DNA of 64,000 nucleotides from Rhodohalobacter sp. SW132 (GTDB lineage: Bacteria > Bacteroidota > Rhodothermia > Balneolales > Balneolaceae): contig NZ_QUOK01000004.1 in NCBI RefSeq assembly GCF_003390325.1, positions 248,001 to 312,000 on the forward strand, in the 5' to 3' direction. Made by a program: the position numbers and the translations under genes. Shown here in pieces: positions 1-64,000 of this stretch; position 1 is the stretch's first letter, and each line of letters opens with the position of its first letter. The notes beneath the pieces are model-generated. The model made no database searches. It was not told where the DNA came from and saw nothing but the letters and a program-made list of their open reading frames with translations.

Positions 1-1167
1 TATTTTTTGATATAATCCCCCGGCATGTGCTGCTAAAAAGATGTTTCCAGGGCAATTGTAATCTCCTAGATCAACTGGAAAAGTGTGGGAATCTGTAGGT
101 TTACCATCGTAGCTATAAGCAAATCTTCCCGGTGCTACATTACCTGTGTTTCCAACCCATGGGAACTCTTCAAGCGAACAACCAACCCATAGGTGGAGAT
201 CATTCAACAGGTAATTGTTATACGGACTGTAGGTAACTTCCATATCGCTACCAGACTTTGAAATATCCAGTGTGCCAATGGTGGTGCCAATATCTTCTGC
301 AGGCATCGTACCGTCATCGTCTCCGCCACCTGCAATCAGTTCTGTTACAGCAAGAGAAAAACCGCTGTCGAGTTCAAATATCCAGCCCCACTGCCCTTTC
401 CCTTGTCCTCTGATTCCAAGCTGCTCCCGTAGATGGGGATCTCTAAAACTGTGCTGCCCGTACGCCCATACCGACTCTGATACCTCAATAATAATTGTTT
501 GCGTATCGGTAGACGTTTCTGCAACGACTGCATAGGTGGAGGCTGTGTTATACTCGAAGGATTCATAATTGTCAATTACATGCTGTACAATTTGCTTGGT
601 CTTTCCTGTATCGAAATTTAACCGCCCGTTGTCAACCATTCTCGGGGGTAGCTGATCAGCGGTGATACTGTTCAAGTTAAATTCCGGAAAATCCATAAGT
701 GTCCATATTGCTGCCTGAATTTCACGATAGGTAAGTTTACTGTCGTCCATCATCAGAGATTCCCTGATATTTAACAGGTAGTTTAGCGGTTTCCACTGCT
801 GGTCTCCATAGGAAGAAAATAGCCTTAAACCTGAGTGTGTAGTGTTATTGGAATCAATAGGTTTATTCCACAAAATACACCAACCACTGCCCGGCCCTTG
901 AGCAATATATTTATTGGGATTAATGTTCGCGATATTAAACTCGAAATAGCTTTCAGTTCCCGGGTTTACAATAACTGTTGAATTTTCTCCTCCCTCAATC
1001 AGTTGAAGCTCCGGAATAACGTCCAAAGACTCCTGTAAACCCAGACTTTGTTTTGTATCACATGATGAAAACGCAACGATAAGACTCACCAAAATAAATG
1101 GTAAAATCAAATTGTATTTATAGTTCGTCAGCCATACTCTCTGCGTAGAATTGGTCATATTCAGCAT
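1..1167 (-). CDS. Lipoprotein with predicted thioester domain (partial, runs off the left edge)
   Basis: The minus strand is open from an ATG at 1167 (in-frame alternative at 1158) to the window edge, 389 codons, with the C-terminus missing. A hydrophobic segment ending VAFSSC (Cys36) is a lipoprotein signal, so the protein is probably anchored in the outer membrane or at the surface. Residues about 70-165 fit the bacterial thioester domain (TED) pattern: WCIL with Cys97, then a Tyr-rich stretch (LNYLLNIRESLM), then EIQAAIW with Gln151. In known TEDs the Cys of a [YFL]C motif and the Gln of a hydrophobic-Q-x-hydrophobic motif form an internal thioester that bonds covalently to host or surface amines. 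Here Trp precedes the Cys, a mild departure. After it comes a Trp/Gly-rich beta region (HLWVG, PGRFAYSY) that I do not recognise. The gene lies on the integrase side of the att site, so it may be cargo of the element. The TED call is motif-based; secretion is well supported. Confidence 0.6.
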   Translation of the reverse strand, partial: MLNMTNSTQRVWLTNYKYNLILPFILVSLIVAFSSCDTKQSLGLQESLDVIPELQLIEGGENSTVIVNPGTESYFEFNIANINPNKYIAQGPGSGWCILWNKPIDSNNTTHSGLRLFSSYGDQQWKPLNYLLNIRESLMMDDSKLTYREIQAAIWTLMDFPEFNLNSITADQLPPRMVDNGRLNFDTGKTKQIVQHVIDNYESFEYNTASTYAVVAETSTDTQTIIIEVSESVWAYGQHSFRDPHLREQLGIRGQGKGQWGWIFELDSGFSLAVTELIAGGGDDDGTMPAEDIGTTIGTLDISKSGSDMEVTYSPYNNYLLNDLHLWVGCSLEEFPWVGNTGNVAPGRFAYSYDGKPTDSHTFPVDLGDYNCPGNIFLAAHAGGLYQKI

Positions 1168-1545
1168 ACTATCCCCGTTTTATTTGATAGGACTGCCCGT
1201 AATACCCCTAATGTTCCAGGCTGAATTACCCCTGCTTCAACCCTCCAGTATTATCTCTTGTAACCCTACCGTTTTGATTAATTTTAAACATCTCTTTCAG
1301 TACATTTGCTCTCATTAATCTAAAATGATTCGTAGTAGATTCAAGTTAAAAGGCTCTAATGTTCTATTGGTTTAATTACTATGCAGTGATAAATTTTAAA
1401 AAATATATTGCGAGCTTATTAATGCTTCAGTGTGAAAGTCGAACTTGATAAAACTTGATTAATCAATTAAAACGGCTTTCAAATTTCGATTTTAAGAGCT
1501 TATATCACTTCACACAATGCTATTGTATTACTGAATTTTAGCTAT
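1168..1545. other. Intergenic, AT-rich
   Basis: There is no convincing gene. The stretch separates the lipoprotein (transcribed leftward from 1167) from the last small gene of the leftward element operon (stop at 1546). I looked here for the second copy of the tRNA-Leu 3' end and did not find it. Confidence 0.5.
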
Positions 1546-1731
1546 TCAGGCCGGGATTGGCTTAAAAAAATCCTTTAGTAGATTGATATAATCCTGTTCA
1601 CTTTTAATCTGTTCAGGTTTAATACAATCATCTATTAAACGTGCATACCGAATATGCTCCCTACGTTCAGCATCATTTTTAAACCCGTCTGCATTTTCTA
1701 ATTGTTGTATTCTTTTTTTAATTGATTTCAT
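1546..1731 (-). CDS. Small charged protein, last of the MKx-E-R-LE array
   Basis: This encodes 61 residues and starts MKSIKKRIQQLENA, a short amphipathic helix also found at the start of the three genes before it (1728-1928, 1909-2079, 2066-2278). The rest (ERREHIRYARLID, then LLKDFFKPIPA) is different in each protein. The start overlaps the stop of the previous gene by 4 nt in an ATGA arrangement, which suggests translational coupling. No family is recognised. Leucine/isoleucine spacing in the N-terminal helix suggests a coiled coil for oligomerisation or docking on a common partner (inference). Confidence 0.6.
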   Translation of the reverse strand: MKSIKKRIQQLENADGFKNDAERREHIRYARLIDDCIKPEQIKSEQDYINLLKDFFKPIPA

Positions 1732-1928
1732 AACACTTTCGGCTCTAAATGGAATATCCGCCTGGTAAATCCAGACTCTGAAGTTTCCTCAGATTGTAGT
1801 ACCCTGTTGTATTTATCCTGGTTCTGTACATGATCTTTACAACTCACAATCACAATATCCAGTTTTTTGATCCTGACGGAATCGTGCTTCTGCTCCAATT
1901 TCAATAGTCTACTTTCGAGTGTTTTCAT
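1728..1928 (-). CDS. Small protein of the MKx-E-R-LE array
   Basis: This encodes 66 residues and starts MKTLESRLLKLEQKHD, the same N-terminal helix as its neighbours. A more hydrophobic strand (KLDIVIVSC) and a charged C-terminus follow. It overlaps the upstream gene (1909-2079) by 20 nt and the downstream gene by 4 nt. No known family. Conserved N-termini on otherwise unrelated tails, in consecutive overlapping genes, make it unlikely that these are chance open frames. Confidence 0.6.
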   Translation of the reverse strand: MKTLESRLLKLEQKHDSVRIKKLDIVIVSCKDHVQNQDKYNRVLQSEETSESGFTRRIFHLEPKVL

Positions 1929-2079
1929 GTTGATTTCTATCAGGGTTATAAAGGTTATCCAGTTCCGCTTTTCCTTCAGGTGTTTTCTCCCATGCGTAAT
2001 ATTGACCTAAGCCATTCATAACTTCCTTGCTAGGCCTTACGGCTTCCAGTTTGGATATTCTCTTTTCAAGTTGCTTCAT
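1909..2079 (-). CDS. Very small protein (56 aa) of the MKx-E-R-LE array
   Basis: This frame, read directly from the sequence, runs from ATG at 2079 to TAG at 1909. It begins MKQLEKRISKLEAV and continues with YYAWEKTPEGKAELDNLY. It overlaps the upstream gene (stop at 2066) by 14 nt and the downstream gene (start at 1928) by 20 nt, filling what would otherwise be the only gap in the array. The MKQLEKR start is nearly identical to MKQIEKR of the preceding gene, so the two probably arose by duplication. Function unknown. It is below the usual gene-caller length cut-off and easily missed. Confidence 0.6.
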   Translation of the reverse strand: MKQLEKRISKLEAVRPSKEVMNGLGQYYAWEKTPEGKAELDNLYNPDRNQHENTRK

Positions 2080-2278
2080 TTTCTGCCCTGTTAATTAGTT
2101 CAATTAATCGTTTCAATTCCCCATCTGATAGCAGGGAATAATCTTCGTTTTCTCCTGTCTTTTTTATCAGTTCTTCAACTTCAATTAGTTCTTCATCTGA
2201 AAACTTTGAAAAATCAACTTCTGGATCTGTTGACTGTATCTCTTCCAAATGTTGAACCCTCTTCTCAATCTGTTTCAT
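2066..2278 (-). CDS. Small acidic coiled-coil protein of the MKx-E-R-LE array
   Basis: This encodes 70 residues and starts MKQIEKRVQHLEEIQS. The remainder is very acidic, with an imperfect internal repeat: FSDEELIEVEELIKK followed by LSDGELKRLIELINRAE. Two similar helical hairpins are likely. The start overlaps the stop of 2275-2520 in an ATGA (4 nt). No family recognised; probably a helical adaptor-type protein (inference). Confidence 0.6.
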   Translation of the reverse strand: MKQIEKRVQHLEEIQSTDPEVDFSKFSDEELIEVEELIKKTGENEDYSLLSDGELKRLIELINRAENEAT

Positions 2279-2520
2279 GATACTTTTCTCATTTGATTGT
2301 TTTCAAGTGCTTCGATCCGTTCCACAATCTCCCCGGTTTCTACTAATCTACGATAGCTATTTATTAGCGTGCTTATAGCGTTTGCAGATCGGATCTTTTC
2401 GTTGTTATCTGCATTGTCATCTAAAAGAATGCGTTCCATCTCCTGCAAGGCGTGAGAGCCTATTAAAAGTACCTGCTTAACCGTGTATGCTTTGCGCTTT
2501 CTGCTACGTCTATCTGCCAT
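2275..2520 (-). CDS. Small basic/helical protein, possibly terminase-small-subunit-like
   Basis: This encodes 81 residues. A basic N-terminus (MADRRSRKRKAYTVKQ) could bind DNA. The helical rest ends GEIVERIEALENNQ, echoing the R-x-x-LE helix of the following small genes. The segment SANAISTLINSYRRLVE resembles a pattern I associate with small phage proteins encoded beside terminases, so a packaging-related role in a satellite is possible, but this is weak. The gene heads the overlapping run 2520-1546 and is separated from 2602-2835 by 81 nt. Confidence 0.5.
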   Translation of the reverse strand: MADRRSRKRKAYTVKQVLLIGSHALQEMERILLDDNADNNEKIRSANAISTLINSYRRLVETGEIVERIEALENNQMRKVS

Positions 2521-2601
2521 TACAAATTCATCTAAGTTACTGTAAAGTATGTTTTTAGTTTATGTATAGGGGGTGCCAAATAAATGACACTCCCCTAACA
2601 T

Positions 2602-2835
2602 CTAACCATGACGTAACGCCTTTTCATACGCTTTTCTGCCATGTTCTTTAATGTAGCTGAGCTTCTTATCTGTTGTCCATGTGGCTGGATTCCCTTCAGG
2701 TTCTGCCTGAGCTTCATCGTTTTTAACTATATCAGCCCATTCCATCCCGGTGGCTCTTTCCAGTGCTTTTACATCACTTTCAGAATAATAGCCATCATCA
2801 TTTTTAAGAGCTTCTAAATCTATTTTTAAATTCAT
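2602..2835 (-). CDS. Small acidic protein of the element operon
   Basis: This encodes 77 residues, acidic overall, with SESDVKALERATGMEWADIV near the N-terminus and a basic C-terminal helix (KLSYIKEHGRKAYEKALRHG). No known family. The start overlaps the stop of 2832-3389 by 4 nt (ATGA), so it is probably made from the same transcript by coupled translation. Such acidic helical proteins with mid-protein Trp residues occur among phage scaffold and head-associated proteins, but there is no specific evidence for that here. Confidence 0.5.
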   Translation of the reverse strand: MNLKIDLEALKNDDGYYSESDVKALERATGMEWADIVKNDEAQAEPEGNPATWTTDKKLSYIKEHGRKAYEKALRHG

Positions 2836-3389
2836 TGCTGTAATTGTTTTGAGTTAATGGTGTTCATGGCAAGCATACCGGCTGGCCGTTGTTTCGATAT
2901 CAAAATTTCAGAGTGTTGTTTTATACCCTTCGTGCCAATAGTAACGCCTTCACGTTCTGCACTTTTTGCCATTTCGTTAATACCCTGAATAGCTTTATCT
3001 GCCTGATGAAGTGCATCGGTAAGACTATCAAACAAAGGCTCTGATTGATTTTTGTAGTGCTGTGAAGCTTGTTTTTTGAATGCTGCATCAATCCCGGCAA
3101 ACTTATCCTTTAGTAGTGAGACAGCTTTCTTTTGAACTTCAATATCGGTTTTAACCTGTTCGAGTTTGTCTTTAATGTTGCGGTTCTTTTTTTCGGCTTT
3201 CTTCACAGAATCGGCAGAACCTTCACCAATAGATTTCCTGGCCCGTTCATCGGTCAACGTCTCATACGATACCTGAAAGGAGTCCATCAGATGAACCTTT
3301 CCCGATTCGAGCTCATCCAGCTTTGTCTCTGCATCTATAAGCTGTTGACGTGCAGCACAATGTTGTTTCTTAGTTTCTTCGTAATTCAT
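2832..3389 (-). CDS. Long coiled-coil protein of the element
   Basis: This encodes 185 residues. Residues about 5-115 are strongly charged and helical with heptad-like spacing (for example KKAEKKNRNIKDKLEQVKTD), and a second helical part follows (SLTDALHQADKAIQGINEM). There is no signal peptide or catalytic motif. It lies 16 nt downstream of the primase-like gene and overlaps the next gene by 4 nt. Length and composition fit phage scaffold, tail-assembly or recombination accessory proteins, but none can be named. Confidence 0.55.
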   Translation of the reverse strand: MNYEETKKQHCAARQQLIDAETKLDELESGKVHLMDSFQVSYETLTDERARKSIGEGSADSVKKAEKKNRNIKDKLEQVKTDIEVQKKAVSLLKDKFAGIDAAFKKQASQHYKNQSEPLFDSLTDALHQADKAIQGINEMAKSAEREGVTIGTKGIKQHSEILISKQRPAGMLAMNTINSKQLQQ

Positions 3390-3405
3390 GATTTTTTGTT
3401 TGTGT

Positions 3406-4398
3406 TTAGTTTAAATGAAAATCCCAATCGGCAGGGTATCCACGCTCGTCAAATATTTCCCCGGTATAGGGGTTCATTCCATAAGGTGCAGATACTTTGC
3501 TCTTAGTATCGCCCTGTAATACTCTATCTTTTTGATAAGCATGGTTAGTATCGAGTGTTACGCCAAAGTCTTTGCAGATACCAAAGAATGATGCGATAGT
3601 GATACCCTGCCCGTTACTGTTGAGGCAATTATCAAACTGTTCATCACATTCAGCTGTATCATATTCAGAATGCCATTGGCTTAGTTGATGAAAGTATATT
3701 CTGCCTGATTCGCCAAACTCTTCAGCAAGGGCAAAACCTATTTTCAGCCATTTTTCATAACCCTCAGTAATATCAATTCTGTTGGCCTGAATCTTACTAA
3801 TCAACTGCTCAACTTTCGTGCGGTTATCTCTGCCATTTGATGACGCTGGTATCTTATCAATCAGATAGTGAAACACATCAGCGTTGTGATTGAAATAGGG
3901 GTCGGGGTCGTAACTTCTGAATCTGAATGATGCTACGTTTGACGGTGCAGGGTCAATACTCACACCTGCATTGCGAAACGCTTGCTGAATCGCTCTGAAA
4001 TGGCTCTTATGACGTTCGGGGTGCTTAACAGGGATCAACCCCCACAACCCATTCCCTGACGTGCTATAACTCAAATAAGCTACAAAAGGGTTATGCTGAA
4101 TCTTATATTTCAGTTCATCCATGTTGACAGGGTTATCTTTGCTATCAACATCAAACTGAATCAGTCCGGAATGTTTTATCAACCCCGATTCACTTCTTTT
4201 ATTGAACGCACCTGAAGGGGTTATTCCTGGTAACTGTTTTTTGCTACTCTTGTAGTCATCACCTGATAAGGTTCGTAACTCTCGAATGACTGATTGATTA
4301 CTTTCATCACAGATCCATTCAATCAGATTTACATGTACAGGGTTACTGCTATCCTGTACATTCTCAAACTTCGATACGTCTACATTTAAACAACTCAC
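3406..4398 (-). CDS. VirE-N / PriCT-2 primase-like replication protein
   Basis: This encodes 330 residues. Residues about 40-185 match the BT4734-type VirE N-terminal domain (archaeo-eukaryotic-primase fold): SGLIQFDVDSKDNP carries the acidic pair expected at the active site, followed by AYLSYSTSGNGLWGLIPV and later HYLIDKI. Residues about 190-285 fit PriCT-2 (primase C-terminal 2): ITEGYEKWLKIGFALAEEFG and YDTAECDEQFDNCLNS. No helicase domain follows, so it would depend on a host or helper helicase. It overlaps the upstream initiator-like gene by 4 nt. The predicted role is primer synthesis during replication of the excised element. The domain call is by motif recognition and fairly secure. 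Confidence 0.75.
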   Translation of the reverse strand: MSCLNVDVSKFENVQDSSNPVHVNLIEWICDESNQSVIRELRTLSGDDYKSSKKQLPGITPSGAFNKRSESGLIKHSGLIQFDVDSKDNPVNMDELKYKIQHNPFVAYLSYSTSGNGLWGLIPVKHPERHKSHFRAIQQAFRNAGVSIDPAPSNVASFRFRSYDPDPYFNHNADVFHYLIDKIPASSNGRDNRTKVEQLISKIQANRIDITEGYEKWLKIGFALAEEFGESGRIYFHQLSQWHSEYDTAECDEQFDNCLNSNGQGITIASFFGICKDFGVTLDTNHAYQKDRVLQGDTKSKVSAPYGMNPYTGEIFDERGYPADWDFHLN

Positions 4399-4964
4399 GG
4401 TGCAAACTGTTTGAATGGTTCTAACTCTTGAGCCTTATCCGTATCTATATCCCTATCCGTATCTCTATCTATATCCTTATCCTTATAGGTCTCAAAGGGT
4501 TCTTTTAGAGGTCTAATAGAGGTCTTTTTTTCTTCGTTTAAATAGCTTTCAGGCAAGGTTTCAGGATAGTTCACAGAAAACCATGAAAGCAGGTTCTGTT
4601 CTTTAATTAATTGCAGATAACTTTTGTGTGCAGGATTATTCGGGTGCAAAGGTTTCTTCTGGCAGTACTGAAACTTCACAAAATCAGTTATCAGCCATTC
4701 ACCTGAAGGCATTACGTGAATAAGTTCATCAGCTTCATTTATTGCCTGTAAGAAGTCATCTAAAAATTGTTGGGGATTTCCTTCAATATCCAGATTAAAG
4801 GCTATCAACTTTGGATTAGGTGTCCATACTCCAATATTATCGCACCTGTCATTTATGAAGTACCAACACAACTTTTGATGCGGTGTTAATTCCATAAAGA
4901 CAGGGTCATCCCAAATATTCGTTTCTGTGAAACGCTTTTTACTCTGCACGCTGAACCCCCTCAA
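4395..4964 (-). CDS. Phage-type replication initiator-like protein
   Basis: This encodes 189 residues. Residues 1-130 resemble the N-terminal winged-helix part of phage replisome-organiser proteins: FTETNIWDDPVFMELTPHQK, then LCWYFINDRCDNIGVW, and later WLITDFVKFQYC. The C-terminal part (LKEPFETYKDKDID and on) is a low-complexity Asp/Lys/Arg linker encoded by a hexanucleotide array (4435-4482). It sits between the winged-helix gene (26-nt overlap) and the primase-like gene (4-nt overlap). The likely role is origin recognition or loading of replication proteins, with the repeats possibly serving as the origin. The family assignment is moderate. Confidence 0.65.
   Translation of the reverse strand: MRGFSVQSKKRFTETNIWDDPVFMELTPHQKLCWYFINDRCDNIGVWTPNPKLIAFNLDIEGNPQQFLDDFLQAINEADELIHVMPSGEWLITDFVKFQYCQKKPLHPNNPAHKSYLQLIKEQNLLSWFSVNYPETLPESYLNEEKKTSIRPLKEPFETYKDKDIDRDTDRDIDTDKAQELEPFKQFAP
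4435..4482. repeat. Eight tandem hexamers NTATC(C/T), iteron-like
   Basis: On the plus strand the sequence reads TTATCC, GTATCT, ATATCC, CTATCC, GTATCT, CTATCT, ATATCC, TTATCC without interruption: eight copies of NTATCY. A ninth degenerate unit (TTATAG) follows. The array lies inside the 3' part of the initiator-like gene and encodes its alternating Asp/basic tail. It could be an initiator-binding iteron set or simply a slippage-prone coding microsatellite. Confidence 0.7.
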
Positions 4965-5229
4965 ACAATTCTCTTTGTAATTCAGGCGGGAATAAATCCG
5001 GGTCTGTCGATAAAAATTCAGCTTTGTGCCTTGTTTTCGGATCTTTGCCAGTCTTGATTACAACAATCTGTTTCCGGCGCTTTAGATCCCGAACGTAGTA
5101 ACAAACATTGCCACGTAATATTCCACACTCATCAGCAACCTGAAGGCGGGTTTTAGGGGTCTCCTGAAAAGCTTTAAAAACTTTTTTTAGTTGGGTTTTA
5201 TACGTTTTGTCATCCATAGCGATTTTCAA
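4939..5229 (-). CDS. Winged-helix DNA-binding protein
   Basis: This encodes 96 residues; an internal ATG at 5217 is an alternative start. QETPKTRLQVADECGILRGN followed by VCYYVRDLKRRKQIVVIKTG reads as helix-turn-helix plus wing, with a basic recognition region. A similar small winged-helix protein often precedes replication genes in phage-like elements. It overlaps the initiator-like gene by 26 nt and is the first gene of the leftward run down to 1546. It probably regulates that run or assists initiation (inference). Confidence 0.6.
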   Translation of the reverse strand: MKIAMDDKTYKTQLKKVFKAFQETPKTRLQVADECGILRGNVCYYVRDLKRRKQIVVIKTGKDPKTRHKAEFLSTDPDLFPPELQRELFEGVQRAE

Positions 5230-5285
5230 TTTTGAAGTGTAGAATTGGTCTGAAAACCGTATTATGAAGTAGCGATTTTCAGAAA

Positions 5286-5315
5286 GGGTTACCGTTGCAG
5301 CGGTGCCCTTTTTTT
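5286..5315 (+). terminator. Intrinsic-terminator-like hairpin
   Basis: The stem pairs GGGT..ACCG (5286-5294) with CGGTGCCC (5301-5308) around a TTGCAG loop and is followed by seven T residues on the plus strand. It lies just downstream of the alpA-like stop codon. The U-tract orientation would stop plus-strand (antisense) transcripts entering the replication operon; on the minus strand it would act only as a hairpin. Confidence 0.55.
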
Positions 5316-5508
5316 ATGCCAATTCCATATTTGAAGATTCTCGTTGGCTCTCGATCCATTCGTTTATCTCTGATTCAACGAATCCAGTAGCTTGTTTTGA
5401 AATGCGAATTTTGTCTGGAAAATCCGGCTCCTTCATACGTCTGTATAAAGTCGGAATACTAATTCCCAGCTTAAGGGCTACTGTCTTGGGACGAATTATT
5501 TTATTCAT
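5314..5508 (-). CDS. AlpA/excisionase-type helix-turn-helix regulator
   Basis: This encodes 64 residues and is almost entirely one MerR-like helix-turn-helix: IIRPKTVALKLGISIPTLYR then FPDKIRISKQATGFVESEIN and EWIESQ. This is the AlpA pattern (shape-complementary HTH, a wing with FP..I.I, and a C-terminal helix). AlpA proteins activate integrase/excision genes or act as recombination directionality factors in P4-like satellites. It is separated from the integrase stop by about 100 nt holding a long palindrome (5553-5590), a natural operator. Size and context fit well. Confidence 0.8.
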   Translation of the reverse strand: MNKIIRPKTVALKLGISIPTLYRRMKEPDFPDKIRISKQATGFVESEINEWIESQRESSNMELA

Positions 5509-5552
5509 TTTTAACAGGGTTTATTCATGTTCAACTCTGTTAAAAGCTACTC

Positions 5553-5590
5553 ATAGATTTTATCTATGTCAAGTGATAGAGAAAATCTAT
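5553..5590. promoter_or_regulatory. Long palindrome upstream of the alpA-like gene (operator candidate)
   Basis: The arms ATAGATTTTATCTAT (5553-5567) and ATAGAGAAAATCTAT (5576-5590) are inverted repeats with one mismatch over 15 bp and an 8-bp spacer. The left arm is itself palindromic. The site lies 45-82 bp upstream of the alpA-like ATG and next to the integrase 3' end. That is where an autoregulatory operator or a directionality-factor binding site would be expected. Confidence 0.55.
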
Positions 5591-5609
5591 CAGGTATTTT
5601 TCATCTTAT

Positions 5610-6815
5610 TTAAAGGACGCGCTTTTGTAAAGTTAAATTTGAGGTAAGCTCTGTAAGGTGTCCGGCCCAAAGGTTAAGAGCGTTTGTTTTCTGCTCTGTA
5701 AAATCGGAATTTATGTAGCGTGAAGTGATTGCATTGCTGGCAGATAGACCCTTATGATTAAGCACCTTGCCAACGGTTATAAATTCAACTCCTAAATCGT
5801 CAATCATTTTAGTTGCTACGATATGCCGCAAGTCATGCAGCCTGAAATCGTTTAGCATGGTTTCATCTCTTATACGTTCCATTGCATTCATGAAGTGCGA
5901 TAAATGGCCTGTCTTATCCCTCTGTGAAGCGAAAACATACTCACTGTCATCATTTATTGACTTCATTTTTTTGAGCAGGTTTAAAGCCATATTTGGTAAC
6001 GGCACCTTGTGAGGAGTTTTATTTTTAGTGTCGGCCTGGGGAATGATCCACATTCGATTATTGATATCACTCCATTTCATTTTTGACGTTTCACCTAACC
6101 GTTGGCCTGTAATTAGCAGCATCTTCAAAAGGCTCTGCATCGGCTCCCACTCCTCACTAATAGCATTCCAAATAGCTTTAATGTCATCGTCTGTATATCG
6201 TACGTCTCTGGACTTTTCATCGGTAAGTTTATCCATACCTTTGATCGGGTTCTCTGTGATATGTCCATCGTCTAATGCTTCATTAAATACCTTCGATAGA
6301 ATGGCCTGCAAGCGGTTGGCGTTGGTCGGGTGATCTTTGGCCTCTGTCTTTAAAAAGGATCGAACATCGGGGCGCTTAATATCCCTCAAAGACTTATCAG
6401 AAATTCGATCATCGAGAACCTTGTTAAGTCTGGACTTGTACGTTTTTTGTGTAGATGCTTTCAGTTTCCTTTCCAGATAATCATTTTTAAACTCCTCTAT
6501 GTACTCTCCTAATGTAATCGGGTTCTCTCGCTTATTCTTCTTCTTCTCTGTAATCGGATCCAATCCATCGGAAAGCATTTCTTTCCATTCTCCGGCTTTT
6601 TTCCGGGCCTCTCCTAATGAAACATCTCCAAACTTGCCGATTGTACGCTGCGTAGATCGTCCATCGTACCAATACCGGAAAGCGAAAGACTTGTGTCCGG
6701 TAGGTGTTACCCGTAGGATCATTCCCGATTGAACATTGTCGTAAATTTCGATTCTCTTTTCAGGAACCGGATAATCTTTAACGAAAGTGTGAGTAAGTGT
6801 TTTCTTTTCAGCCAT
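5610..6815 (-). CDS. P4-type tyrosine integrase
   Basis: This encodes 401 residues, typical for the family. Residues about 5-95 are the DUF4102-like N-terminal arm-binding domain (SGMILRVTPTGHKSFAFRYW, then RTIGKFGDVSLGEARKKA). Residues about 105-190 are the core-binding SAM-like domain. The catalytic domain has the full set: Arg in LLITGQRLGETSKMKW, Lys near TKNKTPHKVPL, HDLRH, His in LNHKG and Tyr in SRYIN. It integrates and, with the AlpA-like protein, excises the element. The gene starts about 150 bp from the tRNA-Leu 3' fragment, the expected arrangement for tRNA-targeting integrases. It is convergent with nothing and runs in the same direction as the rest of the element. Confidence 0.93.
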   Translation of the reverse strand: MAEKKTLTHTFVKDYPVPEKRIEIYDNVQSGMILRVTPTGHKSFAFRYWYDGRSTQRTIGKFGDVSLGEARKKAGEWKEMLSDGLDPITEKKKNKRENPITLGEYIEEFKNDYLERKLKASTQKTYKSRLNKVLDDRISDKSLRDIKRPDVRSFLKTEAKDHPTNANRLQAILSKVFNEALDDGHITENPIKGMDKLTDEKSRDVRYTDDDIKAIWNAISEEWEPMQSLLKMLLITGQRLGETSKMKWSDINNRMWIIPQADTKNKTPHKVPLPNMALNLLKKMKSINDDSEYVFASQRDKTGHLSHFMNAMERIRDETMLNDFRLHDLRHIVATKMIDDLGVEFITVGKVLNHKGLSASNAITSRYINSDFTEQKTNALNLWAGHLTELTSNLTLQKRVL

Positions 6816-6967
6816 AACAATAATCTGGTTTCGGTTACAATGTGGTTACAAGGCAATTTTGAGTACCTTTGATAACCGTTGATTATAATTTAAGCTGAAA
6901 ACCCCTGAATTTCAATAGTTTAGCGTATTAGTAGAAAAGAGTTGATTGCAGTAGAATATTGTAGATT

Positions 6968-7028
6968 TTGGACTTAAAATCCAATTGGTATTTAAATGCC
7001 AGTGCCGGTTCGAGCCCGGCCCGAGGTA
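6968..7028 (+). other. tRNA-Leu(TAA) 3' fragment: right attachment site of the element
   Basis: The sequence folds as the 3' two-thirds of a tRNA-Leu: anticodon stem-loop with TAA at 6975-6977, long variable arm (TTGGTA..TGCCAG), T arm GCCGG-TTCGAGC-CCGGC (7004-7020) and acceptor half CCGAGGT plus A (7021-7028). No matching 5' acceptor or D arm lies upstream, so this is not a functional gene but the segment regenerated by integration. The intact tRNA gene is expected at the other end of the element, to the left of this window. Confidence 0.75.
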
Positions 7029-7043
7029 CTCAAACAGACAAAT

Positions 7044-7082
7044 AAGCCCCTGACTTTATTGAGTTTAGGGGCTTTTTGTTTT
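7044..7082 (+). terminator. tRNA-downstream intrinsic terminator
   Basis: AAGCCCCT (7044-7051) pairs with AGGGGCTT (7067-7074) around a 15-nt loop and is followed by TTTTTGTTTT. It is the original terminator of the tRNA-Leu transcription unit. A degraded copy of the same sequence occurs at 15160-15255. Confidence 0.75.
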
Positions 7083-7212
7083 CAATGGGTAAAGGTATAG
7101 GTAAAGGTTTTTCCCTGCTTTTTAATAGATAGGGAGTGAGAATATTGATTTCCACCGGTTCAATTCTTGAGAGTGAAACCTGTCTCACCATCTCCTTTTT
7201 AAAACTGTTCAT

Positions 7213-7703
7213 CAGTTTGAATAACTTGGTAAATAAACAGATCTAACTCGTATGTCAGGACATGCTGATTACAAGATTTATTTTTTACTAATTAATTTCT
7301 TTTCCATTAAACCACCCTGCCCTGAAAGTACAGAGTTTTGTTGCGAATAAGTTCGGTGATATTATTATCGAAGACATCAACCTTTTTGATGCCTAATTGT
7401 AAGATTCTACTGACCGGATCAAATTCCATGCTGAGCATCTAAATGGGTAGTCCAGCATGGGGAGACCTGGCAGGCTTTCAAGCTCATCGCAGTGATTGGT
7501 TCCCTAAATTAGTCCGCTGCTAAACAGGTTTTCCCGGTCTGGAGAGTACATAGAAATCCGCTTCTGGTGATCGTAAATGGCTGGAGTGAAGAAACGCGGA
7601 CATCACCTTGCTTATTAGGATAAATCTGATATTTTAAAAAAACAGATCTCTGTTCGGTTATTTGTGGCGACATTATCGCGGTAAGCATATCTAAATATAA
7701 CAA
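7213..7703. other. Intergenic with a short coherent minus-strand frame and an inverted repeat
   Basis: No full gene is recognisable. On the minus strand, 7438 down to 7307 encodes 43 residues (MLSMEFDPVSRILQLGIKKV and on, ending FQGRVV) that read as a real protein fragment, perhaps the tail of a decayed gene. CCATGCTG (7426-7433) and CAGCATGG (7453-7460) form an 8-bp inverted repeat. The area lies just outside the tRNA-targeting element, where older insertions tend to decay. Confidence 0.3.
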
Positions 7704-8516
7704 ATGAACATTCAGGAGAAAGGTGAATATATAATTCAGAGGAATAGAATCCTGTTTTTTATCCTGATCAGTTTTGCATGGTCTTGGTTGTACTGGGGGG
7801 TTATTGTACTGCCCTTTGGTTTTGAGGATCAGTTCCTTGCTCAAATTCCATTTGCGTGGGGACCTCTCATTGCTGCACTTGTAATAACCAAAAAATCTAA
7901 TGGAAATCTTAGTGGCTGGGTCCGGGGACTTGCAAAGTGGCGATTGAAAATACGATGGTATCTTATTGCCCTGCTTATCCCGTTTATTGATGTGTTTATA
8001 ATCCTCGGTGCACATGGCTTATTTGGCGTGCCTTTTACCTTATCCGACCGCCCTATATCTGAATATCCGGAGCGATTTATCACCACTCTGCTTATCGCCG
8101 GATCACTCGAAGAGTTTGGATGGCGCGGCTTTGCTCAGAGTGAGTTGCAAAAAAAATGGACTGCTTTGTGGAGCGCAATTTGTATCGGACTTCTCTGGGC
8201 TATCTGGCACTTTCCAGTCGTTTATTTTGGATCTGCAAGCTATCAGCCTTCCGATTTCTTTGGGATGCTGATCATTCTCCCACTTTGGTCGATCATTATG
8301 GCCTGGTTATTTAATTCCTCAAAAGGAGCACTGATTATACCGATGCTATTTCACGCTTCCACAAATACTCCGAATCCAGTCAGGATTGCGGATGCTGCCT
8401 CCGAAACTGCCAGCATGACGATTGAGTTGATAATTCTTGGATTCTGGATTCTATTACCGGTATGTATCATCATGTATTATGGATCACAACACCTTGCTGA
8501 CTCCAAACAGGATTGA
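7704..8516 (+). CDS. CPBP-family intramembrane metalloprotease
   Basis: This encodes 270 residues with about seven or eight hydrophobic segments. The three ABI/CPBP (Rce1-like) motifs are present: EEFGWRG (EExxxR), LLWAIWHFP (FxxxH type with His) and LFHASTN (HxxxN). They supply the glutamates and histidines of the membrane metalloprotease site. Bacterial members are inner-membrane proteases or bacteriocin-immunity-type proteins; the substrate is unknown here. It stands alone, divergent from nothing and convergent with the beta-lactamase-like gene. The start at 7704 has no strong ribosome-binding site, but the N-terminal hydrophobic helix (ILFFILISFAWSWLYWGVIV) begins soon after it. Confidence 0.88.
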   Translation: MNIQEKGEYIIQRNRILFFILISFAWSWLYWGVIVLPFGFEDQFLAQIPFAWGPLIAALVITKKSNGNLSGWVRGLAKWRLKIRWYLIALLIPFIDVFIILGAHGLFGVPFTLSDRPISEYPERFITTLLIAGSLEEFGWRGFAQSELQKKWTALWSAICIGLLWAIWHFPVVYFGSASYQPSDFFGMLIILPLWSIIMAWLFNSSKGALIIPMLFHASTNTPNPVRIADAASETASMTIELIILGFWILLPVCIIMYYGSQHLADSKQD

Positions 8517-8756
8517 TGAAAGTGGACATCATACAGCGTATTCCACACTCCCTGTACTTCTACCCCGTTCCTTTGCTCCCAGCTCCATGAAATGGATACC
8601 CTGCCCCCACTCCGATCTATGACAAGTTGAATGATTTCCTGAGAACGACAAGGGGCAGCCAAATTTGTTATGCAAATTAAATATCCACCAAAAAAGGTAA
8701 CTTCAATTTATCAATACAACTCCATATCGATAATCGGCTTTGCTCTTTTGGGCAGG

Positions 8757-10127
8757 TTATTTGCGGATAAATGCAAACTCTTCACCGTTCTGATGCAGGA
8801 TAAATTGATCGTAGGAGCCGTTTTCCGGTTTCAGGAACTCAATCACAGCACCAGCCTCAAGCAGACTGAAACGGTGCTTGCCAGTAGCTGTAAGTGGAAA
8901 AGCAGGCTGGTGATCGGTCCGGGCGGTTAGCCGTCCATCTTCCACCCCTATCGAAATTTCTAAGGATAAATCTTCGGACTCATAGTCCCCGGTAAGTCGC
9001 TGCAGATGGCCCTCGGTTAGATCCACCGTTTGTAATTCCGGAAGCTCCGGCTGTTCACCTCTCCAGGCTGTAAGCATTGTATTCCGAATCTGGCTGTCTG
9101 AAAACCGTAGGCCGTTCGCTGTGATGCTCAACGATATTTCCTCTTTCGGAAGATAGGTCAGGTTTGATCGAAATGAATCAATACCGCCGGTATGACCGTA
9201 TCCATAAAGCTCATCTTCCTCGAAGGAAAATTCGATCAAGCCCAGACCATAGCCATCCCTGAATTCGGTCATTCGGTCCAGATTGTGCTGTCCGACTAAC
9301 TTTCCGGTAAACAGAGCCCGAGCAAATTTAGTCAGGTCAGAAGGTGTGGAGATTATAGCTCCTGCCGCATGGATCCCGCTCACGTGGGTTTCCGTTGACG
9401 GATTCCAGTGCTGTTCTACTTCGGAGTATATATAGGAGCGAGCTTCGCCATTGCGTACCGAGATGACACCACCGTAATTAGTCCGGTTGAGCTCCAGAGG
9501 TTCGATGACTCGCTCCCGAAGCACCTCCGCATATGATTTTCCGGTTATTTGTTCAATAATATAACCAAGCAAAAGAAAATTTGTGTTGCTGTATTGGGCA
9601 CGTTCTCCGGGTTCGAAGACCGGCGAACTTCCAATTATTCGTTCAAGTATCTCGCTACGGGAACGGGGCTCAGTCATCCATTCGGTGAATCCTTCAGCAC
9701 TGGTAAAGTTGAAGAGTCCGCTGCGATGACGCAGCATATGCTCCAAAGTGATCTTTTCTGCGTTGGGCAGTTCACTAAAATAGTCAGCCAGCCGGTCTTC
9801 CAGTGAAAGATGTTCTTCATCTGTAAGCTGAAGTACAATGACTGCGGTGAACATTTTGGTAATCGATCCGACTCTGAACTGTGTTTCCGGGCCGATATCT
9901 ATCTCTTCATGGTAACCGGCCTGTCCGGCCTGATATTCATATATTACTTCATCAGAGTGCCGCATGGCTACACTGCCCATGAATCGATCGTTTTCATACA
10001 GATGCTCCAGCCACTCAGTAAGCGCCTCGTGCTGAAAGTCACCACAGTTTCTGCTTTCCCAGGCCACCATGCCCACCATCAGAAATGAGGCAATTATCCA
10101 TAAACCAACTTTTTTCCTGTAATTCAT
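8757..10127 (-). CDS. Serine hydrolase, class C beta-lactamase fold
   Basis: This encodes 456 residues. An N-terminal hydrophobic segment (VGLWIIASFLMVGMVAW) directs export. The beta-lactamase/transpeptidase-like domain spans about residues 35-350: SxxK motif in VGSITKMF (nucleophile Ser), Tyr motif in QYSNTN and the third motif HTGG. A C-terminal beta-rich domain of about 100 residues follows (LTGDYESEDLSLEIS and on), as in many Bacteroidota esterase/peptidase members. The likely activity is a periplasmic or surface D-aminopeptidase or esterase; a role in antibiotic resistance is not implied. The gene is isolated. Confidence 0.88.
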   Translation of the reverse strand: MNYRKKVGLWIIASFLMVGMVAWESRNCGDFQHEALTEWLEHLYENDRFMGSVAMRHSDEVIYEYQAGQAGYHEEIDIGPETQFRVGSITKMFTAVIVLQLTDEEHLSLEDRLADYFSELPNAEKITLEHMLRHRSGLFNFTSAEGFTEWMTEPRSRSEILERIIGSSPVFEPGERAQYSNTNFLLLGYIIEQITGKSYAEVLRERVIEPLELNRTNYGGVISVRNGEARSYIYSEVEQHWNPSTETHVSGIHAAGAIISTPSDLTKFARALFTGKLVGQHNLDRMTEFRDGYGLGLIEFSFEEDELYGYGHTGGIDSFRSNLTYLPKEEISLSITANGLRFSDSQIRNTMLTAWRGEQPELPELQTVDLTEGHLQRLTGDYESEDLSLEISIGVEDGRLTARTDHQPAFPLTATGKHRFSLLEAGAVIEFLKPENGSYDQFILHQNGEEFAFIRK

Positions 10128-10368
10128 ACGTCGAATGGATATAAGGTCTATTTACCTTTTTTTGAAAATTCTTGGTTGGTTTCAAAAGTCCTCTGAATTG
10201 ATAATCTAAAAGGTGAGTTTTAGAGGGGTGTATATCTAAGTTGTTAATACTTATCTGTGTGTATTATTGATCAGTTATAATAATCATTTTAAAAAAAGAG
10301 GCCCGAGGGCATTTTTTTATCTATTCTATGAATCAATTTTCAAAAATACGAAACATGAAAACAGACAA

Positions 10369-10402
10369 ATCTCTGCTAAGTATTAAAATTCTTAGCAGAG
10401 AT
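10369..10402. repeat. Perfect 12-bp inverted repeat in a 690-bp gene-free gap
   Basis: ATCTCTGCTAAG (10369-10380) and CTTAGCAGAGAT (10391-10402) are perfectly complementary around a 10-nt AT-rich loop. No T-run follows closely on either strand, so it is not a classical terminator; it may be an operator or a mobile-element end. The rest of 10128-10814 is AT-rich and holds no gene that I can support. Confidence 0.6.
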
Positions 10403-10814
10403 TAACACTCTTTAGCATTTTATTAGACAAACTGATTGGCCAATAATCGACTCCTGCAATCAAAGAAGCCTATTCATCTAATTTTTAGCATCTTAGCAGT
10501 AAAAAAGAAAAAACGTCAAAATCAGATCAATAGAAAATTCTGTTTCCATAGAAATCAATTAATTCCGATAGATTTTTTAAACTTCTGTTTTATTTGGTCG
10601 GACTAACTAACAACCTTTTTCTCTATATGCAACATTGGGAAATACTCATGACCATATGTTTACTTGATGTTTACTTGAAATTTTTTTCTATACCAACTCT
10701 ACTTGAACGAAGCTACAAAGATTTCAGATCTTTAGAGGGTGAAACGACACATTTATGCTAATCGAAAAACTAAAACCACTATTTATTCAACCTGAAATAA
10801 TCATCTATGAACAG

Positions 10815-11885
10815 TTAATTTAACGTGTGTATAACTTCATATATCCCTCCTCCATCCAGTGCTATAAAAATCCTATCTTTGTCACCCTCAGTAATGAGTT
10901 GCATGTCGAGAATGCCGCCATACGGTTCATTTTCGAAAATTTCTTCTTCCCAGGTTTCGCCCTTGTCCATGCTGTAAAATAGCTTGAGAGACTGAGGGTC
11001 ATCAACAGCTTTGAGCCAACCTCCGGCAAAAAGAATATCCGGGTTGAGGTTGCTAAAAGCGATTCCAAAGAAAAAACGAAAATTGTGATGTTTATCAATA
11101 GAGGTTTGCCAGCTTGCTCCATTATCATTGGTTTTCATCAGTGCCCCTTCATAGCCCGCAAAGATAGTTTGAGAACTTTGTTTGTCAAAAACAATTTCCT
11201 TTACCGTGGTGGGATTAGGTACCAAATCTGTCCATCGATCGGTTTCTTCCTCGTCAACAAGGCGTACTAGATATCCATCTTCAATAGGTCCCTGGCCACC
11301 AGCCCAAAGTTCATTTTCTCTCTGCGGATTTATTGCAATGGCTGAGGTTGGTCCTGCTATAGCGCCCCATTCACCCCAAATAAGATCCCAGGAATTTCCC
11401 ATATCCCCAGATTTGGCAATGGTATAATTACTTGTAGCGTAAATGGTATCTTTATGAGATGGGTGCCTGAGAAATTCAGATAATATTTCCCCATCTTCGT
11501 TGCCACCAAAATTCGACTCCAGCTCCTGCCACGATGCTCCCCGGTTATCCGATTTGTGAATTTCATACTCGTGTTCTGTGTCTCTGTTGGCAACTGAAGC
11601 AAAAAGGATTTGATCAGAATAGATCAGAAAGGCTTCTATGTTGTTATCTTGCAAGCCAACAGGCTCAAAACTACTTGTTGATTGTATGTTTTTTCGATAT
11701 AGGCCATCATTTGTAGCGGCATAAAGAAGATTTCCATCTATTTCGATTTTGTTTACTGTGAGGCCATCCAGGCCTAACTTGTTCCATTCAAAAGAGGGCT
11801 GTTTAGGTTCAGTGGCGTCAGTACCACAGGAAATAAGAATTGATGTGAAAGAAAGTAGAGCAAGTAAAATAAACCTGTTTATCAT
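10815..11885 (-). CDS. BNR/VPS10-type beta-propeller lipoprotein
   Basis: The open frame extends to 11999, but the start is placed at 11885 because MINRFILLALLSFTSILISC is a complete lipoprotein signal with its cysteine. This gives 356 residues. The mature part is built of BNR-like repeats with the Asp-box pattern S/T-x-D-x-G-x-S/T-W: KSDNRGASWQ, KSGDMGNSWD, KTNDNGASWQ, SMDKGETWEE. It forms a beta-propeller related to YCF48/sialidase/VPS10 repeats. No sialidase arginine triad is evident, so it is more likely a binding or assembly protein at the cell surface than an enzyme. Confidence 0.8.
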   Translation of the reverse strand: MINRFILLALLSFTSILISCGTDATEPKQPSFEWNKLGLDGLTVNKIEIDGNLLYAATNDGLYRKNIQSTSSFEPVGLQDNNIEAFLIYSDQILFASVANRDTEHEYEIHKSDNRGASWQELESNFGGNEDGEILSEFLRHPSHKDTIYATSNYTIAKSGDMGNSWDLIWGEWGAIAGPTSAIAINPQRENELWAGGQGPIEDGYLVRLVDEEETDRWTDLVPNPTTVKEIVFDKQSSQTIFAGYEGALMKTNDNGASWQTSIDKHHNFRFFFGIAFSNLNPDILFAGGWLKAVDDPQSLKLFYSMDKGETWEEEIFENEPYGGILDMQLITEGDKDRIFIALDGGGIYEVIHTLN

Positions 11886-12176
11886 ACTTCTGTTGAACAC
11901 TTTAATAATTGAATGTTCCGCTTTATGTGGCTTATTTTCAACGGAAGCCACCATATTGAATTGCGCTGACCGCTTAATACGATGACTCTGTGCAGCCACA
12001 TCTAATCGTTCAAGTAAGAATTACGCAAATAACCTGTTCGTGTTACTAAAACTTATCCCTGATTTCGTAAACCGGATATCCATAAAGCATCCAGTCCGGA
12101 TATCCCTGTTTCAGGCGTTTTACTTTTTATCCTTCCCTATTTAAGCGAAATCTCCTATCCCCAATATAGTCAGGAG

Positions 12177-12198
12177 ATGCCGGATCGGGGTCCGGCAT
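12177..12198. repeat. REP-like palindrome in a 400-bp intergenic gap
   Basis: ATGCCGGA (12177-12184) and TCCGGCAT (12191-12198) pair perfectly around TCGGGG and are followed by GACG. The form is typical of dispersed extragenic palindromes. A direct repeat of CCGGATATCC flanks a short spacer just to the left (around 12070-12105). The rest of 11886-12401 shows no gene. Confidence 0.5.
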
Positions 12199-12401
12199 GA
12201 CGAATTTGATGATGAATGTTCTTCTTTCCCCGCTCTTTATGGACACCTCAGTTTAATTTTGTGAACATAAAAGAAAAAGAAATAGTCCTCTTCATAGTGA
12301 ACGCGCTGTTGATTTGTTTGTCATCACCTTAAGGCAAACATTTGATGAAATTATTCATCTTCTTATCCTTCATATATAACAAAGTAAACTCGACAGACAG
12401 A

Positions 12402-13256
12402 TTATTCAATCAAATAATCAAACGTATCAACCATTTCGTATTTGGGATCACGGCTCATAAAGTCTCTGAAAAAGGCGGTGTGGCTTGCTCCCATCAGGAT
12501 AAACACCCTGTCATCTTCATCCAGGTTAACCCGGTGTAGGTTTGAATACATTCTGAGGTTTCGCTGGTAGTATTTGGCAGCCTCATCAGCCCCTTCAAAA
12601 CCGCCTTCATTAGCTGTATAGGTGAGCCTGTCAGCATTGACGGTAATAAGAAAATCCAGGTACCTGTCATGGTTTGTCAGTTTTAGTTTTTCAAGAAGAT
12701 TTAGATTATCCCGGTCTACATCTACCGAAGGAAAAAACTGCAGCAAGTTGTCGGAATAGGCATCATACCGTTCGGGGTCGATATCATTTGTCATGATAAA
12801 TTGGCCAATCATGTAATTGTATCTCATTTTGTGATCGATGCCATAGATACGTTCTGTTCCGCTAAGTCTTCCCAGTTCAAATGCCAGGAGTTCTATTTCT
12901 GACGGATTCTCAAAAAACATGTCGGGGTTATCTTTGTAGCGGAAGAATGCTTCACGGAGCTTTTCATTCTGCTCAGGCGGTGTTTCTACCAGAATCACGG
13001 TCGGTTCAAAAGCAGATAGTTTTTCTGCGATTTCATGAACCTTTTTTTGATTTTCCCGATCATGCTCATCAAATTCCGTGGTGTTTGCATCCGTGGTAAA
13101 TCCCATATGAAATGTTCCAAAATTCAGGACCTGAACCTTTTCTTGTAATGGATTGATTTGATGCTGATAATTTGATATAGCTTCAATACTATTATCAATG
13201 TCATGAACTAAGGTAAGCACTCCAATGATCGTGAAAAGTATTTTCAAATAAGTCAT
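12402..13256 (-). CDS. DUF5694-like secreted protein (TraB/GumN-type fold)
   Basis: This encodes 284 residues. An N-terminal hydrophobic helix (LKILFTIIGVLTLVH) exports or anchors it. VLNFGTFHMG near residue 45, TVILVETPPEQ in the middle and FILMGASHTAFFRDF near the C-terminus are the conserved Gly-His, Glu and Gly-x-x-His positions of the TraB/GumN/EreA-related superfamily. DUF5694 members of Bacteroidota have this layout. A metal-dependent hydrolase role is suspected for the fold but not proven. Isolated, followed by the TlpA-like gene in the same orientation. Confidence 0.75.
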   Translation of the reverse strand: MTYLKILFTIIGVLTLVHDIDNSIEAISNYQHQINPLQEKVQVLNFGTFHMGFTTDANTTEFDEHDRENQKKVHEIAEKLSAFEPTVILVETPPEQNEKLREAFFRYKDNPDMFFENPSEIELLAFELGRLSGTERIYGIDHKMRYNYMIGQFIMTNDIDPERYDAYSDNLLQFFPSVDVDRDNLNLLEKLKLTNHDRYLDFLITVNADRLTYTANEGGFEGADEAAKYYQRNLRMYSNLHRVNLDEDDRVFILMGASHTAFFRDFMSRDPKYEMVDTFDYLIE

Positions 13257-13455
13257 TTTCTGTGAGTTTAAATGGCTGGATAATTCGGTTTAAAAAAATT
13301 ATGAGGTCTAAAGGAATTGACTCCAGGCTGAAGACAATTTATCCGAAAGACTAAATTACACCGAGTACCCTTGTTGTCGTTATCTCATTACAATGCATTA
13401 GTTTTGCCACTAATTACCATATTTTAATCGTTTTTAGAATTTGTGAGTGTATCTT

Positions 13456-14040
13456 TTATGATGAAGGAAGATGATTATTAATCATGGCATACAGCTCATC
13501 TCCGTTAAATCCTTCTACCCGTTCAAGAATTTCTCCTTCCGGTGAAACTAAAATTTTGTGTGGGCTTCCGGATACTCCGAAGGCGTTAAATGTGTCTCTC
13601 ATTTTTTCTCTGTCACTGCCAAAGACAATGTGCTTCCACGGCATCGGGGAATCTTCCCTAAACTCCCTGACTTTTTCTTCACTCTGATCGTAGGAGAGTG
13701 CTATGATCTGGAAGTTTCTGTCCTGCAGTTCGGTATAGGTTTCATACAGGTGGGGCATTTCATTTACACAAATTCCACAGGAAGTGCCCCAAAAGTAAAA
13801 CAGAGTGTACGTTCCGGCAATAGATTCATTGGTGAATGTGGTGTTGCCGTCCATCTCTTCAAATCCAAAGTCCGGAAGATCGCCTGTTGTCTCGCTTAAG
13901 GTTTCGTTGTCCAGATCGTCAATGCCACAAGAAGGGGGGCCTGATAGTGCCATAAACCCGATAAAAACGAGCGTGATTGTGGTCCAGATTATGGATACGA
14001 CAATAAATGTTTTTTTGATCAGCGTTATTGTTTTCTTCAT
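13456..14040 (-). CDS. TlpA/ResA-like thioredoxin-fold protein
   Basis: The frame is open to 14574, but the upstream part has no domain. The start at 14040 gives MKKTITLIKKTFIVVSIIW, a membrane signal, and is preceded by an AAAGAGAA ribosome-site-like sequence. The result is 194 residues. FYFWGTSCGICVNEMPHLYE is the redox Cys-x-x-Cys (CGIC) followed by the E/P segment of TlpA/ResA proteins, and GVSGSPHKILVSPEG contains the cis-Pro loop, with Ser-Pro in place of the usual Thr-Pro. It is a periplasmic thiol-disulfide reductase anchored in the inner membrane. No cytochrome-maturation genes are nearby, so the substrate is unknown. Confidence 0.87.
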   Translation of the reverse strand: MKKTITLIKKTFIVVSIIWTTITLVFIGFMALSGPPSCGIDDLDNETLSETTGDLPDFGFEEMDGNTTFTNESIAGTYTLFYFWGTSCGICVNEMPHLYETYTELQDRNFQIIALSYDQSEEKVREFREDSPMPWKHIVFGSDREKMRDTFNAFGVSGSPHKILVSPEGEILERVEGFNGDELYAMINNHLPSS

Positions 14041-14659
14041 TGTTTTCTCTTTTGATTCATAAACTATTTCGGTGAACCCGGAAGCATTAAGTATGCTTTT
14101 GGGGTTCTGGGTGTGTCCTACGAAAGCAGTACATTGATGTTTCGACGACTTCTTTGAATGCAGATGATTATGTGGGGTGTGGCCACTGAGTATCTGTTTA
14201 TTCAAATACTGACGATTGTTCATCAGATGGATTTTGTAGATGTCGGGGAGATTTCCATTGATGGTAGCAAGGTCATTTTGCCAATGCCAACAAACACAAG
14301 GCAATGAGATAGAAGCGGGCTTGGAAGCTGGAAGATCAATGGAGTGTGGAGGGGGGTGAGTTGATGGATATGGACGGGAGTTTTGGAGTCGAAAATCAAT
14401 CGTTGAACCGGTCATGGCATCATCAAACGCGCAAGGGGATTCCATCAATTTCTGCCCAGAGGCCATGAGAAGGTCAATGGAGAGTGAAACTGGCACTATA
14501 CGACCGAAATAGCCAAACTGGTAGAATGCGCCTGCATTCACGAGCGGATGCACACTTTGACGATTGAATCGCATCAGAGGTAAGTCTGACGACTATTTAA
14601 ATCTAGTTAGACAGAAATTGTTGGGTAGTCCGACAGACTCCTGGGATCGGTGAATCTGA

Positions 14660-14917
14660 AAATGCTATCCGGAAATAGAAAAAGCTATTGACCTGGTACC
14701 CTATGCCCAAAACACTTATCAGGGAACATGGTTTGCATTAGACCTGGCTGAAATATATACATTAGCAGGTAAACACGGCAAGGCAATAGATCAACTTGAG
14801 TTTTTACTCTCAGTGCCCGGTTTTGTATCAAAAAACGATTTACAAATATCGCCAACATGGGATCCACTTCGGGAGTACCCGGAATTCCGGGAAATGGTGG
14901 AAAACAGAACTGAATAA
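14660..14917 (+). pseudogene. C-terminal fragment of a TPR-type regulator or kinase
   Basis: The plus strand from 14660 to TAA at 14917 encodes 85 residues reading EIEKAIDLVPYAQNTYQG, then WFALDLAEIYTLAGKHGKAI and WDPLREYPEFREMV. The last motif is the usual ending of Bacteroidota/Balneolota TPR-containing kinases and adenylate-cyclase-like regulators. A stop codon lies immediately upstream and no start fits, so this is a 5'-truncated remnant. The stretch 14041-14659 before it holds no supported gene. Confidence 0.65.
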
Positions 14918-14974
14918 TTAAACTGGATTTTAATTTAAAGGCTTCCCTCCTAATATGACTAACTAAACTATATT

Positions 14975-15175
14975 TCAACCACTAAACAAACTATCCATTT
15001 TTGCATCAAGACCATCAGTATCAAACTTTTTCAGGTACCGCTCAGTCACTTTGATAGTTTTATGCCCTAAGGCTTTTGATCTATCGTAAATACTCCAGTC
15101 TTGCGTCTTTACAAGATCAGTAAAAGAATGTCTGGCCATGTGAAATGATACTTTTGTTTGGCCCGAGTCACTCAT
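14975..15175 (-). pseudogene. C-terminal remnant of a tyrosine recombinase
   Basis: The readable protein is VSFHMARHSFTDLVKTQDWS followed by KALGHKTIKVTERYLKKF. It holds the H-x-x-R-H box, the second His (LGHKT) and the catalytic Tyr, i.e. the last part of a tyrosine-recombinase catalytic domain, of a different subfamily from the intact integrase at 5610-6815. Its N-terminal side breaks off at about 15160, where sequence homologous to the tRNA-Leu 3' end and flank begins. It is the relic of an older element at an att-like site. Confidence 0.8.
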
Positions 15176-15255
15176 ACAGACAAATAAGCCTCTGAATTTA
15201 TTTAGTTTAGGATCTTTTTGTTTTCAGTGGGTAAAGATTTTTCTGCTATTTATTC
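15160..15255 (+). repeat. Degraded copy of the tRNA-Leu downstream flank
   Basis: From GGCCCGAG through CTCATACAGACAAATAAGCC, the terminator remnant and CAGTGGGTAAAG, this stretch is clearly homologous to 7018-7110. The acceptor end and the terminator stem (here AAGCCTCT/AGGATCTT) are mutated. Together the two copies form imperfect direct repeats bounding 8.1 kb. Confidence 0.7.
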
Positions 15256-15424
15256 TCTTAAACATTTATTTTGATGAATATATTATTATCATCAGCTTCA
15301 ATGAATTTTGAGCCATGAGAGTGTATTTAAAATTTCATTTAGACTGTGCCCCTCTAATTTTTTGGTATGCTACTCTACACTAATGTTGAACCGTTCATTT
15401 AAGTCACACATATAATGTCTACTG

Positions 15425-15667
15425 ATGAAAACTAATAGCTTTCAAGATCAATTTGTATTGAAAGTGCACAGCTCATTACAGGTCGTTTCTTATTTAATTT
15501 CCAGAGTTAATAAATGTGCAGGAATCCATTTTCAGCTTTCACTTATTTTTCTGAAAAATAATGCCCTTACTCAAGCGGATCCGGCCCTTGAATTAAACAA
15601 AAATACCTTAGACAAATTGCTAATTGAGTCGATTCAGGGACTAAAATCTCTTTTCATGAATATTTAA
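15425..15667 (+). CDS. Uncertain small open frame
   Basis: This is an 80-residue frame (MKTNSFQDQFVLKV and on, ending GLKSLFMNI) with mixed hydrophobic and polar composition. No family is recognised. It lies in a region of decayed genes and abuts a frameshifted remnant in another frame, so it may be part of a broken gene rather than an intact one. Confidence 0.25.
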   Translation: MKTNSFQDQFVLKVHSSLQVVSYLISRVNKCAGIHFQLSLIFLKNNALTQADPALELNKNTLDKLLIESIQGLKSLFMNI

Positions 15668-15959
15668 TTCACCTTGACGGCTGCAACCATGATATGAATG
15701 CCATGGATTTTAGCCGGGTCATCAATGCCATCATGAAGAGTTCGGATTTGATTACAAAGAAGGCGGTAAGATCCTGGTCCAGATGAGCGACCATTCGGTA
15801 AAGGCGACCCAAATGTTCCTGAAAATTGCAGCGGCTTTGCAATCTGGCAGCATAACTATTGCCCATAGCAGCATCGTCCAGACCTTCTGTAAACGCAGGC
15901 AAACGGTACTGAAAAAGAAAATGGACTACGAGTCCCAGCGCGGGGACTTTAGCCGGTAG
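15658..15959 (+). pseudogene. Frameshifted gene remnant of unknown family
   Basis: Two plus-strand frames read as protein in succession: EYLIHLDGCNHDMNAMDFSR in the first, then after a shift near 15720 FGFDYKEGGKILVQMSDHSV and KATQMFLKIAAALQSGSITI, ending at TAG 15957. One frameshift joins them. I do not recognise the family. The 15.4-16.6 kb patch holds three such wrecks in a row. Confidence 0.4.
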
Positions 15960-16061
15960 CCATACAGAAACAGGTAGTACATTACCTGTCCCTGTTTGCA
16001 GCAAAATTTTCATACGCATACATAAACAAACAACGATTATGAGCTATTATCCAAAAAATAA

Positions 16062-16227
16062 GATAACATCGGCGACCTAAGCGATTTATAATCAAAAAGC
16101 AGCCTCACCGGCAACCAAGAGTTTTACGCGTACATGACTGCTATTTTTGTGGTTGGGATAGGGATTGGTGTGTTTGGCTTTTAAACAGATCTATTTGGAC
16201 ACCATTTACAATGCCAAAAAGAACTGA
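16062..16227 (+). pseudogene. Decayed small membrane protein
   Basis: The plus strand reads NIGDLSDL, stop, SKSSLTGNQEFYAYMTAIFV and VGIGIGVFGF, stop, and then in the next frame QIYLDTIYNAKKN, stop. This is one transmembrane helix with flanking soluble ends, broken by a nonsense codon and a frameshift. Family unknown. Confidence 0.4.
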
Positions 16228-16410
16228 CATAATGGATGTTTCGAGATCTTTATTCTCTGCGTTATTTTTTTCAGCCGTAACCCGATAATGCGGTGAAGCA
16301 GCACTTCGTCTCCAAAGCAAAAAGCAATGTGAGAAGAAATGACAAGGTGATCATCAAAAAGTGAACCTGTTAGTCAAACGAACTAAAAAGAACGCATCAT
16401 CTATTTCCTA

Positions 16411-16640
16411 CTATATTCTCCAGTCAGCCTCATCCAGTATATAAACCAGGTGAAAATATCTTTGCTGATCTGTTTCAACACCGTAGTGCAGATGCTTTGT
16501 AATCATAAAATTCTCACCTGCGACAAAACTCGATCTACCAAATGAACAGAATACAATTCAGACGGCACCAAACTCCACATCAACTCTTCTTCAATTTAGG
16601 CAAGGTCTATAATCTCACCCGATTTAGTTTCAATTTTCAT
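16411..16640 (-). pseudogene. Decayed small protein gene with one stop and one frameshift
   Basis: From ATG at 16640 the minus strand reads MKIETKSGEIIDLA, TAA, IEEELMWSLVPSELYSVHLV. A frameshift then leads to GRSSFVAGENFMITKHLHYG and RYFHLVYILDEADWRI, ending at the stop at 16411. Joined, this is about 75-80 residues of clearly protein-like sequence. Family not recognised. The broken reading frame and position just upstream of the EEP gene point to recent decay. Confidence 0.5.
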
Positions 16641-16650
16641 CCGATTTCAA

Positions 16651-17532
16651 TCAAGGAAGAATGATTTCAGAAATTACTGGAAGATGATCAGAAGGAAAAC
16701 GTCCATCATAACGATCATCGAGAATACGATGATTCAGAACCCGGACTCCCTCACTAACGAAAATATAATCAATTCTGGATTCCGGGAGCCTGAGCTCTTC
16801 CCAGTTATTGGACGATGCCGTTGGACCTTCATGACCGGTTTCCGACGCATATCTGGCATCATTGAACCTGGAATTTTCTCTAAAAATCCCGTAAGCACTT
16901 GAACTTTCCGAAAAATTCAAATCTCCAGTTATTATGACGGGAGTATTTTCTTCAATCTTAGATGCCCGCTCCAGTATAATTTTGGTACTTTCAACCCGGG
17001 CCATATCTCCTCTGTGATCAAAATGTGTATTGAACACATAGAAGATCTTATCATTCAGAAGATCATTAAATTTGACCCATGTAACGATTCTTGTTATTGC
17101 CGAATCCCATGAAATACTACCTGGCATCTCAGTTTCTTCCGAGAGCCAAAATGTATTAGTTGCAATCAATTCAAATCGGTTTTTTTTATAGAAAATGGGA
17201 GAAAATTCACCGGCATCTTTACCATCATCACGACCAACACCCACCCAGTCATAATTCGGCAACATTTCTTGCAATTCATCTAGTTGATGTCGCAAAGCCT
17301 CTTGGACACCTATTATATCCGATTCATATTTAGGCCCCATCATTTCAGCTACATGATCACTTCGATGCGGCCAAGCATTTTTCCCATCATCTGGATTATC
17401 AAATCGGATATTATAAGACATCACAGATATAGACTCATTGAAAATCAATCCACAACTTAACCAATCTTCATCCTTAAGTTCAGTTGATCCGCCAATCAGT
17501 AATAATAAGAGGGTTAAATTTAAAATTTTCAT
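16651..17532 (-). CDS. Endonuclease/exonuclease/phosphatase (EEP) family secreted hydrolase
   Basis: This encodes 293 residues with a signal-peptide-like N-terminus (ILNLTLLLLLIGGS). All EEP active-site motifs are present in order: SYNIRF (Asn), GVQEAL (metal-binding Glu), NTHFDHRG (His), ITGDLNFSES (Asp-x-Asn) and PSDHLPV (Asp-His). Secreted Bacteroidota members hydrolyse phosphodiesters of sugars, lipids or nucleic acids. It is the last gene of the leftward run that begins with the polysaccharide genes and follows the PafA-like phosphatase, so scavenging phosphate from phosphorylated substrates is plausible. Confidence 0.88.
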   Translation of the reverse strand: MKILNLTLLLLLIGGSTELKDEDWLSCGLIFNESISVMSYNIRFDNPDDGKNAWPHRSDHVAEMMGPKYESDIIGVQEALRHQLDELQEMLPNYDWVGVGRDDGKDAGEFSPIFYKKNRFELIATNTFWLSEETEMPGSISWDSAITRIVTWVKFNDLLNDKIFYVFNTHFDHRGDMARVESTKIILERASKIEENTPVIITGDLNFSESSSAYGIFRENSRFNDARYASETGHEGPTASSNNWEELRLPESRIDYIFVSEGVRVLNHRILDDRYDGRFPSDHLPVISEIILP

Positions 17533-17713
17533 TAATCTTTCCAGCCAGAATTTTGTTTTAGGTTAGGATATTCTTTGAATATGCATTTGTTATATTTTCT
17601 ATTGAAATTTGTGACTTTCTCTAACTCTTCTGAGTATTTGGCAACCAGATTTATTCATCACTTGCGTGGTTTATATACAGCAAAATGTATTCACCAGATA
17701 CGGAGTTTTACTA

Positions 17714-19396
17714 CTATCGTCTCATCAAATCATTCAGCGGATTGCCAATATTTCCGCTCGGGAACGGTGAATTAAGAAACACCGAGACCGTTGAGGCGAT
17801 ATCCGAAACATAAACTTTCTCATTGGATTGGCCGTGAGTAATCCCATTTCCTAAAAATATCAGAGGGATGTGGGTGTCATAAACCCAGCCGGATCCATGC
17901 CCGGTCCCGCCGGTTCCCGACCCATGGGTTTGCGGCTGTAACCAGACAATTACATCACCCGATCTTTTCTGGTGGAAAGCATGCATTGCACGTGCCCGCA
18001 TTCCTGTGGTATATTCCTGGTTCTGGAGTGCATCTGCCGTAATTGCCCCTCCCACGACATCCAGTGACAAAACAAATCTCTGAACCTCTTTTTGGATAGC
18101 CACATGATCCATTCCGTTTTGATCAATATAATCGTGATCTAGAAAGAGATTCTGGTTGCTGTAAGCTAAAAGAAAATCCTCGCCATAGGTCTGTTCCAGG
18201 TATTCACGAACTGCCTGCTGCACTTGTCCACCTGCTGAAACTCCAAATTCCGAATGTCCTGTCGGAATACCCAGATCGCTCATATACTCAGGTATATATG
18301 CCCCTCCGTGATCGGCTGTCAGGAATACTAATACATTATCCATCCCGAATTCACTGTCCAGATAGTCGAAAAAATCTGCCATGTAACGATCAAGACGCAA
18401 ATAATAGTCCTGTACCTGTTTGGAGCCCGGCCCGAAGCGGTGGCCAATCGCATCGGCTGCTGAAAGGGCAATCATCAGCATGTCTGTTACATCGCCCCGG
18501 CCAAGCTCTTCCCCTTCCATAGTGGCAACGGCAAGCTCAAACAATAACTCGTCAGCAAAAGGCGTGGCATTGAGTAGACCGGGCCCCTGATCATGTTCTT
18601 CAACGAGATAAGCCAGGTCAACGGGAAATGTCGGGGTATCCATTCCTGAAAACGTTCCTTCATAGGGATTATCGTCCGGCCGACTTTCAACATAACCTTC
18701 AACCGGAAGTAGGGTTTCCCAGGTACGGGTAAGATATTCCTGTGGAAGATTTCTGTCATTGAAATCCTGCAGCCAGCCGGGCAGTTCGTCCATGTAATAG
18801 GTAGATGTAATAAAATTTCCTGTTGCCCCTTCATACCAATAAGCATCACCAGTATGCCCGGCAGGTAAAATGGCTCCCCTGTCCTTGCGTGAAATACCCA
18901 CAGTTTTTGACCTCTCTCCTGTAAACATAAAAAGTTCATCCCCAACAGTGGTAGTAAGCATATTAATTGGTGATTTTTCGCCATTATATTCCGGCCGCGA
19001 TCCCACCCCCTCATAACCAGACCCGACAGCCTCAATCACGTTTATATTGCGATCCAGTTCACGCACATACCAGCTGTTGCCTATCAAACCGTGTACACTG
19101 GGCGTTGCCCCGGACAGCTGTGCAGCATGTCCCGGTCCGGTGGAAGTTTGCAGATGACGAAAATAGGCATTCCTGAAAGTATGCCCTTCATTTAACAGCC
19201 GTTTGATTCCTCCTTCTTCATAATGATCCCAATATTTATAAATGTAATCCGGCCTCATCTGATCGACGATTAAGCCAACAACCAGATTAGGAGTGTCGTA
19301 ATGGGGCTTATCAGGAGTATGTTGCTGGGCTTTAATGCCACTTGCTCCGATTAGCATTATAATCCAAATAGTATAGAAGCTGATTAATGATTTCAT
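17714..19396 (-). CDS. PafA-like alkaline phosphatase / phosphodiesterase
   Basis: The frame is open to 19468, but the start at 19396 (MKSLISFYTIWIIMLIGASG, then KAQ) gives a clean signal peptide, 560 residues in all. The alkaline-phosphatase superfamily features of PafA are present: LVVGLIVDQMRPDYI (metal Asp), HLQTSTGPGHAAQLSG with the nucleophilic Thr of the T-x-PGH box, GLIGNSWY (the Asn-Trp pair of PafA), ADAIGHRFGP and TADHGGAYIP (metal ligands). It is a periplasmic calcium-independent phosphomonoesterase by family. It lies between an aldo/keto reductase and an EEP hydrolase. Confidence 0.88.
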   Translation of the reverse strand: MKSLISFYTIWIIMLIGASGIKAQQHTPDKPHYDTPNLVVGLIVDQMRPDYIYKYWDHYEEGGIKRLLNEGHTFRNAYFRHLQTSTGPGHAAQLSGATPSVHGLIGNSWYVRELDRNINVIEAVGSGYEGVGSRPEYNGEKSPINMLTTTVGDELFMFTGERSKTVGISRKDRGAILPAGHTGDAYWYEGATGNFITSTYYMDELPGWLQDFNDRNLPQEYLTRTWETLLPVEGYVESRPDDNPYEGTFSGMDTPTFPVDLAYLVEEHDQGPGLLNATPFADELLFELAVATMEGEELGRGDVTDMLMIALSAADAIGHRFGPGSKQVQDYYLRLDRYMADFFDYLDSEFGMDNVLVFLTADHGGAYIPEYMSDLGIPTGHSEFGVSAGGQVQQAVREYLEQTYGEDFLLAYSNQNLFLDHDYIDQNGMDHVAIQKEVQRFVLSLDVVGGAITADALQNQEYTTGMRARAMHAFHQKRSGDVIVWLQPQTHGSGTGGTGHGSGWVYDTHIPLIFLGNGITHGQSNEKVYVSDIASTVSVFLNSPFPSGNIGNPLNDLMRR

Positions 19397-19454
19397 ATTA
19401 ATTAATATGAGTTGTTGTTGATTAGTACGTGATATAAAAAATAGTTTTGGATTT

Positions 19455-19637
19455 TTATCTATCTTCATTTCTTACAATTACATAAGACAGCTGGATATAG
19501 ATGGTAATTTCAGATCCCTCGATCTCAACCCTGACAAATAAGTTGTTTTGAGATACATCTGAGATCTTTATTCGGTTGCCGAATTTGAACCATTCCTTAT
19601 CATTGACAACCGGATTATGAGGGTGCAACTCCAACAT
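19455..19637 (-). CDS. Possible small protein between the reductase and phosphatase genes
   Basis: This encodes 60 residues, reading MLELHPHNPVVNDKEWFKFG and later NNLFVRVEIEGSEITIYIQL, a plausible beta-rich fold. It overlaps the 3' end of the aldo/keto reductase gene by 23 nt and ends about 60 nt before the phosphatase start, filling an otherwise empty gap on the same strand. No family recognised; it could also be the tail of a decayed gene. Confidence 0.35.
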   Translation of the reverse strand: MLELHPHNPVVNDKEWFKFGNRIKISDVSQNNLFVRVEIEGSEITIYIQLSYVIVRNEDR

Positions 19638-20628
19638 TATTTAGGCTAAATTCATCTAAATGTGCCGTTATTCTATTCAGTTCATCCTGGGTTAAGGTAA
19701 AACTCAATGCCCCTGCATTTTCCTTTACCTGGTCTTCATTTCGAGCGCCCACCAATACACTACCAATTCCTGGTCGGTTAGCGGTCCAATGTATGGCCAG
19801 TTGCGCAAAAGAAGCGTTATATTTATCTGCAATTGGTTTAATTTTGGACAATAGTTTATTTGTCTGAAGGACATTTTCATCCGTAAAATATTTACTATCT
19901 TTTCGAGTGTCGTAGCCGGTAAACTTGAAATGTGGTGTTATTTTTCCCGTAAGCAAACCACGCTGTAACGGACTATATGGAAGGATGTGCATTTGTCTTT
20001 CAATCGCTTGCGGAATCACGTTTTTCTCAATCTTGCGATTAATCATACTATAAGGCACCTGATTGGAGGCAAGAGGAATCGTTTTCAGAGCTTCATCTAC
20101 CTGTTCTGTAGTATAATTACAAACTCCGGCTGCACGTACTTTTCCTTCATCAATCAATTCGGTAACAGCCTCCATGGTTTCGGAGATTGGTGTAGAACCG
20201 TCCGGCCAGTGAATTTGATACAGATCTATAGTTTCTATATTGAGCCGTCGAAGACTGGCCTCGCATTCTTTTTTTACCCGTTCTTTTGAGGCCCATCTAT
20301 ATATTTTTACAGGATTACCCGCATCATCCTGACTGTTAGAATGGAATCTGCCGTCATTTGTCTCCCAATTAAGGCCATATTTGGTGAGAATTTGGTATTG
20401 ATTACGATCTGTATTTTTTAGTGCTTTTCCAATCAGTTCTTCACTCTTTCCGAATCCATATACTGGAGCGGTGTCAATCGTAGTCATTCCAAGGTCAACT
20501 GCGGTTTTCACAGCTTTGATGGCGTCAATCTCGTCTGCACCGCCCCACATCCATCCACTTATAGCCCAAGCACCGAATGCAATGGGAGATACTTGTATGT
20601 CTGAAAGTCCAAGTTGTCGTAATTCCAT
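19615..20628 (-). CDS. Aldo/keto reductase
   Basis: This encodes 337 residues, a complete TIM-barrel AKR. The catalytic tetrad can be read in order: Asp in TTIDTAPVYGFG, Tyr in the same box, Lys in ILTKYG and His in YQIHWPDG. The NADPH-binding end is GSVLVGARNEDQVKEN. Cytoplasmic, without a signal. It lies downstream of the heparinase-family gene 20798-22993 in the same direction (170-nt gap), so it may reduce the aldehyde or keto groups of sugars released by the lyases. A general stress reductase is the alternative. Confidence 0.88.
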   Translation of the reverse strand: MELRQLGLSDIQVSPIAFGAWAISGWMWGGADEIDAIKAVKTAVDLGMTTIDTAPVYGFGKSEELIGKALKNTDRNQYQILTKYGLNWETNDGRFHSNSQDDAGNPVKIYRWASKERVKKECEASLRRLNIETIDLYQIHWPDGSTPISETMEAVTELIDEGKVRAAGVCNYTTEQVDEALKTIPLASNQVPYSMINRKIEKNVIPQAIERQMHILPYSPLQRGLLTGKITPHFKFTGYDTRKDSKYFTDENVLQTNKLLSKIKPIADKYNASFAQLAIHWTANRPGIGSVLVGARNEDQVKENAGALSFTLTQDELNRITAHLDEFSLNNVGVAPS

Positions 20629-20797
20629 TTATTAACCTATCTAAAGTTAGTTAGTATATCCCGTTTTTTTCCATTTTCTGTAATTGGATAATAAACAGAT
20701 CCAATTGGAATATGGGATACTGTGGTTAATTTTCAGTATGTCTGTGACAAACCAAGGTGATTCAGGAATTTTCAGCACCAAAAGCTAAAACTGATTC

Positions 20798-22993
20798 TTA
20801 CTCAATTCCAGGAGTGCCTCTAGTCAGTGGCACCGTCACAATTGTTGGTTCCTCACCCTCAATATGAATTCTTACTTTACCGGTATTCTGATCCATGAGA
20901 TCTGCCCCAACTTCCGGCACTGATCCACTGGCCGGAACCAGAACCCAGGCAAAGGTAGAATTATTATCGATCTGTGCTGTATAAACAGCCGTTGGAGTGG
21001 GTTCTTTATTTCCATAAGTCTCACTATACCAGCCCCGTATATATGGCTCGGTTTGACCTTTGATGATCTCAACATCCCAGGAAACCTCACCGGCGGGAAC
21101 AAGGCGTAAATTCCCTTTGGAGGTGTCATTGGATACCACCTGTATGTCCTCAATCACCGCATGTACATCCGGGGCAAAATGCCATAACGCTTCCAGTTTT
21201 CGAGGCCTGTCGGTAGTTACCCGGTCAACAACCACCCAGTATTTTCCCCTGACATAAAATACGGCACGAGTATGTTCAGCTTCACCTTCTGTATTCTCAT
21301 ATCCTCCGGTAAATGTATCTACAGCATAATCAAATTCTTCAGTATTTACATAATCAATCCCTTCCTCCAGCGGATCTTCTGCAATTCTATCCCAGACATC
21401 CTGGCCGGCACCATCTATTAAAATTACGTTTTGTGAAAATGAACTGCGAAAATAACCTCTCCACATGGTGGGATCAAAACTGAAATAGTCCTCATGGGTA
21501 TATCTTCCGGTATCTACCAGTAAATCCCTGCCGTATGCATGAACGGATAAATGCAGCATATCCCGGTGCTGATGGCCGGTTCCGTAAGGTCCAGTATGGA
21601 AAAACCCCCAGTGGCTATCCGCATCCCAGCCGTTGCGCATAACATGGATTCCAGCCCATGGAAATACCCGCGATGGCAATCCGTCAGGTTTCATGCCCTC
21701 TTCCCCATTTGTAGCGATGTATATCCAGTCGGGCCTGTCAAAAATATCTGCTGCACCTAAAACGACGGAAGCCATATCTCTTCTGTCGGAGTCGTTATTC
21801 AAAGGTTGGTAACCATCAGGACGCATACTATATACAAGGTAGTTGTACATCTCCTCTACTCTCTTTAAGTATAAATCGGAAACTGAACGACCGGCATTGC
21901 GATAATTTTCTATCAAGGTCTCAAAATGCCTCAGTGCAACAAGTTGATACGTGCTTGTTAACTCCGTTTGAACACCATCAGGATACACCTGTATTTCTAG
22001 TTCTTCTTCCATCTTTTCGAGTGCATACTCAACCCAATCATCAGCCTGTTGGAATTCAGGAAATGCCAGACCCACTAAGCCAAGACCGTTCAGCTCCATA
22101 GTTCCATGATTATGTCCTATAGCATGATGTTCCTTCAGATAAAGTGCATGTATGGGAATACTTGATAACATCATTATACGGGCCGCCGGAGAAAAATCCT
22201 CAGCATTCTGAAATCCATAAAAAGCCTGGGGCCAGGTATCTCCCATTCGATTACCGGCTTCGAGAACACGCCAGATTACTTCATTTATATCCCGCCAGTC
22301 CAGTTCAACAGTTGTGGTTCGCAGAACCTCCCATATTCTATGATCCTTATCAGGCAACGGGTTATGTAGGATCCAGTCCCGTATGATCAGATCGAATTTC
22401 TCTGCATAGGCATCCTGACCAGTTTCATGCCAACCTCTTAATAGATCAATGAAAAATCGGTGTCTGTTTATAAAATAACCGAATTCCGCATCGTTTCGTG
22501 GTCCGTGATAGGTCCAGTCCCACCCACCGTTTTCAGTCAGTGGAATTTCAGCCAAACCATTTCGGGTAATCTTATCATTCAAGAGTTGCTCTGCACGGTT
22601 TCGATCTTCAGTGCTTTCAAATGTATAGGGTTTCTCCCTCAGCCAGAGACCGGAGTCTGAATTCTTGTAATAGGTAATCAGCCGGTTTGCGGCTGAAACC
22701 GTATCTGCATTTTGCAGCGACTGCGATACAGGTTCGAGACCGGGATACTCCAGATCAAGATGAGAAAATAAAGACCTGATAATTTCGGGATGAGACTCCC
22801 ATAAATCCTCTATAGAAATGATATCCTGCCAGCCTGAGTTCAAAGTATCATCTGCGGTTTCGGTTAAGCACCCCCAGGCATCATCAAAACAAATAGTTGA
22901 ATGAGAACTAGCATGAACATTTATGATTAGTGCTAATATCAATATCGGAAAGAGTATTAGTGAATGGAGGAGATTTCCGGTGATTGTATTCAT
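20798..22993 (-). CDS. Heparinase II/III-family polysaccharide lyase (copy 1)
   Basis: This encodes 731 residues with an N-terminal signal (LLHSLILFPILILALIINVH). Residues about 70-400 are the alpha/alpha toroid (Hepar_II_III_N type: GYFINRHRFFIDLLRGWHET, RDWILHNPLPD) with HNHGTMELNGLGL carrying the conserved Asn/His. Residues about 430-700 are the heparinase II/III beta-sandwich: GPYGTGHQHRDMLHLSVHAY with the metal/catalytic His, then YFSFDP with Tyr. It should cleave uronic-acid-containing glycans by beta-elimination in the periplasm; the exact substrate (heparin-like, alginate-like or other) cannot be read. It is a close paralogue of 28799-30961. Confidence 0.87.
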   Translation of the reverse strand: MNTITGNLLHSLILFPILILALIINVHASSHSTICFDDAWGCLTETADDTLNSGWQDIISIEDLWESHPEIIRSLFSHLDLEYPGLEPVSQSLQNADTVSAANRLITYYKNSDSGLWLREKPYTFESTEDRNRAEQLLNDKITRNGLAEIPLTENGGWDWTYHGPRNDAEFGYFINRHRFFIDLLRGWHETGQDAYAEKFDLIIRDWILHNPLPDKDHRIWEVLRTTTVELDWRDINEVIWRVLEAGNRMGDTWPQAFYGFQNAEDFSPAARIMMLSSIPIHALYLKEHHAIGHNHGTMELNGLGLVGLAFPEFQQADDWVEYALEKMEEELEIQVYPDGVQTELTSTYQLVALRHFETLIENYRNAGRSVSDLYLKRVEEMYNYLVYSMRPDGYQPLNNDSDRRDMASVVLGAADIFDRPDWIYIATNGEEGMKPDGLPSRVFPWAGIHVMRNGWDADSHWGFFHTGPYGTGHQHRDMLHLSVHAYGRDLLVDTGRYTHEDYFSFDPTMWRGYFRSSFSQNVILIDGAGQDVWDRIAEDPLEEGIDYVNTEEFDYAVDTFTGGYENTEGEAEHTRAVFYVRGKYWVVVDRVTTDRPRKLEALWHFAPDVHAVIEDIQVVSNDTSKGNLRLVPAGEVSWDVEIIKGQTEPYIRGWYSETYGNKEPTPTAVYTAQIDNNSTFAWVLVPASGSVPEVGADLMDQNTGKVRIHIEGEEPTIVTVPLTRGTPGIE

Positions 22994-23046
22994 TCTGGGA
23001 TCTGTTTTATTATTTCACAAATATTGTTAATGATGTTTCATGTCTG

Positions 23047-23820
23047 CTAGAACCGCACCCCAAGGTTTGCAATAAATCCTCTGTGGAATGTGTTGCTTTC
23101 ATAGAATTTCAATGAATCTGTAAAACCATGGGAATAGTATCCCTCTATAAAAAATCCATAGGGAAAATGCAGCCCCATCCCCAGATCAGCACTAAAATTT
23201 ATTTTACTGTAATGCTGGTCCACCACACTGGCAATATTGGTTTGTGTATGTGATTCTCCCTGCGGCGTTCTGAGAGCAAAAGAATGATCAAAACCCGCTA
23301 CTACAGAAAATGTGGGTCCGAGAAGAACATAGGGAGTAACTGTACCGACCGGAACAGAGTATATAAAACGGATCGGAGCTTCAATTATATGGAAGGTGAC
23401 GGATGAATGTACGTTTTCATTAAAGATTTCATCTTCCGAAAAAGGCCCGCCCATCTCCCGGTTAAATTCAAAACCGTGTAATTCTTCATCCATAAAAAGT
23501 TCTACCCCGTCATAAATCACACGATTAATATGATTATCCAGATTACGCTGCGTCTTTTCCACGTAGTTTAATTCAAAACGTATATTCAGATCTGATACCC
23601 AGTCGTTAAGAATCTCCGAACTTATAAACAACCCGATTTGATAACCCGATTGCCGTTCTGCCTGATCAATGGTACTGCCCTCAATAGCGAAAAGATTGAA
23701 TCCCCCCTTTATTCCGAAGTGGACGGATTGTTCAGCTTCTTGTAACCCTTGTGAATATGATCCTTTATTGATTGTAAGGCATACTATCAATGTTATAAAT
23801 ACTGTTGCTGTTCGTTTCAT
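23047..23820 (-). CDS. PorT-like outer-membrane beta-barrel protein
   Basis: This encodes 257 residues: signal peptide (TATVFITLIVCLTINKGSYS), then a small barrel. HFGIKGGFNLFAIEG is the first strand typical of Bacteroidota OMP_b-brl_2/PorT-like proteins. RFELNYVEKTQRN, VTPYVLLGPTFSVV and LGMGLHFPYGFFIEGYY are further amphipathic strands, and the protein ends with GFIANLGVRF (aromatic C-terminal residue for the barrel-assembly machinery). It lies 16 nt downstream of the toroid enzyme gene and before heparinase copy 1, so it is probably an operon member assisting glycan passage or binding. Confidence 0.8.
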   Translation of the reverse strand: MKRTATVFITLIVCLTINKGSYSQGLQEAEQSVHFGIKGGFNLFAIEGSTIDQAERQSGYQIGLFISSEILNDWVSDLNIRFELNYVEKTQRNLDNHINRVIYDGVELFMDEELHGFEFNREMGGPFSEDEIFNENVHSSVTFHIIEAPIRFIYSVPVGTVTPYVLLGPTFSVVAGFDHSFALRTPQGESHTQTNIASVVDQHYSKINFSADLGMGLHFPYGFFIEGYYSHGFTDSLKFYESNTFHRGFIANLGVRF

Positions 23821-23836
23821 AACAGGTACCCTTTTT

Positions 23837-25648
23837 TTATGTTATCCGTATTTTATGCTGAAATGGGGTGATTCCTGTCAAAACAACAGTCGGAAGATCC
23901 ATTTTGGGCAGGGTTCCCCGTAAATCCGCATTTGAATGCAAATATGTGCCGGGTCCAAACGTGATGGTACTGCCGCCGGCCCGGTAACTGCCAAAGCCGT
24001 TTTTCAGGAAATAGGTATCCTCAAGCTGTTCATGCCTATCTACGCCGGTAAATACACCTTCGGGCCTGAAAATCAATTCTACCGTTGTGGGAACATTATC
24101 AGTGCCCTGTGCACTGACTTCCACTTCAAAACCACCCTCGATTTCACGAATTACAGCACGCTGGATTAATGGATGCACTCGTGTCCGCTCCCGGTGTTCT
24201 GTGTGCCACATCAGGCCATACGTGTCATAAAATTCAGGATCAAAATTCCAGTTATTTCCGATGGGCGTTTTTTCTTCCGGCACCGGCTGAACATAAAATC
24301 CCTCTGTTTTTCGTTCCAATACCCAGGCTCCATTTTCTTTCCGGATATCATCCGATTCAAATTGACCCATACCTGAAAATGAATTACCGAGTCTCATTCC
24401 CCACAGAATGGCATCTCCTTTGTGAAAAGCGAAAAAGATGCCTTTTTTTGTATAACGGGATATAATGGATGCATCGTAATTTCCACGCCTTACCCGCACC
24501 ACTCCTGATCCGCGGAATTCTTTTTCATAATTACGCGGCAACGATCCCGACGGTGGCAGTGGTGACCACAGGTCCGGATCTTCAAGGAAATACTTCAAAT
24601 CTCCGGTTAGCTGATTAAAATGATTTCTTTCGATATGGCGACAGGCTGCGGAATATGTTTGGTTGTCATCACGCAGGGCCAGATAACGATAGGAGTAATA
24701 CTGGTTACTTAAAGACAGCATTCTTCGGCCATCCCGTTCCACCCTTTCCGATACCTCTTCCACCACCTGTCCGTTTGACGTGATATAGTAAAGAGTCATA
24801 TCCAGGTTTTTTCGCACATAGTCGAGGAGTTCTGGTTTGTCAAAAAACTTCGACGTCATAACAAGTGCTCTGTTGGTATGCGCGCTGTATCCAACGGTGT
24901 CACGTTCTCTGTACTGGCCATCTTCATCGATGTCTATTCCCTCGGTAAGCCATCTATTGGCCCTGTCAAGATATCGTTCATTCGGCCACAATTCGTTGAT
25001 CCGGCCCAGGGCATCACACATAATCCACCGGTGATTGGGCGTATGAACTCCGCCATCGACAAGTGCATCACTTGCCTTTTGCAGAAATGTTTGCAACGCC
25101 TCCAGTGTTTCTTCTGCCCCCGGGATATTATTTTTTGTTCTCAGTAATTTAAAACCGGGAGTCAGACCTCTGACACGGAAAGCCGTATCAGGTGGTGAAT
25201 AAAAGTTATGATTCAATAAATCTATTGTTCCATCCTCATGCTGAACCCGAACGAGATAATTTGCAGCTTCTCTTACAATTTGCATCAACTCTTCAGACTC
25301 GTAATATTGTGATTCGGGTAATGTGATTGAACATATAGCCCTACTGATAAACCCGGAGGTGGAGTTGACAGACGGCAGGCCGTATCCATCCAGAAAACCA
25401 CCGAAGTCCGGATCAGACGTGTCATTTACACGGCCATTCTTCAACATCTGTGGAAGATTGCCAAATCGAGTATCATTTAATGAGATGAGATCTATGATCC
25501 ACTGCGGTTTTCTCCTGATTTTCTGTTTATCACCTGTAGCATCACCCTGTCTGTAAGGTACAAATACCAAACCTGCTCCCAGCGTAGTTCCGGTCAACTG
25601 CAGGAATTTTTTTCGTGAAAACAAATTGTGAATATCAGGATTATTCAT
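23837..25648 (-). CDS. Exported toroid enzyme, candidate polysaccharide lyase or hydrolase
   Basis: This encodes 603 residues. The N-terminus SRKKFLQLTGTTLGAGLVF is a Tat-like signal (single Arg-Lys-Lys form). Residues about 110-370 are helix-rich with repeated Trp/Tyr/His boxes as in alpha/alpha-toroid enzymes: HTPNHRWIMCDALGRINELW, DTVGYSAHTNRAL, LSNQYYSYRYLALRD. Residues about 380-600 are beta-rich (GSGVVRVRRGNYDASIISRY, GMRLGNSFSGMGQFES). A toroid followed by a beta-sandwich is the architecture of PL8/PL12/PL21-type lyases. I cannot assign a CAZy family; the Asn-His-Arg and Tyr-x-x-His-x-Asn boxes are candidate active-site residues. It sits inside the heparinase-family operon. Confidence 0.65.
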   Translation of the reverse strand: MNNPDIHNLFSRKKFLQLTGTTLGAGLVFVPYRQGDATGDKQKIRRKPQWIIDLISLNDTRFGNLPQMLKNGRVNDTSDPDFGGFLDGYGLPSVNSTSGFISRAICSITLPESQYYESEELMQIVREAANYLVRVQHEDGTIDLLNHNFYSPPDTAFRVRGLTPGFKLLRTKNNIPGAEETLEALQTFLQKASDALVDGGVHTPNHRWIMCDALGRINELWPNERYLDRANRWLTEGIDIDEDGQYRERDTVGYSAHTNRALVMTSKFFDKPELLDYVRKNLDMTLYYITSNGQVVEEVSERVERDGRRMLSLSNQYYSYRYLALRDDNQTYSAACRHIERNHFNQLTGDLKYFLEDPDLWSPLPPSGSLPRNYEKEFRGSGVVRVRRGNYDASIISRYTKKGIFFAFHKGDAILWGMRLGNSFSGMGQFESDDIRKENGAWVLERKTEGFYVQPVPEEKTPIGNNWNFDPEFYDTYGLMWHTEHRERTRVHPLIQRAVIREIEGGFEVEVSAQGTDNVPTTVELIFRPEGVFTGVDRHEQLEDTYFLKNGFGSYRAGGSTITFGPGTYLHSNADLRGTLPKMDLPTVVLTGITPFQHKIRIT

Positions 25649-25802
25649 TTGTATGATTTTTATCTGAAGGTTTTGGGAGATGATGGTATATAAGATCTAT
25701 CATCATTTACGTGTTCATTTCCCTGATCTTCTTTAAATGAAAATGAATTATTCTTATCAGATGGTTTTATCGAACCCCAGTTTTCATTTCATACTCATTA
25801 CA

Positions 25803-28244
25803 TTAATTGTTAAAAAAATCAATCACCACTTCCATGGTTTCTGTGGATGAAAAGCCCTCGACAGAAACTTCCTGTTGCTCCTTTTCTTTCCATAAAATCA
25901 GGTCATTGTTGACACGCATTGCAATTCCACCCCGGGCTTCCAGTACCTCTGCTGTATGAACTGCCGAATCCTGTTCTGAAGATGATGTTTGTTCTGTGCT
26001 CAGGACTGTAACAAAACGAGTGGAATTTTCCGGGTCTGTTGTTGATGCCGTTAAATGAAACTGATCCGGCATTTGGCTGGGAAGATGATGACTTTCAGGA
26101 AGTGTTTCCGGATCAGGCGGAGGCGTATCAAAACCTGAACGCAGATCGATCGAAAGATTGCCAGGTTCCAGGAATCGTACCGAAAGCCGGGCATCTCCAT
26201 GAGTTGACATCACTGTTCTGGTTTGATGATCAATCTGTATCTCGTTGATGGTGTGCAGAAGCCACTGATAGGTCGATTCCCTATCACCTGAAATGATATC
26301 ATCAATTATGACGAAATAATCAGGCCGGTTAAACAGCACATATCGATGAAAACGATCCAGGCGTCCTTCATAGGCTTCTGTGGCATCTCCGACCGCGAAT
26401 ACATAATCCCCGAGCTCCTGGTGTTCAATAATTCTGCCTCTGGATTGACTGCTGTGGGATAGCTGGCCTTTATTATCCACCAAAATTGAGTTATGTGCTT
26501 TTGTTTGCCTGATCCACTCATCGTTGTGGGGATGAGTTCCGGGGTAGCGGTATCCACTGATTATGGCCAGGGATTCCCGGAATGCCTCAATTATAAATGA
26601 ATTCTGATTTGCATGATTATGACTGACGGCTCCATAGGGATTGCTTTGAAACAACATCAGGATATTGTTTTCAGGATCTGCCATATTGCTGTGCATCGCC
26701 ACAAGACCGACATCCCTGAAAGCATGGGATTGCGGTAAATCGAAAGGAGGCTTTGGCTGCACGATATCTGCCGTATCCACATGAAATGCTTCCCTGCCTA
26801 GTTCCACCGGCATGGATGCCGGGAACCGGACATCGGGATCAAATAAATTAAACTCCCCGTTTGACAACCTGCCGATGCCGTACTCTTCGGCATGCCATCT
26901 GAAATAGGGATTATTGTACATTGTTGTCAGCATTGAGGTTACCCGCCCCGCTTTAGATTCGATTGGCGTATTGTGTTCATCCCCGGGAGCCGAAGTCGGA
27001 CGATGGGGATATGCGGCATAAAGCCCGTAATACCCGGTATTTTGAAGAAATGGTTTGTCTTTGACCGGGATTCCGAGCCTGTCAAGCTCATTCATGGCTC
27101 GCATCATCCGGCGAATATAGGCCGTCCAGTAATGTACACCTTCATGCCAGCCGCCCTCGGAGCTTCCCCATCCGGGATATGTGCTCCAGAGCAACTTTAA
27201 GGAATAATCAAACCAGTCCTGCGCTTCGGGAACATCGTGTGCCAATACCACGCTGCTTTCTAATATGAAACCCAGCATTCGTATGGCGTGATTGTGATAT
27301 GGACGTGTTTCCAGCGGTCGGTCCCGGTGGATATCGTAGTGAATCTGCTCCATTCTCTGTGTTAAAGCACTGATACATTTTTGCCGTTCTGATTCACTCA
27401 GGTAATCATAGATCCAGTCGAATGTCCAGGGAGCGTGTTCGGCTATATCCAGACCCAGTTCGGAAGGCCAAATCACACTTGAAGGGCCATCAACATCCCA
27501 CTCCATATAATTCATCAGCCGTCGCCTGGCCTCTTCCGCATATTTTTGGTCTCCAGTATACACATAAGCCAGTGCAGCAATAACCATTCGTTGAGTGTAG
27601 GGCCTCATCGTCTGCCAGTTTTCAGTGTACACTTTTTCAAAATCTTCATATTCATCCCATGGATCAGGTTCCGCAAAGAGCGGTTCGTTCATCTCCAGGA
27701 TTTGATCAGCCATTGAAATAACGGGTTCAAGGATGTGAGAAAACCTTCCGTTCTCGTCAGAGCGAATGTTTGATACTACTTCGGGTGTAAAAAATAACCG
27801 CGGGCGTTTTTGAGGAATATGACTCAATACTTCATCAACAGATATAAAAGGGAAATTTACAGCATCTTCTGGAATTTCGAACGCGCGTATTTTACTGTAA
27901 CATACTTCTTCGTCTTCATTACTGTAGCCATACCGCCAATACCATTGCCCCGGCTGCATGGTTTCCTGTGGAATGAATACAGTCATGTCTAGATTCTTTT
28001 CAGTAAATGTATTATCTGGTTGAAAATCCTTTGACTGGGAATATTGAACGATATAGCTGTCCACTGATTCGTGTGGCAACCAGACAAAAGCAGGAGGATT
28101 GGTTTCTGTAGTATCACCTTCGTCCGGTGAATAGTTTACTTCATCTTCAGCCGGTGGCCGATCCAGGCAATTTGCCATAGATAAATCTGAAACAGCCAGA
28201 CTTATAAAAAGGATCAAACAAAAAGTTAAAGGGCTTGGATTCAT
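25803..28244 (-). CDS. DUF4962 / heparinase II/III-family lyase
   Basis: This encodes 813 residues. After a signal peptide (FCLILFISLAVSDLSMANC) comes a fibronectin-like DUF4962 N-terminal domain (TNPPAFVWLPHESVDSYIVQ, WYWRYGY), residues about 30-140. The alpha/alpha toroid follows at about 150-480 (RPYHNHAIRMLGF, GGWHEGVHYWTAY), then the heparinase II/III beta-sandwich at about 500-780 (NPYGAVSHNHANQNSFIIEA with the catalytic His, RYPGTHPH). This is the arrangement of heparinase II-like and oligo-uronide lyases. It lies 8 nt downstream of the small secreted protein gene in the lyase operon. Confidence 0.87.
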   Translation of the reverse strand: MNPSPLTFCLILFISLAVSDLSMANCLDRPPAEDEVNYSPDEGDTTETNPPAFVWLPHESVDSYIVQYSQSKDFQPDNTFTEKNLDMTVFIPQETMQPGQWYWRYGYSNEDEEVCYSKIRAFEIPEDAVNFPFISVDEVLSHIPQKRPRLFFTPEVVSNIRSDENGRFSHILEPVISMADQILEMNEPLFAEPDPWDEYEDFEKVYTENWQTMRPYTQRMVIAALAYVYTGDQKYAEEARRRLMNYMEWDVDGPSSVIWPSELGLDIAEHAPWTFDWIYDYLSESERQKCISALTQRMEQIHYDIHRDRPLETRPYHNHAIRMLGFILESSVVLAHDVPEAQDWFDYSLKLLWSTYPGWGSSEGGWHEGVHYWTAYIRRMMRAMNELDRLGIPVKDKPFLQNTGYYGLYAAYPHRPTSAPGDEHNTPIESKAGRVTSMLTTMYNNPYFRWHAEEYGIGRLSNGEFNLFDPDVRFPASMPVELGREAFHVDTADIVQPKPPFDLPQSHAFRDVGLVAMHSNMADPENNILMLFQSNPYGAVSHNHANQNSFIIEAFRESLAIISGYRYPGTHPHNDEWIRQTKAHNSILVDNKGQLSHSSQSRGRIIEHQELGDYVFAVGDATEAYEGRLDRFHRYVLFNRPDYFVIIDDIISGDRESTYQWLLHTINEIQIDHQTRTVMSTHGDARLSVRFLEPGNLSIDLRSGFDTPPPDPETLPESHHLPSQMPDQFHLTASTTDPENSTRFVTVLSTEQTSSSEQDSAVHTAEVLEARGGIAMRVNNDLILWKEKEQQEVSVEGFSSTETMEVVIDFFNN

Positions 28245-28253
28245 ATGACAGGT

Positions 28254-28793
28254 TTAAATTTTGGAATAAGAAGTAAACTTACCGGTAAGCTTAAATTCCT
28301 TACCTGATTTATTGCCATTCAATGTTACATCAAAGGATCCACTGACATAAGCTTGTGACACTTCCATAATTATCACCTCACCCGAAATGGATGAAACACG
28401 CTCTTTTGAGACAGCTTCATCACTGTTATTATCTTCATCATGTTCATCAGTATATGGCACTCCACATACCACTCCTGAACGGGGTTCTTCTTGAGAATTC
28501 GTGAGATATTCACCTTTTTTCAGGCCTTCATCTGACAATTTGAGTATATGAATACTGCAGATGACAGGCTCCGCGTCTTCCAGATAAAAAGAGATCATGC
28601 CCGGCATGGAAGAATAGGTGGATATTCCGGAGAATTGCATGTTATCCTCTCCATAAATCAGTGTGGCTTCAAAAACATTATCAGGTTTTTGGTCAGTAAT
28701 GTTATCGAAAAAAACTGTTATCATCGAAATAGCTGTCAGGCAGGCGATGACATATTTGAACCTAAAGATCACAGACATAATTATTTTCCTCAT
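28254..28793 (-). CDS. Small secreted protein of unknown function in the lyase operon
   Basis: This encodes 179 residues. A hydrophobic N-terminal segment (YVIACLTAISMITVFF) exports it. The rest is beta-rich, ending VSGSFDVTLNGNKSGKEFKL then TGKFTSYSKI, a pattern seen in lipocalin-like or DUF6252-like small proteins of Bacteroidota, but I do not assign a family. The start lies 5 nt after the stop of the upstream heparinase copy 2 and the end lies 9 nt before the DUF4962 gene, so it is translated with them; a glycan-binding role is possible. Confidence 0.6.
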   Translation of the reverse strand: MRKIIMSVIFRFKYVIACLTAISMITVFFDNITDQKPDNVFEATLIYGEDNMQFSGISTYSSMPGMISFYLEDAEPVICSIHILKLSDEGLKKGEYLTNSQEEPRSGVVCGVPYTDEHDEDNNSDEAVSKERVSSISGEVIIMEVSQAYVSGSFDVTLNGNKSGKEFKLTGKFTSYSKI

Positions 28794-28798
28794 ATCGG

Positions 28799-30961
28799 TC
28801 AGTTAAGATTATTAATTTCTGGCAGTCCATCGTCCAGCGGAACAGTTACAACAACCGGCTGTTCACCCGCTACTTGTATCTCCACATCCACATTATCCTC
28901 ATTAACAATGGTAGATTGAACTTCGGGAACGAGCCCGTCTGCCGGGACCAGTATCCATGCAAAAACAGAATCACCCTCGATATTTGCTGAATAGATAGCT
29001 GTAGGATTGGGTTCTTTCTCACCATACGTCCTGCTGTACCACCCCTGGTAATAGGGTTCGGTCTGGCCTTCTATTATTTCGAGCTCCCAGTGAATATCAC
29101 CTGAGGGAACAACCCTGATATTTCCTTTTCCCTGATCATTGGAAACAACCTGTAGTTCTTCTATCACTGCATTGGCATCAGGTGCATATCGCCACAGGGT
29201 TTGTATCTCTCGTGGCCGGTCTGTTGTTAAACGATCCACAACCACCCAATACCTGTCTTTTACATAAACTACTGCCCGTGTATGATCCGCCTGACCTTCA
29301 ATTCCTTCATAACCGTCGCTAAATGTACCCCGGGCAAAATCCAGCTCTCCAGTATTGATGTAATCCCGGCCTTCCTCGTGGGGTTCTTCTGCGATTCTTT
29401 CCCATACATCCTGGCCGGCGCCATCCACCAGAATTGCATTTTGCGAAAAGGTACTTCGGAAATATCCCCGCCAGACTGTGGGATCAAAACTGAAATAATC
29501 TTCATGAGTAAATCGTCCGCTGTCAACCAAGAGGTCTCTACCGTATGCGTGAACAGACAAATGCAGTTTATCTCTGTGTTGATGTCCGATTCCGTACGGC
29601 CCGGTTTTAAAAAATGCCCAGTGACTCATCCGGTCCCAGCCGTTTCTCATAACATGAAGTCCTGCCCAGGGAAATACCCGTGAAGGCAGACCATCAGGTT
29701 CCACACCCTCTTCACCGTTTGTTGCGATAAATTTCCAATCCGACCGGTCATAATTTTCTGATGCCCGCAAAACACGCGGGCGCAGATCCTCCCGGTCGGA
29801 GTCATTGTTCAGAGGCTGAAAGCCATCGGGGCGCATACTGTAAGCCAGGTAATCATACATTCCTTCGATATGTTGCAGGTAGGAATCAGGAACCGCTCTG
29901 CTGGCTTCCCTGAAATTTTCGACCAGGTTTTCAAAGCGGCTCAGTGCCACCCAATGTGTATTTGTTGCCAGTTCCATTTGTACTCCATCGGGATATACCT
30001 GTCCACCGTTGATTTCAGCTTCCATTACTTCCAGTGCATAGTCGATCCATTCTTCGGATTGTTGAAATTCCGGAAATGTCAGCCCTATATAACTCAGCCC
30101 ATTCATTTCCATGGTGGCCCAATTGTGGTGAACCTGGTGGTATTCCTGCAGGTAGTCGGCATGGATAATAAAACTGTGAATCATTAATAGCCTGGCAGCT
30201 GGTGTAAATTCATCTGCTTGTTGAAAGCCAAAAAAAGCCTGTGGCCAGCTCTCTCCCATTCGGATACCTGCATCAATATCACGCCAGATTACTTCACCAA
30301 TATCACGCCAGTCCAGTTCTTGTGTAGTTGTTCTGTGGACTTCCCAGAACCTGTCGCCCTTTTCGGTGAGGGGATTATTAAGAATCCAATCGCGAACGAT
30401 TTGATCAAATTTTTCAGCATATTCAGCATTTTCAGTCTCGTGCCAACCATTGAGTAAATGGAAAAAATATCTGTGTCTGTTTAGATTATAGCCAAATTCA
30501 TCATCCTGATCTGGTCCAGTATAATTCCAATCCCATCCTCCACCATCAGTTGTTGGAATTTCAACTGTGGCACCGGTACGGGTAATCTTGTTTTGTAGTA
30601 CATTTTCGGCTTGTTCCTGGTCATCGGGGTCAGAATATTCGTACGATTTTTCCCTCAACCATTTTGCTGATTCTCCAGATCGGTAATAGTCTAAAAGTAA
30701 ATTAGCGGCAGACAGAGTATCAGAGTTTTCAAGGGCAGTTTTTACCGGCTCTAATCCGGGATAGTCTATATTTAGTGATGAAAAAATAGTATGAATTTTT
30801 CCCGGATACTGATTCCAGACGTCTTCAGTGGTGGTTATATCCTGCCAAGCGGCAGCCGGAGATTCCTGCCTGTCTTTATTATTATCATTTACCACGAAGA
30901 CTATTCCAAGTATAGATAAGATGAATAAATAAGCGGGTGAGATAGTAAATATGTTCATCAC
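28799..30961 (-). CDS. Heparinase II/III-family polysaccharide lyase (copy 2)
   Basis: This encodes 720 residues with an exported N-terminus. It has the same architecture as 20798-22993, with long identical blocks: ATNGEEG then PDGLPSRVFPWAG, and MWRGYF/VWRGYF. Toroid motif HHNWATMEMNGLSYIGL; catalytic-region motif GPYGIGHQHRDKLHLSVHAY; then YFSFDP. The two genes are evident paralogues kept in one locus, probably with different linkage or end specificity. It follows the beta-helix protein gene by about 120 nt. Confidence 0.88.
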   Translation of the reverse strand: MMNIFTISPAYLFILSILGIVFVVNDNNKDRQESPAAAWQDITTTEDVWNQYPGKIHTIFSSLNIDYPGLEPVKTALENSDTLSAANLLLDYYRSGESAKWLREKSYEYSDPDDQEQAENVLQNKITRTGATVEIPTTDGGGWDWNYTGPDQDDEFGYNLNRHRYFFHLLNGWHETENAEYAEKFDQIVRDWILNNPLTEKGDRFWEVHRTTTQELDWRDIGEVIWRDIDAGIRMGESWPQAFFGFQQADEFTPAARLLMIHSFIIHADYLQEYHQVHHNWATMEMNGLSYIGLTFPEFQQSEEWIDYALEVMEAEINGGQVYPDGVQMELATNTHWVALSRFENLVENFREASRAVPDSYLQHIEGMYDYLAYSMRPDGFQPLNNDSDREDLRPRVLRASENYDRSDWKFIATNGEEGVEPDGLPSRVFPWAGLHVMRNGWDRMSHWAFFKTGPYGIGHQHRDKLHLSVHAYGRDLLVDSGRFTHEDYFSFDPTVWRGYFRSTFSQNAILVDGAGQDVWERIAEEPHEEGRDYINTGELDFARGTFSDGYEGIEGQADHTRAVVYVKDRYWVVVDRLTTDRPREIQTLWRYAPDANAVIEELQVVSNDQGKGNIRVVPSGDIHWELEIIEGQTEPYYQGWYSRTYGEKEPNPTAIYSANIEGDSVFAWILVPADGLVPEVQSTIVNEDNVDVEIQVAGEQPVVVTVPLDDGLPEINNLN

Positions 30962-31081
30962 AGATTTTGTCTTTTTAATAAATGATTTCTGCCATTTTCA
31001 GAGTATAAAAAGCAGGAATGTGTTCTCTGCATAAGAACACACCCCTGTATTTTCATATATCACACTGATCGTTTGATGGTC

Positions 31082-32788
31082 TTACTTAATCAGAGTTATT
31101 TTCATTGATTGAACCCTACTTCCGGCTTCCATTCTAACTAAATAAGTACCGCTGGAAAGACTGGAAGCGTCGTATGTTACAGCATACGTGCCTGCAGAAT
31201 GTGCGCCCAATTCAATATTATCAACCATTTGCCCGAGAATATTATACACTTTAAGTGTTACATCCGAGGATTCAGCCAGTTGATATTGTATGTTGGTTGT
31301 AGGGTTGAACGGGTTGGGATAGTTTCCTAACAGTTTGAATTCGGTAGCTATCTGGTCAGGCTCTTCAATGTTTGTCGGCATTTCTCCAGCTTCCCAACGA
31401 TCCTTCAACTCAGGGAACCAGTTCAAATCCCCAATAGGAAAACCATTCTCGGCGGCCGTGAACGATTGTGCTGACTCGTTATAACTGAAATCGCGCCATG
31501 TATCAACACCAATAGACCCTGAGAATGGAGGATCCTCATCATCTCCGTTAAAATTTTCTCTTCTGTCCCATGGTAAAGGAAGTTCTTGGGAAGGATCTTC
31601 AAGATATGCCGTTATGTATTCCACAACATTTTGATAGTCGGGACGGTCGGTAAACTGTAGTTCTTCTTCATTTTCAGTGATGTTATCTTCAAAAACCAGT
31701 ACACCCAGTTCCTGCAGGTTGAATCCTGTTGAATCCATCATCTGATCATGTATAAATGGCCGTGCCGCCGGTTCTTCGGTAAAAGCCACCGAATCTCCAT
31801 CAGCTATGTTAGCATCCCAGTGATCCTGCAGCACCTGCACATATTCCTGCCGCATAGTGCCAAGATTATTATTGCGAATCACCAGGTTTCGGTCCTCATC
31901 ATTAAAGGCTTCAATCGGGTCGGCACTCATAAACGTCAATACGCTGTGATCAGCATATCCAGTACCGTCTCGGCCAGAATTACCACGCCAGCCGATATTG
32001 ACCATATGATTGTTTGTAAATACCAGCTCTTTGGCAAGTCCGATCTCCAAATGGTATCCCCAGTCCACAACCGTGTTATGATCGAATTCAAAATAGTTTA
32101 CTGTTCCGCCAAATGTTCGAAGCGGGAAATGAGTACCCAAGTACATCGTATTGTTTACAAATACGAGACTGTCTGCATTATTTCCCCTGCTGTCCCATAC
32201 CCGGCCACAACTCGGATCCGTGGTTTGACCCATATGTTTGAATTGGGAGTCGGATACAAACCAGCTGATGTTATCGGCATCGCTTCTTAGTATGAAACAA
32301 CCATGATGAGCGAAATAGGAGTTTTCTATTCTCCCCGTATGCCCTTCGGTTCTGATTCGCATATTTCCGTTCCAGGCTCCCTGATCATCAATCCCGGCAT
32401 AATAGACTCCCCGAACCGTTAAGTCATTTTCGGCATGAATAGGATGGTGACCTGCAAAATCGATGTCTACACCTGGCCTAATGATGGGTGGATGCCCATC
32501 GCCCTCTTCGGCTTCTATAATGAGGTGATAATCTTCGTTTATAATGGTTGCCTCTGTCCAGTATACTTCGCCGCGCTGCAATCTAAAGATAACCCCATCG
32601 GCTCCATTTTCTTCTATGGCCATGTTGAGATTACCGATTTCTGCCGGATAATTATCTGGTTCGACGTCTATATATGTTTGTGCGTTAACCTCATTAAACA
32701 CACTTAGAATACAAATTAAAAATAAAAGCAGAGTGGCTCTTAATCCCTGCATCACAATTTTGGCATGTTGCTTTGTATCAATGTACAT
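31082..32788 (-). CDS. Secreted beta-helix protein (PL6-like) with C-terminal sorting domain
   Basis: This encodes 568 residues. The signal is GLRATLLLFLICILSVFNEV; ATG at 32752 is an alternative start. Residues about 40-330 form a right-handed parallel beta-helix: repeated short strands such as DLTVRGVYYAGIDD, GRIENSYFAHHG, LVFVNNTMYLGTHFPLRTFG and YFEFDHNTVVDWGYH, which recall PL6 chondroitinase/alginate-lyase-like proteins. Residues about 490-568 are a type A secretion sorting domain (NYPNPFNPTTNIQYQLAE, SGTYLVRMEAG), so the type IX system should export it to the surface. It is the first gene after the TonB receptor and probably makes the first cut of the polymer or binds it. The PL6 assignment is tentative. 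Confidence 0.75.
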   Translation of the reverse strand: MYIDTKQHAKIVMQGLRATLLLFLICILSVFNEVNAQTYIDVEPDNYPAEIGNLNMAIEENGADGVIFRLQRGEVYWTEATIINEDYHLIIEAEEGDGHPPIIRPGVDIDFAGHHPIHAENDLTVRGVYYAGIDDQGAWNGNMRIRTEGHTGRIENSYFAHHGCFILRSDADNISWFVSDSQFKHMGQTTDPSCGRVWDSRGNNADSLVFVNNTMYLGTHFPLRTFGGTVNYFEFDHNTVVDWGYHLEIGLAKELVFTNNHMVNIGWRGNSGRDGTGYADHSVLTFMSADPIEAFNDEDRNLVIRNNNLGTMRQEYVQVLQDHWDANIADGDSVAFTEEPAARPFIHDQMMDSTGFNLQELGVLVFEDNITENEEELQFTDRPDYQNVVEYITAYLEDPSQELPLPWDRRENFNGDDEDPPFSGSIGVDTWRDFSYNESAQSFTAAENGFPIGDLNWFPELKDRWEAGEMPTNIEEPDQIATEFKLLGNYPNPFNPTTNIQYQLAESSDVTLKVYNILGQMVDNIELGAHSAGTYAVTYDASSLSSGTYLVRMEAGSRVQSMKITLIK

Positions 32789-32848
32789 ACGCTGTATCTC
32801 CTTTTTGTTATGGTTTTAATGTACTTCAGATGATTTCGGGACTGTAAC

Positions 32849-35800
32849 TCAAAAAGTTAACCTCACCCCCAAATCAAAAGATCTTCCGAAAAACTCTCTT
32901 TTTGTCGGAAAAACATCACTAAATAGTTGAGCAGCATCTGGTTCATTGGTAATGTTGTGCAGATTCAGATAGATGCTCAAATTTTCTCCAAACAGTTGCT
33001 GTCTGATCACAGCGTCAAACCGATTTAATTTTTGCGTATTGGAATCAAACTCGGGTTTCAATCCAACAGAAAACAGCTGGGGACCCTGGTGTAACATTGT
33101 TACACGGGCGGAAAAACCACGATAATCGTAACCTACTGAAATATTGGCGACATAATCTGGTTGTTGAGGCATACTGCCAACACGGAATGTATCAACTCTG
33201 ACAATACCTTCTGAGGTACGAATAGCCTCAGACCTTGGGTACTGAGTCTCCGTATTCATGGCAGTGATATTGGCGTTGATAACTATCCCATTAAATGGTG
33301 ATCTTAAAAACGTGAAATTACTTTGCCACTCAACTTCTAGTCCTCTTACATTTGTTTCAAGGGGATTATTAAATGGCTGCACAAGCTGATAATTACGTTC
33401 CGTTCGGCTCAGACCAAGTTCCTCATAGTCAGCTAGAATTCTCATCTCTCTCAAATAGATCAGATTATCAATTTCCTTATAAAATCCGCCGATTGTAAAC
33501 ATGCCAATCCGGTTACCAGAAAAAGTGAAAAATAGATCATAATTTATAGCTTCAGATGGCAACAGGCCCGGGTTTCCTCTTCGAACCCACCGGCCTTCCG
33601 GATTTATAGCTGAACGTGGAACCATTTCAGAAAAGCTTGGGCGGGAACTACTTTTGGTATATGCCATCCGAACCTGGAACCAATCAGTCATTTCATATCG
33701 CAGCTGAAACATCGGAAATATTTGATCGAAGTTTCTTGTCGCACTCGTATCTGCAACCCAGCCTGTATGATTTAAAGTACCGGACATTACACCATGAACT
33801 GCCTCATACTGGCCATCAGTTTGTTCATACCGAACACCGGGCATGAACATCAACCGTGATCCTATGTTCATTTCGGCCATAACATACGCCGCAGATATAC
33901 GCTCTTTACCTCCCTGATTGTCAGTCAGTGCAGACAGATCATCTACGAATCGACTTCTGTGAATATGATAAATAGAGTTTACCAAATCCCGGTCAAGTCC
34001 ATGGGGTAATCCAAAATTACCCAGAAACAGATTTTCTCTGCTATAATTTTCATCCACATAGTTAATCATGGAAATATTACCCAGATCGGTGGTGACCATT
34101 TCCCTGCCTTCTTCACTAATCAGGGTAGCATCATTGAAATTTGCCATAAATAGAGAGGTTAGCCTGTTATCACGGTCACGTGCTTTATCTAATATTTTCC
34201 CTCCAAATTTTAAATCACCCCGAAATAAATCGGAAACCGCCCAGGGCAGTGTTATATCTATCTGACCTATCGCATCTCTTTCCCTGGCATCAATTTCTGT
34301 TAAGTCGGTACGTCTCAATTCGGTATTGCGAAAATCATTATATGCAAAATCTGCCAGTGTGGTGATATCGCCTCTTAAATTAACCTCAGGTCGAAAGGCA
34401 TTTCGCTCACGAAATTCGGCATCGTGATCAAATGGATGATGTCGTGAAGAAACGCTATGGGACAATCGCCATTCCAGTTTTACATTATTCAGCGAAGGAA
34501 ACGAATGCTCCCCTGACAGTCTGGTTGAATATACATCCACTTCAATTTCTCGGGTTCGATAATGCCATTGTTGCCGGTTTTCAGCCAAAAGCAACCTACG
34601 CCTTAGCTCTCCTACATCTCTGTTGAGGCGGCTTGCAAATCCTGAAAGAAAGATTGTTCCATTCGGTATATGTATATCAAACATTAAACTCCCGCCAATT
34701 CGATCTCTTGTTTCGTTTGTAGCAAATACGTTCATATCACTTGTTTCAAGAGGAGCATGAGGTTCCCCGGCCCGCCTCGGCCTGACAACACTGTATGTTG
34801 TTAATAATTCATCAGAACTGCGGTCATTACGCTGTATATCAAAAGAACCAGCAAACCCAATTCGGTTTTCCCAGAACCGCCGGCTGCCGCTCACGGACGC
34901 ACCAAAATTCTCAAATGCCTCTACTTGCCCACTATACCCTCCTTTCAAGTTGAAACGGAGAAAAGATTCTTCAGGAATATTTGCAAGGTTAAAATTAACC
35001 GTGCCGCCAATCGCATCGGCATCCATATCCGGCCGGTTGGATTTATACAGTTCGATACCAGATAGCATTTCCTGTGAAATGAAATGTAAATCCACCGATC
35101 GCCCATCAAAGTCGGTGGAAGGAAGCCGTACACCATCGAAAGTAATGTTGTTATAACGGGAAGAGAGTCCCCTGATGGCAACATTTCTCGCTTCTCCGCC
35201 ATCCCGTACAATTGAAACACCCGGTAGCCTACCAAGTGATTCAGCAGCATTTGCATCAGCCAACTCTTTAAGACGGTCTTCCGATACAACATTAACAATA
35301 GAATTGGAGGAAAGCTGTGTTCGAATAGCCTGTGCTTGTCCAAGTGCCTGTGCACCGATAACTACCTCTTCACCTTCAACCTGATCCAGTTCAAGAGAAA
35401 TATTTCTTTCTATAGTCTCACCAGCAACAATAGTTATCTCAATATTCTTGGTTATATAGCCAAGGTAGCGTACAATAAGAATTAGCTCTCCGGCAGGCAG
35501 TCGTTGCAGAGTATATTCACCATCAATATTTGTAGCTGTACCAATAGATGTATCTTCTACCAGAATATTCGCTCCGAAAAGGGCTTCTCCTGTTGAAGCA
35601 TCTGTAACTCTACCTGTTATAGAACCGGTTTGCGCCTGTGAAATAGCATACGCCTCTAAATCAGAACGAAAACTACTCCGACTTCTCAGTAATACCAATT
35701 GCTGATTATTAGATATGGCAAACTGAAGTCCAGTATCATCCAGGATTTCCCAAAGTGCTTCATACACCGTAAAAGATTTGCCATCATACGAATATTTCTT

Positions 35801-36100
35801 TTCCTCCTGTAGAAGCGCTTTTCTGTACATTAATTTTAAACCTGCCTGATCTGCAACTGAATTCAATGCTTCTTCGAGTGTTGCGTTCTGCAGATGAAGA
35901 TTAATTACCTTATGAAGACGTGCATAAGCATCGCTGTCTTCTTTCGGCATTTGATTCTGAAACGCCAATATCTGCTCGCTGGTGCTGGTCGATTCTGAGT
36001 TTGAAACCTGTGCAGTAATACCAGGTACAACCATCAAAATCGCAACCAGAGCTGCTATGAATCGCACCAACATTGTTTGTAAGATTGTCCTCAAAATCAT
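32849..36100 (-). CDS. STN-domain TonB-dependent receptor/transducer
   Basis: This encodes 1083 residues. Signal peptide about 1-30; STN (secretin/TonB short N-terminal) signalling domain about 62-140 (LQNATLEEALNSVADQAGLK, FTVYEALWEILDDTGL); carboxypeptidase-regulatory-like domain about 155-240 (GSITGRVTDASTGEALFGAN); plug about 255-370 (IRGLSSRYNNITFDGVRLPS, DADAIGGTVNF); 22-strand barrel to the end with a terminal Phe (LGVRLTF). The plug resembles the Xanthomonas/Caulobacter-type receptors rather than SusC. It imports the oligosaccharide and relays its presence through the STN domain to FecR encoded 6 nt upstream. Confidence 0.9.
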   Translation of the reverse strand: MILRTILQTMLVRFIAALVAILMVVPGITAQVSNSESTSTSEQILAFQNQMPKEDSDAYARLHKVINLHLQNATLEEALNSVADQAGLKLMYRKALLQEEKKYSYDGKSFTVYEALWEILDDTGLQFAISNNQQLVLLRSRSSFRSDLEAYAISQAQTGSITGRVTDASTGEALFGANILVEDTSIGTATNIDGEYTLQRLPAGELILIVRYLGYITKNIEITIVAGETIERNISLELDQVEGEEVVIGAQALGQAQAIRTQLSSNSIVNVVSEDRLKELADANAAESLGRLPGVSIVRDGGEARNVAIRGLSSRYNNITFDGVRLPSTDFDGRSVDLHFISQEMLSGIELYKSNRPDMDADAIGGTVNFNLANIPEESFLRFNLKGGYSGQVEAFENFGASVSGSRRFWENRIGFAGSFDIQRNDRSSDELLTTYSVVRPRRAGEPHAPLETSDMNVFATNETRDRIGGSLMFDIHIPNGTIFLSGFASRLNRDVGELRRRLLLAENRQQWHYRTREIEVDVYSTRLSGEHSFPSLNNVKLEWRLSHSVSSRHHPFDHDAEFRERNAFRPEVNLRGDITTLADFAYNDFRNTELRRTDLTEIDARERDAIGQIDITLPWAVSDLFRGDLKFGGKILDKARDRDNRLTSLFMANFNDATLISEEGREMVTTDLGNISMINYVDENYSRENLFLGNFGLPHGLDRDLVNSIYHIHRSRFVDDLSALTDNQGGKERISAAYVMAEMNIGSRLMFMPGVRYEQTDGQYEAVHGVMSGTLNHTGWVADTSATRNFDQIFPMFQLRYEMTDWFQVRMAYTKSSSRPSFSEMVPRSAINPEGRWVRRGNPGLLPSEAINYDLFFTFSGNRIGMFTIGGFYKEIDNLIYLREMRILADYEELGLSRTERNYQLVQPFNNPLETNVRGLEVEWQSNFTFLRSPFNGIVINANITAMNTETQYPRSEAIRTSEGIVRVDTFRVGSMPQQPDYVANISVGYDYRGFSARVTMLHQGPQLFSVGLKPEFDSNTQKLNRFDAVIRQQLFGENLSIYLNLHNITNEPDAAQLFSDVFPTKREFFGRSFDLGVRLTF

Positions 36101-36106
36101 CAGATA

Positions 36107-37237
36107 TTACTTTAATGAATCTTTTTGAATTTCATCAGCCGGGCTGAAAGTTATTATTTGTCCCTCTCTGGTAAAGTTCAGATCAAGAGACAGTGCAATT
36201 CCTTTCAAAATTTCCATCATCGGCTGAGTATAGTCTATTTCTGCAGTAAGCCTTCTTTCCTTTATTCCACTACCTTCTGCAATAATTTTTACTGCATACC
36301 ATCGTTCAATCAGCGGTAAAATTTCGCTCAGTTTCCTGTCTTCTAAGATAAGCCGACCTTCAATCCAGCCCAGATGCCAGCGCAGGTTTGTAACTTCACT
36401 AACTGTCAGGGAATAATCATGAGCCAGTATACCTTTTTGATTTTTTGAAATAGTTACTTCCTGATTAATGGGTGAAGACTGATCCCGATTTCCACCCAGT
36501 GACACACTACCCTCTTCTACAATCACCTCAATATTTTTAAATTCACCTGGCCAGGCCCTGACAAGAAATTTTGTTCCTAATACACGGGTATAAGCTTCTC
36601 CTGAATGTACTACAAATGGCACATCGGGATTGGGAGTCACTTCGAAATATGCCTCCCCTTCAAGAAATATCTCCCTCTTATTTGAATTGAAATGAAGCGG
36701 AACTTCCACCTTGCTATCCGCATGTAAAACAACCTTTGAACCGTCATTTAGGGTATAAACAGCTCTTTCACCGTTTTTTGTGGACAATACTTTTTTTGCA
36801 ATCTCCTCTGCATTTTCAGCCTTTTGCAACGCCTGATGATTTTGATATGTCAGCAGGCCGGTAGTTAGCAGAATAAGTATTGAAGCAGCAACTAACGCAA
36901 TACGCCTCAAATGTCTGCCGGGATGTTCCTTAGCTTTATCATTTAATACTTCAGAGTGATCTCTGCGAGAATAACCGTTCTCCGTAAACTTTTGATTTAC
37001 TGCACTCGGTGTTTTATCCATTCGATCCATATTATACTCAAGGGTCTTCCAGGCATTATCTACGTTAATTTCATAGGGGAAACTTCCTGATTCAACCCAA
37101 ATTTTATATATGAAATCAATCTGCTCTTCCCGCTTAGAGTCAGCTTTGATCCAGATTTCCATTTTTTTAGCCTCCTCTTTGGTCAACTCACCTGCAAAGT
37201 ACTTTGCCAGTTTTACCCATGGCATATTGTGGTCCAT
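36107..37237 (-). CDS. FecR-family anti-sigma factor
   Basis: This encodes 376 residues. Cytoplasmic N-terminus (LAKYFAGELTKEEAKKMEIW) that binds the sigma factor; one transmembrane helix at about 108-130 (IALVAASILILLTTGLLTYQ); FecR domain about 150-255 (NGERAVYTLNDGSKVVLHAD, GEAYFEVTPNPDVPFVVHSG); C-terminal DUF4974 domain about 290-368 (RKLSEILPLIERWYAVKI). It receives the signal from the STN domain of the receptor and controls the ECF sigma factor encoded upstream (197-nt gap). Confidence 0.92.
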   Translation of the reverse strand: MDHNMPWVKLAKYFAGELTKEEAKKMEIWIKADSKREEQIDFIYKIWVESGSFPYEINVDNAWKTLEYNMDRMDKTPSAVNQKFTENGYSRRDHSEVLNDKAKEHPGRHLRRIALVAASILILLTTGLLTYQNHQALQKAENAEEIAKKVLSTKNGERAVYTLNDGSKVVLHADSKVEVPLHFNSNKREIFLEGEAYFEVTPNPDVPFVVHSGEAYTRVLGTKFLVRAWPGEFKNIEVIVEEGSVSLGGNRDQSSPINQEVTISKNQKGILAHDYSLTVSEVTNLRWHLGWIEGRLILEDRKLSEILPLIERWYAVKIIAEGSGIKERRLTAEIDYTQPMMEILKGIALSLDLNFTREGQIITFSPADEIQKDSLK

Positions 37238-37434
37238 ATTTCTTACTACTTAGTAGTTATTACGTTATTTATTAGCTATTACACATGAGATTGGAGGTAC
37301 TGTGACAAAAGAGAAAAAAAAATTGGTATTACTTGGAATTTTTTAGTGAGTCCAGATACTGAAGTTTGTTGAATGTAGAAACTCTACCAAAAGATCCTTC
37401 TATTATCTTTTTAGCTTTGACAAACTACTTTACA

Positions 37435-38073
37435 TTAAAACAACGTTTTAAAAATCGATGCCAAAGTTGTTAAAAAAAGAGGTGCATAATCAGAAAGGTT
37501 CTTTCGCAGCATCTTTAAAGCCCGTCCCATCTGTGTGTTTACTGTATTTATAGATATATCCAGATGGTTAGCTATCTCTCTGTAGGTAAGGCCGCTATTC
37601 CGGTTCAATAAGAATATTTCCTTGCAGTGTATAGGAAGGCAATCAATCTCTTTTTGAATAGTATCTTTGAGAACTACAAGGTCCGTATCTTTTCGAAGAG
37701 TAGAATTGCTTTTGAGTTCCGTAAACAATTCTAAAAGTTCTTCTTCAGTGGCGTTTTGAATCTTTTTATGCCTGATTTCATTTAATGATTCATTTTTTAT
37801 GGCAGCAAATAGGTATGGTTTGACTTTACCGGGAGGATCCCAGCTTTCTTTATTTGACCATATCCTCAAAAAAACAGTTTGTACTATATCTTCAGCATGT
37901 TGCGGGCAGCGTATAAATGTAAACGCATACCCGGTAAGCTGTTTATAGTATGTTCTGAATATTTTTTCAAAAGCCGCCCTGTCGCCCTCTTCCCGAACCT
38001 TTCTCACCCATTGCTTTTCAAGTAGTGGAGATTCGCTAAACTGTTGATAATCAAACTTTGTTTCAGGCTTCAT
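37435..38073 (-). CDS. ECF RNA polymerase sigma factor (FecI-like, Bacteroidota type)
   Basis: This encodes 212 residues. Region 2 at about 33-80 (FEKIFRTYYKQLTGYAFTFI, AEDIVQTVFLRIW) binds the core and the -10 element. Region 4 at about 140-195 (LPIHCKEIFLLNRNSGLTYR, EIANHLDISINTVNTQMGRA) reads the -35. It is the first gene of the sigma/FecR/TonB cascade and is predicted to drive the polysaccharide operon when FecR is signalled. Confidence 0.93.
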   Translation of the reverse strand: MKPETKFDYQQFSESPLLEKQWVRKVREEGDRAAFEKIFRTYYKQLTGYAFTFIRCPQHAEDIVQTVFLRIWSNKESWDPPGKVKPYLFAAIKNESLNEIRHKKIQNATEEELLELFTELKSNSTLRKDTDLVVLKDTIQKEIDCLPIHCKEIFLLNRNSGLTYREIANHLDISINTVNTQMGRALKMLRKNLSDYAPLFLTTLASIFKTLF

Positions 38074-38229
38074 GATAAATATGATTCAATCTCTTTATCA
38101 ACACCACTCTCATCACTTTAGAGCAAAAGTTTATCTATGTACAGAATTATATATAGATAACTTTACTATTTTCTATATACCCAAATGAAAAAAAATTTGC
38201 AAGTAGCTTGTATAATACTCTTTAATTTG

Positions 38230-38295
38230 TCAGTCCAAATCAAAACCAAATTTCAGGTTAACACCAGTGTAGAATTTCAGTATCCACCCGACCAA
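38230..38295 (-). pseudogene. Last residues of a vanished outer-membrane barrel protein
   Basis: The minus strand from a stop upstream of 38295 reads LVGWILKFYTGVNLKFGFDL, Asp, TGA. The alternating hydrophobic pattern with aromatic residues looks like the last strand of an outer-membrane beta-barrel. Nothing upstream continues it, so it would be a remnant. Very short, hence low confidence. Confidence 0.25.
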
Positions 38296-38479
38296 CTACA
38301 TAATGAATAGAGCCTACCGGTTGACTATGGCTGGGGCTGGCTGAAGTTCTGAGGATAGAGAGAGCACATGTCGTTGTATTTGGTCTGCAGGATGTTGGCC
38401 AACACATGGTATCCACACGGAGTATACCCCAAACACATCGATAAGCCAATTAGTGAAACTAATGAAATGGCGAACCTCG

Positions 38480-38530
38480 AGAATGCTTCAAAAAATTCCT
38501 AAGCTAAAGAAAAGGTACTGGGGCAAGGCG
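38480..38530 (+). pseudogene. Possible IS200/IS605 transposase fragment
   Basis: Seventeen codons read RMLQKIPKLKKRYWGKA, close to the conserved R-x-x-x-x-F-P-x-L-K-x-x-Y/F-WG box of IS200/IS605 TnpA proteins. The frame stops soon after. It sits in a gene-free 700-bp stretch (38074-38787) between the sigma factor gene and a truncated IS1380 copy. Confidence 0.3.
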
Positions 38531-38787
38531 ACAGGCAACGGGATATGAAGTGCATAGAGTACAGAAAATATGGAGCCATACTGGAGAAAATAAAAAGGAC
38601 TCAGGTGATCCTTTTCGCTAACTTCATCAAGCTTGGACTAAGCTTTGAAGTTGTTTTATTAAGAGTCGGATGCCAATGATCTATATTATCGATCAAATAA
38701 AGCTAGGATAAATTTTGTACAAACTTTTTGTTCAAATTGAGGTACTTAAATGGGAAAAAGTTTTTTCAAAAAAAGGAAAAGTATTAA

Positions 38788-39118
38788 CCCAAAATTGTCA
38801 TTAGGATGATTTTCTAATGACCGCCATTAGGAATTTACAGCTGTAAGTTACTATTATTTGGGTTGTTAGTTGTGCAGTCTTCTCTCCTGTTCACCCGTAC
38901 GCTTTCCTTACACGCCAATGGACTTTAATATTGCTTTTACCGATAAAGAAATCACCCCCTGGGGCGGCATTCTTTTGATGAAAAAGATGCTTGATCGTAT
39001 GGATTTTGATGGATGCCCGGACAGGCTGCCCCTGCTGGCTCAGGGATCCAACCGGGGGTACTCGCCACACCAGTTAATCAAGCAGTTTATGTGCGGGGTG
39101 AAGGTTGCGGAGAACCGG
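38788..39118 (+). mobile_element. 5'-end remnant of an IS1380-family element
   Basis: It begins with the same terminal sequence (CCCAAAATTGTCATTAGGA) as the complete copy at 50262-51742. It follows that copy through the leader and the first 60 or so transposase codons (ATG at 38918, MDFNIAFTDKEITPWGGILL) with scattered substitutions. Similarity fades between about 39095 and 39118, where unrelated coding sequence begins. The right terminal repeat is missing. Confidence 0.85.
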
Positions 39119-39489
39119 ATCTTTTTAATGACGATGTGGGTGGATCCGTTCTTTATGCAGCCGGCCATGTGATCGGAACAAACGGCATGGGGAACTTTGC
39201 CGGATCACTGCGTACCGATGATATAAGTGGATGCCAGGCTCCCTGGAATGCGTTTGATTTGGAGCTGATAGAACAAGAAGGAGAACTTGACATGTGCCGT
39301 GAAGGATTGGTTGACCCACAGTCAGCCGAAATTCACCTGGTCATTCGGACACACGGGGAGAAAATTCCGGGAATGGTTAATGAACAGATCAACACCTATG
39401 CAGGCGGTTGTACTGCTGAAAGTTCATTTGGCGCCAGCAACGGGCCCAATGAGTGTGCGGATCAGCAGTTTGCAATTCACACCCCATAA
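39095..39489 (+). pseudogene. 3' fragment of a secreted protein gene, truncated by the IS remnant
   Basis: In the frame ending at TAA 39487-39489, about 125 residues read as a real protein: GGSVLYAAGHVIGTNGMGNF, then SAEIHLVIRTHGEKIPGMVN and EQINTYAGGC. The Cys pair and His-rich beta pattern suggest a secreted or lipoprotein domain, family not recognised. Its 5' part has been replaced by the IS1380 remnant, and the open frame runs across the junction, so it is a chance fusion. Confidence 0.55.
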
Positions 39490-39518
39490 TCAAATGATTC
39501 AAAATCAATAAGAGCAAT

Positions 39519-39561
39519 GGGTTATACTTCAATTAAATATTCTATTTACGAAGTATAATCC
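39519..39561. repeat. Inverted repeat between two gene fragments
   Basis: GGGTTATACTTC (39519-39530) and GAAGTATAATCC (39550-39561) match in 11 of 12 positions as an inverted repeat with a 19-nt AT-rich loop. It separates the two broken genes and could be a decayed element end or a terminator-like hairpin. Confidence 0.45.
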
Positions 39562-39589
39562 TTTCTTTAATCAAAAAACAATACGAACC

Positions 39590-39838
39590 ATGGTTGCAGA
39601 GGCAGGGTTTGAGGATATTCAAATTCATCTTGACATCATCTCCATGCGATATCCGTCACCCGAAGAGTTTCTGAGACGCGAAGCTGCCAGTTCACCACTC
39701 GCCGAAGAGATCGAAACAATGGATCCGGAGATACGAAAGAAGCTGGTTACTGATTTGAAACACTCTCTTGAAGTTTATACAGACGACCGGGGAGTGGTTT
39801 TTCCTATGGAGACTTTCATGATTATTGCTCAGAAATAA
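39590..39838 (+). pseudogene. C-terminal fragment of a class I SAM-dependent methyltransferase
   Basis: This is an 82-residue frame reading AEAGFEDIQIHLDIISMRYP, then SPEEFLRREAASSPLAEEIE and ending DRGVVFPMETFMIIAQK. This is the C-terminal cap region of UbiE/Methyltransf_11-type enzymes (the PS-x-EE-F, SPLA and V-F-P-M-E-T boxes). The Rossmann core with the SAM-binding GxGxG is absent, so the product cannot be a functional methyltransferase. Confidence 0.75.
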
Positions 39839-40022
39839 GAATAGTTTTATAAGATTGAACATTGATCAGAGGCATTATCATGAGTTAGTTTTTTAACCAT
39901 TCCTCTCCTCATTCCTTATTTGGCCTTCCGGTTAAAGTTCATTGTAATCTATCTGGAAATTCTGATAAAAATGATAGTAAAACTGGGGATTTTTGGCTTA
40001 ATATTAATAGAATAGACATCGA

Positions 40023-40166
40023 TTAGCGGTTGAACATATGACAGTAGAGAACCTGCGAGATTCTGCCAGGTCTTAGGAGAGTTTGATGTATTGATTCGCG
40101 ACTCATTCCGTCCCGATAAGATTATTGGGATAGAATGGTTGTTTTACTCGATATATCAACCGCTAA
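40023..40166. repeat. MITE-like segment with 11-bp terminal inverted repeats
   Basis: TTAGCGGTTGA (40023-40033) and TCAACCGCTAA (40156-40166) are perfect inverted repeats bounding 144 bp with no open frame; a short ATAT similarity follows inside both ends. The segment lies in the 460-bp gap before the regulator gene. No clear target duplication is visible. The rest of 39839-40302 shows no gene. Confidence 0.4.
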
Positions 40167-40302
40167 ACGTGACTATTAAGTATCACGGGCTTCAAAGGCG
40201 ACGATGGCCAGAAACCCGGAACCTTGCATAGATGTATTTTGGAGAACAAGGAATAGGGCGAGTTCATACAGCTAAAGCTGACCAAACGGGTGCTAAACAA
40301 CC

Positions 40303-43300
40303 ATGAATAGCAATCTTCAAATCCGGCTTTTCGGTGCTTTTCATGTAATTTGTGAAAACAAGCCAGTACCCGGTTTGCACTCGATGCGGCTGCAAACATT
40401 ATTGGTATATCTGGTTTTAAACAGAGGTTCACCCCAATCTCGCCAACACCTCTCCTTTTGTTTTTGGCCCGATTCAACCGAAGCACAGGCAAGAACCAAC
40501 CTGAGACAGTTGCTGCATCGCCTGCGTAAGGCCATTCCTGATAACGATCGGTTTTTACTCTTAGACAAACAAACCGTTCAATGGAACCCCGAAAGCCCTT
40601 TTACCCTGGATGTGGCTGATTTTGAGCATGCTATCGACCAGGCAAAAAAGTTGGCAGATCAGCATGATCCTGCTGCAATGGCCAGGTCATTTGAGAAGGC
40701 TGCCGAACTCTACCGGGGCGATCTCTTTCCCGAATGTTACGAGGCGTGGATTGAGCCTTTCCGCACCGCTCTGAAAAAAAAATACACCGCGGCACTGCAA
40801 AAGCTAATCGAATATTTTGAAAACAACAGGCGCTATCAAAAAGCGATCAATTATGCCGAACGACTGCTAAATTGCGATAACCTGCAAGAAAAAACCTGGG
40901 AAGATCTGATGCGCCTACACGCGCTGAACGGTGACCGCTCAAAAGCACTCCGGTTATACAAAGAGTGTGAAGAGGTGCTTCAACAGGAACTCGCCGTTGA
41001 GCCTGCCCCGGAACTCCAAAAAACAGCCGAACGCCTGGCCGACGGAGAAATACCCGGTGGAGATGAATCGGATAAAGAACCCAAAACCGGAAAACAGCTT
41101 TCACCGGATTGGGATCTGGTGGGGCGAAAACATGAATGGAAAACCCTGCTTCACAACTGGAAGCAGGCATTGAATGGGGCTTGCCGGTTTGTCTGTATAT
41201 CAGGAGAGCCGGGGATCGGAAAATCCCGGCTGGGGCTGGAATTGCTGCATAACGTGAGAAGGCAGGGATATACAGCGGCCTATTCCAGATCTTATGAAAC
41301 TGCGGGAATGCTCAGTTACGGGCCGGTTGCCGGTTGGCTGCGTGAAGAAGGGTTTTACAAGCTATGGCCACGGCTGGATCCTGTTTGGCTAAAGGAATTA
41401 GCGCGACTGCTGCCTGAGCTGCTGGTTACCTTTCCCGAGCTTCCGCATCCCGGCCCTCTCAGTGAAAAATGGCAGCGGCGTCATTTTTTTGAAGCACTGG
41501 CAAAAGCGTTTCTATCCGAAGATAAACCCAAACTACTTTTCCTGGACGATCTTCAGTGGTGCGACCGGGAAACCCTGGAATGGCTGGCCTATCTGTTTCA
41601 TGTTGAGGAATCAGCGAAGCTGATGGTAATCGGGACCCTCCGTCCGATGGAAGGAGCGGCCAATGAATCCCTCCAAAACCTACTGACTGAATTGCGCAGC
41701 GCCGGCAGTATGACAGAGATCAATTTGGACGGCCTTGTCGAATCGGAGTCTTTGGAACTGGCCGCTCAGGTGATCGGGAGTGATATGAATCCCAATCCGC
41801 ATATTTTTAGAGAAAGTGAAGGAAATCCCCTCTTTGTTGTGGAGATGATCAGACAGGGGTATTTCAGGGGCGTGGAGTCCGGTTTTGAGAAACAGAAACC
41901 ATTGGCTGATTTGGATTCAGAACACTATAGCGAATCTATGCCACTTCCTCCGAAAGTAAATGCCATCATTTCCGCCCGGTTTGAACAGCTAACCGAAAAA
42001 ACCCGCGAGTTGATGTGGCTGGCCGCAGCCATCGGGCGTGAATTCAGATTTGATATCCTTGTGTATGCCTCCGGTCTGGAAGAGCCGGTTATCATTCGGT
42101 CACTGGAAGAACTTCTGCACCATCATATCATCAAAGAATTACGTTCCGGGGGGTACGACTTCAGCCACGATAAGCTGCGCGAAGTTGCTGCCCGTACCAT
42201 GACCAACACCCGGAAACGATATCTCCACAAACAGATCGCCGGGGCAATTGATGCCCTTCACAGCCATAACCTGAATGCCGTCAGCAGCCGGCTGGCTTTT
42301 CATTACGACCGTGCCGGTATGGTGGAGAAGGCCATTGCCTGGTACCAGACTGCCTCCGAACATGCCCGAGAGATCTATGCCAATGAAGAGTCCGAAATGC
42401 TGTTAAAACGGGCAGTTGAAATGCTAAACGAACTCCCGGAAGGGGATGAGCGTAATCGGCTGGAACGCGACCTTCAGACGGGGCTTGTACTCACACTGTT
42501 TCATATAAAAGGATACGGAGCGGATGAAGTCCTGGAAGCATGCGACCGGATCTTTTCCTTATCTGAAAACTTGAATGAGCGGTCTCCATTCCCTGTCAAA
42601 CGGATTTATGCCATTTCCATCTTAGTTCATGGCCGTATCGAAGAATCCGTACAGATCGGCAGGGAGTTATATGACCAGGCCATATCAACCGGAGACAACA
42701 TCGAACGTGTGGAAGCCTGTTATGTTTTGGGTGTAACACTTAGCAGGCAGGCCAGATTCGCTGAAGCCAAAAAATTTTTCCAGGAAGGGCTGGACTTGTA
42801 TAATCCCGGGGATCAGCAAGAGCACATTCTCCGATTTGGCCAGGATCCTTCTGTCGTCTGTATGGTTCGCCTGGCTATGGCGGAATGGCTGGCCGGAGAC
42901 AATGAAAAATCACAAAAGCTTGGAGATGAAGCTCTGCAACAGGCAACAAAAATAGATCACCCGTATACCCTGAATTATGTGAAGACCCACTTTGCCTGGC
43001 TCTGTAATCTTTCACACGATGTAAACGCCACAATAAAATTATCTGAAGAAGTTTTGGCAACCTCAAGCGATCATAGCTTTCCGGATTTTATGTCAATTTG
43101 TGAAATACTCAATGGGTACTCACAACATCGTTTGGGTTTTAAAGAAAAAGGAATTAATGGGATGCTGGAGGGGCTGCGGTTACTTGACCTTGCAGAAATT
43201 GGGATCGATCGTCCGTATTTCAGCAGCCTGGTTGCAGATGCGTTAAGTGATCAGGGAGAATGGGAGGAAGCGATGGCCATTTCGAACCGGGCTGTAAAAG

Positions 43301-43494
43301 AAAGTGAAGAGACCGGTTATCAGTGGATGCTGCCGGAGATATACCGAATCAGAGGGAATATTTACCTGAGAAAAAGTCCGCCGGATCTGGTGAACGCTCA
43401 AAAGAAATTACGAAAGGCCGTCTCCAAAGCCCGGAATCATAAAATGCCATTTCTTGAGCAGCGTGCCCGGGCCAACCTGAAAAATATACAATGA
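40303..43494 (+). CDS. BTAD/AAA-ATPase/TPR transcriptional regulator
   Basis: This encodes 1063 residues. Residues about 1-100 are a winged helix of the SARP/OmpR type (LQIRLFGAFHVICENKPVPG, LHSMRLQTLLVYLVLNRGSP). About 105-245 is the bacterial transcriptional activation domain (BTAD). The AAA ATPase part about 270-560 has Walker A CISGEPGIGKS (about 299-309) and Walker B KLLFLDDLQW (about 409-418). The last 450 residues are TPR-like helices (KAIAWYQTASEHAREIYANE). This is the layout of large AfsR/MalT-like signal-integrating activators. The gene stands directly upstream of, and in the same direction as, the oxidase/hydrolase/dehydrogenase cluster, so it is the likely pathway activator. Confidence 0.88.
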   Translation: MNSNLQIRLFGAFHVICENKPVPGLHSMRLQTLLVYLVLNRGSPQSRQHLSFCFWPDSTEAQARTNLRQLLHRLRKAIPDNDRFLLLDKQTVQWNPESPFTLDVADFEHAIDQAKKLADQHDPAAMARSFEKAAELYRGDLFPECYEAWIEPFRTALKKKYTAALQKLIEYFENNRRYQKAINYAERLLNCDNLQEKTWEDLMRLHALNGDRSKALRLYKECEEVLQQELAVEPAPELQKTAERLADGEIPGGDESDKEPKTGKQLSPDWDLVGRKHEWKTLLHNWKQALNGACRFVCISGEPGIGKSRLGLELLHNVRRQGYTAAYSRSYETAGMLSYGPVAGWLREEGFYKLWPRLDPVWLKELARLLPELLVTFPELPHPGPLSEKWQRRHFFEALAKAFLSEDKPKLLFLDDLQWCDRETLEWLAYLFHVEESAKLMVIGTLRPMEGAANESLQNLLTELRSAGSMTEINLDGLVESESLELAAQVIGSDMNPNPHIFRESEGNPLFVVEMIRQGYFRGVESGFEKQKPLADLDSEHYSESMPLPPKVNAIISARFEQLTEKTRELMWLAAAIGREFRFDILVYASGLEEPVIIRSLEELLHHHIIKELRSGGYDFSHDKLREVAARTMTNTRKRYLHKQIAGAIDALHSHNLNAVSSRLAFHYDRAGMVEKAIAWYQTASEHAREIYANEESEMLLKRAVEMLNELPEGDERNRLERDLQTGLVLTLFHIKGYGADEVLEACDRIFSLSENLNERSPFPVKRIYAISILVHGRIEESVQIGRELYDQAISTGDNIERVEACYVLGVTLSRQARFAEAKKFFQEGLDLYNPGDQQEHILRFGQDPSVVCMVRLAMAEWLAGDNEKSQKLGDEALQQATKIDHPYTLNYVKTHFAWLCNLSHDVNATIKLSEEVLATSSDHSFPDFMSICEILNGYSQHRLGFKEKGINGMLEGLRLLDLAEIGIDRPYFSSLVADALSDQGEWEEAMAISNRAVKESEETGYQWMLPEIYRIRGNIYLRKSPPDLVNAQKKLRKAVSKARNHKMPFLEQRARANLKNIQ

Positions 43495-43609
43495 GAATCC
43501 AAAAAAATTCCTGACGAAATTGAGCTAAATGGTTCCATATAACGATCACAGAACGATAAACATTTAAATTTCGGAAGCTGTTCAACCCAAAAACTTAACG
43601 GAGATCAAA

Positions 43610-44992
43610 ATGAATAAAAACAATGTTGAGAACCTGAAAACTGCACTAAGGGGAAAACTCGTTCAGCCGGGTGACACTGAATATGATGAAGCAAGAAAAA
43701 TATATAATGAAATGATCGACCGGGAACCCCGGTATATCATCTATTGCCAAAATACATCGGATGTGATCTCAGCCGTCAATTTTGCAAGGGAAAACAGTAT
43801 TCGAACCTCCATTCGCAGTGGCGGTCACAACGGCCCCGGGCTGGCGTTGGTGGACGACGGTCTGGTGATCGATCTTTCAAGAATCGACTTTACTCATGTC
43901 GATCCACAGAAAAAAACGGTGCTGGTCGGAGGCGGCGCCACCTGGGGGCAGGTCGATCACGCCACCCACGCATTTGGCCTGGCTCTGCCAAGCGGGATTG
44001 TATCTACAACCGGTGTCGGAGGGCTTACCCTGGGCGGCGGTCACGGCTACCTGACCCGAAAGTACGGTCTGACCATCGACAACCTGCTAAGTGCAGACGT
44101 GGTACTGGCCGACGGTAGTTTCGTCCACGTAAGCAAAGACGAAAACCCGGATCTGTTCTGGGCTTTGCGCGGCGGCGGCGGCAACTTTGGTGTGGTTACT
44201 TCCTTCGAATATCAATTACACCCTGTCAAAAATGTCGTCGCAGGCCCCCTGTTCTGGCCTATCGACAAACTGGAGCCCACCCTGAAGTGGTACCGGGAGT
44301 GGCTGCATCAACTGCCGGAGGATGTGTATGCTTTTTATCTGACGGCCGCCGTTCCCGCGGGCGATCCCTTCCCCCAGGCAATCCACGGCGAGAAAGTATG
44401 CGGGTTGCTCTGGTGCTATACCGGGCCGGAAGATCAATTTGACGGCTTCATTCAACAGGCACGTGATGTTGCCGAACCGCTGTTTGAATTCACTCCGGAA
44501 ATGCCTTACCCGGCGCTACAAAGTATGTTCGACGGACTCTATCCCCCAGGCTACCAGTTGTACTGGAAAGGCGATTTTGTAAAGGAGATCCCGGATGAAG
44601 CCGTTGCCGAACACCTTCGGTTTGCAGAGGTACCCACCCCACTATCAACCATGCATCTTTATCCGGTAGATGGAGCTGCACATAAACCCGATAAACATGA
44701 TACCGCCTGGAATAATCGCGATGCTATCTGGTCGATGGTGATCGTAGGAGTGGATCCGGACCCGAAAAACAACGAAATGATGACAAATTGGGCCCGGGAT
44801 TACTGGGAAGCCCTTCATCCTTACACCCTCGGTGGGGCCTACATTAATTTTATGATGGAGGAAGGAGAAGATCGCATCAAAGGTACCTACGGGGATAACT
44901 ATGAAAGGCTTCAGAAAGTGAAAGACAAATACGATCCGGATAATTTTTTCAATGTGAATCAGAATATTGAGCCGGCATCGATTTCGGTTTAA
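43610..44992 (+). CDS. FAD-linked oxidase (berberine-bridge-enzyme-like)
   Basis: This encodes 460 residues; GGAG precedes ATG 43610. The FAD-binding PCMH domain spans about 30-210: IRSGGHNGPG carries the His that takes the 8-alpha-histidyl FAD bond, with GGGATWGQVDHATHAFGLAL and VGGLTLGGGHGYLTRKYGLT after it. The position where bicovalent enzymes have the flavinylated Cys reads LTIDN, so only the His link is expected. A C-terminal BBE segment is present (YGDNYERLQKVKDKYDPDNF then FNVNQNI). It oxidises alcohols or sugars with oxygen as acceptor. No signal peptide, so cytoplasmic. First enzyme gene of the cluster. Confidence 0.9.
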   Translation: MNKNNVENLKTALRGKLVQPGDTEYDEARKIYNEMIDREPRYIIYCQNTSDVISAVNFARENSIRTSIRSGGHNGPGLALVDDGLVIDLSRIDFTHVDPQKKTVLVGGGATWGQVDHATHAFGLALPSGIVSTTGVGGLTLGGGHGYLTRKYGLTIDNLLSADVVLADGSFVHVSKDENPDLFWALRGGGGNFGVVTSFEYQLHPVKNVVAGPLFWPIDKLEPTLKWYREWLHQLPEDVYAFYLTAAVPAGDPFPQAIHGEKVCGLLWCYTGPEDQFDGFIQQARDVAEPLFEFTPEMPYPALQSMFDGLYPPGYQLYWKGDFVKEIPDEAVAEHLRFAEVPTPLSTMHLYPVDGAAHKPDKHDTAWNNRDAIWSMVIVGVDPDPKNNEMMTNWARDYWEALHPYTLGGAYINFMMEEGEDRIKGTYGDNYERLQKVKDKYDPDNFFNVNQNIEPASISV

Positions 44993-45042
44993 TGAAGCCT
45001 CTACGTAACTGATTTCTCATAAAGAAGAAAAAAGGTTAAACG

Positions 45043-46011
45043 ATGAAAAAAGTACTTTTTGGTTTATCAGGATTCATTGGTTTGGTAATCGTTATTCTCG
45101 CAGTAATGATTGCCTGGCCAATGTATGAACCGGACTCGGATCAGACGATTGAACTAATACCTGCAGAGAGATTGTCTGAAGTAAAACCGGGCTCCTACTA
45201 TACCGCACGTGACGGAGCTGAACTGCCGCTCAGGGTTTATCCATCCGAAGAGGATGAACTTGCACTGATTCTTCTGCATGGTGGAGGCGGCTATGGGGTT
45301 TATATGCATGAGATAGCCTCTTTTTTGTCAGCTGAATCGGTTGCTAGTGTATATGTACCGGATCTGCGCGGGCATGGTGAAACCCCAGGACGGCGGGGTG
45401 ATATCAAATACGTTAATCAGCTTGAGGACGATCTTGCCGACCTTATCGCGGACGTAGGAGAACAGAATCCGCAGGCAAGAGTAGTCGTTGCCGGCCACTC
45501 TGCCGGCGGGGGCCTGGCGATACGTCTGGCAAGTGGTGAACAGAATATGGGTGTTGACGGATATTTGTTGCTGGCACCATTTCTCGATAAAGATGCACCT
45601 ACAATACGTGAAAATTTTGGCGGATACTCACATGTCCGCCTGCCGAGAATAATCGCTTTAAACATATTGAATAACTTTGGTTTCACGGCATTGGATGGAC
45701 TTGAGGTTGTTTACTTCAACAGGCCTCAGTTCTATCGAACGGATTATCACACACTGAGCTGGTCATGGCGTATGGCACAGGGTTTCGGGCCCCGGAACTA
45801 TGAAAAAGATTTGGCAGAGATCGACAAACCCATGCTCCTGGTGGTTGGAGAACAAGATGATACGTTCTATGCCGAAGAATTTCCCGCGGTGATGGAGGAG
45901 TATGCTTCGCATGCGGAAGTAGTGATTATACCCGGCCTGAATCATGTCGAAGATATACTTCGGGATGAAAATACTATTCAATTATATGCGGATTGGCTGC
46001 AGAATTTATAG
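45043..46011 (+). CDS. Alpha/beta hydrolase, membrane-anchored (lysophospholipase-like)
   Basis: This encodes 322 residues. N-terminal transmembrane anchor (FGLSGFIGLVIVILAVMIAW). Alpha/beta hydrolase core: LILLHGGGGYG (oxyanion loop), VPDLRGHGETPGRRG, AGHSAGGG (nucleophilic Ser), LLVVGEQDDTFY (acid) and GLNHVED (His). The type is that of the serine-aminopeptidase/monoacylglycerol-lipase group. It lies 50 nt after the FAD oxidase gene and has an AAAGG ribosome site. It would hydrolyse an ester in the periplasm. Confidence 0.87.
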   Translation: MKKVLFGLSGFIGLVIVILAVMIAWPMYEPDSDQTIELIPAERLSEVKPGSYYTARDGAELPLRVYPSEEDELALILLHGGGGYGVYMHEIASFLSAESVASVYVPDLRGHGETPGRRGDIKYVNQLEDDLADLIADVGEQNPQARVVVAGHSAGGGLAIRLASGEQNMGVDGYLLLAPFLDKDAPTIRENFGGYSHVRLPRIIALNILNNFGFTALDGLEVVYFNRPQFYRTDYHTLSWSWRMAQGFGPRNYEKDLAEIDKPMLLVVGEQDDTFYAEEFPAVMEEYASHAEVVIIPGLNHVEDILRDENTIQLYADWLQNL

Positions 46012-46099
46012 GATTCTAACATACAGAGGTATGAGGGTTTATATTATTTAAAATCATCACTTTATGTCTGTTAGCATCATAATAAATAGGAAGAATAGC

Positions 46100-46969
46100 A
46101 TGAGATACTCAATAAAAAACAACACAATCATTAACTCAACCATAATATTAATAACACTATTAATCTTTAGCGATTATCCGCTAAATGCGCAGGAATCTCA
46201 TAAAGTAATAACTCCCGATGGCGCGGAGATCTATTATCGTGTGTGTGGGGAGGGCCCGCCTCTCTTACTTGTACACGGCTTTTTAGCCACCGGCGAACTT
46301 TGGGAACCATTCTTGGATGATCTTGCATCGTCGTACACCGTGATTGTACCCGATATGCGGGGGCATGGGAGATCAAGTAATCCGGACGATACATTTATCC
46401 ACAAAAAAAGTGGTGGGGATATGCTTGCGGTATTGGATGACCTTGGCATCGAGGAGGTACAAGCTGTCGGGTTCAGCAGCGGTGCAATGAGCTTGATACA
46501 TGCTGCAACCTTGCAGCAGGACAGGTTCAAGTCTCTTGTCCTGCTCGGCGGTACAACACATTTCCCGGAAACGTCACGAGCTATTCAGCGAAATGTCAGA
46601 CTCGAGGGGTTTCCTCCGGAAGTTCTTACGCTGTTACGACGGTGGCATCCGGGTAATGATGAACAAATCCGGGAATTGTCAGCGAATTTTCGTGATGTGG
46701 CAGCGAATTATCGGGACATGAACTTCACGGAACCATTAATGGGGACAATATCGGCAGAAACCCTGATTGTGCATGGTGACCGCGATGAACATTTCCCAAT
46801 GGAAATTGCAGTGCGTATGTATCGGGCAATTCCCGATGCCTATCTCTGGATTGTACCCAATGGAAATCACGGCTTACTATTCGAGGGATGGGGCGGTTCT
46901 TTCCCCGGTTCCGGGGAATTTATTCACGTGATGCAGGAGTTCCTTTCTGGCGAGTGGTCGCAACAATGA
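46100..46969 (+). CDS. Alpha/beta hydrolase, secreted
   Basis: The frame opens at 46064, but 46100 is preferred: AGGAAG sits at proper spacing, and MRYSIKNNTIINSTIILITL begins a signal peptide ending LNAQ. This gives 289 residues. Core motifs: LLVHGFLATGELWEPF, VPDMRGHGRSSNPD, VGFSSGAMSL (nucleophile), VHGDRDEHFP (acid) and PNGNHGLLFEG (His). A complete triad. It belongs to the same fold as its two neighbours but is not closely alike them, so it is not a recent duplicate. Confidence 0.87.
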   Translation: MRYSIKNNTIINSTIILITLLIFSDYPLNAQESHKVITPDGAEIYYRVCGEGPPLLLVHGFLATGELWEPFLDDLASSYTVIVPDMRGHGRSSNPDDTFIHKKSGGDMLAVLDDLGIEEVQAVGFSSGAMSLIHAATLQQDRFKSLVLLGGTTHFPETSRAIQRNVRLEGFPPEVLTLLRRWHPGNDEQIRELSANFRDVAANYRDMNFTEPLMGTISAETLIVHGDRDEHFPMEIAVRMYRAIPDAYLWIVPNGNHGLLFEGWGGSFPGSGEFIHVMQEFLSGEWSQQ

Positions 46970-47039
46970 ATGGCAATAGACAAAAAAAGAAAATCCCCCA
47001 ATAAGAATATCAATCTGTTATCCAAAAAGGAGAACAATC

Positions 47040-47981
47040 ATGACTTACTTAACCAAAACTTTTTCAATAACCATCCTCATGCTGCTGTTCGCGGTCGCTG
47101 GGTGTAGTAACGATAACGAGGTTGAGGCGGATTCCGGCGAAATCGTGACCGAAGAACAGGAAACCGTTGTAGCTTCTGATGACCCTGAACAGAAGACCGT
47201 CCGCTCAGCCGATGGCACCCGCATCGCATACACCAAAGTCGGATCGGGCCCGGTACCATTGGTAATGGTCCATGGTGCTCTTAACAGTAGTAAACAGTGG
47301 ACACCTGTTGCCGGGAAGCTGTCAGAGTTGTCTGACCAATTCACTTGCTATGTGGTTGACCGATGGGGGCGCGGTGGAAGCGAGGGCCGCCCTGAATATT
47401 CACTGGAACACGATGTAAACGATATTATTGCAGTGCTCGAAGAAGCCGGTCCCGATACTTACCTATTGGGACATTCTGGGGGAGCTATTATTTCACTCGA
47501 AGCAGCAAAACGTGCACAGATCGCAGGCCTGATTTTGTATGAACCGCCTTTACATGGATTTCATGGAAAATTTGTGGATGACATCTGGGAGCGAATCCAT
47601 AGTGCAGCTAAGGATGGGCGTTATGAGGAGTCATTGGTAATTTTTCTCATAGAAGAGGCAGGGGTTCCGGCTGAGGCGTTGTCAGAAATGCAAACAACCC
47701 CCCATTGGGATCACCTACTCGAGCATACGCCGCACACCGTAGCCGAAATAGAAGCGCTTGTAGATGCACAATTTGAAGTGGACCGGTACAGTGATATATC
47801 CGTACCGACGCTTTTGCTGGCGGGAACCGAAACTGCAGATCATCCGTCATTTGCAACTCAGGCACTCGATGACCTGTTACCAAATGCCCGGACTGCGTGG
47901 CTTGATGGTGAGGGTCATGCAGCTAATGAAACTTCTCCCGAATTGGTTGCACAAGAGATTATTGAGTTTGTAGACAACTAA
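47040..47981 (+). CDS. Alpha/beta hydrolase lipoprotein
   Basis: This encodes 313 residues; AAGGAGA precedes ATG 47040. Lipoprotein signal MLLFAVAGCSNDNE with Cys22. An acidic linker (residues about 25-55) leads to the hydrolase domain: MVHGALNSSKQW, VDRWGRGGSEG, LLGHSGGAIISLEAA (nucleophile), LLAGTETADHP (acid region) and DGEGHAANETS (His). It is lipid-anchored in the outer or inner membrane. Third hydrolase of the cluster; different cellular locations of the three suggest stepwise ester cleavage during uptake (inference). Confidence 0.87.
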   Translation: MTYLTKTFSITILMLLFAVAGCSNDNEVEADSGEIVTEEQETVVASDDPEQKTVRSADGTRIAYTKVGSGPVPLVMVHGALNSSKQWTPVAGKLSELSDQFTCYVVDRWGRGGSEGRPEYSLEHDVNDIIAVLEEAGPDTYLLGHSGGAIISLEAAKRAQIAGLILYEPPLHGFHGKFVDDIWERIHSAAKDGRYEESLVIFLIEEAGVPAEALSEMQTTPHWDHLLEHTPHTVAEIEALVDAQFEVDRYSDISVPTLLLAGTETADHPSFATQALDDLLPNARTAWLDGEGHAANETSPELVAQEIIEFVDN

Positions 47982-48042
47982 GTTAGCGGCGCGTCATGAT
48001 TATCTCTCAAGGGGATGATAAATAATAAAAAACTTTCTCACT

Positions 48043-50154
48043 ATGAAAACAGGAAATCAAACCTACTCTAAGAGATACCCTCTTTTATTCACTTCAATTT
48101 TAATTATCGTTGCATCATGTGCCGATGATCCGGAAATATTTCCGGCATCAGAATCAGTAGTCAACACGGAGCGGATTATGGCTGCTGCGGTTGAACCGGG
48201 CAACTGGCTGACCCACGGCGGATCGTACAACGAACTTCGGTTCAGCGAACTTGATCAAATCAACCGGGAGAATGTAGACCGGCTTGGCCTGGCCTGGAGC
48301 TATGACTTTTCAATGCGCGGGGGTGTGCAGGCCACACCGTTGGTAGTGGATGGAATTATGTATCTGACTGGCCCGTGGAGTACGGTCTATTCGATGGATG
48401 CCCGAACGGGCGAACTTTTATGGCAGTACGACCCGGATGTGCCGCGGCTTCAGGGGCTTAAACTATGCTGTGGGATGGTAAACCGTGGAGCGGCACTCTA
48501 TGAAGGAAAAGTATATGTAGGAACGCTGGATGCCCGGTTGATTGCACTTGATAAAGAAACCGGGGAGTTGGTGTGGGAAACGGTAACAGCAGATGCTGAT
48601 ATTGGATATTCAATTACCGGCGCCCCGCGTGTGTTTAACGGAAAGGTGGTGATTGGCAACGGCGGGGCTGAATTTGGCGGTGTACGCGGATATGTAACCG
48701 CCTACGATGCAGAGACGGGAGATCAGTTGTGGCGCACCTATACGGTGCCTGGGAACCCGGCAGATGGATTTGAGTCAGACGCCATGGAATATGCCGCTGA
48801 AACGTGGACCGGAGAATGGTGGAAATTTGGAGGCGGTGGAACCGCTTGGGATTCCATTGTCTACGATCCTGAACTCGACCTGCTGTATGTGGGAGTAGGA
48901 AACGGTTCGCCATGGAACCGTCTGGTACGCAGCCCCGATGGCGGGGACAACCTGTTTCTGGCTTCAATCATGGCACTTGATCCGGATACCGGTGAACTCG
49001 TATGGTATTATCAAAACACACCCGGTGAAACCTGGGATTTCACGGCCACACAGCCGATGATCCTCACCGGCCTTGAAATTAATGGTGAGGAGCGGCAAGT
49101 GCTTATGCAGGCTCCGAAGAATGGATTTTTTTATGTGCTCGACCGCGCTACCGGGGAGCTAATTTCGGCTGAACCTTTTGTTCCCGTCAACTGGGCCAGC
49201 CACTTAGACATGGAAACCGGCAGGCCTGTAGAGCTGCCGGAGGCGCGTTATGAGGATGCGCCCTTTATCATGACACCCAGTCACCTTGGAGGACACAACT
49301 GGCACCCGATGTCTTTTAACCCGCAAACAGGCCTCGTTTACATTCCTGCCCAAGTGACTTGGAGGAGGTATGCACATGATACGGAGTTCGCATTTAGGGA
49401 AGGAGAGATTGCTCTGGGAGTAGCGAGCTCACGTGAACCGACACCCCCGTCAAGTGGGCATCTGCTTGCCTGGGATCCAGTGGAACAAGAAGAACGATGG
49501 CGTGTCCCTCGCGAGGACATGTTAAATGGAGGAGTACTCTCTTCCGCCGGAGATCTTGTTTTCCAGGGCCGGGGAAGCGGGGAATTTTCCGCATACGATG
49601 CGTACAACGGAACACTATTGTGGGAGTATTCATCCGGGCTCGGCATTATTGCACCGCCAGTAACCTACAAAATTGATGGTACACAGTATGTGACCGTGGC
49701 GGCAGGTTGGGGTGGAATGGGTCCCATGGGCCGGATAACAGCCCCGCCGGGTGAAGCATCGAACTACGAACAGCGTGGCAGGGTCATGACTTTCGCTCTC
49801 GACCACGACGAGCCCCGCCCGCCGCTCAGCCCGAGTGCTAAGATACCCGATCCGGACGAGCTTGATCTTGACGTACTCGGACTCCCGGATGACACAAGTT
49901 CTTTAGAGCGTGGAGAAACCCTCTTCGCTGCCAGCTGTTCTCATTGCCACGGGCCAACAGGCGATGCCCGGGGCTCCATGCCAAGCCTCTTGCGAATGCC
50001 GGCCGAATCTCACCAGGCATTTCAGCAGATTGTCAGGCAGGGTATTTTTGAGCCGATAGGAATGCCTGATTTTGGCGAGCGCCTATCCGAAGAAGAGGCA
50101 ACACTTATACACGCCTGGATCATCTCGGAGATAGAAGCAAGCGCAGATAATTAA
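48043..50154 (+). CDS. PQQ-dependent quinohemoprotein dehydrogenase
   Basis: This encodes 703 residues with a lipoprotein signal (FTSILIIVASCADD). The eight-bladed PQQ propeller has the W-motifs and GLKLCCGMVNRGAALY with the adjacent-Cys disulfide that stacks on PQQ. NGSPWNRLVRSPDGGDNLFL and WDFTATQPMILTGLEINGEE are typical of type II alcohol dehydrogenases. The C-terminus (from about 615) is a cytochrome c domain with CSHCH at about residues 631-635 and a candidate Met axial ligand in GMPDFGE. It oxidises primary or secondary alcohols in the periplasm and passes electrons to the respiratory chain. Last gene of the cluster. Confidence 0.92.
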   Translation: MKTGNQTYSKRYPLLFTSILIIVASCADDPEIFPASESVVNTERIMAAAVEPGNWLTHGGSYNELRFSELDQINRENVDRLGLAWSYDFSMRGGVQATPLVVDGIMYLTGPWSTVYSMDARTGELLWQYDPDVPRLQGLKLCCGMVNRGAALYEGKVYVGTLDARLIALDKETGELVWETVTADADIGYSITGAPRVFNGKVVIGNGGAEFGGVRGYVTAYDAETGDQLWRTYTVPGNPADGFESDAMEYAAETWTGEWWKFGGGGTAWDSIVYDPELDLLYVGVGNGSPWNRLVRSPDGGDNLFLASIMALDPDTGELVWYYQNTPGETWDFTATQPMILTGLEINGEERQVLMQAPKNGFFYVLDRATGELISAEPFVPVNWASHLDMETGRPVELPEARYEDAPFIMTPSHLGGHNWHPMSFNPQTGLVYIPAQVTWRRYAHDTEFAFREGEIALGVASSREPTPPSSGHLLAWDPVEQEERWRVPREDMLNGGVLSSAGDLVFQGRGSGEFSAYDAYNGTLLWEYSSGLGIIAPPVTYKIDGTQYVTVAAGWGGMGPMGRITAPPGEASNYEQRGRVMTFALDHDEPRPPLSPSAKIPDPDELDLDVLGLPDDTSSLERGETLFAASCSHCHGPTGDARGSMPSLLRMPAESHQAFQQIVRQGIFEPIGMPDFGERLSEEEATLIHAWIISEIEASADN

Positions 50155-50328
50155 AACCTGAGTTTCTTTCACGATCAGTCTTTACTGCACCATTTACACC
50201 TCAACAGTACAACGTAACTTTAGTATAGTAGAGTCCCACACCCAAAAAATTTCGCTTTTAACCCAAAATTGTCATTAGGATGATTTTCTAATGACCGCCA
50301 TTAGGAATTTACAGCCGTAAGTTACTAT

Positions 50329-50372
50329 TATTCGGGTTGTTAGTCGTGCATATTCGGGTTGTTAGTCGTGCA
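50329..50372. repeat. 22-bp tandem duplication in the IS leader
   Basis: The unit beginning TATTCGGGTTG and ending CGTGCA occurs twice without interruption (50329-50350 and 50351-50372). The truncated copy of the IS has it once, so the duplication happened after the two copies separated. It lengthens the leader ahead of the transposase ATG. Confidence 0.85.
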
Positions 50373-50413
50373 TTCTTCTCTCCTGTTCACCCGTAAGCTT
50401 TCCTTACACGCCA

Positions 50414-51721
50414 ATGGACTTTAAAATTGCTTTTACCGATAAAGAAATCACCCCCTGGGGCGGCATTCTTTTGATGAAAAAGATGCTCGATCGTATGGAT
50501 TTTGATGGATGCCTGGACAGGCTGCCCCTGCCGGCTCAGGGATCCAACCGGGGGTACTCGCCACACCAGCTGATCAAACAGTTTATGTGCAGTGTGTGGT
50601 GCGGAGCCAACCGGTTTGAACACACCGAGGTCACCCGGGCCGACGAGGTCGTGCGCCAGCTTTGGGGTTTTCAGCGTATGGCCGGCCATAAAGCCTTTCA
50701 GCGGTATTTTGCCAAGTTTGATCAGGGTGATAATCAGCGGGTGTTTACGCAGATGTACCAGTGGTTCTTCAGCCAGCTGCAGTTCGATAAGTACACCCTG
50801 GATGTAGATTCCACGATCCATACGCGCTACGGGAATCAGCAGGGAGCCAAAAAGGGATACAATCCCCGCAAGCCGGGCCGCCCTTCCCATCATCCGCTGA
50901 TGGGGTTTGTGGCCGAGACGAACATGGTGGCCAATTATTGGCAGCGCAGCGGCGATGCTCACACGGCCAATAATCTGGAGGGGTTCCTGGCCGACACGGT
51001 CAGCAAGCTGGCAGGCAAAACTATTGGCTTGCTGCGCGCCGACAGCGGTTTTTACAGCAAATCGGTCTTTGACTACCTGGAGGGCGAGGCCATTGACTAC
51101 ATTGTTGCCGCACCGATGTACGCCCCGCTGCAACGACTGCTGGGCGGCCACAAGACCTGGTGGCGCCTGGCCGATGGGCTGGAGATTGGCGAGTCGGTCT
51201 ACCAGAGCCCGCTGTGGCAGGCGCCTCGCCGGGTGGTGATGGTTCGCCAGCACGTGCCCACACGCCCTAAAGCCACAGGGCGTCAGCTGCGGCTGTTTGC
51301 CGAGCAGGGAATCTGCAAGAACTATCGCTACAGCTGTTATATCACCAGCCTGGATCTGTCGCCGGAGCTGGTCTGGGAGCTGTATAAAAAACGCGCGGAT
51401 GCTGAAAACCACATCAAGGAGCTCAAATACGACTTTGGGTCCGGCAGCTTTAACATGCAGGGATTTTTTGCGACCGAAGCAGCCTTAAACGTGGTGATGA
51501 TGGCGTACAACTTCATTAGCCTGTTCCGGCAAGTGATCCTTCAGTCAAAAATAAACCATCAGCTAAAAACCCTGCACTACCAGATCTTCAACATTGGTGG
51601 GTATCTGACCAAAAACGGAAACCAGAGGATACTGAATCTATCGCTGGCCATGAAACGCCGCGAATGGTTTACCGGACTGTGGATGAACACCAGCAAATTC
51701 ACCGTACCCCTGAGAATCTAA
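50414..51721 (+). CDS. IS1380-family DDE transposase
   Basis: This encodes 435 residues, full length for the family. The catalytic Asp/Asp/Glu can be placed at TLDVDSTIHTRYGNQQGAKK (first Asp), IGLLRADSGFYSKSVFDYL (second Asp) and ADAENHIKELKYDFGSGSF (Glu). The PGRPSHHPLMGFVAET box after the first Asp is typical. The frame is intact, so the copy may still be active. Confidence 0.92.
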   Translation: MDFKIAFTDKEITPWGGILLMKKMLDRMDFDGCLDRLPLPAQGSNRGYSPHQLIKQFMCSVWCGANRFEHTEVTRADEVVRQLWGFQRMAGHKAFQRYFAKFDQGDNQRVFTQMYQWFFSQLQFDKYTLDVDSTIHTRYGNQQGAKKGYNPRKPGRPSHHPLMGFVAETNMVANYWQRSGDAHTANNLEGFLADTVSKLAGKTIGLLRADSGFYSKSVFDYLEGEAIDYIVAAPMYAPLQRLLGGHKTWWRLADGLEIGESVYQSPLWQAPRRVVMVRQHVPTRPKATGRQLRLFAEQGICKNYRYSCYITSLDLSPELVWELYKKRADAENHIKELKYDFGSGSFNMQGFFATEAALNVVMMAYNFISLFRQVILQSKINHQLKTLHYQIFNIGGYLTKNGNQRILNLSLAMKRREWFTGLWMNTSKFTVPLRI

Positions 51722-52018
51722 ATCTCTGATGACAATTTTGGGATTATTTCTCCTGTCACCTCTTCTGTAAAGGTCCAGCTGGCGACATTGATAAAATGCT
51801 GCTTCTCAAGTCCAGGGCATTCTCGAAGCGACAGGATATCTTAACTGTTTTATAGTGTTGTCGATTGACGCATCGCAATACGAAAGCCTCACATCATAAA
51901 TAGATTCAGGAATGGAAGATTATGCCTCCCATATTTTCTGCCTTTCTAAAGCCATTTCATATAGTAACATATCGATCTCTAAATGTTGAAGCCATTCATC
52001 CGATTTCCCTACATGTTA

Positions 52019-54247
52019 TCAAAACGTATAGTCAAACTTCAGCATCACTGCACGACTTTCTGATGCCGGTAGTCTGGGCGTTAATCTATCCCGGTCGGCA
52101 TTGAGTGTTTCATTGTACACCAGGTAGAAGTTGTTGCCATCTTTCGGATTATACCTGAAGCGGGAGTTGATGACCCCGATATCGTTTGCACTATTGAACT
52201 GAACAAATGAGGAAAATGTGAGGCTGGTGCTGAATGTAAACTCAGTCCTGAACCGTGCTACATGAGCAGTAAGATCCTGGTTCCGTTCACTAAACTCTAT
52301 CCTGTTAAACTGGTAGAACAGATTCAGGTTTACGATTCTCGCTGGATCCCAGGTCGGTGTAACACTTGCCGTGAAGCGTGTTCCATCAAAAAATCCGCCG
52401 CCCCCGGCTCTGAAAATTGCCCTTAATGATTCTCCCCTTGGTGTGTGATAACTTAATGATGTCTCCGGAAAAGTGTATCGACCTGCGGGTATCTCCACAT
52501 CATTCGCCAGTTGAAATGCCTGGGGGATATCCTCGGTAATGTACGTAAACTCAGCGTTGGCAAAGTCTCCCCGTTTCCAGGTTATTTCAACAGAAGGTCC
52601 GAATTCTGAAGTTTCAAGGCTTCTATCTTCGTTACTCAGATAGAGTGAGCCATTCATGGAGGCCTGAATCCTCTGTAGGGAAGAGTCATCCCCCAATGTC
52701 CATCCCCAGGAAATTCTTTCGCCAAAACGCATGTAATTTCTCCGCAGTTGAAATCCCATGGCCGGTTCATATAGTTCTCCGGAATAATTATAATTGAAGT
52801 TATAATTGAAGCCGTCAAAACTTCGCCGCTCCCAGTCTGCCTGCAGCCGCATGGATTGAAAACTGATTACGGATGCACCGGGATCACTGTCGGTTGTCTG
52901 TGCAAGATTAATATTCAGAAAATCATCACCCCAGAGGTTAAAAATTCCGTCGAGCCCATAACTCAGGTTATAGTTTCCGTTTTCATCAATACGGCTTGTA
53001 AGCATACCACCTGCGTACGATTGAGGATTAAAAAGCTGCCTCCTGACGCGGACTACACTGTGGTTTTCTGACAACAACCCCTGGTCATGTGCTGTCTGCA
53101 TCGACAACAAGCCTATATCCCATCCGCCTGTACGGCTAATTGTACGCGCACCTCCCAAAATTCGTACCGGCTGTCCCTCGTGTAGGCCAATCCTGCGGCT
53201 GTGGAAAAGCCGGTCAGACCCGCCAAATGTAAAATCAAAAACTGCTGCGCGTTCCAGGAAGAACTGCCGCCGTTCGGGGAAGAACAGAGAGAAGCGAGTC
53301 AAATTCACCTGCTGATCGTCGGCCTCGACTTGGGCAAAATCGGTATTCAATGTCAGATCGAGTGTGGTATTATCGGTTATTCCTATTTTCAGATCCAGTC
53401 CGGCTTCATAGGTCAGCTCCCTATCGTGCCGGTAGCCATCGTCCCCTTCGGGTAATGTAGCTTGCCGCTGTATGCCTCCAAGAAGATAGGGCGTAATAAA
53501 GACAGGAGTATGGCTTTCAACATTATTTAAAACGATATTTTGGGTTTGAGAAGGTTTAACAAAACTCCATAATCCCCAATTTGGTGGTACTTCCGGAAAG
53601 ATCTCTAAAGTTACATTATGAGCTGAGTACCGGTACGCAATCAATCCCATTTCCACACGCCCCTCTTCACTTTCAAACCGCAGGCTGCTGAACGGGATAC
53701 GCATCTCTGCTGTCCAGCCGTAATCGGTGATCACTGCTTCAGCTTCCCAGATCGTATCCCAGAAAATATTGAGATTGCCATCCAGGGCATCATTGCTAAT
53801 GGCACCATCCATTCTCGACCCGCTTGGAGTTACATTAAACATGAGCCCGTTTTCATTATCGTTAAAGGTATCTAAAATAATTGCCAACCCATCCATAGCC
53901 ATGTTCGCCTGGTTTCTTTTATAAGTCGGTGCACTGATATTCTCCGGGTCACCATAACACCTGCAGCTTACATAGAGATAATCTTCATCGTGAGCGATTC
54001 TAATTTGGGTTTGATCCAAATCGACAGATTCACCAAACGAAGGCCAGTGAGTGACCAAAGGGAGCGGTTCGATGGCTTTCCAGGCGGGTTCGTCAACGTT
54101 GCCGTCGAGAGTAATGGGCCCGTTCAATTTCGGTATCTCATAGATATCAAATGTTTGGGCACTGAGGAGACTGGGCATAAATAAAAGCAGAAACACAGAT
54201 CCGATTAAGATCTGATTGCATCTGTATAGAATTGTGAATTTATACAT
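52019..54247 (-). CDS. DUF5916 outer-membrane protein with CBM9-like N-terminus
   Basis: This encodes 742 residues. Signal peptide (IGSVFLLLFMPSLLSAQ). Residues about 35-215 are a CBM9-like/DOMON-type sugar-binding domain (LNGPITLDGNVDEPAWKAIE, IAHDEDYLYVSCRCYG, MDGLAIILDTFND). The rest is the DUF5916 barrel-like region (LTRFSLFFPERRQFFLERAA, GLDLKIGITDNTTLDLTLNT), ending VMLKFDYTF with an aromatic terminus. Such proteins are common in Bacteroidota and Balneolota; function unproven, probably an outer-membrane glycan- or ligand-binding protein. Isolated; converges with the IS. Confidence 0.88.
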   Translation of the reverse strand: MYKFTILYRCNQILIGSVFLLLFMPSLLSAQTFDIYEIPKLNGPITLDGNVDEPAWKAIEPLPLVTHWPSFGESVDLDQTQIRIAHDEDYLYVSCRCYGDPENISAPTYKRNQANMAMDGLAIILDTFNDNENGLMFNVTPSGSRMDGAISNDALDGNLNIFWDTIWEAEAVITDYGWTAEMRIPFSSLRFESEEGRVEMGLIAYRYSAHNVTLEIFPEVPPNWGLWSFVKPSQTQNIVLNNVESHTPVFITPYLLGGIQRQATLPEGDDGYRHDRELTYEAGLDLKIGITDNTTLDLTLNTDFAQVEADDQQVNLTRFSLFFPERRQFFLERAAVFDFTFGGSDRLFHSRRIGLHEGQPVRILGGARTISRTGGWDIGLLSMQTAHDQGLLSENHSVVRVRRQLFNPQSYAGGMLTSRIDENGNYNLSYGLDGIFNLWGDDFLNINLAQTTDSDPGASVISFQSMRLQADWERRSFDGFNYNFNYNYSGELYEPAMGFQLRRNYMRFGERISWGWTLGDDSSLQRIQASMNGSLYLSNEDRSLETSEFGPSVEITWKRGDFANAEFTYITEDIPQAFQLANDVEIPAGRYTFPETSLSYHTPRGESLRAIFRAGGGGFFDGTRFTASVTPTWDPARIVNLNLFYQFNRIEFSERNQDLTAHVARFRTEFTFSTSLTFSSFVQFNSANDIGVINSRFRYNPKDGNNFYLVYNETLNADRDRLTPRLPASESRAVMLKFDYTF

Positions 54248-54902
54248 TCCAATTTCTCTTCATTTGATCTTATAGATTCTTAAACGCAATCTCTATCTCG
54301 CGGTTAGATCTCTTTCTGATCTGCAGTTATGAATCTTTCCGAAGCCAAAATTATTAACAATATCACTCCTTCATTTCCCATTTACGCTTCCATTTTTAAA
54401 GCTAAAACAAGTCTGATGCTTTATTTTATATGCGTAAATTAATATTGAAAGGGGACAAATAAATAATATGCAAAGAGATACTTCTTGCATGAACACTCAC
54501 AGTCTTTTTGAGTGTCAATCAGAAATCGTTAAAATGAATTGTTTTGGATTTTTTTTAGTTTTTCAAATTCAAAAAAAGTTTAAAAGGATATATTATTGTT
54601 TCAAAATAAACAGTAGTGGACTTTGCAAAGCCCATAATAAACCTGTTATTGGATTTTAAATTCGGAGTTTATAAAAAACGGGTGTATCTGGTGTTATAAA
54701 TCAACTCATTGACCTCTAAACCAAGATTTCTCCTTGATTTACTTCAATTTTTTGGCTTTTATTTATAGTAAGGCTTATTGGTAATTTAGGTTATATGTTG
54801 AATCAATTTTAGGTATAAAATCTTTCTTTCAGTTCATAAAACCGATTCAGAAATAAATATCATCAGCATATAGAGATCGTTCAACTTTTTGGGGGTTCAA
54901 AG
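54248..54902. other. Divergent intergenic region, AT-rich
   Basis: This 655-bp stretch must carry the promoters of the DUF5916 gene (leftward) and the sigma/kinase pair (rightward). I see no convincing small gene, hairpin or repeat in it. A long intergenic region before an ECF sigma gene is in keeping with regulated transcription. Confidence 0.5.
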
Positions 54903-55517
54903 ATGAAAAGATCCAACAGATCGATTACTCGGATGCTTAAGGGGATAAGTGAGGGAGCAGATCATATCTACGATGAATTATTTCCTATTGTATATGAGAA
55001 TCTGAGATATATTGCCAACAGACAACTTAATAAGGAATTTGACAACGTAACACTTTCCAAAACTTCACTGGTTCACGAAGTTTACCTAAAGCTGAATGAT
55101 CAGAATGAAATTGACTTTCAGAACAGGTCTCACTTCTTTGCCATTGCATCAAGATGTATGCGCCAAATACTGATTGATCACGCAAGAAAAAAGTCTGCAA
55201 AAAAGCGTGGTGGCGATAAAAAAGATATCACTTACCTGGATGGCCTGATGAAAATTGAACATAGCGCAGAGCAACTCATTGACCTTGATAGTGCCTTAAA
55301 CCGACTGAAAGATTTAAATCCGCGTCTGGTGAAGGTCGTGGAGTGCCGTTATTTTGGGGAGATGACCATTTATGACACTGCTAATGCACTTGGAATATCG
55401 GAACGCACTGTGAAAAGAGACTGGAAAAAGGCGAAAGGCTGGCTCTATAATGAGCTTAAAAATCGATTTGAAACCAAACAGGGAAACAAAGAGAACGTAA
55501 GCCTGGAACAGAACTAA
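54903..55517 (+). CDS. ECF-like sigma factor (PF07638 type)
   Basis: This encodes 204 residues. Region 2 at about 20-90 (DELFPIVYENLRYIANRQLN, TSLVHEVYLKLNDQ, RSHFFAIASRCMRQILIDHA), the pattern of the sigma-70 ECF subgroup often found beside Ser/Thr kinases. Region 4 at about 130-190 (NPRLVKVVECRYFGEMTIYD, TANALGISERTVKRDWKKAK). The next gene, a kinase, starts 15 nt downstream, so the kinase probably controls this sigma factor by phosphorylation instead of a classical anti-sigma factor. Confidence 0.9.
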   Translation: MKRSNRSITRMLKGISEGADHIYDELFPIVYENLRYIANRQLNKEFDNVTLSKTSLVHEVYLKLNDQNEIDFQNRSHFFAIASRCMRQILIDHARKKSAKKRGGDKKDITYLDGLMKIEHSAEQLIDLDSALNRLKDLNPRLVKVVECRYFGEMTIYDTANALGISERTVKRDWKKAKGWLYNELKNRFETKQGNKENVSLEQN

Positions 55518-55532
55518 AAAACCGGAGGTCGT

Positions 55533-58100
55533 ATGAAACGGTCTGACTGGGAGCTGATCGAAAACATCGTTGATAAGGCTCTTGACTTGCCCGTGGAACA
55601 ACGCCGTAAATTTATTGCCGGGAGATGCAAAGACAAACCGGTCATCAAAAAAGAAGCACTTGAGCTGCTGGAATCTATTGAAAAAGGAGATCTGTTTCCG
55701 GGTGATCAGACCGATCCGAAATTTGATCTGATTCAGAATATGCTGGACGGATTGAACCATTCCGAACTGCATCAAAGTCTGATCGGGAAAAAAATTGGCA
55801 GCTACCGTTTGGAAAAGCTGATTGGTAGTGGAGGAATGGGGGCCGTTTTTCTGGGTGAACGGGCTGATGGCCTTTTTGATCATACCGTAGCGGTAAAAAT
55901 CATAAGAAGAGACTTTACTGATGAGAGTATCAGACACCATTTTGACAATGAGCGCAGAATTCTCGCCAAATTAACTCATGAGGGTATTGCCCAGCTATAC
56001 GACGGCGGAGTGACCGATGAAGGCTGGCCTTACCTTGTAATGGAATATGTAAACGGCATTCCCATAATTCAATATTGTAACGAAAACCGGCTGACCATCA
56101 AACAAAGGCTCGAGCTATTTCGAGCTGTTTGCAAAGCTGTTCATTTTGCTCACTCTAAATTGATCATTCACCGGGATCTGAAACCGGCGAATATCCTGGT
56201 AAAAGAAAACAATAAGATCAAAATTCTTGACTTTGGAATTGCCCAATTTCTGGAAGACCAAAATTTTGCGGAACCTCCAAGATTTTTATCTCCAAATTAT
56301 GCATCTCCCGAACAGCTAACAGAGAATCTTGTTTCAACGGCAAGCGATATATATAGTCTTGGTTTATTGCTTCATAGATTACTGGGCGGTTTTCATCCAT
56401 ATGAGATAAATGGACTAGATTTAAGTGAGCAATTGGAAGTTATCAAGGAGAATCTTAGTAAAAAGCCATCTGAACGTCTACGGAAGTTGCCCCGGGAAAA
56501 TCGAGAGGAGATTGCAGAACAGAGAAAAACATCCATCCGGTCATTAGAAAAATCAATGTCGGGCGATCTGGACTCCATACTACAGAAATCATTAAAATTT
56601 AATTCCGATCAGCGATATGTATCAGCAGGTGACCTGCAAAATGATATCGACAATTTTATTCAGAATCTGCCGGTAAGTACACTTGCCGACAATAAATTCT
56701 ATCGGTTTTCCAAGCTGTTGAAGCGAAACAGAATAACATTTGGTTCCATTGCAATAATTCTGTTTATGATTACAGGATTTGCCCTGTTTCACACGAATCA
56801 AATCGCAACGGAGCGAACCCAGGCTCAGCTTGAAGCAGACAAGGCCGAAGAAATTACTTCTTTTTTGATTGAGCTCTTCGATTCCAGTAATCCGACCTAT
56901 GCGCCCGGTGAAGTGATCACCGCAGAGGATTTACTGGAACAGGGTCTTGAGCGCGCCGACCAAATTTCGGAGTTACCCGTTAAATCGGATATCCTGACTA
57001 CAATTGGTAAAGCATATACGCGACTTGGAGAATACGATACCGGCAGCGAGATATTTCAACAAGCAATTGATTTAAACCAATCTATTTATGGACAAGAATC
57101 AGTTGAAACTGCAGATGTGATCTTCCATCTGGGTTTAAATTACGCTGCCACGTATAACTGGGACCTGTCACTACCATATTTAAAAAAGGCATATGAAATA
57201 TATACTGACCACCTCGAACCTGATCATTCAAATGTTGTTAAATCTGCCCTCCGGCTGGCTACAACTATGCGGCATACCGGGCAGCCGGACTCAGCATTGA
57301 AACTGGCGGATTCGCATTTCGAAGCTATTGAACACGACTATACAGAGCACGACAGCGAGCTTCTTTCTGCCCTATTTCAATATGCGTACGTACTGCGGGG
57401 TGCCGGAGAAATTGACAGGTCAGAGGCAATTTACCTCGATCTGATTGAACGCTATGAACAGTCGAATGATACTCTTAACAATAGCATGGCTGCTAACCAT
57501 AACAATCTTGGTTCAATCTACATTGAAAAAGAAAAATATCATAAATCTGAGCAGCACTACAGGAAATCACTTGATATAACCAATTATATTTATGGGCCTG
57601 ACCATCCTTTAACGTTGAGAGTCCGTGCAAATATGATCTACCCGGTCTCTAAACTGGGCAGGTATGAGGAGGTTGCCACCATAATACAAGAAATAATTAC
57701 ACTGACTAAGGATAGGTATGGATGGGAGCATTGGAGAACCGGAGCCGCAATCGGAAGGTTCGGCCATTTTTCATTACACAGGAAAGATTATGCGAATGCT
57801 GATTCACTGTTTCAAGAAACTCACAGCATTTACAAAAGCGTACTGGGTCCGGATCATTTCTGGACCGCCCGCATGGAAGGTTATTTAACTTTGACCAATC
57901 GCCTATTGGGCAATCACGAAACTGCTGATTCCCTCTATAAACATCATATGGCCGTTTTGAATGACCAACAGTCAAACTTTTCCGACTCTCAGATCGGCCG
58001 ATTACAAAGTTTAATAGATGCGTTCAAGGAAGCTGACGGAGATTTCAATGAAGAGATTTCCAATTATCAGTCCTTGCTGCCCGAAGGTAATGGACAGTAG
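55533..58100 (+). CDS. Membrane Ser/Thr protein kinase with TPR sensor domain
   Basis: This encodes 855 residues; GGAGG precedes the ATG. Kinase domain about 90-370: glycine loop IGSGGMGAVFLG, VAVKII (Lys), ITHRDLKPAN-like box IIHRDLKPANILV, DFGIAQF and YASPEQL activation segment. All catalytic residues are present, so it should be active. One transmembrane helix about 400-420 (ITFGSIAIILFMITGFALFH). The outer 430 residues are TPR repeats (TRLGEYDTGSEIFQQAIDLN, NLGSIYIEKEKYHKSEQHYR) that could sense a ligand or partner. Forms a two-gene operon with the ECF sigma factor. Confidence 0.92.
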   Translation: MKRSDWELIENIVDKALDLPVEQRRKFIAGRCKDKPVIKKEALELLESIEKGDLFPGDQTDPKFDLIQNMLDGLNHSELHQSLIGKKIGSYRLEKLIGSGGMGAVFLGERADGLFDHTVAVKIIRRDFTDESIRHHFDNERRILAKLTHEGIAQLYDGGVTDEGWPYLVMEYVNGIPIIQYCNENRLTIKQRLELFRAVCKAVHFAHSKLIIHRDLKPANILVKENNKIKILDFGIAQFLEDQNFAEPPRFLSPNYASPEQLTENLVSTASDIYSLGLLLHRLLGGFHPYEINGLDLSEQLEVIKENLSKKPSERLRKLPRENREEIAEQRKTSIRSLEKSMSGDLDSILQKSLKFNSDQRYVSAGDLQNDIDNFIQNLPVSTLADNKFYRFSKLLKRNRITFGSIAIILFMITGFALFHTNQIATERTQAQLEADKAEEITSFLIELFDSSNPTYAPGEVITAEDLLEQGLERADQISELPVKSDILTTIGKAYTRLGEYDTGSEIFQQAIDLNQSIYGQESVETADVIFHLGLNYAATYNWDLSLPYLKKAYEIYTDHLEPDHSNVVKSALRLATTMRHTGQPDSALKLADSHFEAIEHDYTEHDSELLSALFQYAYVLRGAGEIDRSEAIYLDLIERYEQSNDTLNNSMAANHNNLGSIYIEKEKYHKSEQHYRKSLDITNYIYGPDHPLTLRVRANMIYPVSKLGRYEEVATIIQEIITLTKDRYGWEHWRTGAAIGRFGHFSLHRKDYANADSLFQETHSIYKSVLGPDHFWTARMEGYLTLTNRLLGNHETADSLYKHHMAVLNDQQSNFSDSQIGRLQSLIDAFKEADGDFNEEISNYQSLLPEGNGQ

Positions 58101-58319
58101 CACCTCACCCATTGTTTGTTCATGCTAATTTAAATCATGCAATTGTAATTTGTAACGATTGATGCAAGGTTTTTAAACGACATTGCGCATAACCGGCACA
58201 AGCATTGATGCTAAATTAGCAACTAACCCGAATATTTCACGATAATTTTTTGAAAGTCGTGTAACCAATAGTAACATTACAGTTTAGGATAATATTTAAA
58301 GATTGGAAAGAATCACAGG

Positions 58320-58894
58320 GTGTTTTCCAGCGCTCCGAGCGAAGCGATTCCCACGAAGTGAAATTTATCCCTCTGCTTCGTTTTATATGGGAACTTACTC
58401 CTTCGGATATGAACTCTCGACCATCCCAAGCTGTATCTATTATCTAAGTTCATCCCAATTATGTCAATACTCTGAAAGCTGTCCATTGGCCACGCCAAAA
58501 CAGAATAATTTCCATCAATATCATGACCGAAAAATTCTCCTTCTCCCGTTCCGGAAACCTCTAACCGCACCGTTGCGTGGTTGTCTGCCCCCACGACATG
58601 AATAGATTAGAGTGTTACATCAGGAAAGGTACTCCAGTATTCCTCAATCATGTTTAAATATGCATTAAGCTTCATCTCATCTCCGGATAGAATAAACGGA
58701 TCTGTCAGAATTAATTATATCGCAGAGCGGTCTTGTTCGTTAAATGCTTCAACAAACTGCATAGCAAGCTCTTCATTCTGGGATGCGGCCGTTTCACTAT
58801 CAGCCTGCTGCCATGATTAAGCGGCCAGTGCGATACAGGTAACGAGGCATATAATTATAGTGTTAAAGTGTGATAATCTGTTTTATGTATTCAT
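58320..58894 (-). pseudogene. Decayed SnoaL-like protein gene
   Basis: From ATG 58894 the minus strand reads a signal (NTIIICLVTCIALAA), stop, then QQADSETAASQNEELAMQFV, EAFNEQDRSAI, stop, LILTDPFILSGDEMK, and after another stop VVGADNHATVRLEVSGTGEG and EFFGHDIDG. At least four stops interrupt it. It aligns with the first domain of the intact gene 60085-61005 (QQADREAAAAQHEELATSYV, TGTGEGEYHGHDISG), so it is a dead paralogue. Homology is unclear below about 58500. Confidence 0.75.
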
Positions 58895-59032
58895 GGTTTA
58901 GTTATTTAGCAGATCGAACGTACCCGTCCGGCAGCTATGCACAGCGATGTATTCTCAATTCGAAACAGTCGAAGTTTTAGCTTCGATCTGCATTGCTAGC
59001 CTCTTAATGAATTAGAGACAAAGCTCCGGTAG

Positions 59033-59953
59033 TTACGGCGCGATGGTGACATCTTTCAGGACTCCTACATTCCAGTAGTTGAATCCGCGCACGAACAGAT
59101 ACCGGCCCGGCTCGAGGTCAACAGTAAAATAGCCGGTCGTACCCGGCTGAAGTGCGTGCATTCCACCAATGAACGAGGCCGGAGCGGGATGGCGGAGGCC
59201 ATTCACCGCGAACCAGTCCATCCACTCAGCCACCTCCCGGACATCTTTGTCACCATCAATTTTTGCAATGTGCACGTTATCACCCTCCTGATCCGCAGTA
59301 ACACTGAAGGTCAGATTGCCCGCCGAAAGATCGCCGTTCATCACTATTGAGTCATCGGTGAATACAATCTCGATATCAGCTTCCGGTGGTTGAGCCTCTG
59401 AGTTATGACCGCTCACGACAAGCTCCCGTACCATACCTTCCATCAGGTGAAATTCGCCATCTTCGTCCTTTATGTAACACTCCAGTACGTATGTGCCGGG
59501 TTCCATATAGAGCATCACTTCGGTGGAAAGGCCGGGCGCTACGATACCGGAGCCGCCGCGGTACTCGTAGCCGACTTCGATCTCGCCCTCCTCAAACATC
59601 TCGAAGACTTTCCCGAGGGCCTCCTCCTGTCCGATGTGTCCTTCGCGGTGAGCAATCCAGGCATCATTCACCGGCGGAAGCACACCTTCCGTATAATCCT
59701 CGAACGTCCACCCCTCATCCAGAAGTAGGGGCACGAAAAAGTGCTCTTCATCGCCTTCATTTGTGAAGTGAAAGGCCGTCCATCCTGATGGTATCTCATC
59801 AGGGGCATCAAACGCATAATCCATCGCGATAATTTCCACCATGTTCGAATGGCCAGATTTATCTGAACCTGAGTAATACTGTGCAATCCCCGCATTAAAA
59901 GTCCATGCAATAATCAGTAGTAAATTGATAAGTAGTTTAAGCCAAGTTTTCAT
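59033..59953 (-). CDS. Two-domain cupredoxin-like secreted protein (paralogue A)
   Basis: This encodes 306 residues with a signal peptide (LLINLLLIIAWTFNAGIAQ). Domain 1 (about 35-180) has the type 1 copper ligand set: His in DEEHFFVPLLL, then Cys, His and Met in YVLECYIKDEDGEFHLMEGM, spaced C-x9-H-x4-M, longer between Cys and His than in azurin or plastocyanin. Domain 2 (about 190-306) has NVHIAKIDGD and PGRYLFVRGFN but no Cys, so it is probably copper-free. It shares this plan with 61147-62076 and with the gene cut at the right edge. Likely a periplasmic electron carrier or copper protein for the nearby multicopper oxidase (inference). Confidence 0.75.
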   Translation of the reverse strand: MKTWLKLLINLLLIIAWTFNAGIAQYYSGSDKSGHSNMVEIIAMDYAFDAPDEIPSGWTAFHFTNEGDEEHFFVPLLLDEGWTFEDYTEGVLPPVNDAWIAHREGHIGQEEALGKVFEMFEEGEIEVGYEYRGGSGIVAPGLSTEVMLYMEPGTYVLECYIKDEDGEFHLMEGMVRELVVSGHNSEAQPPEADIEIVFTDDSIVMNGDLSAGNLTFSVTADQEGDNVHIAKIDGDKDVREVAEWMDWFAVNGLRHPAPASFIGGMHALQPGTTGYFTVDLEPGRYLFVRGFNYWNVGVLKDVTIAP

Positions 59954-60084
59954 GATTATACTCCGTTCTTTTATTATTAGATATTAACTTTTCTTAGCGA
60001 GATGGTTGCCAGCTTGTTTTTTTAATCTCTACTCATAAGGATACGGACTCTCCATTACGCCAAGTTGTGTCCATAAAACAAACC

Positions 60085-61005
60085 TCAGATTTCGCCGCGC
60101 TCCGGGCCGTATGCCCCCTCGCCGGGCAACGGGGTGCCCTGCCAGCCCGCCATCTGCCAGCGGCCGTCCTCTTTTTCCCAGATCATCGTGTGGCGCACGA
60201 CGGCTGTACCCTCATCCTCGGGATCCACCCACTTCGAGCGTCCGGTGACCACGGCGGTGTCCCCGAACTGCCGGACGCGCGTCTCGTCGTTGACGATCTC
60301 CTCCATAAAAGGAAACCGGCCAGCCTCGACGATCTCCACTGCTTCCTGCTTATCGGAGTAGCTGGCGTCGGCGTTGATGGCAAGTAAATCCTCGGAATAC
60401 AGCCGATCAATGGCCCCGGCGTCTCCCGGCAGCTCAAAGGCATCGAACACTTCGCGCTCCAGTCGTTGCAGAGTCTCATCGTCCTGGTTGGAGCTGACGG
60501 GTGAGATCTCCACGGCGGCGATCTGCTCCCAGAGATCGAGATCGTCTCTTTCTACGTGCATCCTAGCAATTTGGCCTTCTTGCACGCCAAGCAGAATGAT
60601 CTCCGTTACTTCGAACTCCTGGCCGCTGATGTCATGGCCGTGATACTCGCCCTCGCCGGTGCCAGTAAGTACGCCGCAAACCGTCACGTAGTCCTCGGCG
60701 GTCAAAACATGGGTGGGATCAAACTGCATATCCGGGAAGATCTCCCAGCCCCCTTCTACGTGATCGAGGAAGGCCTCGCGTGTCATTTCTTGCTCCCCGT
60801 AGGTAAACGGATCGGTAATGACATCTTCCAGTGCCTCGCGGTCTTGGGTGTTAAGGGCCTCGACGTAGCTGGTGGCCAGCTCTTCGTGTTGGGCTGCAGC
60901 TGCTTCACGATCAGCCTGCTGGCATGATGAAGCGATAAATACCAAGCCAAGAAGAAATGTTAAAAATATTACGACTGGATTTGAAGAAGTGATTAGTTCA
61001 TTCAT
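60085..61005 (-). CDS. Tandem SnoaL/DUF4440-like (NTF2-fold) lipoprotein
   Basis: The frame opens at 61089, but ATG 61005 starts a lipoprotein signal (NPVVIFLTFLLGLVFIASSC), giving 306 residues. Domain 1 (about 35-150): EELATSYVEALNTQDREALE, FPDMQFDPTHVLTAEDYVTV and GTGEGEYHGHDISGQEFEVT, the ester-cyclase/SnoaL pattern. Domain 2 (about 165-300): EVFDAFELPGDAGAIDRLYS, DLLAINADASYSDKQEAV and HTMIWEKEDGRWQMAGWQGT, a DUF4440-type fold. Two NTF2-like folds in one chain form an internal pseudo-dimer. The gene is visibly G+C-richer than its neighbours. Role unknown; small-molecule isomerase/cyclase or binding. Confidence 0.8.
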   Translation of the reverse strand: MNELITSSNPVVIFLTFLLGLVFIASSCQQADREAAAAQHEELATSYVEALNTQDREALEDVITDPFTYGEQEMTREAFLDHVEGGWEIFPDMQFDPTHVLTAEDYVTVCGVLTGTGEGEYHGHDISGQEFEVTEIILLGVQEGQIARMHVERDDLDLWEQIAAVEISPVSSNQDDETLQRLEREVFDAFELPGDAGAIDRLYSEDLLAINADASYSDKQEAVEIVEAGRFPFMEEIVNDETRVRQFGDTAVVTGRSKWVDPEDEGTAVVRHTMIWEKEDGRWQMAGWQGTPLPGEGAYGPERGEI

Positions 61006-61057
61006 GATCTTGTTATTTGTGTCTTTATAATTCCTATCCGAAAATTTTGGAATCCAA

Positions 61058-61132
61058 GACGTTGTCAGGAACCTCACTTCGTTCAGCACGCTGACAGGTC
61101 GTTTATTTTACCTCGAATACTCCCATCATTCC
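61058..61132. repeat. 75-bp duplicate of the multicopper oxidase 3' end (remnant)
   Basis: This stretch matches 62166-62240 with about seven differences in 75 bp. On the minus strand it still encodes the last residues GMMGVFEVK plus a stop (GMMGVLEVK in the intact oxidase) and the following downstream sequence with its CTGTCAG/CTGACA-like inverted repeat. It is the scar of a second oxidase gene, otherwise deleted, between the cupredoxin-like gene and the SnoaL gene. Confidence 0.85.
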
Positions 61133-61146
61133 CCGGTATACTCAAT

Positions 61147-62076
61147 TCATTCAACTGTAAATGCCTTATAAAGACCCTCGCCCTGAGATACAAATACAAC
61201 CCATGCATATTCCCCGGGTTCTGTGATATCCAGAGAAAAGTATGCGGTGTCAACATCACTCACGAATCCGAAACCTCCTAGGAATTCAACAGGTGAGGGT
61301 GATCTCAATCCGCCAACTTTATACCAATCCATCCATTCGTTCACTTTATCCAGGTTTGTTTCTTCATCCATGCGAACCAGGTGTACATTGTTGTGAAAGA
61401 ATTGTCCTGCCGGATTCCGACTGAATTCAAGTGCAAAGGCATGGGTGCCTGTTTCCGGTTCCCAGTCTACTTCAATTTCATTTTCATGCAGGGTAATTTG
61501 TGATTCTCGATTTGGTTCAGGTGTGTTTGCAGCTTCTTCCATCACGGTGAACTCCCAATGCATTCCCTCAATAATATGGATGACTCCATCCTCAGTTTTC
61601 AGCCAACAGACCATCATATATTCTCCCGGTTCCAGGTAAACCGTTCTTTCTGCACTTCTGCCGGGAGATGTCAGCCCGCGGGTTGTTGAATACCGAACAT
61701 CACCTGACCAGGCAGGCAGCATCTCATTCACTCTGTCATTGATTCCCGCGCGCTCTACTACGCCTTCCTGGTATTCACGTAGTACGGTTTCCCAGGCACT
61801 CATATAGTCCGTAAGGTATTCTTCATGTGTGGCTTCATTAGGAAGCTGAACCAGACTTATTTCATGGATATTACTGGCCATTTGATTATTCAAAATAAAT
61901 GTGATCCATCCGGTTGGAAGTTCATTGGGTGCATCAATGTCAAAAGCGTGGTCCAGGGCTTCTACATGAACAATCGATGGCTGGTTCTGTGCGGCTGCGT
62001 TATCAACTTTCAAAAGCCCCATGCCCATAATAATGATTGAAATGATTTGAATTATAATTCTGTGAGAATGTGACAT
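61147..62076 (-). CDS. Two-domain cupredoxin-like secreted protein (paralogue B)
   Basis: This encodes 309 residues with a signal peptide (IIQIISIIIMGMGLLKV). Domain 1 has His in SNIHEISLVQL and the Cys/His/Met loop YMMVCWLKTEDGVIHIIEGM, again C-x9-H-x4-M. A helical insertion lies between them (DYMSAWETVLREYQEGVVER). Domain 2 carries NNVHLVRMDEE, VNEWMDWYKVGGLRSPSP and PGEYAWVVFVS without Cys. It is the direct downstream neighbour of the multicopper oxidase (gap about 130 nt), supporting a shared redox role. Confidence 0.75.
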   Translation of the reverse strand: MSHSHRIIIQIISIIIMGMGLLKVDNAAAQNQPSIVHVEALDHAFDIDAPNELPTGWITFILNNQMASNIHEISLVQLPNEATHEEYLTDYMSAWETVLREYQEGVVERAGINDRVNEMLPAWSGDVRYSTTRGLTSPGRSAERTVYLEPGEYMMVCWLKTEDGVIHIIEGMHWEFTVMEEAANTPEPNRESQITLHENEIEVDWEPETGTHAFALEFSRNPAGQFFHNNVHLVRMDEETNLDKVNEWMDWYKVGGLRSPSPVEFLGGFGFVSDVDTAYFSLDITEPGEYAWVVFVSQGEGLYKAFTVE

Positions 62077-62165
62077 TGTATTTCTTTTTTGGGTTAAGAT
62101 TTCTGTTATAGTTTCGCTTTACACCTGTTGATTTTGCTTGCTTACTGGTTCTAATTTTTACATGC

Positions 62166-62240
62166 GACGCTGTCAGGAACCTCTCTCCGTTCGGCACGCT
62201 GACAAGTCGCTTATTTTACCTCTAATACTCCCATCATTCC
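62166..62240. repeat. 75-bp segment at the multicopper oxidase 3' end, partner of 61058-61132
   Basis: It holds the last 30 bp of the intact oxidase gene and the sequence just after it, including CTGTCAG and CTGACA as a possible hairpin. The duplicate 1.1 kb downstream preserves both the coding tail and the hairpin arms. Confidence 0.85.
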
Positions 62241-63671
62241 TTGGTCTTCGTGATCCAATATGTGGCAGTGGAACATCCACTTGCCGGGATAGTTGTCGTA
62301 TCGCACAATGAAGCGGGCCGATTCGAAACCGGGCACATTAACAGTGTCTTCCCATTTTCGTTGTGAGACCGGCTCACCGTTGCGGTCAATCACCTGGAAC
62401 TGAAAGCCGTGAAGGTGGAACGGGTGGTCCATTCCAACCAGGTTTCGGATATCCCAGATTTCGGTGGCTCCCAGCTCCGCGGTTTCATCCACCCGGTTCA
62501 TATCCATCGTTTTGCTGTTGATTTTGCCGTTGGACATCCTCATGACTCGTGTTTCGGTTACGTCATCAACATTCAGTTCAGGAATTTTCCGAAGGGATTC
62601 CGGCATTTCAAAAGGTTCCTGAACAGAAGATTCATCCGTATACCGCAGAGTGAGCAGATCATTCTTTTCATCCCAGTTCGATGGGCGAAACATCGGCATG
62701 TAGCGGTCATACGGCAAATCCTGAAGTGTTATTTCACTTCCCGGATCACCAGTACCATGAACAAGCAGTTCAGCTCGTTCACCGTTTGAGAGAATGATTT
62801 CGTCCACTTCTTTTGGGCGCTCAAACAGTCCGCCGTCGCTGCCTATATGAGTAAAGGTGTGCCCATCAAGTGCCAGCCGATAAATTCGGGCACCGGATGC
62901 ATTTACGATCCGCCAGCGCTGAGTTTCCCCGCTTTGGATAGAGAGCTCGGGCATGATTCCATCATTCACGAAAAGCACGTCCCCCTCGCGGCCGTTCATA
63001 TCGTCCACGCGTTCCTGACGTGAGCCGGGCTCAGCGAACTCGATCTCCCCGTCCTCGTCAAACCGGTTGTCGGATAAAATCAGTAAGTGTTCGGTCAGAG
63101 TATCAGGCAGCGGATCATCGGGATCGCGGATGATGATGCCGCCGTAAAGACCCATCCCTACCTGCCAGGCTGTGTGATGGTGCGGGTGCGGATGGTACCA
63201 GTAGGTTCCTGCCGTCCCTTCATGGATTCTGAATGTATAGGTGAAGGTTTCGCCCGGTTCAACGGGATGGAACGGGCTGCCGTCCATCACAAAAGGAAGG
63301 TGAATGCCGTGCCAGTGCACGGTGGTTTTTTCGGGCAGGTTGTTTTTGAAGTGAATAATCACACTGTCACCTTCCGATGCTTCCAGAAGCGGGCCGGGCA
63401 CACGCCCGTTGTAGGCATAGACATCGGTTTCAATGCCTGGCACGAGCGAAATACGCTCTTTGGATGCCGTCAGTTCCACCTCCACAATGCCCGGTTCGGA
63501 TGAGATGTTCTCCAGAACGGGATGGCCGGCAATCGTATCTTCAGTGACTGCCTCAGAGTCGGAATGAGAAGGGCCCATTTCTCCGGCCATACTGATTGCG
63601 GAGAATGATAATATTGGCAAGATTACTGCCGGGAAAAAACTTTTTGAAGTAAGTAATTTCAAATACCTCAT
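62211..63671 (-). CDS. Multicopper oxidase (laccase-like)
   Basis: The frame opens at 63875, but ATG 63671 (MRYLKLLTSKSFFPAVILPI) begins a signal peptide and gives 486 residues. All four copper motifs are present in order: HWHGIHLPF (about 150), YWYHPHPHHHTAWQVG (about 190), DHPFHLHGFQFQV (about 420) and FHCHILDHEDQGMMG (about 470), with Cys in the last for the type 1 site and Met as axial ligand. Three cupredoxin domains. It is a periplasmic oxidase for phenols or metals (Cu, Mn); CueO- or laccase-like, but no Met-rich copper-tolerance segment is evident. It lies between two cupredoxin-like paralogues. Confidence 0.93.
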   Translation of the reverse strand: MRYLKLLTSKSFFPAVILPILSFSAISMAGEMGPSHSDSEAVTEDTIAGHPVLENISSEPGIVEVELTASKERISLVPGIETDVYAYNGRVPGPLLEASEGDSVIIHFKNNLPEKTTVHWHGIHLPFVMDGSPFHPVEPGETFTYTFRIHEGTAGTYWYHPHPHHHTAWQVGMGLYGGIIIRDPDDPLPDTLTEHLLILSDNRFDEDGEIEFAEPGSRQERVDDMNGREGDVLFVNDGIMPELSIQSGETQRWRIVNASGARIYRLALDGHTFTHIGSDGGLFERPKEVDEIILSNGERAELLVHGTGDPGSEITLQDLPYDRYMPMFRPSNWDEKNDLLTLRYTDESSVQEPFEMPESLRKIPELNVDDVTETRVMRMSNGKINSKTMDMNRVDETAELGATEIWDIRNLVGMDHPFHLHGFQFQVIDRNGEPVSQRKWEDTVNVPGFESARFIVRYDNYPGKWMFHCHILDHEDQGMMGVLEVK

Positions 63672-63744
63672 ACTATTATGGTTATTTTGATTGGAATGGT
63701 GGATTATCGATTTTAAATATTCGGTATCAACGGAGGCGACGAGC

Positions 63745-64000
63745 CTACGGGTCGATGGTAACTTCTTGCCACACATCACGATCGTACGTGAGTTGCGAGA
63801 TGAAGAGGTATCGGCCAGGCTCCAGATCAAGTGTAAAATACCCTTTCCCGCCCTCGGGCAGTTGATGGATGCCACCGATGAACGTAGTTGGCGCAGGTGG
63901 CCAAAACTGCTCCAGGTTGAAGGGCGTCATCCAGTCGATGATTTCCTGCATCTCTGTATCGGTCTCGATGCGGGCTACATGTACGTTGTGACCAAACTCT
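63745..64000 (-). CDS. Cupredoxin-like protein (paralogue C), C-terminal part only
   Basis: The frame runs in from beyond the right edge and stops at 63745; about 85 residues are visible. EFGHNVHVARIETDTEMQEI, then FIGGIHQLPEGGKGYFTLDL and EPGRYLFISQLTYDRDVWQE match domain 2 of the paralogues at 59033-59953 and 61147-62076. By analogy its missing part should carry the copper-binding first domain. It precedes the multicopper oxidase by about 75 nt. Confidence 0.85.
   Translation of the reverse strand, partial: EFGHNVHVARIETDTEMQEIIDWMTPFNLEQFWPPAPTTFIGGIHQLPEGGKGYFTLDLEPGRYLFISQLTYDRDVWQEVTIDP

Follow-up and report, generated by a model that had tools for sequence, protein, structure and literature searches.

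The window, a 64,000-nucleotide stretch of DNA (G000:C4:248001-312000), ends in a cluster of copper-protein genes. Between 58.3 and 64 kb, the minus strand carries, in order, CupC (cut by the window edge), a multicopper oxidase (MCO), CupB, an oxidase scar, a SnoaL tandem, CupA, and a dead SnoaL gene. This order was given in the first-pass annotation, and all of its named features, including the scar and the dead gene, were borne out. We read the adjoining DNA in the overlapping stretch L008 (contig C4:304000-323999), whose positions become window coordinates on addition of 55999. We refer to the two-domain cupredoxin-like proteins as CUPs; the features are as follows.

63745-64000 in the window (3' part only), minus strand: CupC, class I; the full gene lies at L008:7746-8660, equivalent to 63745-64659
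62211-63671, minus strand: MCO from ATG, 486 aa; three-domain laccase-like protein with a Sec-type signal
62166-62245, minus strand: the genuine MCO 3' end with intergenic DNA, partner copy of the scar
61147-62076, minus strand: CupB, 309 aa; two-domain cupredoxin-like protein, class II
61058-61137, minus strand: oxidase scar, a duplicated MCO 3' end with intergenic DNA, 89% identical to 62166-62245
60085-61005, minus strand: SnoaL tandem from ATG (GTG possible at 61089); lipoprotein with SnoaL PF07366 and DUF4440, two NTF2-fold domains, lipobox FIASSC
59033-59953, minus strand: CupA, 306 aa; two-domain cupredoxin-like protein of divergent class I with the same ligand set
about 58405-58850, minus strand: SnoaL pseudogene, interrupted by three in-frame stops and, towards the 3' end, by a frame change

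A longer reading frame for the MCO (554 aa) begins at 63875 and would overlap CupC. No Rfam RNA was found in the window, and a hairpin-like pattern after the MCO was rejected as a dispersed repeat because it had only three exact matches in the genome.

The module continues past position 64,000, as the first-pass annotation had allowed: CupC is completed there, and beyond it lie the genes for CupD, a SnoaL-family lipoprotein with the DUF4440 half only, and CupE, and then a second dead SnoaL gene. Five intact CUP genes (A to E) thus stand at the locus and seven in the genome, so that the earlier picture of three paralogues around one oxidase was right in having several paralogues and too low in their number. 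A second, shorter module on contig C5 consists of two CUPs, one MCO, and one SnoaL gene; its MCO is 89% identical to that of the window, which brings the genome total for this MCO subtype to two. The scar suggests that CupB split an ancestral junction of MCO and SnoaL genes such as the one still seen on C5, and that the MCO end was duplicated in the process. The window locus as a whole is rich in duplications and relics. Both homology and the recurrence of this gene arrangement in other genomes exclude chance as its source.

The copper motifs of the MCO (HWHG, HPH, HPFHLHG, and HCH-x3-H-x4-M) are all intact, and they are complete in nine of nine copies. The MCO of locus L091 is divided between two frames, perhaps through an error of assembly. 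The Cu-oxidase_3, Cu-oxidase, and Cu-oxidase_2 domains score well above their Pfam cut-offs, as in a three-domain laccase-like protein. The nearest PDB relative is the Thermus thermophilus laccase (2xu9, 9cpm), followed by 3zx1, and these closest solved relatives align end to end with all copper motifs; we know of no CUP-family partner for either. CueO is the best-scoring NCBIfam model for the MCO, which bears on the main rival to the reading developed below, namely copper homeostasis. The MCO would then be a cuprous oxidase, and the CUPs, as copper buffers or as suppliers of copper to the MCO, would help to protect the periplasm in the manner of CueO, PcoA/PcoC, and CopA/CopC. However, the CueO score lies below the equivalog cut-off (268 vs 525 bits), the MCO also falls below the CopA cut-off, and the MCO proteins contain only 15-19 Met each.

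Sequence comparison of the CUPs revealed a strictly kept set of predicted type-1 copper ligands in the first of two cupredoxin domains. In CupB these are H71 (codon 61866-61864), C157 (61608-61606), H167 (61578-61576), and M172 (61563-61561). The corresponding positions H70, C156, H166, and M171 were invariant in a 35-member alignment, whose other members are 27-63% identical to CupE, and nearly so across 93 CUPs (H70 92/92, C156 93/93, H166 93/93, M171 92/93); all seven CUPs of the genome have the set, with His, Cys, His, and Met in cupredoxin order. The Cys-x9-His-x4-Met loop, which is unusually long, is found in 90 of the 93, and the axial Met is lost in some CUP domains of G730. In domain 2 the Cys, His, and Met have usually been lost, and a plastocyanin-spaced C-x2-H-x4-M occurs in two members. 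Both domains look intact in two Deinococcus plasmid proteins and in Gemmatirosa; in D. ficus this is true of domain 2 alone. We read this distribution as the probable outcome of complementary loss from an ancestral pair of copper domains.

The CUP family of Bacteroidota was recognised by neither Pfam nor NCBIfam. CupA and CupB are below the Pfam Cupredoxin_1 cut-off, 13 of 35 relatives match that model weakly (best E 3.7e-5), and a Deinococcus homologue exceeds it (31.5 vs 27 bits). AlphaFold2 placed two beta-sandwich domains in a CUP (pLDDT 86.7, pTM 0.81), and the Greek-key fold of the family is accordingly a predicted one. The structural matches of the model were cupredoxins, MCOs, and nitrite reductases, with Z scores of at most 7.2; auracyanin matched domain 1 (Z 7.2) and azurin domain 2 (Z 6.6), where values below 8 may mean a shared arrangement only. 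Auracyanin and azurin have the same H/C/H/M ligand set, yet their sequence identity to the CUPs is about 13-22%, and both are single-domain proteins with shorter ligand loops.

The best solved relative of the CUP profile was the nitrite reductase AniA (E 0.0085, a weak match), with whose type-1 ligands the Cys, His, and Met align. Like the CUPs, AniA/NirK proteins have two cupredoxin domains, and in the type-1 site of their first domain a long loop separates the Cys from an H-x4-M motif. They differ in that the CUPs have x9 in the loop, against x7 in the AniA alignment, and lack the His before the ligand Cys, and hence a type-2 copper site. Residue 155, just before that Cys, is Glu in 80 of 93 CUPs and His in one; since Glu stands where the type-2 His is needed, the CUPs are not nitrite reductases. 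Identity as a copper nitrite reductase or a two-domain laccase was rejected, as no type-2/3 His pattern is present. An extended loop also occurs in AcoP, a green cupredoxin of Acidithiobacillus ferrooxidans that acts in a chain with other cupredoxins; unlike the CUPs, AcoP is single-domain and its loop is shorter (Cys-x6-His-x4-Met) (PMC4059628). Longer ligand loops in green copper sites are discussed in the same paper (PMC4059628). By this analogy the long CUP loop predicts a green or perturbed type-1 site, a clear spectroscopic prediction.

Weak similarity to EfeO was also seen, around the PG..T..L.PGEY...C strand, in 14 of 35 CUPs (best E 2.9e-6). EfeO is a cupredoxin-like protein of iron uptake (PMC9174327), and the similarity therefore bears on an explanation in which the CUPs and the MCO serve metal uptake or mineral formation by oxidising Fe(II) or Mn(II), like Fet3p/Ftr1p or EfeUOB. 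Identity with EfeO was rejected: CupE reached 18.3 bits against a cut-off of 270, the matches were confined to the first domain, and the CUPs have no M75 domain and do not lie near EfeU or EfeB. Soda lakes, from which several carriers seem to come (see below), are poor in soluble iron, which would suit uptake; nevertheless, no M75 domain, permease, or DyP peroxidase was recognised at the loci inspected, and we consider a metallo-oxidase or uptake role improbable.

To our knowledge, AcoP is not paired with an MCO of the window kind. In the order to which this genome belongs, the MCO subtype (at least 64% identity) was found at eight loci in 7 of 129 genomes, several of them in fragmented MAGs, and CUPs adjoin it at all eight. 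More distant MCOs (at most 40% identity) numbered 13 in 98 relatives, and none has a CUP beside it. Adjacency was counted only from searches with the MCO as query, and the CUP subset alignment A3 favours MCO-linked CUPs. In G001, another CUP-MCO pair is truncated where the contig stops. Up to six CUPs occur per locus (L086, one of the six broken), and several paralogues per oxidase are therefore general; the conserved neighbourhoods bore out the earlier view of paralogues grouped around one oxidase. At L009 the MCO gene begins before the stop codon of the CUP gene, so that the two overlap.

Most CUPs, including those of Flavobacteriaceae and most Balneolaceae, lack an MCO of this kind as neighbour, and the MCO is thus not their general partner. 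In one flavobacterial family, CUPs occurred in 58 of 299 genomes and the MCO subtype in none; other partners of the CUPs must therefore exist, and the subtype is rare in that family, although two named Flavobacteriaceae carry it. A hybrid two-component sensor near CUPs at 14 loci was not taken as a partner because its position and distance vary. BTAD-type proteins are divergent neighbours of CUPs at eight loci and also stand upstream of a Deinococcus CUP; they may be involved in CUP regulation. Two of the three Deinococcus plasmid CUPs adjoin another type of MCO, one with a fused C-terminal cupredoxin domain (L158, L160; also 9cck of Nitrosopumilus). That type joins cupredoxin and MCO in one unit, whereas the window has an MCO of the three-domain laccase type and, apart from it, several cupredoxins encoded as proteins of their own.

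In a tree of 92 CUPs, the 19 class I members, all from MCO loci, formed one clade (100/99) and the five class II members (CupB type) another (100/100). Each clade joins members from Balneolales and Flavobacteriaceae, and both hold CUPs of Salegentibacter tibetensis and Gillisia that lie far from the remaining CUPs of flavobacteria. RpoB of this genome is 60.7% identical to that of S. tibetensis, and the MCO 77.9%; because the MCO identity is the higher, transfer is the simplest account, with the MCO and CUPs apparently moving together, as one unit, into Flavobacteriaceae. The named carriers are Flavobacteriaceae and MAGs that, judging by their sample names, come from sediments and brine of soda lakes, and by its sequence the cluster appears to be one that moved between salt-lake bacteria. 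A MAG labelled Chitinophagaceae (L086) is identical in sequence to a G734 contig, and G734 is classed in the family of this genome.

These data also bear on the explanation that fast-duplicating CUPs merely travel with the MCO and do no joint work. Most CUPs in the phylum stand alone, CUP and MCO genes are both small and mobile, and the relics and duplications noted above would fit such drift. Against this stand the adjacency at every locus of the subtype in the order, the joint transfer of the MCO and two classes of CUP, the overlapping genes, and the separate pairing with another MCO type in Deinococcus, and we regard mere coincidence of neighbours as very improbable.

The SnoaL proteins behave differently. 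The tandem passes the Pfam cut-offs for PF07366 (65.2 vs 28.4 bits) and PF14534 (85.1 vs 25.2 bits), the lipobox in the sequence predicts that the SnoaL proteins are lipoproteins, and one is under purifying selection (dN/dS about 0.1). All three families co-occur elsewhere, as the first-pass annotation would have it, in two further assemblies of Balneolaceae (L090 and L091). SnoaL genes were present at MCO-CUP loci only there and in both modules of this genome; where loci could be read far enough, none lay beside the MCO in G072, L086/G734, G730, Salegentibacter tibetensis, or Gillisia. The proposed association of NTF2-fold proteins with the system as such did not hold up, and SnoaL was rejected as a core component; from this distribution it is apparently a lineage-specific accessory.

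We propose that the locus encodes a horizontally mobile extracytoplasmic copper redox module in which the CUPs are type-1 copper electron carriers serving the MCO, a proposal whose chances we judge to be even. It builds on gene content, ligand conservation, oxidase adjacency, purifying selection (dN/dS about 0.06-0.2), and module transfer, all read from sequence, and on a predicted fold. Type-1 copper sites are electron-transfer sites, and an electron-carrier role is suggested by the strictly kept site on secreted proteins beside (at L009, overlapping) an O2-reducing oxidase. Of the two roles raised earlier for the paralogues, dedicated electron donors or copper carriers, electron carriers fit the type-1 ligand set and the adjacency at eight of eight loci; adjacency and co-transfer fit copper supply or copper detoxification equally.

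In the proposed mechanism, the CUPs would be secreted, periplasmic tandem-cupredoxin proteins with one type-1 copper in the N-terminal domain (His...Cys-x9-His-x4-Met) and a degenerate copy as C-terminal domain, encoded and probably co-expressed with a laccase-like MCO that would reduce O2 to water. We infer copper binding, electron transfer and its direction, and a division of labour among the paralogues: electrons would pass from a donor (a substrate or the respiratory chain) to a CUP, acting as a mobile one-electron carrier, and on to the type-1 copper of the MCO, and several CUP paralogues might each suit a different donor or potential. As a precedent, one respiratory chain contains three cupredoxins (PMC4059628). 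The earlier idea that the module oxidises phenolics or metals and processes the product is speculation.

Copper homeostasis would agree with the pairing of copper proteins with no obvious substrate gene adjoining, with a paralogue expansion suited to binding or buffering, and with a module that is dispensable and mobile. However, no copper ATPase, CopC, CusF, or CusABC was noticed beside the module, where few neighbours were domain-scanned, and the closed H/C/H/M type-1 site differs from the open Met/His sites of known copper carriers. We hold this explanation to be unlikely, though a serious one.

Our literature search found nothing on cupredoxin, MCO, and SnoaL together, nor on MCOs in Balneolaceae; the module is a real, unstudied system and the CUP family was previously unnamed. 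CUPs occur in roughly one in five genomes sampled from a single large Bacteroidota family, were missed by Pfam and NCBIfam there, and are annotated as "hypothetical protein" wherever annotation was seen. As a tentative and somewhat doubtful extension of the electron-carrier reading, the CUPs may form a family that spans several phyla (Bacteroidota, Balneolota, Deinococcota, Gemmatimonadota). Its members would be type-1 copper proteins with tandem domains and, among those compared, the longest natural loop between the Cys and His ligands; they would act as separate, exchangeable electron donors to two MCO types, and their sets of paralogues would be tuned to different donors. The usual view is that MCOs take electrons straight from small substrates; dedicated protein donors encoded next to the oxidases, if true, would change how MCO substrates should be sought.

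The family of the large BTAD/TPR transcriptional regulator in L009, a locus at which the start of the multicopper oxidase gene overlaps the cupredoxin stop, is a divergent neighbour of the two-domain cupredoxin-like genes at eight loci. In Deinococcus aetherius (L159), a cupredoxin gene is preceded upstream by a pair of BTAD regulators. The order of a BTAD regulator followed by a FAD/berberine-bridge-type oxidase gene is common to the window and L009, and the latter enzyme is a possible oxidase partner.

Window 40303-43494: large BTAD/TPR regulator
Window 43610-44992: FAD/berberine-bridge-type oxidase gene (by Pfam)
L009:11245-14826: large BTAD/TPR regulator
L009:14967-16343: FAD/berberine-bridge-type oxidase gene (by similarity of appearance)

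Four tandem cupredoxin relatives in G730, a genome of the same order, are oriented divergently from an oxidase-cupredoxin pair; three are longer (416-429 aa) and probably contain three domains each, and the axial Met is substituted in some of the four. Locus L086 (LKNA01000102.1), labelled Chitinophagaceae, is identical to one contig of G734, which is assigned to the same family as the window genome; the label appears to be wrong.

L152:10588-15286: four tandem cupredoxin relatives (G730)

Past the window edge, the other end of the module has two further genes next to it: a SnoaL pseudogene, the second one here, and a DUF4440 gene that is intact. A DDE transposase gene approximately 7 kb from the module is relevant to mobility, and three heparinase genes near a TonB-dependent receptor form a polysaccharide-utilisation-like cluster. 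The PQQ-type dehydrogenase-cytochrome c fusion, encoded approximately 9 kb from the module, may be a periplasmic electron source.

L008:11400-12500 (outside the window): second SnoaL pseudogene and intact DUF4440 gene
Window 50414-51721: DDE transposase (PF13701)
Window 20798-30961: three heparinase II/III family genes
Window 32849-36100: TonB-dependent receptor
Window 48043-50154: PQQ-type beta-propeller dehydrogenase, cytochrome c domain fused C-terminally
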